A stretch of DNA of 34,942 bases from Sedimentisphaerales bacterium (GCA_029907605.1 JARYLO010000013.1:1-34942), one strand, 5' to 3'; numbered from the stretch's first letter, positions 1 to 34,942 are shown. The notes: generated by a model from the sequence alone, not told the origin. Numbers and translations: made by a program.

Positions 1-2
1 AT

Positions 3-1448
3 GGTTCTAGCGATAAGCTGGTTGTTTCCGGTGATGTCAATATCGCCGGTGGCACCGTCAAGGCCATAGCAACCGATACCATCGTGGGCACTCGAAGCTA
101 CAAGATCATAGAGGCCAGCTCTGTGACAGGGCAATTCGATGTATTGGACACAGCCCTTGTACATGGGGTCACGAGCTCTGGCCTGGACTACGATCCAGAT
201 GCGGTCTGGCTGTCGCTCACTGCCATGGCCTTCAACGACCCGAACATATGCCTGACCTGGAACCAACAGCAGTTAGGCGGCGCACTGCAGGACATAGCCG
301 ATGATGGCGGCAACGATATAACCGACCAGCTCCAGGACCTGACGGACTTTAACGACCTACGCGATGCATATGACCAGCTCTGTGGCCAGATAAGGCCAAC
401 TATAGCACCGATACTCTTAGGTATATCCAGGCTGGTGATGGGTGCGGCATCCGACAGGATCGAGAACGGATATATCATGCCCGGCTTTGCATCTGGCACC
501 AGGGGCATGGGGATCGGTGGGCCTGTGGCTGGACTGGATTCCGGCAGGTCTTACACGTACAGCCCGCGCGGTGCCATATTTGCTGCTGGCAACGGCACTG
601 CCGTGCTCAGTGACAGGCCTTGGGGTATCTGGGCAAAGGGCTATGGGATGTTCGGCGATAGGCAAGCAGAGGAAGGTGTCTGGGGATACCAATACAATGC
701 ATACGGCATCTCCCTCGGTGTAGACCTGAAGTTCGATGAGGCCTTTGTCGGCGGCATAACGGTAGGGTTTGCCACGGCCGATGTGGACTATGACAGCTCC
801 TTTGACAGGTCCAACATAGATGCAAAGCACATAGGCATCTATTGGCGGTACAACCCTGATCCGTGGTACATCTCTGGTCTTGCATCGGTTGGCAAGCTGA
901 GTATGGGGACAGACCGGTATGTGGACCTGACTGGAGAGCACCTGATCGGAGAGTTTGACGGCATAAGCCAGAGCCTGTACGTAGAGACAGGAAGCAAGTG
1001 GCGGCAGGTCAATGATTGGCAGGTCAATCCACTTGCAGGTATCCAGCTCAGTAGGGTCCACCTGGATAGTTACACAGAGACGGGCGGTGCCAGTGCCCTG
1101 AGCTTTGGTGAGCAGGACTACGATTCGATCAAGGGTTCCTTGGGTGGCAGGATCACGAGGGTGATTACTGCCAGTACATTTGGTAGTCCAGCCACATTGG
1201 AGCTGAGGGCAAGATGGATACATGAGTTCGGGGATGTGCAGTCCGTTGTGAGGACGGCATTCGCAACCAACCCGGATGTGACCTTCGGGGTCAGGGACGC
1301 CAAGTTGCCAAGAGACAGTGCATTGCTCGGCACGAGCCTGAATATGGAGGTCAACCAGCAATTGAGGCTTTGGCTGGACTATGACGTACGTCTGAACCCA
1401 GACGAGGCAGTACACCAGATAAGCGTAGTCGGGCAGTATAGATGGTAG
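3..1448 (+). CDS. Autotransporter-type outer-membrane beta-barrel protein, 3' part
   Basis: The reading frame is open to the left edge, so the gene starts outside the window; a GTG at 84 is in frame but is not a likely start. The first ~30 visible codons read like the end of a repetitive passenger domain (VVSGDVNIAGGTV). A linker follows that contains the 'YDQLCGQIRPT' segment often found just before autotransporter barrels. From about 633 to the stop comes a barrel-like region with alternating aromatic/polar strands (WAKGYGMFGD, AYGISLGVDLKF, RYNPDPWYISGLASVGKL) ending in an aromatic residue (GQYRW), as outer-membrane barrels do. The family secretes or displays its N-terminal passenger across the outer membrane. 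The nature of the passenger cannot be told from here. A terminator follows directly, so it is not co-transcribed with thiS. Confidence 0.82.
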   Translation, partial: GSSDKLVVSGDVNIAGGTVKAIATDTIVGTRSYKIIEASSVTGQFDVLDTALVHGVTSSGLDYDPDAVWLSLTAMAFNDPNICLTWNQQQLGGALQDIADDGGNDITDQLQDLTDFNDLRDAYDQLCGQIRPTIAPILLGISRLVMGAASDRIENGYIMPGFASGTRGMGIGGPVAGLDSGRSYTYSPRGAIFAAGNGTAVLSDRPWGIWAKGYGMFGDRQAEEGVWGYQYNAYGISLGVDLKFDEAFVGGITVGFATADVDYDSSFDRSNIDAKHIGIYWRYNPDPWYISGLASVGKLSMGTDRYVDLTGEHLIGEFDGISQSLYVETGSKWRQVNDWQVNPLAGIQLSRVHLDSYTETGGASALSFGEQDYDSIKGSLGGRITRVITASTFGSPATLELRARWIHEFGDVQSVVRTAFATNPDVTFGVRDAKLPRDSALLGTSLNMEVNQQLRLWLDYDVRLNPDEAVHQISVVGQYRW

Positions 1449-1473
1449 GGCGAGTGTAGTTCGATAGGGTCCG

Positions 1474-1504
1474 GGGGCAGGCCTTTGGCCTGCCCCTCTT
1501 GTTT
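1474..1504 (+). terminator. Rho-independent terminator after the autotransporter gene
   Basis: A perfect 10-bp stem (GGGGCAGGCC / GGCCTGCCCC) with a TTT loop is followed by TCTTGTTT. It lies 25 bp after the autotransporter stop codon and upstream of the putative thiS promoter, so it separates the two units. Confidence 0.9.
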
Positions 1505-1509
1505 GTGGG

Positions 1510-1538
1510 TTGCTGGCCGGCCAGGTCTGTGCTATCAT
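1510..1538 (+). promoter_or_regulatory. Putative sigma70-like promoter of thiSGH
   Basis: TTGCTG and TATCAT are separated by 17 bp, about 75 bp upstream of thiS and just behind the terminator of the previous gene. No TPP riboswitch core could be seen between this site and thiS. The call rests on sequence match only. Confidence 0.5.
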
Positions 1539-1613
1539 CTCGATGTCACCAAACATGGTTGGCCGAAGGCCTGTATATGGTTAGGAGCCCTGCAATAGGG
1601 CAGGACCTCGATA

Positions 1614-1823
1614 ATGGCGATGCTGAAGATCAATGGCGTAGAGCGTACATTCAGTGATCCGCTGCCGCGGACCCTTGCTGAGCTATTGCAGCTTCTTGGG
1701 GTTGATGCTGCAACAGTGGTTGCAGAGATCGATGGGCAGATCGTACGAAAGGAATCCTTTGGTGTCACGCCGTTGCGAGATGGCCAATCGATCGAGCTGG
1801 TGCGTTTTGTAGGTGGGGGGTGA
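1614..1823 (+). CDS. thiS: Sulfur carrier protein ThiS
   Basis: A small ubiquitin-fold sulfur carrier of 69 residues (67 if the second ATG at 1620 is used), the usual ThiS size. It begins with the typical [11 protein letters not shown] strand, has the LAELLQLLG helix, and ends in Gly-Gly, where ThiF adenylates and a thiocarboxylate is formed. ThiS then delivers sulfur to ThiG for the thiazole ring of thiamin. AGGAC about 10 bp upstream can serve as ribosome-binding site. Its end is only 1 bp from the ATG of thiG, so the two are translated together. The sulfur-loading partner ThiF is not in this window. Confidence 0.9.
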
Positions 1824-1824
1824 G

Positions 1825-2592
1825 ATGGACAGGCTTACCATTGCCGGCAGGCAGTTCGATTCCAGGCTGATGGTCGGGACCGGGAAGTTTGCCTCCCCTC
1901 AGATCATGGCCCAGGCAATAGAGGCATCTGGTGCCCAGATTGTCACCGTTGCACTCAGGAGGATAGACCTTTCTGATCCAAATGATCGGTTGCTCTCTGC
2001 CATAGATCAGACCAAGGTCCTATTGCTCCCAAACACATCAGGTGCACGCGATGCCACTGAGGCGGTGCGGCTTGCCAGGCTTGCCAGGGCCGCTACCGGT
2101 AATCCATGGATCAAGCTAGAGGTCACACCCGATCCCTACAGCCTCCTGCCAGACCCGGTGGAGACCCTGAGGGCCGCAGAGGTCCTGGTAAAGGAGGGAT
2201 TTGTGGTCCTGCCATACATAAACGCAGACCCGATCCTTGCCAAGCGATTGCAGGATGTGGGGACTGCTACGGTCATGCCCTTGGCAAGCCCCATTGGATC
2301 CAATCAAGGCCTCAAGACGCGGATGTCGCTGGAGCTGATCATAGAACAGGCCAGGGTCCCTGTTGTGGTGGATGCAGGTCTAGGTCTGCCATCCCATGCG
2401 GCAGATGCGATGGAGATGGGTGCTGATGCCGTGCTGGTGAACACGGCCATAGCCACTGCAGCGGACCCTGTTGCCATGGCAAGGGCATTTAGGCTGGCGG
2501 TGAAGGCAGGCAGGCTTGGCTATCTTGCTGGGCCACGAGGTGCCAGCAGGCTTGCCCAGGCCTCCAGTCCCATTGAGGGCCTATTGCAATGA
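1825..2592 (+). CDS. thiG: Thiazole synthase ThiG
   Basis: Makes the thiamin thiazole phosphate from deoxyxylulose-5-phosphate, dehydroglycine and ThiS thiocarboxylate. The TIM-barrel protein has the ThiG N-terminus ([19 protein letters not shown]), the VTVALRR segment, the Schiff-base lysine in IKLEV at about residue 97 (B. subtilis position 96), and the phosphate-site motifs [23 protein letters not shown] in two parts near residues 185-205. Length 255 aa is normal. The ATG at 1825 is preferred over the GTG at 1813, which would overlap thiS, because a G-rich Shine-Dalgarno run lies just before it and the protein then starts where the family does. It overlaps thiH by 4 bp. Confidence 0.95.
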
Positions 2593-3749
2593 GCGTAGCG
2601 GTCAGCAGCTCCATCCATCAGATACTTGCTGACAAGGGGCTGGACCATCACGGGCAGTGGTGGCAAGAGCGGATAGCCGCTATAAGTGCCGATCAGGTAG
2701 AGGCAGCGCTTGCAGAACCGCCTGGCAGGTATCGGCTGGAGCGTTTGATGGCCCTGATCAGTCCTGCAGCATCCAGGTATCTGCCGGCCATGGCAAGGCA
2801 GGCGGAGGAGCTGACTATCCGTAGGTTTGGCTTGACTGTAGGACTTTATGCCCCACTGTATCTTTCGAACTATTGTATCAATTGCTGCATATACTGTGGC
2901 TTCAACAGGCAGAGCCATGCCCTCAGGAGGCGGCTTGACATAGAGCAGGCAGTCCAGGAGGCAAGGGTCATCAGGTCAGAGGGCTTTACTGATATCCTGC
3001 TGGTTAGTAGCCATGATCCAGGTTTCATTACTGTTGGTTATCTAGTTGAACTGGCAGGCCGTCTGCGTGAGATCTTCAGCAGTATCTCTGTGGAGGTCCA
3101 GCAGTTGGATGTCGATGGGTACAGATCCATACTTGGTGCAGGGATAGATGGGGTCACGATCTATCAGGAGACATACGATCGTGATACATACAAGAGGTTT
3201 CATTTGGCTGGACCGAAGTCTGATTATGACCTGAGGTTATCTGCACCTGATGCCATTGCCCAGGCTGGTATGCGGAGATTGGGGTTGGGGGTGCTGTTGG
3301 GGTTGGGCGATTGGCGTATAGAGACCTTGGCCCTTGCTGAGCATGCACATTATCTGATGACCAGGTACTGGCAATGTCATATCTCTTTTTCGTTCCCGCG
3401 GATAAGGCCTGCGATGGGGCTGGATGAAGTGGTCTTTGAGCACCTGGTCAGTGATAAGGAACTGGTACAGATGATCCTTGCCCTGAGGCTGTGTTTTGGG
3501 GATGCAGGTTGTGTGCTTTCTACGAGGGAGCCTGCGTGGTTGAGGGATAGGCTTATAAGGCTTGGGATTACCCGTATGAGTGCAGGTAGCAGGACCACAC
3601 CAGGGGGTTATTGTGGACCGACGGATGCGGTTGGTCAGTTTGAGGTGGCGGATCACAGGTCTGCGGCCGAGGTAGCAGATGTGATTAGGCGTGCAGGCCG
3701 TGAGCCTGTGTGGAAGGACTGGGATCAGGCCTTTGTGTGTATACAATGA
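2589..3749 (+). CDS. thiH: 2-iminoacetate synthase ThiH (radical SAM tyrosine lyase)
   Basis: Cleaves tyrosine to p-cresol and dehydroglycine, the glycine-like donor used by ThiG. It is a radical SAM enzyme of 386 aa with the iron-sulfur motif Cys96-x3-Cys100-x2-Cys103 ([12 protein letters not shown]), a downstream VEVQQLD/YQETYDR region typical of ThiH, and the C-terminal biotin/thiamin-synthase-associated region with [11 protein letters not shown]. HydG is the nearest relative, but it would carry a second C-terminal cluster motif and hydrogenase neighbours, neither of which is seen. The start ATG lies in the thiG stop (ATGA overlap), implying translational coupling. Use of ThiH rather than the oxygen-dependent ThiO fits an anaerobe. 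Confidence 0.93.
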
Positions 3750-3750
3750 T

Positions 3751-3784
3751 GCGGAGGGGCTGATGTCCGCCTCAGCCCCTCCGC
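3751..3784. terminator. Strong stem-loop between thiH and the convergent PEP-CTERM gene
   Basis: A 13-bp perfect stem (GCGGAGGGGCTGA / TCAGCCCCTCCGC) with an 8-nt loop lies 1 bp after the thiH stop and 29 bp beyond the stop of the convergent minus-strand gene. Neither side has a clear T-run, so intrinsic termination is plausible rather than certain; it could also act as a 3' mRNA-stabilising hairpin. Confidence 0.6.
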
Positions 3785-3813
3785 CTTGCGTAGGGGAAGG
3801 TGGTCTGGTATGC

Positions 3814-4458
3814 TCAGCACCAGACTATCTTCCTCTTCCTGATCCATCCGACCAACCCTGTCCCTATCCCAGAGAGCAGTAATGCCCCAGGGGCAGGGAT
3901 GGGCATGGCATCGATACCTAGGCGGCTATCGAAAAGGGAATCGCCGCCGTTGGTTATTGTGAACACGATCGTGTAGAGTCCCGTTGACGGGAACGTGTAC
4001 GCTACGGTCTTCCACGGGGTACCCCAATACGGTTGCGGGTCTGTCGAGACCGATTCATAGAATAGGGTGGCTATAGCCGGGTTGTCCGGGCTGTTGCCAT
4101 TCGTTATATTTCCAGTGGCCCAGTCGTTGTAAGGCATACAGTCGTGGGAGTCCCAAAAGTAGGCAAACCTTAGCACGTCGCCTTGATCTGCGGTGAAGGT
4201 TTGGTAGAGCTTTGTGAAGCTGTAAGGTCCATCAGTCTTTAGTACGGCCATTTTCGACCCACTGGATGGCACCCAGCTAGTGACACCGGTTCCGAAGGGA
4301 TCCGAGTGGGCCGGTACAACACTGACAGATCCTCCGGGTGGAACGATTACATTCCATCCAGCAAGCCCGTTCTCAAAGCTCAGGTTGGTAATTGACACGG
4401 TAGCTTGTGACACGGATGCTGCCACAAGTATAATAGTTACCAAGGTATAGAGCCTCAT
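3814..4458 (-). CDS. PEP-CTERM sorting-domain exported protein
   Basis: A 214-aa protein with an N-terminal signal peptide (residues 1-19, LVTIILVAASVSQA), a beta-rich body starting LSFENGLAGWNV (resembling small carbohydrate-binding or choice-of-anchor domains), and a C-terminal sorting signal: PAPG at 188-191, a short hydrophobic helix (about 192-205) and a basic RKRK tail. PAPG-type variants are common in planctomycetes. Exosortase is expected to cleave at this tail and anchor or release the protein; no exosortase gene is in the window. The start is supported by AGGAGAGGG about 5 bp upstream of the ATG. The gene stands alone and converges on thiH. The body's function is unknown; surface or matrix roles are only inferred from the family. 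Confidence 0.8.
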   Translation of the reverse strand: MRLYTLVTIILVAASVSQATVSITNLSFENGLAGWNVIVPPGGSVSVVPAHSDPFGTGVTSWVPSSGSKMAVLKTDGPYSFTKLYQTFTADQGDVLRFAYFWDSHDCMPYNDWATGNITNGNSPDNPAIATLFYESVSTDPQPYWGTPWKTVAYTFPSTGLYTIVFTITNGGDSLFDSRLGIDAMPIPAPGALLLSGIGTGLVGWIRKRKIVWC

Positions 4459-4525
4459 AGTTCCCTCTCCTTCTAAATGGTTCTCGCTAAGTTTGTGATT
4501 AATGATTCTTACACAACGCTACGCC

Positions 4526-4542
4526 GACTTTTGCGACTTTTG
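4526..4542. repeat. Short tandem direct repeat upstream of the PEP-CTERM gene
   Basis: GACTTTTG occurs twice, separated by one C, 70-85 bp upstream of the PEP-CTERM start codon (on the minus strand, CAAAAGTC twice at a 9-bp period). Its position suggests a regulator site, but no matching regulator can be named. Confidence 0.4.
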
Positions 4543-4749
4543 GCCAGTTTGGAGGTCCCCGGGCGTGCGTAAGGCCCTGCATTGCACTTTGCAGAGCAGT
4601 TGAACTGAATCTTGGTCTCGCTTTTCCCATTGCCACTGCGTTCTCTCGTTTTTCTGTGTGCATTTGAGCACACCCTCTCTCTACCGCCAGAAGGTGGTCT
4701 CCCAAACCTCTGTCTTTAAGTGATTCTACTCATCCCTGACTGTGTTACC

Positions 4750-4769
4750 GGCTGACCGATTGGTCAGCC
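4750..4769. promoter_or_regulatory. Inverted repeat GGCTGACC-N4-GGTCAGCC
   Basis: Perfect 8-bp arms around a 4-bp centre in noncoding DNA. It could be an operator for a dimeric regulator or a small hairpin. There is no T-run, so it is not a terminator. Confidence 0.4.
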
Positions 4770-4869
4770 AAGATGCTCAAATCCCTCAAGCTCTCTTTAG
4801 CGTATCAAAGTAATAACTGGAATCAATTGTGGAAATTACGTATTTTTGTCGATGGATAAGATCCATATC

Positions 4870-5226
4870 TCACCGCTGGCAAGCGGACGCAAACACTGGG
4901 GTTGACCTAGACCCCATGGATTGTCCTGCACATGCTGGCTGTGCTGGACCTAGGCCAAGGCTGACAGCTCGCAATACTAGGTGGACCAGGCTGTCGGCCT
5001 CTAGCTTTTCCATGATGTGTTGTCTGTGGACCTCTGTAGTCCTGTTGGACTTATGTATGTGGTAGGGGACCTGCTTGCTGGTGAGGCCTTCCAAGATCCC
5101 TGTGCTGGTAAGGCCCGGTGGAGAGATGACGCCTGTCATAGACCCCTTCCTCCTATGCAGTTCATATACCTGGCACCCACCCTGTACGCTAGGTGTTCTG
5201 TATAGTGCGTTTCGTGTAAAAGTCAA
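4870..5226 (-). pseudogene. Decayed LuxR/FixJ-type HTH fragment
   Basis: Read on the minus strand, the middle of this 118-codon frame matches the output domain of a NarL/FixJ-type response regulator: ILEGLTSKQ, then a helix-turn-helix-like YHIHKSNRTTEVHR, then HIMEKLEADSLVHLV. Key LuxR residues are recognisable, but several conserved positions are changed (Lys and Thr where hydrophobic helix residues are usual, Pro inside a helix) and the usual PREREVL block before ILEG is not intact. No receiver domain precedes it, and the frame runs on past the normal domain end without similarity. This suggests the remnant of a regulator that has lost its N-terminus. The recognition is by eye; a profile search against the GerE/LuxR HTH family would decide. 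Confidence 0.5.
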
Positions 5227-5305
5227 GAGAGAATGGCATTGGTAGGCTGTCTTGTGGCCATAGGGCTTGATGGTTGGGTGAGGACCGCTTTGCCATTGGC
5301 GATCC

Positions 5306-5333
5306 TTGCTAGCAGCAGAGATATGGGTATCAT
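5306..5333 (+). promoter_or_regulatory. Putative promoter of the GH115 operon
   Basis: TTGCTA and TATCAT with a 16-bp spacer, ending 35 bp before the GH115 start codon. The -10 element equals those of the putative thiSGH and nrpR promoters. The rest of the leader back to 5227 shows nothing further. Confidence 0.4.
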
Positions 5334-5368
5334 TTGGCTAGGCGTGTCGTTTTATAGGCTGACGGGCT

Positions 5369-8272
5369 ATGGTTGTGTTTGGTGTGATCATATCTTTGGT
5401 TTTTCAGGCTGGGATACCGGGAATCCAGGTCACAGGACTGGCAAGCCCGGAGGATATGGCCATTGTTGGGCCTGGCCATGTAGTCAGGATCATTATTGAC
5501 CCCAATGAGGACAGGGCGGTACAGCGGGCAGGGAGGGATCTGGTGGAGGATATAGGCCTGGTTACTGGAAGGAAGCCCCAGATGGTGGCCTTTGCCCCAG
5601 AGGATGCCGAGGGCCTGATTGTGATTGGTACTATCCCGACTGGCAGGCTGATAAGGACCTTGGTTAGATCCGGCAGGTTGGATGCAGGTCAGATTGTAGG
5701 TAGGCCCGAGTCATACGTGATCCAGACGGTACAGCAGCCGGTTGAGGGTGTAGAGAAGGCCTTGGTTATTGCAGGTTCAGACCGGCGAGGTGCGATCTAC
5801 GGGATATACACCTTATCAGAGGCAATTGGTGTAAGCCCTTGGTATTGGTGGGCGGATGTGCCTATCCAGAGGCGTCCGACCTTGGCGATAAGACCTGTCA
5901 AGTTAATGCAGGGCCCTCCAGCGGTAAGGTACAGGGGGATATTCATCAACGACGAGGGCTTTGGGCTGCGGCCATGGGCGGCAAAGACCTTCGATCCGGA
6001 GTTTGGCAACATAGGCCCAAGGACATATGGCAAGGTCTTTGAGTTGTTGTTGAGGCTGAAGGCGAATCTGCTGTGGCCTGCAATGCACGAGGGCACGATC
6101 GCATTCAATCGCATACCGGAGAATAGGGAGCTTGCAGACCAATACGGTATCATCATAGGGTCTTCACATTGCGAGCAGATGCTCCGCAACAATGTCGATG
6201 AGTGGGGAAGGGATGGCAGGGGTGAGTATAACTACGTCACCAATCGAGATGCGGTCCTTGCATATTGGGAGGCGAGGGTCAAGGAATTTGCCAAATACGA
6301 GGGGATCTATACGGTAGGCATGCGAGGTATCCACGATTCTGGTATGCCTGGTGGGGGCAGCCCTACTCAGCAGGCACAAAGGCTGCACCAGATCATCGCA
6401 GATCAGAGGGGCCTGCTTTCGCGATACGTCAACGAGGACCTGACAAAGGTCCCGCAGATGTTCTGCCCATACAAGGAGGTCCTTGCCCTCTACAGGCTTG
6501 CACCTGAGATACCTCAAGACATCACCATCTGTTGGCCTGATGACAATTGGGGATATATCAGGCAGTTCTGCAACCACACAGAGCGGGCCAGATCTGGAGG
6601 GGCAGGTGTGTACTACCACATATCCTATTGGGGATTACCCTACGATTATCTGTGGCTTTGCTCGACGCCGCCTACATTGATATGGGAGGAGATGACAAAG
6701 GCATTTGATTATGGAGCAGATCGCATTTGGGTGGTCAATGTGGGCGACATAAAACCTGCTGAGATCGGGCTAGAGTTCTTCCTGCGCCTGGCATGGGATC
6801 CGCATAGATATGGACCAAGCGATATCAATGACTATCTGGTCTCAAGATTCTGCAGGGACTTTGGCCCCGAGTATGGCAAGGAGATGGCAGCCATCATGCA
6901 GGAATACTACCGGCTGTGCCTACAGCGCAGGCCAGAACACATGGGCATAGATCCGCGCAACAGGTATCTGGCTGACCCAGGATTTGCTGTCATGCTCAAT
7001 GGCGATGAGGCAAAGGCCAGGCTGGAGGCGTTCAAGGCCATTGCCGCAAGGGTAGATAGGATTGCGGGGCAATTACCAGCCGAATACAAGGATGCCTTCT
7101 TTCAACTAGTTGCATATCCGGTCAAGGCAGCTTGCTTGATGAATGAGAAGGGACTTTGCATATCCAGGTTCAAGACATATGCGGCCCAGGGTAGGGCCTG
7201 TGCAGCAAGGTATCTGCAGCAGGCATGGGATGCATACCGGCAGATCCAGGATCTTACCGAGATCTACAATAATAAGATTGCGTCAGGTAAGTGGAGGGGG
7301 ATGATGTCTGCATCGCCAAGGGACCTGCCCATATTCGGTCCACCGCAGGCAGGATCGCCTCAGGTACCGGATGGGTCCATACTTGGGGTGGCAGTAGAAG
7401 GATCTGATGCAGCCGTATTCGGTACCTCTGCAGATGCCAATATGGCGCTGCCGCGATTTAGCCGGTTTACACAAAGGAGATACTTTGTCGATGTATTTGA
7501 TGCAGGAAAAGGTCCATCAAGTTGGACTGTGACTGCCAGTGAGGACTGGATCGTTGTTGAGCCGAAGGCCGGCACATCGGATCATAGGCTCTGGGTTGGC
7601 ATAGACTGGCAAGGTGCACCCAAAGGGCCAGATGTCAGTGGCCATGTGATGATCGAATCTGGGCCCCAAAGGGTCAGGGTAGATGTCAGTGTATTCAATC
7701 CAGATACAACCGGGTTTGATGATGCCAAGTTCGTTGAGGACAATGGCCTTATAGTAATCGAGGCCGAGCATGCCAGCCATCTTGTGCCTGGCAGGGATGC
7801 GGCATGGCAGATCATAGATGGCTTGGGTTATAACGGCCAGGCGGTTTGTATACAACCATTCCTGGCGCAGGTCCTCACGGATCCGGTTACCATAGCCAGC
7901 TCCTCGCCCAGAATGGAATACAATCTTTGGGTCTGGCAGCCAGGCAACTGGCATATAGAGGTCAGGGCCCTTCCGACCTTTTCCGTGCAGGCAGGTCAGC
8001 CGCAAAGGGTGGCGGTCGGGTTTGATGATGAATTGCCAAGGATAGTCGCATTCCCGCTATCTCTTACAGAGCGTGACCCCAATTGGCAGCAGTCAGTCCT
8101 AAGGAATATGGCCATTGCCACCAGCACACATCTACTAGAAAGACCGGGCAGACATGTATTGAAGATATGGATGGTAGATCCTGGCATAGTGATAGACTCT
8201 ATAGTCGCCTACATAGGCGATCGGCCCAGGCTGGGCTATACCCTGCCACCAGAGACAATATTGAGAAGGTAA
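5369..8272 (+). CDS. GH115 xylan alpha-1,2-glucuronidase
   Basis: Expected to remove (4-O-methyl-)glucuronic acid side groups from glucuronoxylan. The 967-aa protein shows the family order: an N-terminal domain (about 30-160), the GSDRRGAIYGIY / VSPWYWWADVP block at 136-165, GIFINDEGFGLRPW near 190-203, LLWPAMHEG at 234-242, GSSHCEQMLRNN near 264-275, GMRGIHDSGMPGG near 317-329 and CWPDDNWGYIR near 388-398. A C-terminal region of about 250 aa with IEAEHASH and LWVWQPGNW matches the GH115 C-terminal module. A short hydrophobic N-terminus (VVFGVIISLVFQAG) looks like a signal peptide. It leads a tight cluster: CE8 begins 3 bp after its stop. The ribosome-binding site is weak (GACGGG). Confidence 0.93.
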   Translation: MVVFGVIISLVFQAGIPGIQVTGLASPEDMAIVGPGHVVRIIIDPNEDRAVQRAGRDLVEDIGLVTGRKPQMVAFAPEDAEGLIVIGTIPTGRLIRTLVRSGRLDAGQIVGRPESYVIQTVQQPVEGVEKALVIAGSDRRGAIYGIYTLSEAIGVSPWYWWADVPIQRRPTLAIRPVKLMQGPPAVRYRGIFINDEGFGLRPWAAKTFDPEFGNIGPRTYGKVFELLLRLKANLLWPAMHEGTIAFNRIPENRELADQYGIIIGSSHCEQMLRNNVDEWGRDGRGEYNYVTNRDAVLAYWEARVKEFAKYEGIYTVGMRGIHDSGMPGGGSPTQQAQRLHQIIADQRGLLSRYVNEDLTKVPQMFCPYKEVLALYRLAPEIPQDITICWPDDNWGYIRQFCNHTERARSGGAGVYYHISYWGLPYDYLWLCSTPPTLIWEEMTKAFDYGADRIWVVNVGDIKPAEIGLEFFLRLAWDPHRYGPSDINDYLVSRFCRDFGPEYGKEMAAIMQEYYRLCLQRRPEHMGIDPRNRYLADPGFAVMLNGDEAKARLEAFKAIAARVDRIAGQLPAEYKDAFFQLVAYPVKAACLMNEKGLCISRFKTYAAQGRACAARYLQQAWDAYRQIQDLTEIYNNKIASGKWRGMMSASPRDLPIFGPPQAGSPQVPDGSILGVAVEGSDAAVFGTSADANMALPRFSRFTQRRYFVDVFDAGKGPSSWTVTASEDWIVVEPKAGTSDHRLWVGIDWQGAPKGPDVSGHVMIESGPQRVRVDVSVFNPDTTGFDDAKFVEDNGLIVIEAEHASHLVPGRDAAWQIIDGLGYNGQAVCIQPFLAQVLTDPVTIASSSPRMEYNLWVWQPGNWHIEVRALPTFSVQAGQPQRVAVGFDDELPRIVAFPLSLTERDPNWQQSVLRNMAIATSTHLLERPGRHVLKIWMVDPGIVIDSIVAYIGDRPRLGYTLPPETILRR

Positions 8273-8275
8273 GAT

Positions 8276-9217
8276 ATGAAGAATCTTCTTGCGTTGGTCC
8301 TTGTAAATGCATCCATCCTTGCTGCGGAACGTACGTATGTCGTGGCCCCGGACGGATCTGGCCAGTTTCGATCCATCCAGGAGGCGATCATGGCCGTGCC
8401 GCAGGAGCCAAATGCGATGCCTTGGACGATCGTCATCAGGCCTGGTACATACAAGGAGTTGGTCTATATCCAGAGGGAGCGTGGGAACATCATCCTCAAG
8501 GGCGATGACCCCAATGTGACCACCATCATCTTTGGCCTTCATGCAAACATGCCAGGGCCAGATGGCAGGCCCATAGGCACCTTCCGGACGGCCAGTGTGT
8601 TCATAGATGCAGACAACGTAGAGGCCGAGAACCTGACGTTTGAGAACTCTGCAGGTCCTGTCGGGCAGGCCCTTGCCATAAGACTCGATGGCGACAGGAA
8701 TGTATTTCGCAAGTGCAGATTCCTTGGCTGGCAGGATACCATCTTGATAAACAGGGGTAGACACTACTTCAAGGATTGTTACATAACAGGACATGTGGAC
8801 TTCATATTTGGGGCAGGTGTGGCATTCTTTGACGGTTGTCAGATTCATTGCCTCAGGTCTGGCTATATCACGGCTGCATCCACACCTAAGGACCAGGCAT
8901 TTGGGTTTGTGTTCAGCAGGTGCCGGATCAGCGGGGAAAAGGATGTTAAGACCTATCTGGGCAGACCATGGCGGGATTACGCACATGTGGTGTTCCTTGA
9001 TACCTACATGTCTGATGTTGTAAGGCCTGAGGGTTGGCATGACTGGGGTAGACCTGAACGGAGAAGCACGGCCAGGTTTGCGGAATTCAATAGTACTGGG
9101 CCTGGGGCAAGGCCTGACAGTAGGGTAGATTGGGCCAGGCAATTGAACGAGTATCAGTCCAAGGCCTATTCTATCGAGATGGTGCTTTCCGGCCACGATG
9201 GGTGGAACCCAACGTGA
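8276..9217 (+). CDS. CE8 pectin methylesterase (pectinesterase)
   Basis: Hydrolyses methyl esters of homogalacturonan. The 313-aa right-handed beta-helix protein has the diagnostic motifs in order: Gln131 in GQALAIRL, Asp154 in GWQDTIL (acid/base), Asp175 in GHVDFIFG (nucleophile), and Arg230/Trp232 in YLGRPWRDY, then GWHDWGRPE. The catalytic set is complete. Residues 1-17 form a signal peptide (NLLALVLVNASILAA), so it acts outside the cytoplasm. It sits 3 bp after GH115 and 4 bp before a GH2 gene, so the three are almost surely one transcript. Pairing a pectinesterase with an alpha-glucuronidase suggests mixed pectin/xylan cell-wall material as substrate. Confidence 0.95.
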   Translation: MKNLLALVLVNASILAAERTYVVAPDGSGQFRSIQEAIMAVPQEPNAMPWTIVIRPGTYKELVYIQRERGNIILKGDDPNVTTIIFGLHANMPGPDGRPIGTFRTASVFIDADNVEAENLTFENSAGPVGQALAIRLDGDRNVFRKCRFLGWQDTILINRGRHYFKDCYITGHVDFIFGAGVAFFDGCQIHCLRSGYITAASTPKDQAFGFVFSRCRISGEKDVKTYLGRPWRDYAHVVFLDTYMSDVVRPEGWHDWGRPERRSTARFAEFNSTGPGARPDSRVDWARQLNEYQSKAYSIEMVLSGHDGWNPT

Positions 9218-9221
9218 AAGT

Positions 9222-11882
9222 ATGGCAAGCGTTAGTGTTTGTATATGGTTGCTTTTTGCAACCAGCGGCCTTTGCCTTGCCGCACAGACAGATGGGCCAA
9301 GGCAGGTGATCAATTTCAATCGGGGTTGGCGATTCACAAAGGGTCATCCGGAAGGCACAGGGGATAAACTGAGTTATAAGAATATCAGGGATTGGGTCCT
9401 GGCCACAGGAAGGCGATTCACAAAGGATCCAAACCTGGCCAATTGGCAAAGACCGGCAGGGAATATCGGCCAGGATGTTGCCTATACCCAACCTGGTTTT
9501 GACGACTCCGGATGGCGCCAGCTGGACCTACCGCATGATTGGGGCATAGAGGGGCCTTTCAGGCAGGAATATCCTGGCGAGACTGGGAAGCTACCTTGGT
9601 GGGGGATAGGCTGGTACAGAAAGAGGTTCCATGTCCCATCGGAGCAGAGGGAAAAGAGGTTCTACATCGATATTGACGGGGCCATGTCATATGCGAATGT
9701 CTGGGTAAATGGTCAATACGCAGGCGGTTGGCCTTATGGCTATGCCTCTTGGAGGCTGGATCTGACCCCCTATATCCTCTTTGGCCAGGAGAATGTGATT
9801 GCGATCCGACTGGATAATCCGCCGGACTCGTCAAGGTGGTATCCGGGCGGTGGGATATATAGGAATGTCTGGCTCATACAGACCAACCAGGTACATGTCT
9901 GTCAGTGGGGGGTATTCGTCAGGGCCGTGCCCGTCAGCAAGGTAGATGCAAGGGTCGATATGGACGTGGAGATAGAGAATCACAAGGATTCTCAGGTGGC
10001 CCTAAACGTAAGGGGTATGATATATGGCCTAGATGATTCTGACCGCAGGTCTGAAAGGCCGGTTGCATATGCAAGCAGTAAGGGGATAGAGCTAGCAGCG
10101 GGGGGCACTGGCCGCTTGACATTGACAGCCCAGATCCGGGATTTTGTCCCATGGACGCCCCACCGGCCGCGGCTTTACCTTGCCAGCGTTGTGCTTGAGG
10201 AAGGCGGCAGGGTCGTAGATACCTACCAAACCACATTTGGGATAAGGACCATCCATTTCGATCCTGAGAATGGTTTTAGCCTCAATGGAGAACACGTGAG
10301 GATCAAGGGGGTATGCAATCATCACGATCTTGGCCCTCTGGGCACTGCAATAAATTTGAGGGCACTGCAGCGGCAATTGGAGATCCTCAAGGAGATGGGC
10401 TGCAATGCCATTCGCACCAGCCACAATCCCCCTGCACCAGAGCTTTTGGACCTATGTGATAGGATGGGCTTTTTGGTCATGGATGAGGCATTTGATGCAT
10501 GGCGGAGGGCAAAGAAGAGGAACGACTACCACCTTCTTTTCGACGACTGGTACGAAAAGGATTGGCGCGCTATGATCAGGCGGGACCGCAATCACCCATC
10601 TGTTATCCTTTGGAGTAGTGGCAACGAGATAGGCGAGCAATCCTCCTCAGAAGGCCACAGGATATCCCAGATCCTGACCAATATCGCACACGAGGAGGAC
10701 CCAACCAGGCCTGTCATTGCTGCCTGCAATAATCTACAGGCAGGTTACAATGGCTTCCAGAAGACCGTGGATGTATTCGGCTATAACTACAAGCCCACAG
10801 AATATAAGAGGTTCAGACAGCAGAATCCTACTATACCTTTGCTTGCAAGCGAGACTGCCTCCTGCATCAGCTCGAGAGGCCAATACTTCTTTCCTGTCAG
10901 CGACAACAAGCTGGACGGCAGGGCGGATTTTCACCTAAGTTCATACGATCTCTATGCCCCTCCTTGGGCATGGCCACCAGATGTGGAGTTTAGGGGCCTT
11001 GATGAGTGTCCGTTCGTTTGCGGCGAGTTTGTTTGGACTGGGTTTGACTATCTGGGAGAACCTACGCCATATAACTCTGATACCAGTACCTTGCTGAACT
11101 TCACTGATCCAGTAGAAAAGGCAAGAGCACAGAAGGAGCTCAAGGAACTTGGTAAGATCAGGGTGCCATCGCGGAGCTCCTATTTTGGGATTGTAGATCT
11201 GGCAGGTTTCAAGAAGGACCGATTCTATATCTATCAGGCAAGGTGGCGGCCGGATCTGCCCATGGCGCATATCCTGCCACATTGGGACTGGCCAGAGAGG
11301 ATAGGGCAGGTGACGCCTGTGCATGTCTATACATCCGGAGACGAGGCGGAGCTGTTTCTAAATGGCAGGTCACTTGGTCGCAAGGCCAAGGGACCTTATG
11401 AGTACAGGCTCAGGTGGGATTATGTGGTCTACGAGCCAGGGGAACTGAAGGTTGTTGCTTACAGGCAAGGTAAGGTCTGGGCCACCGATACGGTCAGGAC
11501 CACCGGTCCTGCTGCCAGGCTGCTGATCGAGGCCGATCGGCTCGGTATCAAGGCAGATGGACAGGACCTGGCCTTTATTACTGTAACCATAGCTGATGCA
11601 AACGGGCTGCGGGTGCCTAGGGCCTCCAACAGGATCAGGTTTAGCGTGTATGGGCCTGGGAAGATTGTTGCGACTGATAACGGAGATCCGACGTGTCTTG
11701 AGCCGTTCCAGTCTGCCCAGAGGGATGCGTTTGGAGGGCTATGCCTGGCGATCGTCCGATCCATGCCAGGTAAGCCGGGCACCATCATACTCGAGGCATC
11801 ATCAGATGGCCTCCAGTCCGCAAAGATCTCCATTGTCAGTCAGTCCCCGAATACTGATGAGCCGGCGGTTTGGGGCCGATAA
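9222..11882 (+). CDS. GH2 beta-galactosidase-like glycosidase with DUF4982-type domain
   Basis: 886 aa from the ATG at 9222, chosen because a clean signal peptide (MASVSVCIWLLFATSGLCLA) begins there; the ATG at 9198 would overlap the CE8 gene and put charged residues first. Domains: sugar-binding jelly roll (about 25-220, PHDWGIEGPF, WYRKRFHV), immunoglobulin-like linker (about 225-340), TIM barrel (about 345-620) with acid/base Glu469 in SSGNEIGE and probable nucleophile Glu544 in ASETAS, then GEFVWTGFDYLGEP. A DUF4982-like domain follows (AELFLNGRSLG, YEPGELKVVAY), then an invasin-like C-terminal beta domain. It resembles secreted beta-galactosidases; the exact linkage cannot be read from sequence. 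Last gene of the tight GH115-CE8-GH2 set. Two paralogs lie at 15950 and 32091. Confidence 0.9.
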   Translation: MASVSVCIWLLFATSGLCLAAQTDGPRQVINFNRGWRFTKGHPEGTGDKLSYKNIRDWVLATGRRFTKDPNLANWQRPAGNIGQDVAYTQPGFDDSGWRQLDLPHDWGIEGPFRQEYPGETGKLPWWGIGWYRKRFHVPSEQREKRFYIDIDGAMSYANVWVNGQYAGGWPYGYASWRLDLTPYILFGQENVIAIRLDNPPDSSRWYPGGGIYRNVWLIQTNQVHVCQWGVFVRAVPVSKVDARVDMDVEIENHKDSQVALNVRGMIYGLDDSDRRSERPVAYASSKGIELAAGGTGRLTLTAQIRDFVPWTPHRPRLYLASVVLEEGGRVVDTYQTTFGIRTIHFDPENGFSLNGEHVRIKGVCNHHDLGPLGTAINLRALQRQLEILKEMGCNAIRTSHNPPAPELLDLCDRMGFLVMDEAFDAWRRAKKRNDYHLLFDDWYEKDWRAMIRRDRNHPSVILWSSGNEIGEQSSSEGHRISQILTNIAHEEDPTRPVIAACNNLQAGYNGFQKTVDVFGYNYKPTEYKRFRQQNPTIPLLASETASCISSRGQYFFPVSDNKLDGRADFHLSSYDLYAPPWAWPPDVEFRGLDECPFVCGEFVWTGFDYLGEPTPYNSDTSTLLNFTDPVEKARAQKELKELGKIRVPSRSSYFGIVDLAGFKKDRFYIYQARWRPDLPMAHILPHWDWPERIGQVTPVHVYTSGDEAELFLNGRSLGRKAKGPYEYRLRWDYVVYEPGELKVVAYRQGKVWATDTVRTTGPAARLLIEADRLGIKADGQDLAFITVTIADANGLRVPRASNRIRFSVYGPGKIVATDNGDPTCLEPFQSAQRDAFGGLCLAIVRSMPGKPGTIILEASSDGLQSAKISIVSQSPNTDEPAVWGR

Positions 11883-11936
11883 GGCCGTTTGTACAACAGG
11901 GACTGGTCTGTGTAGCCGACCTACCAAGATCCAGAT

Positions 11937-11960
11937 CCTTCAATCGGGTGATCTTGAAGG
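11937..11960. other. Stem-loop after the first GH2 gene
   Basis: CCTTCAA and TTGAAGG pair around a 10-nt loop, 55 bp after the GH2 stop. There is no T-run. It may be a weak terminator or an mRNA 3' structure. The rest of the 198-bp gap up to 12081 shows only the ribosome-binding site of the next gene. Confidence 0.35.
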
Positions 11961-12080
11961 GGCCTAGACAGGCAAGATTCTGCTCAAGTAGAGACCCGGG
12001 CCCACCGATAGACCGCACAGACAGGGCGCCTTGGTTCCCAAGTCTGAGATCCTTGAGGCAAATATGTGTGGAGGCCGACC

Positions 12081-12992
12081 ATGAGTGAGACAAGACTGCG
12101 GGTGCCATTGCCTGGTTTATTCTTTAAGAGGGGTAGGCGCTGGTGGTGGCGGGTCCGATTGCCAGGCGAGCCAAAGGTCTATGCCAGATCGGTCAGGCCT
12201 GAAGGCCAGCGATACGGTGTGACAAACATGAAAAAGACCAGGGAGGTGGCCTTTGCACTATGGATGGAGGCACTGCGTCGTGAGGCACAGCGCCAGGCCA
12301 GGACCAGGGTGCGTTTCCAATACCTACACAAGCTCAAACTATTCAGGCGGCAGCTCGAGCAGTCCAAGGCCCAGCTCCATGAGGCGGTCCGCATAGAGAG
12401 ACGAAGGTGTGCCAGGCGTCTACGTATGTTGAGGGCGGCTATGGAGAGGGCCAAGGAAAGGGAGGTAGTGGCATTGAGGCTCCAGGCAAACAAGACCATT
12501 TCTGAGCAGAAGGCCGAACTCACCAAGCAGATCAGGGTCTGCAAGTGGCGGATCACGAGGTTGTTATCCCAGAAGAAGGATCGCTCAGAGGTGGCAGTGG
12601 CGGTTGCAAGTAGTGATAATGTAAAGGAAAGGCACAAGACCATGAAAAGGCCTAGTCGGCCCAGACACGTGGTACAGGCCAGGGTGCATACCACTGGCAG
12701 GAAGAAACTGCCTAGCAAGCCAAAGAGGATTGTAGAGCAACTGCCAGGGAGTGGTACTGAACAGGCCGCTGTGTTCACACAGGTACAGGCCGAGTTGGAC
12801 AAGGCCGTTACTGCAATAAGGCGGACTGCCCACTGCGAATGTTGCTTGTGCAATGGGGTTATTGAGGATGACCTGGTCAGGATCGACTCTGGACAAAGGC
12901 TTTGTCCGGCTTGCTATAGTGCCTTCCAGCAGAAGGTTGCCCAGATAGAACTAACCGAAGGCCCCGCGGCAGAGCCGCAGACCCACCCCTGA
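12081..12992 (+). CDS. Unrecognised basic coiled-coil protein with C-terminal Cys cluster
   Basis: Not assigned to a known family. The ATG at 12081 is preferred over that at 12066 because GGAGG lies 6 bp before it (303 aa). Visible parts: an N-terminal segment of about 45 residues (FFKRGRRWWWRVRLPGEPK) that resembles the arm-type DNA-binding start of tyrosine recombinases; a very basic helical region (about 50-165) rich in Arg, Lys, Glu and Gln, probably coiled coil; a Lys/Arg-rich linker (about 185-220); and near the C-terminus a Cys pair in HCECCLCNG (252-257) plus CPAC (275-278), arranged like a small zinc ribbon. No catalytic recombinase domain is present. It lies between secreted glycosidase genes but has no signal peptide, so a cytoplasmic nucleic-acid-binding or regulatory role is a guess. 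Confidence 0.65.
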   Translation: MSETRLRVPLPGLFFKRGRRWWWRVRLPGEPKVYARSVRPEGQRYGVTNMKKTREVAFALWMEALRREAQRQARTRVRFQYLHKLKLFRRQLEQSKAQLHEAVRIERRRCARRLRMLRAAMERAKEREVVALRLQANKTISEQKAELTKQIRVCKWRITRLLSQKKDRSEVAVAVASSDNVKERHKTMKRPSRPRHVVQARVHTTGRKKLPSKPKRIVEQLPGSGTEQAAVFTQVQAELDKAVTAIRRTAHCECCLCNGVIEDDLVRIDSGQRLCPACYSAFQQKVAQIELTEGPAAEPQTHP

Positions 12993-13157
12993 GGTTCGAA
13001 GGGCCCATTGACCATCATCTGCCGATACCAATATGGTCTGCAGATCTCTTGCCGGTAATGCCCTGTGCCTGTTAGACTGCTTTAGCGTAAGGTTCAAGGT
13101 CTTCGTTGGACCCAACGCTGGGCATATGTGATGCTGGCAGGTGTATTAAGGCGAGGT

Positions 13158-15935
13158 ATGGCCGTTGTAACCCTTGTGGGTTTGGGTCTGGCATTTGGCC
13201 AGACCATAGACCTATCTGGGACCTGGAGATTCTGTCTTGACCCGAATGACGTCGGTCTGCAACGGGCCTGGTGGCTAAAGGACCTGCCAGATCGAATACA
13301 GCTTCCAGGTGCACTCCAACATCAGGGATACGGCGATCCCATCGACATCAACACGCCGTGGGTGGCTAGGCTTATCGATCGTGATTGGTACAAGAAGCCT
13401 ATCTATGCTAGATGGACTAGGCCGGGCAATGTCCTTGTGCCATTCTTTTTGCAGCCGGCCAGGCACTATGTAGGCCCTGCTTGGTATCAGAGGGATATCG
13501 AGATACCACCAGGCTGGCCAGACAAGAGGGTAGTATTGTTCCTGGAGAGGCCGCACTGGGAGACACATGTATGGTTGGACGAAAGGCCCATTGGATCCAA
13601 TCGGAGCCTCGCTACACCGCATGAATATGACCTTGGCCTGGGCCTGTCTGCTGGCAGGCACCGCGTGACGATCCGAGTGGATAATCGCATGATCGTGGAT
13701 GTCGGCAGCGACGCCCACAGTATCAGCGATCAGACACAGACCTGTTGGAATGGGATCGTAGGCAGGATAGAACTAAAGGCAACCAGCCCTGTTTGGATCG
13801 CAGATGTGCAGGCCTATCCTAATCTGAAGAACAGGCTGGTGGACCTGGACATAGAGCTGGGCAATGCCAGCAGGAAGGCTGGCAAGGGAATACTTAACAT
13901 TAACGGAGATCAGTCGCAGATCGATTGGGCCGTTGAAGGCTCGCGTGTTCGCGTACAGGTGCCGGTAGAGCCACAGGTCAGGCCCTGGGATGAGTTCAAC
14001 CCAGGGCTGTTTAGGCTCCAGTTGACCCTGAAGGGCGACCAGGCGGATGACCAAAGGGAATTGATGCTAGGCCTAAGGCAGGTCAGCACCGCGGGCCTGA
14101 GGCTACTGATGAATGACAGGCCATTCCTTGTCAGAGGGACTCTGGAATGCTGCATATTCCCGCTGACAGGCTATCCGGCAATGGATGTGGAGTCCTGGAT
14201 CCGTATCATCCGCAGATGCAAGGAATTCGGGCTCAACCATATGCGGTTCCATTCCTGGTGCCCACCTGAGGCGGCATTTGTGGCTGCAGACATGCTGGGC
14301 TTCTACGTACAGGTTGAGTGTGGCATATGGGCAAGGGCAGGGGCCAGGTTAGGTTATGGCGATCCTGTGGACAAGTGGCTTTATGAGGAGACGGAGGCCA
14401 TACTGAAGGCATATGGCAATCATCCATCCTTTGTCTTCATGACCCACGGCAACGAGCCAACTGCAAGGCCTGAGTTCCTTGCCGAATGGGTCAGGCACTT
14501 CAAACAGAAGGATCCGCGCAGGCTTTATGCGGCTGCAACAGGCTGGGGCCAGACAGACCAGGATCAATTCCAGCCCGTGATAGCCGTAGGAACCAGAAAT
14601 GGTCCAAGGGTCAGGGGAGAGCAGGGTTGGCGAGGCAAGGACTATAGTGCGGCCCTGGCAGTGGCAAGGGTACCTGTCATAAGTCATGAGATAGGCCAGT
14701 TCTGCGCATACCCAGACCTTTCACAGATCGCCAAGTATACCGGTGCACTGATCCCAGGCAACCTGATGATCTTTCGTGAATTGGCCAGGGACAACGGCAT
14801 CCTGCAACAGAATGCCGAGCTGGCCCATGCATCCGGTATGTTGCAGGTATTATGCTACAAGGAGGAGATAGAGGCAGCCCTGCGTACACGGGACCTTGCA
14901 GGTTTCCAGTTGTTGGATCTGCATGACTTTCCAGGCCAAGGCACTGCATTGGTGGGCGTATTGGATGCCTTCTGGGACCCAAAGGGGTATATAGATCCTG
15001 CTGGATACCGAAGGTTCTGCAATAGCACAGTAGTACTTGCGAGGCTGCCTAGGCGTGTATTTACCACATCGGATACGCTCGATATCCCTCTGGAGGTCAC
15101 TCACTATGGCAGTGGGCCCATACCAGGTGCAACACCGTATTGGCGTCTAGTCGACAAGGATGGCAACGTCGTACAGGGAGGGGAGCTGCCCGCACGGACC
15201 ATAGATCTTGGCGATGCCATTTCCTTGGGTACCATCAGGATGCTTCTGGCCGATCTTCCCGTACCTGCAGGATATAGGCTGGTGGCAGGGATAAAGGGTA
15301 CAGCGTACGAAAACGACTGGGACATATGGGTCTATCCTCCTGGGGCAGAGATTGCAGAACCTCCTGGGGTCATCATCGCCAATAATGTGCAACAGGCCAT
15401 AGGTCCGCCAGGCCAGGAAAGGACAGCTATCCTCTTTCCTGAAGCGCCAGGCAAGGCACACCCTAAGGTCTCATTCATGCCGATCTTCTGGAACAATCAG
15501 ATGTTTCCGAACCCTGACCGGCAGACCCTAGGTCTGTTATGCGACCCGAATCATCCTGCCCTGTCCCTGTTCCCCACCAGACCCTACAGCCAGTGGAACT
15601 GGGAGCAGGTCCTCCAGGGCGCCAGGGCCTTCGACATCTCCGCTGTCCAGATGCTTGAGCCATTGGTCCAGATCATAGATGATTGGAATACGTCCAGGCG
15701 ACTGGCATTGGTCTTTGAATGCAGGGTGGAAGGCACAAGGGTCTTGGTCTGTGGTGCGAGGCTCCCACAGATGCCCGATAGCCCTGCTGCTAGGCAATTC
15801 TATAAGAGTCTGTTATCCTATGTATCAGGTCCTGCCTTCAGGCCTAAGGTATCGATGGGTAGCAAGGAGTTTGCCGACCTGATAGGCCTTGAGGCATACC
15901 AATCACCAGCGTCTGCAACGGTATCTGAAGACTAG
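13158..15935 (+). CDS. GH2-superfamily exported glycosidase, specificity unknown
   Basis: 925 aa from the ATG at 13158, which has AAGG 6 bp upstream and opens directly into a signal peptide (MAVVTLVGLGLAFGQ); starts at 13128 or 13131 are also in frame. N-terminal sugar-binding domain (LSGTWRFCLDPND, WYQRDIEIPPGW, THVWLDERPIG), a linker beta domain, and a TIM barrel with GNE acid/base Glu433 (THGNEP) and a probable nucleophile Glu511 in ISHEIGQF. The HEIGQ plus YTGALIPGN pattern sets it in a GH2-like subgroup distinct from the three beta-galactosidase-like paralogs in this window, and it lacks their DUF4982-type tail. About 400 residues follow the barrel nucleophile, with beta-rich modules. 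The product is probably a side-chain exoglycosidase. The next GH2 gene starts 14 bp later. Confidence 0.8.
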   Translation: MAVVTLVGLGLAFGQTIDLSGTWRFCLDPNDVGLQRAWWLKDLPDRIQLPGALQHQGYGDPIDINTPWVARLIDRDWYKKPIYARWTRPGNVLVPFFLQPARHYVGPAWYQRDIEIPPGWPDKRVVLFLERPHWETHVWLDERPIGSNRSLATPHEYDLGLGLSAGRHRVTIRVDNRMIVDVGSDAHSISDQTQTCWNGIVGRIELKATSPVWIADVQAYPNLKNRLVDLDIELGNASRKAGKGILNINGDQSQIDWAVEGSRVRVQVPVEPQVRPWDEFNPGLFRLQLTLKGDQADDQRELMLGLRQVSTAGLRLLMNDRPFLVRGTLECCIFPLTGYPAMDVESWIRIIRRCKEFGLNHMRFHSWCPPEAAFVAADMLGFYVQVECGIWARAGARLGYGDPVDKWLYEETEAILKAYGNHPSFVFMTHGNEPTARPEFLAEWVRHFKQKDPRRLYAAATGWGQTDQDQFQPVIAVGTRNGPRVRGEQGWRGKDYSAALAVARVPVISHEIGQFCAYPDLSQIAKYTGALIPGNLMIFRELARDNGILQQNAELAHASGMLQVLCYKEEIEAALRTRDLAGFQLLDLHDFPGQGTALVGVLDAFWDPKGYIDPAGYRRFCNSTVVLARLPRRVFTTSDTLDIPLEVTHYGSGPIPGATPYWRLVDKDGNVVQGGELPARTIDLGDAISLGTIRMLLADLPVPAGYRLVAGIKGTAYENDWDIWVYPPGAEIAEPPGVIIANNVQQAIGPPGQERTAILFPEAPGKAHPKVSFMPIFWNNQMFPNPDRQTLGLLCDPNHPALSLFPTRPYSQWNWEQVLQGARAFDISAVQMLEPLVQIIDDWNTSRRLALVFECRVEGTRVLVCGARLPQMPDSPAARQFYKSLLSYVSGPAFRPKVSMGSKEFADLIGLEAYQSPASATVSED

Positions 15936-15949
15936 TTAAGGGTAAGGTT

Positions 15950-18349
15950 ATGCAAAGGTTCACAAGGGTTTTTCTGGGAGGATTCATTGTTGGTCTCTTG
16001 ATAGTGGGTTGTAGGATGCTGTCGAACGTCTCGCCTCAGATCCAATCCACTGCAAGGATCGTACAACCACTGGATTCTGATTGGCACTTCTATAAAGGGG
16101 ATGCAGCAGGGGCTGAGCAACCGCAGTTCGACGACAGCACATGGCGGAGGCTGGATGTGCCTCACGATTGGAGTATCGAAGGTCCATTTGATCCGAACAA
16201 CCCAACGGGTGGGGCCGGTGGTTTTCTGCCTGCAGGGATAGGTTGGTACCGCAGGCATCTGATACTGCCAAATGAGTATGCCGACAAGCGGATCTATGTG
16301 GAATTCGATGGGGTCATGGCCAACAGCGATGTCTGGATCAACGGCCTACACCTTGGCCACAGGCCATATGGATATGTCAGTTTTAGGTATGACCTGACCG
16401 GCAAGGTCCGCCTAGGCCCCAACCAACTGAACATCTTGGCGGTCAGGGCAGATAACCTCCTGCAGCCAGCATCCAGGTGGTATGCAGGTGCAGGCATATA
16501 CAGGCATGTCAGGCTCATAGTCACCGAACCACTGCATATAGACCAGTGGGCAACCTTTGTGACAACGCCTTATGTAGATCCTCAATTAGCACTTGTGAAT
16601 GTGAAGACTGCCATCCTCAATCAGACCAAACAGGATCAAGATGCAGCCATCGACCTGCAGATCATAGGACCTGACGGCGCCATCGTTCAATCTGGTAGGT
16701 CCGATGCCAGGACCATTGCCTCTGGGGAACGCGCAGAATATCAGATCGAGCTAAAGGTCACTGATCCTATGTTGTGGGATCTGGAAAGGCCAAACCTGTA
16801 TAAGGCCGTTGTTAAGGTAGTCTCTGGCGGCAAGGTCGTTGATGATGAACAGGTCACCTTTGGGATATGCAAGGCCGAATTCCGTGCAGAAAGTGGTTTC
16901 TGGTTGAATGACAAGAACGTGCGGATCAAAGGCGTTTGTCTACACCACGATGGTGGTGCGTTTGGTGCGGCAGTGCCGCTTGCGGTCTGGGAGAGGAGGC
17001 TCCAGAGGCTGCGGGAATTCGGGGTAAATGCGATACGTACCGCACACAATCCTGTTGCGCCGGAATTCCTGGATCTGTGCGACAGGATGGGCCTTTTGGT
17101 GATGGATGAGTTCTTCGACTGCTGGACCATAGGCAAGAATCCAGGGGATTATCACCTCTACTTCAATGATTGGTCCAAGATCGATCTGAGGGATACGATC
17201 CTCCGCGACCGAAACCACCCTTGTATCATAATCTACAGTGTGGGCAACGAGATAAGGGATACCACAAGGCCTGAGATGGCAAAGGCGATATTGAAGGGCC
17301 TGATTGACGTCTGCCATCGGTACGATCCCACTAGGCCGGTGACGCAGGCCCTATTTAGACCCAACGTCAGCAAGGACTATGACAATGGCCTTGCTGACAT
17401 GCTGGATGTGATAGGCACCAACTACAGGGATCGCGAATTGCTTGCAGCCTGGCAAGCAAGGCCGACCAGGAAGATCATAGGTACCGAACAGAGGCACGAC
17501 CTTGAGACCTGGCTGGCCATGCGTGACAATCCGCAGCATGCCGGCCAATTCCTGTGGACCGGTGTGGACTATTTGGGCGAGGCGTGGAGATGGCCTGTTG
17601 TTGGCGCAGGATCTGGCCTGCTCGACCGTACAGGTAGGCCAAGACCCATTGCATACCAGAGGGCCAGTTGGTGGTCCGATAGGCCGGTCGTTTATGCTGT
17701 AAGGCGGGTTGCGGTGGAGCGTCGTATGCCAGACGATCCTGGGTTTGAGCCGCTGGCAAGGCCCCAGGTATTGTTTGCAGATTGGACTCCAGCAGATCTG
17801 GGCCCCCACATGGAGACCGTGGAGGTCTATACCAACTGTGCACAGGTGGAATTGCAGCTAAATGGCAGGTCTCTTGGCATCAAACAAAGGGACCCAAATG
17901 ATGCCCCACTGACATGGCAGGTGGAGTTCGAGCCAGGGCAGCTAAAGGCTATAGGTCTGGATAGCGGCAGGCCACCTGTAGTCTGCCAGCTCCAAACGGC
18001 CGGCAGGCCTGCAAGGATTGTACTAGCAGCGGATCGCACAGAGCTGAGGCCTTGCTGGGATGATGTATGCCATGTAGAGGCGATGGTGGTGGATGGCAAT
18101 GGTGTGGTTGTGCCCTCAGCAGACCACATGATCAGGTTCTTGGTAAGCGGTCCAGGTACCATAGCAGCAGTAGACAATGGTTCGCTCTACAGCCACGAAC
18201 CGTTCCAGGCCACGCAGCGAAGGGCCTATCAAGGCTATTGTATGGCGTACCTGAAGGCTACCGGCCAGACAGGTAGGATCACACTGACTGCCACTGCTGA
18301 CGGTCTGCAGGAGGCATCCATATCCTTAGAGGCCGCGCCACTGAGATAG
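15950..18349 (+). CDS. GH2 beta-galactosidase-like lipoprotein
   Basis: 799 aa. The N-terminus is a lipoprotein signal (hydrophobic residues 8-20, then LLIVGC with Cys21), so the enzyme is likely membrane-tethered, unlike its soluble paralogs. Jelly roll (about 35-190, PHDWSIEGPF), linker, then TIM barrel with acid/base Glu434 (SVGNEIRD) and probable nucleophile Glu513 in IIGTEQRHD; the paralogs have SETAS/SESAS there, so this active site differs. QFLWTGVDYLGEAW follows, then the DUF4982-like domain (VELQLNGRSLG, FEPGQLKAIGL) and a terminal beta domain. It is about 90 residues shorter than the paralog at 9222. AAGG precedes the ATG by a few bases, and the 14-bp gap to the preceding gene implies co-transcription. 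Substrate preference is not deducible. Confidence 0.88.
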   Translation: MQRFTRVFLGGFIVGLLIVGCRMLSNVSPQIQSTARIVQPLDSDWHFYKGDAAGAEQPQFDDSTWRRLDVPHDWSIEGPFDPNNPTGGAGGFLPAGIGWYRRHLILPNEYADKRIYVEFDGVMANSDVWINGLHLGHRPYGYVSFRYDLTGKVRLGPNQLNILAVRADNLLQPASRWYAGAGIYRHVRLIVTEPLHIDQWATFVTTPYVDPQLALVNVKTAILNQTKQDQDAAIDLQIIGPDGAIVQSGRSDARTIASGERAEYQIELKVTDPMLWDLERPNLYKAVVKVVSGGKVVDDEQVTFGICKAEFRAESGFWLNDKNVRIKGVCLHHDGGAFGAAVPLAVWERRLQRLREFGVNAIRTAHNPVAPEFLDLCDRMGLLVMDEFFDCWTIGKNPGDYHLYFNDWSKIDLRDTILRDRNHPCIIIYSVGNEIRDTTRPEMAKAILKGLIDVCHRYDPTRPVTQALFRPNVSKDYDNGLADMLDVIGTNYRDRELLAAWQARPTRKIIGTEQRHDLETWLAMRDNPQHAGQFLWTGVDYLGEAWRWPVVGAGSGLLDRTGRPRPIAYQRASWWSDRPVVYAVRRVAVERRMPDDPGFEPLARPQVLFADWTPADLGPHMETVEVYTNCAQVELQLNGRSLGIKQRDPNDAPLTWQVEFEPGQLKAIGLDSGRPPVVCQLQTAGRPARIVLAADRTELRPCWDDVCHVEAMVVDGNGVVVPSADHMIRFLVSGPGTIAAVDNGSLYSHEPFQATQRRAYQGYCMAYLKATGQTGRITLTATADGLQEASISLEAAPLR

Positions 18350-18357
18350 TCACTAGA

Positions 18358-18378
18358 TCCAGATAGGCTTGATCTGGA
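18358..18378 (+). terminator. Weak stem-loop after the GH2 lipoprotein gene
   Basis: TCCAGAT / ATCTGGA, a 7-bp stem with a 7-nt loop, begins 9 bp after the stop and is followed by CCTCTTATA, a poor T-run. It is a likely but weak transcription end. A separate T-run (TTTTTT) lies near 18415 without a clear stem before it. Confidence 0.4.
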
Positions 18379-18454
18379 CCTCTTATACCCGCCTGTCGCG
18401 AGGACCGGAGCACATTTTTTACATCAGCTTTACAAAGGCCGCCGCCTTAAGGTG

Positions 18455-18460
18455 TATAAT
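18455..18460 (+). promoter_or_regulatory. Putative -10 box of the two-component operon
   Basis: TATAAT lies 32 bp before the response-regulator start. The best -35 match upstream, TTTACA, is 20 bp away, which is too far for an ordinary promoter. A small TCAC-T-GTGA inverted repeat (18474-18482) lies between the box and the start codon. Confidence 0.4.
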
Positions 18461-18491
18461 CAATAGAGACTTGTCACTGTGAAGAAGGGCT

Positions 18492-19190
18492 ATGGCACAA
18501 CCTTTATCGATCTTGGTTGTAGAGGATGATCAGACGATCAGGGAGGGGCTTGCCGATTTCCTCCGCTTGCACGGCTTTGCCGTGACCGTTGCCCCGGAGG
18601 GACCCAAGGCAATGGAGCTCGTTGAGGGCCGCAGGTTTGACGTGATCCTATTGGATCTAATGCTACCAGGGGTCAGCGGTGAGCAGCTATGTGTACAATG
18701 GCGTCAAAAAGGGATCGTCACCCCCATCATCATGGTCACTGCAAAGGGCCTTGAGCATCAGAGGATAGCTGGGCTCGAGATAGGTGCAGATGACTACATC
18801 ACCAAGCCCTTCAGCCTCGAGGAGCTACTTGCCAGGATCAAGGCGGTGCTCAGGAGGATAGATCCAAACCGCTCGGTTGGGCAGAAGTTTGGCATTGGTC
18901 CTTGGGAGATAGATCTATCGGTGTTGAAGGCCTGTGCCTTTGGAAAAGAGGTGGCCTTGACCCCTACTGAGGGCCATATCCTGCAGTACTTTGCCGCCAA
19001 TCCAAACCGCATCATAAGTCGCCAGGAGCTTTATGAGCGGGTATGGCATGACCAGATAACAGACATTGGCACAAGGACGATGGATATGCATATTGCCAAC
19101 CTCCGCAGCAAACTCGCCATTGAGTCCGCAGAGCCCCTGCCTATCGTGACGATCAGAGGTGCAGGCTATATGTACAAGGCCCGATCCTAG
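18492..19190 (+). CDS. OmpR/PhoB-family response regulator
   Basis: 232 aa. Receiver domain (1-120) with acidic pair Glu11/Asp12-Asp13, phospho-acceptor Asp55 in VILLDLMLPG, Thr83 and Lys105 (ITKPFSLEEL), all in place. The C-terminal winged-helix domain (about 130-230) has the usual LTPTEGHILQYFAANPNRIISR and RTMDMHIANLRSKL recognition-helix pattern, ending VTIRGAGYMYK. It binds DNA when phosphorylated by its partner kinase, whose start lies 5 bp after the stop. The ATG is supported by GAAGAAGGG. It sits between two carbohydrate-degradation blocks, so control of those genes is plausible but not shown. Confidence 0.95.
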   Translation: MAQPLSILVVEDDQTIREGLADFLRLHGFAVTVAPEGPKAMELVEGRRFDVILLDLMLPGVSGEQLCVQWRQKGIVTPIIMVTAKGLEHQRIAGLEIGADDYITKPFSLEELLARIKAVLRRIDPNRSVGQKFGIGPWEIDLSVLKACAFGKEVALTPTEGHILQYFAANPNRIISRQELYERVWHDQITDIGTRTMDMHIANLRSKLAIESAEPLPIVTIRGAGYMYKARS

Positions 19191-19195
19191 CGGCA

Positions 19196-21133
19196 GTGGC
19201 ATCCAGTATGTTCAAGCGGCTGATCATCTTGTCTGCACTAATAGGCATGGCCGTCCTGGCAGCGGCCATATTGGGCTATCTTGCGTTGGATAAATGGCGC
19301 CAGGGCCTGTACGGCTACAGGTTAGGAGGGTTTGCAAAGGTTGCATCGCAGATACACTCAGATGTAAAGCAGAAGTTGGATCGGTTCATCAAGACTGAGC
19401 AATCCAGGCCCTATACGGACTACTATCCATACCACCTGCCTGATCCAAACCTGTCCCAATCAGGCCAGGTCAGGGCCCTGATTCGTTCGCCTCTTTGGGG
19501 TAGATTGGACCACGGTCTGGCATATGGCCACTTCCAGGTATTGCCAGATGGCAGTATACAGACGCCCAATGACGGTCTCTTGGGCGCACTGGATGCAAAT
19601 ACCGCCTTAGTAGCCCAGGTTAAGCAGGTCAAGTCTGTTGTGAGCCAGCACTTGGTGCCCCTGTTGCGTCCTTCTTTGATGGAGGCAACTGCAGCAATGC
19701 AGATCCAGCCAAGCTTGCCTGTCCAAAAGGTCGATCAGCCCAAGGTGTCTAGCAAGGCTCAATCATTGTATATCGATACTTTGCAGCAGATGCCCGCAGA
19801 ATCGCAGGTCATTCGGGCAGATCGGCAATCTGCATATGCCAACCTGATCCTAAACAGCAATCCTGGCCAGGTGATAGGCCCTAACGATGTGGCCCCAGAA
19901 GTGCCTGCAGCCCGGGGCCTTGGCGTGAGGCAGCGGTCGGCCAGGCAGGCCGATGCGTACAGACAACTAGTACCGAATGCGTATAGGGCACAGCAGCTTG
20001 CAACAGATATACAAGGGCCTGTCACGGTCAAGGTCGGTCCATTAGTGCCGATCGTGTTGAAGGATGGATCTGAGAATGCATCGGTATTCGATGGAAGTGT
20101 GTATATGGTCCGACATGTGCAGGTTGGCGATCTGCAGCTCTTCCAGGGATTCAGGCTAGATGCCTCTAGGCTCATTGCAGAGATAGATGACTCCACTGCC
20201 AGGCTTGCAGGGCAGGACATGGGCTATGAACTTTCTAATGCCGAGTTGCCATCAGCGGCATATGCGGCGGTCTTGGACTTCGGCTTTGGTCGTGTGGTAC
20301 TGAACCTACTAGACCTTGATCCAGGTCTGATCGGTCGGAAGGTCAGGTATCTGAGCCTATGGTACTTTGTCGCTATGAGCCTGGTCGGACTGGCAGTAGC
20401 GCTAGGCCTGGCAGCCACATGGCACGGTGCATGGCAGCAGATGGAGCTATCCAGACAAAAAGATAGCTTCATATCCGCAGTCTCCCATGAATTGCGGACC
20501 CCTCTTGCCGGGATAAGGGTATGTGCTGAGATGCTCGAGAAGGGTTGGGTCAGTACCATCGAGCAAAGGGACCGCTACTACCATAACATCAGGCTGGAGG
20601 CAGAACGCCTGACCAGGTTGATAGAGAATGTCCTGGATTTCTCGCGTATCCAGCAGGGACGCCAGAGGTACCACCTTGTTGAAGGCGACATCAACCAGCT
20701 GCTAAGGGCCGTGGTGGAGACCGCAAGGCCTTTGGCCCAGGCACAAGGGCTGGAGATAAGGACTGAACTAGATCAGATACCTCCATTTCCCTTTGATCAC
20801 GATGCCATCACACAGATCTTGTTGAACCTGCTTGATAATGCGGTCAAGTTCGGCAACCCAAGCCGCGATAATCTCATCATCGTCAGGACCCGTCAGCAGG
20901 ATGATTTTGTCCTGATTGAGGTGGAAGACCATGGTCCTGGTATCCCTGAGGCGGAAAGGACGCGTATCTTTAGGCCCTTCTATCGTCTTGAGCCTGAGGC
21001 CACCAGGCGGACTAGGGGTGTTGGTCTAGGTCTGGCACTGGTGTGGAGGTTTGCTCTGGCCCACCAGGGCTTTGTACAGGTGGCCGAAGCCAGGCCCTGC
21101 GGAGCGGTCTTCACAGTAGGGCTGCGCAGGTGA
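19196..21133 (+). CDS. Sensor histidine kinase with large extracytoplasmic domain
   Basis: Partner of the preceding response regulator. With the GTG start it is 645 aa; an ATG at 19208 is an alternative, and neither has a strong ribosome-binding site. Order: membrane helix (about 8-30), a periplasmic stretch of about 350 residues with no recognised domain, second membrane helix (about 388-408), DHp domain with phospho-acceptor His431 (SAVSHELRTPLAGIR), and an ATP-binding domain with N box (LLNLLDNAVKFG), G1 box (DHGPGIPEAERTRIF) and G2 box (GVGLGLAL). All catalytic boxes are intact. The sensor part is Gln-, Pro- and Val-rich and shows no Cache, PAS or Reg_prop pattern. The ligand cannot be predicted. 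Confidence 0.92.
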   Translation: MASSMFKRLIILSALIGMAVLAAAILGYLALDKWRQGLYGYRLGGFAKVASQIHSDVKQKLDRFIKTEQSRPYTDYYPYHLPDPNLSQSGQVRALIRSPLWGRLDHGLAYGHFQVLPDGSIQTPNDGLLGALDANTALVAQVKQVKSVVSQHLVPLLRPSLMEATAAMQIQPSLPVQKVDQPKVSSKAQSLYIDTLQQMPAESQVIRADRQSAYANLILNSNPGQVIGPNDVAPEVPAARGLGVRQRSARQADAYRQLVPNAYRAQQLATDIQGPVTVKVGPLVPIVLKDGSENASVFDGSVYMVRHVQVGDLQLFQGFRLDASRLIAEIDDSTARLAGQDMGYELSNAELPSAAYAAVLDFGFGRVVLNLLDLDPGLIGRKVRYLSLWYFVAMSLVGLAVALGLAATWHGAWQQMELSRQKDSFISAVSHELRTPLAGIRVCAEMLEKGWVSTIEQRDRYYHNIRLEAERLTRLIENVLDFSRIQQGRQRYHLVEGDINQLLRAVVETARPLAQAQGLEIRTELDQIPPFPFDHDAITQILLNLLDNAVKFGNPSRDNLIIVRTRQQDDFVLIEVEDHGPGIPEAERTRIFRPFYRLEPEATRRTRGVGLGLALVWRFALAHQGFVQVAEARPCGAVFTVGLRR

Positions 21134-21156
21134 TCTTGCCTTTGGCCTGAATTAGC

Positions 21157-21184
21157 TTGATTGGCAGGGCAACCGCTGTAATCT
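21157..21184 (+). promoter_or_regulatory. Possible promoter of the 21209-24432 unit
   Basis: TTGATT and TAATCT are separated by 16 bp, 24 bp before the start codon at 21209. It is a modest match only. Read-through from the kinase gene is also possible because no terminator is seen in the 75-bp gap. Confidence 0.35.
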
Positions 21185-21208
21185 CAATGGCCAAATAGGA
21201 GTAGGACT

Positions 21209-22054
21209 ATGAGGCAGTTTGTGATCACACCAGCAGCAGGCAAGCGATTGATAGCAAAGGGGATATTGGGCCATCCGCTTGTTAAGGAGGCATTGTCCAG
21301 TAGGACCGTTGTCATAGTGGCAGGTACCACCAATGGCTATGTAGCCCAAGAGGTCTTGGCTGCCATTGGTCAGGCAGCAGGATTTGACAGCAGTAGGTTC
21401 TTCAGGGGTGTGGTCCTTCCACCTGCAGTAGAAAGGACCAGCGAAGGCAGGCTCCCTGACCAGGGGGGATTCCCTGGCGATGTGATCATAAGGCAGGGCA
21501 AGTGGATCAAGGGCAAGACCATATTCGATGTAGCTGAGCAGTTGAAGGAGGGCGACCTGATACTAAAGGGCGCAAATGCCCTGGACCTCTCCAGGCGCCA
21601 GGCAGCGGTGCTCATAGGCCATCCCCAGGCAGGTACCACAGGGGCGATCCTCCAGGTGGTTGCTGGTAGGAGGGTCAGATTGATCGTACCTGTGGGCCTT
21701 GAAAAGAGGATCCTAGGCGATCTGCATGAGCTGGCCTTGATGCTCAACAGCCCTGGCTGGGATGGGCCTAGGCTGCTGCCTTTGCCAGGTGAGGTCTTTA
21801 CCGAGATCGATGCGATCAGACTCCTGACTGGTGCCTGTGCGCAGTTGGTCGCTGCAGGCGGCGTGGGTGGGGCAGAAGGCTGTGTATGGCTGGCAGTTGA
21901 GGGGGCCAAAGACCAGTTGGATGCTGCCCAATCCCTGATCGGTTCTGTGCAAGGCGAACCTGCATTCAGTCTGTCACTGCATTTGGGGCCCGGCCTTGCC
22001 AGTGCACCGCAATCTAGAAAGGGCGGGATATGGACTGTTACTTGTTGCCAATAG
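21209..22054 (+). CDS. Conserved-looking protein of unknown function
   Basis: 281 aa, not recognised. It has no signal peptide or membrane helix. It is rich in glycine and alanine with alternating beta/alpha segments: [18 protein letters not shown] near 33-50, [13 protein letters not shown] near 115-128, a glycine-rich [14 protein letters not shown] segment near 228-243. The pattern suggests a Rossmann-like or other cytoplasmic enzyme fold. The start is well supported by TAGGAG 8 bp upstream. Its last 25 bp overlap the start of the GH127 gene in another frame, so the two are translationally linked, which is odd for a cytoplasmic protein and a secreted arabinosidase. No function is proposed. 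Confidence 0.7.
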
Positions 22055-24432
22055 TGATCCTTCTTGTATCCACTGTGGTGCAAGGGCCGGCCCCTCAACA
22101 GGACTATCCGGTCCAGGCCGTCCCAGCCGAGTCCGTTATCCTGCAGGATGGGTTCTGGTCTGTCAGGCTCAAGGTCAATCGAGAGGTGACCATACCACAT
22201 TGCCTCCAGCAGTGCCAGCAGACCGGCAGGATCAGCAACTTCGAGAAGGCGGCAGGGTGTGCCAAGGGGGCCTTCGCGGGGATGCACTTCAACGATTCGG
22301 ATCTGTACAAGGTCATGGAGGGGGCAGCGTATGTCCTTCGATCTGGTCAAGACAGGATGATGCGGCTCTACCTGGATCAGCTAGTCCGGATCATCGCAGC
22401 GGCCCAATGGGACGATGGTTATCTGTTTACGTTTTATTCGGTGCCCCAGCGTCAACCTGACCAGCGTTGGACCAACATACAGTGGATCCACGAGCTCTAC
22501 TGTATGGGTCATATGTACGAGGCCGCTGTTGCACACTACCAGGCCACTGGTGATCGGACCTTCCTGGATGTGGCGATACGCAATGCTGATCTGGTCTGCA
22601 AGACATTCAACCCAGATGGCCGCACAGACCCACCAGGCCATCAGGAGATAGAGATAGGGCTTTGCAAGCTGTATCGTGTTACAGGCAATAGGAGATACCT
22701 GGACCAGGCCAGGTTCTTCCTTGAGCAGAGGGGAAGACTAGGCCGGCGAGGGCCCGATGGAAAGGCAGGTCTGTACGGCACGTACTCACAGGACCAGGTC
22801 CCTGTGCTGGACCAGGCAGAGGCCGTAGGCCATGCGGTCCGTGCCATGTATATGTATGCGGCCATGGCGGATGTGGCTGCATTGACTGGTGATAAGGCCT
22901 ACGTCCAGGCCCTCGACAGGATATGGGCGGATGTGGTTGGTGGCAAGCTATATGTGACAGGTGGGATCGGCGCTGCAGGTGGGCACGAGGGTTTCGCAGG
23001 TCCATATGAACTTCCGAACATGACCGCCTATTGCGAGACCTGTGCCTCTATCGCGAACATACTGTGGAATCACCGCATGTTCCTGACGCACCTGGACGCC
23101 AGGTATGTCGATGTGCTAGAGAGGACCTTGTACAATGCCCTGCTTTCGGGGGTCTCGATGGGTGGGGATCGATTCTTCTATCCCAATCCACTCGAGTCCC
23201 GCGGACAACACCAGCGAAGCCCCTGGTTCGAGTGCGCGTGTTGCCCTTCGAACATAGCCAGGTTTATCCCGCTTGTCCCAGGCCTTTTCTATGCATATGG
23301 GAAGGGAGGTCTGTTTATCAACCTCTTTGGCGCTGGCAAGACAAGCTTGAATACACCGCTTGGCCGGTTGGACCTGACCCAAAAGACCGATTACCCATGG
23401 GATGGCAAGGTCAGGATAGAACTGGATCCTGCAAAGGAGATGGATCTGACCATACACGTGAGGATACCAGGCTGGTCACGCAATGAACCTGTTCCAAGCG
23501 ACCTGTACAGGTTCGCAGATGGAGTCAGGTCAGAACCTGGTATAGCCGTAAACGGCAGCCCAATAGACCTGAAGGTCACGCAGGGCTATATCACGATCCG
23601 CCGCAGGTGGAGGCGAGGCGACTGGATAGATCTGGACCTGCCGATGCCTGTAAGGCGGATCTCAGCAGACCCTCATGTGAGGGCAGACAAGGGCAAGGTC
23701 GCCATCCAAAGGGGTCCTATCGTGTTCTGTCTAGAGGGCATAGACAACGATGGACAGGTCTTTGACATGTATATACCAGAGGATGCGGAGTTTGCGGCAG
23801 TATTCAGGCCGGAACTGCTAGGTGGCGTGATGGTCGTGACAGGTCAGGCAAAGACCACTCAGAGGAGGCTTGATGGCAGTATAGAGGCGGTAGGCCAGCG
23901 GCCATTTATTGCAATACCATACTATGCATGGGCCCATAGGGGGCCATGCCAGATGACGGTCTGGCCGGCTTGCACACCAGAGGCGACCAGGCCCAGGCCC
24001 GCACCAACCCTCGCCTATACGAGCAAGACCACGGCCTCATTTGTCCACGTGTCATTGGATGCGATAAAGGACCAGGTCATACCTGAAGGCTCATCTGACT
24101 CGTCCAACCTGCAACTGGACTTCTGGCCGCACAAGGGTACCACCGAATGGGTCCAATTCGAATGGGGCCAGCAGCAATCGATATCCAAGGTCCAGGTATA
24201 TTGGTTTGACGATACCGGTACTGGTGAATGTAGGGTGCCACAATCCTGGCAGGTCCTGTACCGCGATGCCGATGGTCGATTCAAACCGGTAATGGCAAAG
24301 GGCCCATATGGCACTGGGAAGGATCGGTTCAACCAGGTCCACTTCGATCCAGTCCAGACCGATTGCATCAGGATCGAGATACAACTGCAGCCAGGTTGGT
24401 CAGCCGGCATACAAGAGGTGGTGATAGAATAA
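22030..24432 (+). CDS. GH127 beta-L-arabinofuranosidase with C-terminal discoidin-like domain
   Basis: 800 aa (former DUF1680). N-terminal signal peptide (residues 1-19, [15 protein letters not shown]). The (alpha/alpha)6 barrel carries the GH127 metal/cysteine site in the same spacing as in HypBA1: Glu320 (GGHEGF, acid/base), Glu336 and Cys338 (YCETC), and the Cys404-Cys405 pair in CACCPSN, of which Cys404 corresponds to the nucleophile. Beta-sandwich domains follow. The last about 120 residues ([36 protein letters not shown]) look like a discoidin/F5-8C carbohydrate-binding domain. The enzyme would remove beta-L-arabinofuranose from arabinosides of plant cell-wall glycans. The gene overlaps the end of the preceding one and is closed by a strong terminator. 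Confidence 0.93.
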
Positions 24433-24433
24433 G

Positions 24434-24469
24434 AAAGACCCAGGCAGCCAGACTGCCTGGGTCTTTGTT
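24434..24469. terminator. Bidirectional terminator between convergent genes
   Basis: A perfect 14-bp stem (AAAGACCCAGGCAG / CTGCCTGGGTCTTT) with a 5-nt loop begins 1 bp after the GH127 stop. T-rich ends on both strands let it stop GH127 transcripts and those of the convergent glutamate-synthase pseudogene. Confidence 0.95.
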
Positions 24470-24486
24470 AGGCTTACCAGCTAGGC

Positions 24487-26118
24487 TTACTTATTCAGTA
24501 TCGCCATAGCTAGGTCATCCTGGGCCTCTAGCATATACGGTATGCCAGTGACCTCTGCAATCTCGCGATTAGCTGCCATCAGGTCGTCACGGCTGATCTG
24601 GTCAAGGCTAAACTTCCTTGCCCCAGCCATGAACTGTTGCAGGCCGCAGGCCAGCTTGTCTGCATAGGTGTACATGGCAATGGCCCCAAATGGGATGTTC
24701 TTCATCTCATCTGCACCGACCTTTGCCTTGACGTATTCCCAGCCTGCAAAGATCTCCTCCGGGGTACTGCCGATCTCCTTTACAGAAGGCGGCAATTCAT
24801 CCCAGTGCCCATTGACCTGCTCCTTCTTGTCAGGCTGGAGCACGCCCTGGATGTTGCTGCCCAGGAACCCTGGGATCATAGGTGCACGTCCCATGCAGAC
24901 GATCTTCGCGAAAGGTGCACAAAGGGCCAAGGCCTTGAATATGTGGTCTTCCCTTGCCATGCCGCCTGCAAGGGATATATCTGGAGGTGTAATACCCTTA
25001 TCGGCCAGGATCTTGCAGTACTGATAGGTCTTTGCATGCAATGGCAAGGAAGGTATGCCCCAATGCTCCATCATGTTTCAAGGTGACATCCCTGTACCAC
25101 CACCTGCACCGTCGACGGTCAGAAGGTCAAGGCCTGCATGTGCTGCGAACCTTATGGCCATAGCCAAGGCCTCCAGGCCATAGGCACCGGCTTTAGGCTG
25201 ATCCTCTTCCAGCCCATCTTCCTGAGGGTCTCAACCCCCTTCATGAAGTCCTCACGGACCTACTCAACGGTAGATAGGTTGGTGCCACCTAGCCTACTGT
25301 GCCTGGCAAAGCTCTTGATGGATCCATCCTTGCACGCTGCCTGAACGACTGGATCATATGGATCTGGATCCCCCACATAGCCCTATCCTTCAAGAACTTG
25401 GCATACTCAATATCCGTTACCTGGATCTCCCCGCCGATGTCCTTTGCGCCCTGGCCCCATTTAAGCTCGATTATGGCCTTATCACCATACTTGTCTACCA
25501 CGTACTGAGCTACCCCGTTGCGGGTGTCCTCTACGTTCATCTGCACGATGATCGCGCCATAACCATCATAATACCTCAGGTATGTCTCGATTCTGCGATC
25601 GAGTTCCGGGGCCTTGCTTATCTTGCCCTTGTTTATTACTGCCTTGCAGTCTATGCCGACTACATTCTCTCCAACCACGATTGGGATGCCACACAAGGCT
25701 GCCCCAACGGCGAATGAATCCCAATACCGTGCGGCAACGAAGGTCGAAGCCCAGTGCGCCTGTCATTATAGGCATACGGCACTTGGTCTTCTCCTCCTTG
25801 CCAAAGCTGGTGCTGATATCCACATTGGGGAAGACACAATCATCTGGATCATTGCTCAACCCCTTTGGCAGCCCCTTTGCCCCGTATGCGTATCCCTGTA
25901 TGCGTAGCGCATGATACCTCACGCCCAGTGCCACGACATTCCCAGGGCCTGAGGTGATCCAGCCATAGTTGCGGGGATACAGCAGCTTTCGCCCAAGGAG
26001 GCTGGACATCCAGGTCTCGCACCTTCCCTTGCAGTCCGACATGCAGAGGGTACACAGGCCGCTCTCACATGCGTCGCCCCTGTTGGCAGTTCCAAGCACG
26101 TCATTTCTCTTTCGCCAT
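24487..26118 (-). pseudogene. Glutamate synthase-like (FMN-binding domain) pseudogene
   Basis: Reading across frames on the minus strand restores a nearly full glutamate-synthase central-domain protein of the archaeal/short type: an N-terminal Cys-rich segment (ESGLCTLCMSDCKGRC), CGIPIVVGENVVG, YLRYYDGYGAI, ELKWGQGAKDIGGE, SFARHSRLGGTNLS, DGAGGGTGMSP, MMEHWGIPS, VGADEMKNIPFGA. Lesions seen: an extra base near 25747 (between TGALG and STF), a lost base near 25380 (after FLKDR), TAG at 25262-25260, a lost base near 25190 (in ISLKTGAYG), and TGA at 25080-25078 where SPWNMMEH is expected. A further slip near the start (about 26100) is possible; the ATG at 26118 or the GTG at 26099 may have been the start. 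Intact, it would have bound FMN and a Fe-S cluster and made glutamate from 2-oxoglutarate and ammonia or glutamine. It diverges from nrpR. Confidence 0.93.
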
Positions 26119-26174
26119 TCTATTATAAGTAGACTCCTAAAAAGGACACCACCTTTGATATGTTACGGCATAGC

Positions 26175-26215
26175 CTTGCCCAAGCCGCGTGAATGTAACC
26201 GCCTTTTTGGGCAAG
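26175..26215. promoter_or_regulatory. Inverted repeat CTTGCCCAA-N23-TTGGGCAAG
   Basis: Perfect 9-bp arms in the nrpR/glutamate-synthase divergent intergenic region. The arms contain the TTGCC/GGCAA word that recurs in the two nearby palindromes. It may be a pair of operator half-sites or a hairpin. Confidence 0.5.
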
Positions 26216-26238
26216 TCAAGGATGGCAAGGGAGGCATA

Positions 26239-26256
26239 TGCGGCAACGTTGCCGCA
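26239..26256. promoter_or_regulatory. 18-bp perfect palindrome, candidate NrpR operator
   Basis: TGCGGCAACGTTGCCGCA is a perfect palindrome with no loop, midway between the divergent glutamate-synthase remnant and nrpR, about 27 bp upstream of the nrpR -35 box. Its form (GGCA-N4-TGCC) is reminiscent of the GGAA/GGTA-spacer-palindrome operators of archaeal NrpR, but the word differs, so assignment to NrpR is inference from position. Confidence 0.6.
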
Positions 26257-26268
26257 AAGCGCCATAAG

Positions 26269-26296
26269 TCGGCAAAAATAGTTGACCTATTGCCGA
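26269..26296. promoter_or_regulatory. Inverted repeat TCGGCAA-N14-TTGCCGA over the nrpR promoter
   Basis: The 7-bp arms bracket the -35 box: the right arm lies in the spacer between -35 and -10. A bound dimer here would block RNA polymerase, which suggests negative autoregulation. A third TTGCCGA copy spans 26352-26358 at the nrpR start codon. Confidence 0.55.
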
Positions 26297-26310
26297 TTGG
26301 TGTTTATCAT
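26282..26310 (+). promoter_or_regulatory. nrpR promoter
   Basis: TTGACC and TATCAT with a 17-bp spacer, ending 47 bp before the nrpR ATG. It is the best sigma70-type match in the window. Confidence 0.65.
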
Positions 26311-26357
26311 CCTCAGCTTTTAGGTGTCTAGCAGTTTATGGTTCGGAGATCTTGCCG

Positions 26358-27380
26358 ATGCAGATTTCTGTCAGATCCTCAAAGAAGATAGACAAGAAGC
26401 TGGCCATACTCAACGTCTTAAAGGAGCATGAAGCCCCCCTCACCTCCAGCTGTATCCTGGATCTATTGTCCACTAGCGGCCTTGAGCTTAGTGAGCGGAC
26501 CATACGTTTCTATCTTGCGCAGACCGATCAGGAGGGGCTGACCAGGCCTTGCGGTCGAAAAGGGAGGGTCCTGACTGAGGCAGGTCTAGCAGAATTGCAA
26601 TCATCTCAGGTCATGTACATGCCTGGCTACTTGTCGGCTAAGATGGATCAGATGGTCTACAAGATGACCTTTGATCTTGCGATGCGTAGTGGAACGGTGG
26701 TAGTGAATACCTCCCTGGTGGAACCGCAGAAGTTGGCCAGTTGTCTGGACAAGGTCTGTAAGGTCTTCGAGAAGGGCTATGGCATGGGCAGGCTGATGAC
26801 CTTGCTTGGCCCTGGGGAGACCGTCGGTCAGATCACTGTACCACCTGATAAGATCGGCTTTTGTACGGTCTGTTCTATCACCATCAACGGTGTCCTGCTA
26901 AAGCACGGCATACCCATGAGCTGCCGATTTGGTGGGCTGCTAATGCTGAAGGATGGCAGACCATTTCGGTTTACGGATGTGATCCACTATGACGGTACTA
27001 CCATCGATCCACTTGAGGTCTTTATTAGAAGCGGTATGACCAACTACCATGGGGCCATAAGCACTGGTAATGGGCTGATAGGGGCGAGTTTCCGGGAGGT
27101 CCCTGCTGATAGCAGGCAGAGGTTGCTCAACCTGAGCGAACGACTTGAGGAGGTGGGGTTGGGAGCGATCATGGAGGTAGGCCTTCCAAATCAACCTTTG
27201 CTTGACATACCTGTTGCGCCTGCCAGGGTTGGGGTCATCGTGGTTGGCGGGCTCAATCCCATCGCCATACTAGAGGAGGTCGAGCACAGGATCGTATCAC
27301 GGGCCCTTGCAGGTCTGTTGGAGTTTGACCGGCTATTCGATTATCGGCATGCAGCCAAACGATTAGAGCAATACCTGTAG
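26358..27380 (+). CDS. nrpR: NrpR-family nitrogen regulator
   Basis: 340 aa from the ATG at 26358, chosen because GGAG lies 9 bp upstream; a TTG at 26352 is also in frame. The N-terminal winged-helix domain (about 5-70: LAILNVLKEHEAPLTSS, SERTIRFYLAQTDQEGL) precedes a single NrpR/DUF128 effector domain (about 80-325: FEKGYGMGRLMTLLGPGE, GFCTVCSITINGVLLKHGIP, GAISTGNGLIGASFREVP, VGVIVVGGLNPIAILEE). Methanogen NrpR represses glnA and nif genes and releases DNA when 2-oxoglutarate is high; M. maripaludis NrpR has two such domains, this one has one. Its place opposite a glutamate-synthase relic, with palindromes between, fits a local nitrogen regulator. Targets beyond this locus cannot be seen. 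Confidence 0.9.
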   Translation: MQISVRSSKKIDKKLAILNVLKEHEAPLTSSCILDLLSTSGLELSERTIRFYLAQTDQEGLTRPCGRKGRVLTEAGLAELQSSQVMYMPGYLSAKMDQMVYKMTFDLAMRSGTVVVNTSLVEPQKLASCLDKVCKVFEKGYGMGRLMTLLGPGETVGQITVPPDKIGFCTVCSITINGVLLKHGIPMSCRFGGLLMLKDGRPFRFTDVIHYDGTTIDPLEVFIRSGMTNYHGAISTGNGLIGASFREVPADSRQRLLNLSERLEEVGLGAIMEVGLPNQPLLDIPVAPARVGVIVVGGLNPIAILEEVEHRIVSRALAGLLEFDRLFDYRHAAKRLEQYL

Positions 27381-27402
27381 CGCCAGCCAATGGCCTGGGC
27401 TA

Positions 27403-27431
27403 TTGACAAACCTAGTTTCGTCCCATAGCGT
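27403..27431 (+). promoter_or_regulatory. Putative promoter of the GH109-NTase-kinase operon
   Basis: A consensus TTGACA is followed after 17 bp by TAGCGT, a weak -10. It lies 165 bp before the GH109-like start, leaving a long leader (27432-27595) in which no known riboswitch or strong hairpin was recognised. Confidence 0.4.
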
Positions 27432-27595
27432 ACCATTGGTCCGCAAGGTATTGCCCGGATCTGGACGCATCTGATCCTTGTAGAGACCCCCAGGAGTCTC
27501 AAGAGGTAAGTGATTGGATAAATGCCAACGGACGAGCCATTTGGTCTGTCCAGAGGGTTCTATGGCTCAATCTTGGCCTTATCAAGGAGGCTTTT

Positions 27596-28951
27596 ATGAG
27601 TACCACGCTCGACCGAAGGGAGTTCTTGAAAAAGGTGGCTGCGACCGGATTGGCAGGTTCATTGGCTGGCGTAGTTTCAACTGGCTGCCACCAACAGAGG
27701 GCCAACCTGCCGGCACTGTTATGGCCCGATAGGCCCAGGGATCTAGTCAGGGTTGGGTTTGTGGGCATAGGCAACATGGGCAGGGGTCACATAGAGAACC
27801 TCCTACGCATAGAGGGTTGCCAGATCGCCGCTGTCTGCGACATCCTGCCAGAAAGGGCCCAGTGGGCAAGGCAGAGGATCATAGATTCAGGTCAGCCTGA
27901 GCCAAAGGTGTATGGCCAAAGAGGCGAAAGGGACTTCCAGAGGCTCTGCCAGCAGGAGGATCTGGACCTTGTCTACACCGCCACCCCTTGGCAATGGCAT
28001 ACACCCATATGTGTGGCTGCGATGGCAAATGGCAAGCACGCTGCCTGTGAGGTCCCGATCGCTACGACCCTGGATGAGTGCTGGCAACTTGTCGAGACAT
28101 CGCAGCGATACAAGAGATACTGTGTGATGATGGAGAACTGCTGTTATGACCGCATAGAGATGGCAGTACTGAATATGGTCAGGCAGGGCTTGTTTGGTCA
28201 GTTGTTACATGCAGAATGCGGGTATCTACACGACCTGCGGGAATTGAAGCTCTCACCCACTTATTATCAAGGGATGTGGCGTTTGAAGTATGCTATCCAT
28301 CGAAATGGCAATCCGTATCCAACCCATGGCATAGGGCCAGTGGCATGGTGCATGGACATATTGCGAGGTGATAGGTTCGAATACTTGGTCTCTATGAGTA
28401 CCAAGTCCATAGGTTTGAACCTGTACGCCAAGGCCAGGTATCCACAATGGGCAGATCAGCGATTCAAGCTGGGCGACATAAACACCACACTGATCCACAC
28501 TGCCTTGGGAAAGACCATAATAGTCAAGCATGATACTCACCTTCCAAGGCCTTACAGCCGTGACTTCCTCATCCAGGGCACAAGGGGTCTGGTAAGGAAG
28601 TACCCTCAGCCACTGATTTACATAGAAGGGGAGGGGGCATCCGATCAGTGGCAGCCGTTTGCCAAGTACCTCGAAGGTTATGAGCACCCAGTATGGGAGG
28701 CGCTGAACAAGCAGGCCCAGGGCGCGGGCCATGGCGGCATGGACTTCATAGAAGATTACAGGCTGATCCAGGCCCTACGCAAAGGCGTGCCACCCGACAT
28801 TGACGTCTATGATTCAGTTACATGGAGTGCGATATTCCCTCTGAGCGAACGATCTGTTGCAGCAAGGGGCAGGCCTGTAGCATTCCCTGATTTCACTGGG
28901 GGCAAGTGGGGTTCTGCCAGACCGCTTGGGGTCTTTGAACATCAGCTCTGA
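27596..28951 (+). CDS. Gfo/Idh/MocA-family protein, GH109-like NAD-dependent glycosidase
   Basis: 451 aa. The N-terminus has a Tat motif (DRREFLKK) and a lipobox (STGC, Cys31), so it is probably exported folded with its cofactor and lipid-anchored. A Rossmann domain starts VRVGFVGIGNMGRGH (about 51-65), with ATPWQWH and CEVP near 129-154 instead of the usual dehydrogenase EKP. Features shared with GH109 alpha-N-acetylgalactosaminidases: MMENCCYDR near 178-186, YPTHGIGPVA near 241-250 and GHGGMDF near 378-384. GH109 enzymes use tightly bound NAD and an oxidation-elimination mechanism. The start has a perfect AAGGAGG. Downstream genes for sugar activation support release of an N-acetylhexosamine. 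Other MocA oxidoreductases are possible, since the family is wide. Confidence 0.85.
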   Translation: MSTTLDRREFLKKVAATGLAGSLAGVVSTGCHQQRANLPALLWPDRPRDLVRVGFVGIGNMGRGHIENLLRIEGCQIAAVCDILPERAQWARQRIIDSGQPEPKVYGQRGERDFQRLCQQEDLDLVYTATPWQWHTPICVAAMANGKHAACEVPIATTLDECWQLVETSQRYKRYCVMMENCCYDRIEMAVLNMVRQGLFGQLLHAECGYLHDLRELKLSPTYYQGMWRLKYAIHRNGNPYPTHGIGPVAWCMDILRGDRFEYLVSMSTKSIGLNLYAKARYPQWADQRFKLGDINTTLIHTALGKTIIVKHDTHLPRPYSRDFLIQGTRGLVRKYPQPLIYIEGEGASDQWQPFAKYLEGYEHPVWEALNKQAQGAGHGGMDFIEDYRLIQALRKGVPPDIDVYDSVTWSAIFPLSERSVAARGRPVAFPDFTGGKWGSARPLGVFEHQL

Positions 28952-29027
28952 TAGGTACTTGGCCAGCACGTACAGATCGCTAGAATATCCGCTTTCGTGA
29001 TCAGTTCGGTCATATGAAAGGGTGATT

Positions 29028-29963
29028 ATGGCGCAGAAGATCAGGGATACCTATGAAGGCCCAACCCTGCTTGTGATGGCAGCGGGGATGGGAAGCCGTT
29101 ACGGCGGGCTAAAACAGATAGACCCGATAGGTCCTAATGGCGAGTGGATCCTGGATTATTCACTGTATGATGCAATCGCTGCTGGGTTCAAGAAGGCGGT
29201 ATTCATTATCCGCAAGGACTTTGAGAGGGCCTTTCGGGATAGGATCGAGGCCAACCTGGCCGGCAGGATCCAGACCGCATTTGTTTGTCAGGAGCTGGAT
29301 AGCCTGGTGCCGCCAGAGAGGATACCGCCGGACCGAAAGAAACCTTGGGGTACAGGTCACGCGGTCCTTGTGGCAAGGGATGTGGTCACAGGCCCATTTG
29401 CAGTGATCAATTCAGATGACTACTATGGCTCTGGCACGTATCGGATGATCAAGAAACTATTGCACAAGATGACCAACTCCGATGGGCACCAGCAGATAAT
29501 GATCGGGTACCGTCTACGCAATACCCTGTCTGAGCATGGTGGGGTGACAAGGGGGATATGTCAATGCGATGGTGATGGGTATCTTATAGGTATAACCGAG
29601 CAGAAGGGGCTCGAGATGTCTGGCCAGGATGCCATCGTCCGTCAAGGTGACTCTGTGATCAGGTTCCCTGGCGATACGATTGTATCCATGAACTTCTGGG
29701 GATACCATCCAAGGATATTCAACGCATTTGATGCCCTGTTCCAGGTTTTCATCAATGAGCAGGTAGATGCTCAGCAGGAATTCCTATTGCCTACGATCAT
29801 AAACACCCTGGTCAAACAGGGCATGATCACGGTCAAGGTCATACCTACGGATGAAGGCTGGTTCGGTGTCACGTATAAGCAGGACAAGGATGCGGCAGTG
29901 GAGAGGATCAAGGACCTTATCAGGCTTGGTCGATATCCTCGAGACCTCTGGTCTAGGCCGTGA
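29028..29963 (+). CDS. Sugar-1-phosphate nucleotidyltransferase
   Basis: 311 aa from the ATG at 29028 (AAAGGG about 6 bp upstream); the GTG at 29022 is a less likely start. The nucleotide-binding signature LVMAAGMGSRYGGLKQ is at 15-30, then the sugar/metal region with WGTGHAVLVARD and INSDDYYG near 104-130, and the C-terminal WFGVTYKQD. It transfers a nucleotide, probably UMP, to a sugar-1-phosphate. It overlaps the next gene, a NahK-like kinase, by 4 bp (GTGA), so its substrate is most likely GalNAc-1-P or GlcNAc-1-P, as in lacto-N-biose/amino-sugar salvage. This substrate is inferred from context only. It is 76 bp after the GH109-like gene with no terminator between. Confidence 0.87.
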   Translation: MAQKIRDTYEGPTLLVMAAGMGSRYGGLKQIDPIGPNGEWILDYSLYDAIAAGFKKAVFIIRKDFERAFRDRIEANLAGRIQTAFVCQELDSLVPPERIPPDRKKPWGTGHAVLVARDVVTGPFAVINSDDYYGSGTYRMIKKLLHKMTNSDGHQQIMIGYRLRNTLSEHGGVTRGICQCDGDGYLIGITEQKGLEMSGQDAIVRQGDSVIRFPGDTIVSMNFWGYHPRIFNAFDALFQVFINEQVDAQQEFLLPTIINTLVKQGMITVKVIPTDEGWFGVTYKQDKDAAVERIKDLIRLGRYPRDLWSRP

Positions 29964-31069
29964 CTGTTGAGAGCGATCCTAGGTCCATAGCCGAATCCTT
30001 TCAGGTTGATGGCAGCCTTGTAGACTGTCGGCCGTATGGCCATGGCCATATCCATCAGACCTATCTTACGAGTTTCCAGGTTTGTGGCCGCATTTGTCGG
30101 TATATACTGCAACGGATCAATTCCAGTGTGTTTGCAGACCCGCCTGCAATGATGGACAACATCACCCGCGTGACATCCCATATCAGGCACAAGCTACAGC
30201 AGGCAGGGTGTAAGGACATCCAGCGGCTGGCCCTGACGGTCGTACCTGCAAAGGATGGCCTGCCATATTACGTGGATGGCAATGGGCATTTCTGGAGGAT
30301 GTATGTCTATATAGAGAATGCGATAACGGTCGAGGTCCCGCAGGATTGCAGCCAGATATACCAGGCAGCCAAGGCCTTCGGCCAGTTCATCCGCCAGTTA
30401 GTGGACCTGCCAGTTCCCAGATTGCACCAGACCATACCGCTATTCCATGATGGGCCTACCAGGCTCAGGCAGCTAAAGGATGCCTTGTCTGCTGACAGGC
30501 TCAACAGGGCGATGGCCGCCAAGGAAGAGATAGAATTCATCCTCGAACACCAGGCCATCCTGCTTTGGCCAGCAGATCTGCTACAAAAGGGCATCCTTCA
30601 GACACAGATCACACACAACGATACCAAGATCAATAATGTCTTGTTGGATGCCACTTCTGGTCAAGGTCTATGTGTGATCGACCTGGATACCGTGATGGAT
30701 GGATTGTGGATATACGATCTTGGCGATATACTCCGCACCACCTGTACTACCGCCTGCGAGGATGAGCAAGACCTGACAAAGGTTAAGGTGGATCTGGAAA
30801 GATATAGGGCGGCAGTAGAGGGATTCCTCAAAGGTGCCGATGGCATGATCGACTGCAGGCAATACCAGTACATACCCCTGAGTGGCCGGTTCATGGCCTT
30901 GATCATGGCTACCAGGTTCCTGACCGATTTTCTGGCAGGCGATATGTACTTCAAGGTCTCCAGGCCCAATCATAATCTAGATAGGTGCCGGTGCCAGTGC
31001 AGATTGGTCCAATCCATGCTGCAGCATGCAGGACAGATCGAAGGGATTGTGGACGGTTTGGGCTATTAG
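29960..31069 (+). CDS. NahK-like N-acetylhexosamine 1-kinase (APH-fold)
   Basis: 369 aa. Aminoglycoside-phosphotransferase fold with a glycine-containing N lobe (YGHGHIHQTYL), the catalytic loop THNDTKINNVLLD (218-230, Asp221 as base) and metal motif CVIDLDTVMDG (238-248), followed by YDLGDILR. This is the NahK pattern, in which ATP phosphorylates the anomeric hydroxyl of GalNAc or GlcNAc. It starts with GTG inside the stop of the nucleotidyltransferase gene. With that enzyme it would give a UDP-activated amino sugar without deacetylation. It ends tail-to-tail with the next gene, overlapping by 4 bp. Homoserine kinase and other APH members are less likely given the context. Confidence 0.85.
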   Translation: MTVESDPRSIAESFQVDGSLVDCRPYGHGHIHQTYLTSFQVCGRICRYILQRINSSVFADPPAMMDNITRVTSHIRHKLQQAGCKDIQRLALTVVPAKDGLPYYVDGNGHFWRMYVYIENAITVEVPQDCSQIYQAAKAFGQFIRQLVDLPVPRLHQTIPLFHDGPTRLRQLKDALSADRLNRAMAAKEEIEFILEHQAILLWPADLLQKGILQTQITHNDTKINNVLLDATSGQGLCVIDLDTVMDGLWIYDLGDILRTTCTTACEDEQDLTKVKVDLERYRAAVEGFLKGADGMIDCRQYQYIPLSGRFMALIMATRFLTDFLAGDMYFKVSRPNHNLDRCRCQCRLVQSMLQHAGQIEGIVDGLGY

Positions 31070-32091
31070 TATTGGACTGCATTGACAAAGGCCCTTATGT
31101 TGTCCGTAGTCACGTCTGGTGGCATCCCACCACCGCAAGAGGGTATCCATCTGCGTTTGTCCGCGACATGCTGGAGCATCTGCTTGACTGTCTGTCTGAC
31201 CTGATCTGGGGTCCCTTGTGCCAGTATGTCCCTGGCAGGGATGTTCCCCAGTATGGTGATGCGGTCCCCGGCCAGTTTCCTCAATTGGTTGATATCCTCA
31301 TTTGAACCAGGATTGTAGAGGTTTACGCCCATCTTGCTGTATTGGGCTATGGACTGGCTGCAAGGTGCATCGTTGTGGAAGAATCTTACTGAAGGGCCAT
31401 CTGCAAACAGGGCCTGCAGATATGGGAATGCAAACTCGGCAAAGTCGTCAGGCCCTATGAAGCCTACCACATCGTCCAGTATCATGATACCGTCGATGCT
31501 GGCAAATGAATCGCGTTGGAGCTGGTGCCATTGTTTGAGGAATTCGGTGATCAGACCGAGAAACTTGTGGATCGGGCCAGGATCGGTCTTTATGGCCATC
31601 AGGAATTCAGTAGTGCCCATCAAGAAGGATGCGATGTTCAATGGCCCCCTCGATACAGAAAACCTGATCCTATGGCCAAGGTCCTCTATCTGCGGTCTGG
31701 CCCACCTGAGCCTTTGGATGACAAATGGCAACAGGCCATCTGTCCTAGGGTCTGGCATTTCAAGATCGTCAATGTCAGATATCCTCAGGATGCTCCTCTT
31801 GGCGCTCGGAAAGCCATCCTCAGGAAACTGGCAGGTTGCGCCAAAGGCAGAAGGTTCTGTGCACATCCCATATTCTGCCCAGAATCCGGGCAGGAACCAG
31901 ACCTGCGGGAAGGTCTCTACGGCCTTGCGATTCGCATCAAACCAGATCTGCTCGTCTGCAAGGTAATCAATGACCTTTGTGCCATACCAGCCAGGCAGCC
32001 ACGGGCAGTCTATGATAAAGGCACACGGAAGTGGGTCTAGGACCTGGCCTGAAAGGACGGCCAATAATTGTTGCCATTGTTTGTCGGTCAT
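31066..32091 (-). CDS. Uroporphyrinogen decarboxylase-family protein
   Basis: 341 aa. TIM-barrel protein of the URO-D/methyltransferase group: RFSVSRGPLNIASFLMG mid-protein, MILDDVVGFIGPDDF, FFHNDAPC, GVNLYNPGS, GNIPARDILAQGTPDQV and a C-terminal PSCGGGMPPD. The lack of the heme-pathway N-terminal arginine motif and the MtaA/CmuA-like features suggest it is not HemE; the true substrate (corrinoid methyl transfer or a sugar-related role) is unknown. Its ATG shares one base with the stop of the upstream GH2 gene (TGATG), with AAGGAGG before it inside that gene, so translation is coupled. Such proteins often lie within carbohydrate loci of planctomycetes and related phyla without a known task. 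Confidence 0.85.
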   Translation of the reverse strand: MTDKQWQQLLAVLSGQVLDPLPCAFIIDCPWLPGWYGTKVIDYLADEQIWFDANRKAVETFPQVWFLPGFWAEYGMCTEPSAFGATCQFPEDGFPSAKRSILRISDIDDLEMPDPRTDGLLPFVIQRLRWARPQIEDLGHRIRFSVSRGPLNIASFLMGTTEFLMAIKTDPGPIHKFLGLITEFLKQWHQLQRDSFASIDGIMILDDVVGFIGPDDFAEFAFPYLQALFADGPSVRFFHNDAPCSQSIAQYSKMGVNLYNPGSNEDINQLRKLAGDRITILGNIPARDILAQGTPDQVRQTVKQMLQHVADKRRWIPSCGGGMPPDVTTDNIRAFVNAVQY

Positions 32092-34940
32092 CAGTTTGTC
32101 CTCCTTGCTGGTCTAGCTCTGAGTGTCAGGCCTGCGGAGGCAAGCCCCTCGGATGTTGCCCTGACCTGTATCTTGCCACCAGGACCTTCTAGTATCCTCA
32201 AGATCAAGATTGCCTTTCCATTGAAGAGGCTGCGGTGATCTGCCTGGAATGGCTCTAAGGAAAGCGGGTTTCCGTTTCCGACGCCAGCTATTACCGCAGG
32301 ACCCTGGATACTGAACCTGACCAGGTTATCTGCTAGTGGGCATGGCGTGCCAGTACCATCCACTGCCTCTACGAGGATATAGCACAGGTCCTCACCAGAT
32401 GCCACAAGCTCTGTCCTATCCGGCGATAGCCTTAGCGTCGCTGGATTGCCTGCAGTGCGGACTATGGCCTGGCCTATCCTTTGGCCATCCTTATAGGCCA
32501 CTGCCTTCAGCTCACCCGGTTCGTAGATCACATCGTCCCAGCGCAGCCTGTATCTATATGTGACGTCGTAATACCTTGACGGCACCTCTTGCTGATACAC
32601 GCCAAACTCCCTGACGGATGCCCATACACGGCCCTGCAGGTCCTGAAACTCTATCCTAAGGAACCTTGCATCCACATCTACTTCATGGAATGCCTCTGTC
32701 GGGCCACCCCACATGGGCTCGCGGCTGGTGACCTTTGTGACGATGGTCTGCCAGGCCTGGCCATCTGCAGATGCCTTTATCACATAGCCATAGTTCTTCT
32801 CCTCCCACTCGAAATCTATGGCCAGGAACCTGACATTCCTGACCCGACCTAGATCCAGCTGGAACCACTGATTTGGATCAGGTCCTGAGGCCGTCCAGCG
32901 GGTCTGGCTTGTGTCATCAACTGCATGCTCTGCAGGATGGCCTTCCTCGAACGAGCTGGCAGTCACCTTGCAATTGCGTGCGAGGTTCTCAGGCCTGGGA
33001 GGGACCTGGCCTTTCTTTCGGATCCCAAGTGATTTACCATTCAAGAACAGTTCTGCACTGTCACCATTTGTGTATACAAACACTGGCACCACCTTACCGA
33101 GACGGTCTGGCCAGTTCCAATGCGGTACTATATGTATGGTGGGCGTATCAGGCCGCCAGTAGCTGCGATACAGATAGTACCTATCCTTAGGGATCCCACA
33201 CAGATCCACTATGCCAAAGTATGAGCTCCTGGCCTGCCTGCTAAACGGGGTAGGTTCACCAAGATAATCAAAACCTGTCCATACAAACTCCCCTGCAACG
33301 AATCGATCCTGCTCCATCAAGGCAAACTCTGCGTCTGCTATGTCGGACCAAGGGGCTGCGTTCAGGTCATAGGAGTTTACCTGTAGCCTCGATGAGTAGT
33401 CGGTCTTTGTCCTCGGAAGAGGAAGTTCGAAGAAGCCCCTTGTGCTCAGGGCGGATGCAGACTCGCTATAGATGATCGGTTTATCCGGATATCTTTCCCT
33501 GAATATCGCGTACCTACGGGCATAATTCCAGCCAGTAAGGTCCAGTGCCTGGAAGTTGGGCCTTTCTGCCATAGAGGGGATGTGGCAGGCCATGCCCACA
33601 GGTCTAGTCGGATCCACCTGCCTGAATGCATCTGCAAGGATCGCAACCCTCTGGGGCGTTACGCCGTCCCTACCCCCCTCGCCTATCTCATTGCCAATGG
33701 ACCATACCACAACGCATGGGTGGTTCCTATCTCGCATGGCGAGGCTGCGTATCTGCTTGCAGGCATATTCCTCCAAAGGCACGCCAGGCAGCCTATCTGC
33801 GGTTGCATTCCACTTGTCGAAGGCCTCATCCCATACCACGAATCCCATCCTGTCACACAGATCCAGTAGGTCTGGTGCAGGGGGGTTATGGCTGGTCCTT
33901 ATGGCGTTGACACCCATATCCCTCATGATCTCCAACTGCCTGGCCATCGCACGCCTGTAGAATGCAGCGCCCAAAGGCCCGTGATCGTGATGGAGGCAGA
34001 CCCCCTTCAATTGGAGCCTTCGACCGTTCAGGTAGAAGCCATCATCCGCTGTAAAGGCAAAGGTGCGGATACCGAAGGTGTCGGTCTGTTCATCCGCACT
34101 CTTTCCTGAGACCTTCAGGCTGGTCTTGACGCTGTAGAGCTCGGGACTGACCACATCCCAGAGTCTTGGACCCTTGATCAGCAGTAATTGGTCAGTAGTC
34201 CCCTGCGATCCTGCATCTATTGCAAGCTGGCTGCCCCCCTTTGCCACCACCTTGCCATCAGGATCGTATATCACATGCTGTACCTCTAGGGATACGCGGT
34301 CTGTCCTATGATTCTCGATCGTGGACTGGATCCTGACTGTGGCAGATCCATCGGTGATCTCAGGGGTAGTGATGAAGACGCCCCAATGCCCTATGTGCAC
34401 AGGATCGCAGATCTGCATCCTGACCTTCCTGTATATACCTGCCCCAGGATACCACCTTGTCCCATGCTGTGTGGTGTCTGCCATCACCACAACGACGTTC
34501 TTGTCTCCAAATCGGACATGGGCTGTGGCGTCCACCCGAAATGACATGTAGCCATAGTCCCACTGGCCTGCCAACTTGCCGTTGACATATACCTTTGGAA
34601 ATGCCATGACCCCATCGAAATCAAGGTAGACCCGCCTGCCGTTATACCTCTTGTCGATTGTGAAGACCTTCCTGTAGCAGCCCTTTCCCTTCCATGGCAG
34701 CTTGCCGGCGTATCCATCCTCATTTGGTTCGAATGGTCCTGTTATGGCCCAATCATGCGGCAGGTGTACTGGCTGCCAAGCGCTATCGTCGAACTGGAGG
34801 CCTAGGACCTCTTCGCCCTGTGGGCCCTTTGAAAACCGCCAACCAGCGTTAAAGTCCTGTGTCCACCTCTGCCCAGCGGCATGGCTGGCCATGGTTAGCT
34901 GCATCAGGATGATGGCTTCTATGACCTGTCTCGATCGCAT
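32091..34940 (-). CDS. GH2 beta-galactosidase-like enzyme with inserted discoidin domain
   Basis: 949 aa, starting 2 bp from the window edge; an earlier start outside cannot be excluded, but residues 1-23 (VIEAIILMQLTMASHAAG) already form a signal peptide. Jelly roll (about 28-180, PHDWAITGPF), linker, TIM barrel with acid/base Glu418 (SIGNEIGE), probable nucleophile Glu493 (YSESAS) and GEFVWTGFDYLGEP. The DUF4982-like domain is split: AELFLNGKSLG (629-639) and YEPGELKAVAY (806-816) are parted by an F5/8C (discoidin-type) domain at about 651-785 (KVTASSFEEGH, QTRWTASGPDPNQWFQLDLG, ASADGQAWQTI). Its paralog at 9222 has no such insertion. A terminal beta domain follows. The insert probably binds glycans and helps hold the enzyme on its substrate. 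Confidence 0.9.
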   Translation of the reverse strand: MRSRQVIEAIILMQLTMASHAAGQRWTQDFNAGWRFSKGPQGEEVLGLQFDDSAWQPVHLPHDWAITGPFEPNEDGYAGKLPWKGKGCYRKVFTIDKRYNGRRVYLDFDGVMAFPKVYVNGKLAGQWDYGYMSFRVDATAHVRFGDKNVVVVMADTTQHGTRWYPGAGIYRKVRMQICDPVHIGHWGVFITTPEITDGSATVRIQSTIENHRTDRVSLEVQHVIYDPDGKVVAKGGSQLAIDAGSQGTTDQLLLIKGPRLWDVVSPELYSVKTSLKVSGKSADEQTDTFGIRTFAFTADDGFYLNGRRLQLKGVCLHHDHGPLGAAFYRRAMARQLEIMRDMGVNAIRTSHNPPAPDLLDLCDRMGFVVWDEAFDKWNATADRLPGVPLEEYACKQIRSLAMRDRNHPCVVVWSIGNEIGEGGRDGVTPQRVAILADAFRQVDPTRPVGMACHIPSMAERPNFQALDLTGWNYARRYAIFRERYPDKPIIYSESASALSTRGFFELPLPRTKTDYSSRLQVNSYDLNAAPWSDIADAEFALMEQDRFVAGEFVWTGFDYLGEPTPFSRQARSSYFGIVDLCGIPKDRYYLYRSYWRPDTPTIHIVPHWNWPDRLGKVVPVFVYTNGDSAELFLNGKSLGIRKKGQVPPRPENLARNCKVTASSFEEGHPAEHAVDDTSQTRWTASGPDPNQWFQLDLGRVRNVRFLAIDFEWEEKNYGYVIKASADGQAWQTIVTKVTSREPMWGGPTEAFHEVDVDARFLRIEFQDLQGRVWASVREFGVYQQEVPSRYYDVTYRYRLRWDDVIYEPGELKAVAYKDGQRIGQAIVRTAGNPATLRLSPDRTELVASGEDLCYILVEAVDGTGTPCPLADNLVRFSIQGPAVIAGVGNGNPLSLEPFQADHRSLFNGKAILILRILEGPGGKIQVRATSEGLASAGLTLRARPARRTN

Positions 34941-34942
34941 CT

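Follow-up and report, generated by a model that had tools for sequence, protein, structure and literature searches.

The closest described counterpart of the gene cluster analyzed here is the BT4240-43 operon of Bacteroides thetaiotaomicron, which lies in PUL BT4240-50 and encodes a GalNAc kinase, a periplasmic GH109 alpha-GalNAcase of proven activity and a GH2 protein (PMC11992087). BT4240 is a GalNAc 1-kinase that is 39% identical to NahK and prefers GalNAc about 275-fold, and a mutant deleted for this kinase no longer grows on GalNAc (PMC11992087). In its main text, this 2025 article makes no mention of a nucleotidyltransferase, UDP-sugar or epimerase and does not discuss the fate of GalNAc-1-P. 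The LNB/GNB pathway of Bifidobacterium longum (GLNBP-NahK-GalT-GalE) employs a GH112 phosphorylase, and its GalT exchanges with UDP-glucose (PMC8106489). NahK accepts GlcNAc, GalNAc and, weakly, mannose as substrates (PMC6264712). A 2017 survey of gut genomes listed a single described catabolic route for GalNAc, via tagatose 6-phosphate, and found many genomes that contain GalNAc-releasing enzymes but no pathway (PMC5583593).

The combination of a GH109 enzyme and a GalNAc kinase in one operon is thus already known from B. thetaiotaomicron. The new element at the locus described below is a nucleotidyltransferase paired with the kinase, since the main text on BT4240 mentions none and bifidobacteria use GalT. 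Our best reading, to which we assign a probability of about 0.6, is that the locus is a GalNAc salvage cluster that works without deacetylation, i.e., from GalNAc to GalNAc-1-P, UDP-GalNAc and UDP-GlcNAc.

The window, i.e., the whole analyzed stretch of 34,942 nucleotides, comes from Sedimentisphaerales bacterium (GCA_029907605.1, JARYLO010000013.1:1-34942), and the cluster occupies positions 27596-31069. Our ORF calls agree with an earlier note on this DNA in placing three genes on the plus strand: a GH109-type NAD-dependent glycosidase, predicted to be an alpha-N-acetylgalactosaminidase with a Tat signal (27596..28951, 451 aa), a nucleotidyltransferase predicted to act as a UTP:N-acetylhexosamine-1-phosphate uridylyltransferase (29022..29963, 313 aa) and a NahK-like N-acetylhexosamine 1-kinase of the APH fold (29960..31069, 369 aa). 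The first two are separated by 70 bp, and the GTGA stop/start overlap reported earlier between the last two is real (29960..29963, plus strand), the kinase starting with GTG at 29960. The GH109 gene has AAGGAGG ahead of its ATG. The nucleotidyltransferase could start at the GTG at 29022, but the ATG at 29028 is better placed behind GAAAGGG and is likely the true start. Upstream of the cluster lies a gene for an NrpR-type regulator (26352..27380, plus strand; PF01995 E 2e-76, HTH_12), and the convergent neighbour outside the cluster on its other side encodes a URO-D family protein (31066..32091, minus strand; PF01208 E 6e-38); a GH2 beta-galactosidase-type gene is likewise downstream and convergent. 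Minus-strand ORFs beneath the three genes are short shadows. No Rfam element was found at the locus, and promoter and terminator signals were in no excess over shuffled sequences.

By domain content and catalytic residues, the first protein is a member of family GH109. It carries both the Gfo/Idh/MocA Rossmann domain (PF01408, 62 bits) and the GH109 C-terminal domain (PF21252, 198.7 bits against a cut-off of 27, E 7e-59), and it matches Akkermansia AmGH109A (6T2B) at E 4e-95 and 40% identity. The catalytic residues of AmGH109A are Tyr226, His259 and His404 (PMC10755693); they correspond here to Y210, H244 and H379 (GGHGG loop), a single chain offset of 25 applying throughout. AmGH109A and the bacterial alpha-N-acetylgalactosaminidase 2IXA share with our protein the GH109 fold and the catalytic Tyr/His/His, and what differs is the context of a kinase and a nucleotidyltransferase in which the GH109 gene is found here. 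The protein had been described in the earlier note as exported, and the prediction of a Tat signal above the NCBIfam cut-off (TIGR01409) bears this out; export by the Tat route would be sensible because the enzyme carries bound NAD.

The third protein is a NahK-like kinase, judging from homology over nearly its full length. In addition to a match to the APH fold (E 2e-18), phmmer aligns its residues 9-364 with NahK (4WH1) at E 2e-75 and 41% identity over 342 residues; the corresponding identity to B. longum NahK is 39% for BT4240. Asp208 of NahK, which we take to be catalytic, and Asn213 and Asp228, which we presume to be metal ligands (in what we take to be the NahK numbering), are found as D221, N226 and D241 and are invariant in 17 homologues. 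The locus therefore resembles BT4240-43 in the pairing of a predicted APH/NahK-family anomeric GalNAc kinase with GH109, and it differs in that the nucleotidyltransferase gene overlaps that of the kinase and that no transporter adjoins the three genes. With the LNB/GNB system of B. longum it would share the NahK-type kinase and a course through HexNAc-1-P to a UDP-sugar without deacetylation, whereas the exported hydrolase and the separate nucleotidyltransferase, which is of a different family, set it apart.

No Pfam family was assigned to the nucleotidyltransferase in a Pfam search, and the sole solved structure that it matches well is 3PNN (phmmer, E 3e-83), a protein of the same family from Porphyromonas gingivalis W83. 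The structure became public in 2010 under the label of a glycosyltransferase, with no substrate assigned to it. An AlphaFold model of our protein (pLDDT 89) superposes on 3PNN over nearly the full length with Z 39 and 43-44% identity, and on RmlA-, GalU- and GlmU-type enzymes with Z 20-22 over about 230-245 residues; the modelled fold is that of the sugar-1-phosphate nucleotidyltransferases (RmlA/GalU/GlmU). RmlA, GalU and GlmU are all equally close in fold, which therefore chooses neither the nucleotide nor the sugar. Two specific identities were considered and rejected: the score against the GalU model TIGR01099 is 23.7 bits (cut-off 327 bits), and the GlmU model TIGR01173 is not among the matches of the protein, archaeal GlmU giving just 20 bits, far under its cut-off. 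We found no assayed member of the 3PNN family, and among the papers searched none dealt with 3PNN or a GalNAc-1-P uridylyltransferase by name. UTP and GalNAc-1-P are predicted as the substrates from the genome context alone.

An anomeric kinase beside a nucleotidyltransferase also recalls the AmgK/MurU peptidoglycan recycling system of Pseudomonas, which follows the same logic (PMC5371407). The likeness to AmgK/MurU is one of description, and the sugar there is MurNAc. If the pair were such a system, it would act on MurNAc and GlcNAc. We regard this as very improbable: the NahK match spans nearly the whole kinase at the E-value given above, the nucleotidyltransferase is a long protein of the 3PNN type, and the neighbours of the pair in relatives are glycosidases, sulfatases, symporters and epimerases, recycling genes not having been noticed among those examined. 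MurU is shorter than 3PNN-type nucleotidyltransferases.

For conservation, we surveyed 294 genomes from the phylum of this bacterium. The kinase was found in 30 of them and the nucleotidyltransferase, at high confidence, in 18; both genes occur together in 13 genomes where 1.8 would be expected (p 5e-11, uncorrected for phylogeny). Flanking DNA was taken for 45 further kinase loci, which with this locus makes 46, and the ORFs at the relatives' loci were identified with a codon-trained caller and tblastn; a scan of contigs with a single protein yielded one locus only. The pair is adjacent at 17 of the 45 other loci, 16 times in the order nucleotidyltransferase-kinase and once reversed, so that, including this locus, the genes are linked at 18 of 46, in the same order at 17 of the 18 and always on one strand. 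Some of the kinase frames appeared to be 670-680 aa long, as in a fusion of the two proteins, which we rejected because the nucleotidyltransferase and the kinase occupy different frames. Of the 45 other loci, the remaining 28 have a kinase but no linked nucleotidyltransferase, and therefore the pair is not obligatory. Being a conserved partner of the kinase, the 3PNN-family nucleotidyltransferase is a candidate for the step that follows GalNAc-1-P; such a function for this structural family would, if confirmed, close the gap in the GalNAc pathway.

The same data bear on the possibility that the nucleotidyltransferase serves another sugar-1-phosphate (e.g., Gal-1-P in a Leloir-type, GalY-like route) or another nucleotide, its link with the kinase having a different cause. 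Akkermansia GalY (Amuc_0031), which we liken to our protein by description, is a nucleotidyltransferase predicted to replace GalT in a sugar route, and it clusters with galE in 15 genomes (PMC5583593). This possibility would also agree with the equal nearness of the RmlA, GalU and PntC folds and with the five genomes that have the nucleotidyltransferase without the kinase. The linkage to the kinase is, however, strong and specific, the aligned ends of the paired genes either overlapping or lying at most about 60 bp apart, and we consider a different sugar or nucleotide unlikely.

The GH109 gene behaves differently from the pair. It is near the kinase at none of the 45 other loci and adjoins the pair in this genome only among the 46 loci, and in ten relatives that have both the pair and GH109 it is always on another contig. 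The suggestion made earlier that the three genes form a salvage operon is consequently borne out in this genome as far as the presence and order of the genes go, and fails as a general rule: a conserved three-gene operon is rejected, and because GH109 is absent near the 45 other kinases we interpret the nucleotidyltransferase-kinase pair as the conserved unit and GH109 as a lineage-specific addition.

This pattern opens the way to the principal competing explanation, namely that the pair carries out general N-acetylhexosamine salvage, mainly of GlcNAc from chitin or cell-wall turnover, with GH109 as a chance or recent neighbour. The restriction of this gene arrangement to the one genome would fit, as would the acceptance of GlcNAc besides GalNAc by NahK-type kinases and the many kinase loci that have no linked nucleotidyltransferase. 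On the other hand, a genome search found GH109 to be single-copy, and this only copy lies on the same strand 70 bp upstream of the pair; in this one genome, its placement by chance is unlikely. GH109 is also commoner in genomes with both genes of the pair: 5 of these 13 genomes have it, compared with an expectation of 1.1 (p 0.002, uncorrected for phylogeny).

The neighbours of the kinase in relatives provide further evidence on the choice of sugar. In three relatives the gene directly downstream of the kinase is of the UDP-sugar 4-epimerase type, with 68-71% identity to the G300 copy, and in G300 the nucleotidyltransferase, kinase and epimerase genes stand in a row. The best solved matches of this epimerase-type gene include WbpP, WbgU and UDP-glucose epimerases; we take WbpP and WbgU to be epimerases acting on UDP-N-acetylhexosamines. 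In G335 the epimerase gene is followed by a GH31 gene, whose product matches GH31 alpha-N-acetylgalactosaminidase structures at E 8e-112 and the next GH31 group at 9e-57. GalNAc is thus suggested as the sugar because a second, unrelated GalNAc-releasing family (the predicted GH31 enzyme) and a 4-epimerase adjoin kinases of this type. A 4-epimerase is needed for galacto but not gluco sugars, which favours GalNAc over GlcNAc. The kinase of G335, with a 4-epimerase-type gene and a putative GH31 alpha-GalNAcase at its side, likewise speaks against general salvage, since GlcNAc would call for no epimerase. With GH109 away from the pair at the 45 other loci, the link to alpha-GalNAc consists of this one genome and the GH31 case, and we hold general salvage centred on GlcNAc to be possible, if clearly less probable than GalNAc salvage. 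The earlier statement that no phosphorylase or epimerase stands beside the genes is accurate for the neighbours examined at this locus and does not extend to the three relatives with the epimerase-type gene. GH112 (PF09508) had no match in 25 genomes, the control genomes being without a match as well.

In G294, G307, G325, G329, G143 and G038, Na+/solute symporters are encoded at most a few kb away from the pair, and sulfatases are found near the kinases of some relatives. Both would be expected for sugars of sulfated glycans, which lends weak support, since both types of genes are common in such genomes.

The metabolic setting was examined in the genome itself, which is 94.6% complete. GlmS is present, and no canonical GlmU scores over the cut-off in this genome or in a sister species; the best matches to GlmU are partial, to its acetyltransferase half or to an RmlA-like gene, and were rejected as the nucleotidyltransferase of the genome. 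Because canonical GlmU was not found in the two genomes although GlmS is present, one could propose that the 3PNN-family enzyme is a GlmU-independent UDP-N-acetylhexosamine pyrophosphorylase that feeds the cell envelope from scavenged GalNAc and so acts beyond catabolism, a proposal that we consider quite doubtful. The kinase occurs in 8 of 17 relatives that lack GlmU compared to 8 of 44 that have it (p 0.027, uncorrected for phylogeny), and a role of the pair as a substitute for the missing GlmU is suggestive only. Several of the GlmU-lacking genomes are also without the kinase.

Returning to GalNAc salvage as the preferred reading, we predict every reaction as well as the preference for GalNAc over GlcNAc, the use of UTP, and the uptake and epimerase steps. 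The exported GH109 enzyme would act on alpha-linked glycans and free GalNAc in an NAD-dependent sequence of oxidation, elimination, hydration and reduction, and the sugar would enter the cell via a transporter encoded away from the cluster. The kinase would then phosphorylate the anomeric oxygen to give GalNAc-1-P, from which the nucleotidyltransferase would form UDP-GalNAc with UTP. These enzyme assignments and their order had been proposed in the earlier note, and they are well backed by the sequences and by the 4-epimerase-type and GH31 neighbours in the relatives. The proposal of a route without deacetylation fits the result that no NagA over the cut-off was found in this genome, the sole match being short, partial and within what looks like a dihydroorotase gene; as to salvage versus carbon catabolism, the data allow both, and the end product may enter either envelope synthesis or carbon breakdown. 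The host or community source of the amino sugars proposed earlier is speculative. With NagA not found and an epimerase encoded elsewhere, the deacetylation-free course from GalNAc through GalNAc-1-P and UDP-GalNAc to UDP-GlcNAc would be possible. Its last step would be performed by a 4-epimerase located elsewhere in the genome; the closest counterpart in this genome of the epimerase linked to the kinase in relatives is encoded on a different contig and scores highest against TviC/GalE-type epimerases.

In the sister species, the conserved unit of a 3PNN-family nucleotidyltransferase and a NahK-like kinase is immediately preceded on its 5' side by a gene for a 914-aa protein (4290-7034 of its kinase locus, L096), which occupies the same position relative to the pair as the GH109 gene in the window and for which a Pfam search returned zero matches. 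Genome G337 carries two kinase copies close together (7108-10833 of locus L110), one of them short, with a frame of 227 aa. Genes of the URO-D type (MtaA/uroporphyrinogen decarboxylase-like) recur near the pair, namely in the loci L104, L107 and L108 from relatives and in the window at 31066-32091.

No canonical GlmU scored over the cut-off in the genome containing the window (G000) or in that of the sister species (G294), although GlmS was found in G000; canonical GlmU is also missing from many members of two further families of the same order.

The NrpR-type regulator gene (26352-27380) may belong to nitrogen metabolism rather than to the sugar cluster, because it is divergent from glutamate-synthase-like ORFs on the minus strand (24487-26099). 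By eye, these three short ORFs look like successive fragments of a glutamate-synthase-type protein, possibly broken by frameshifts, and a Pfam search with them gave zero matches at E 0.1. On the plus strand at 8276-24432, the window encodes a pectinesterase, three GH2 enzymes, and a GH127 enzyme that closely resembles aceric acid hydrolase, together with a response regulator and its paired histidine kinase; this set looks like a pectin-degradation cluster.
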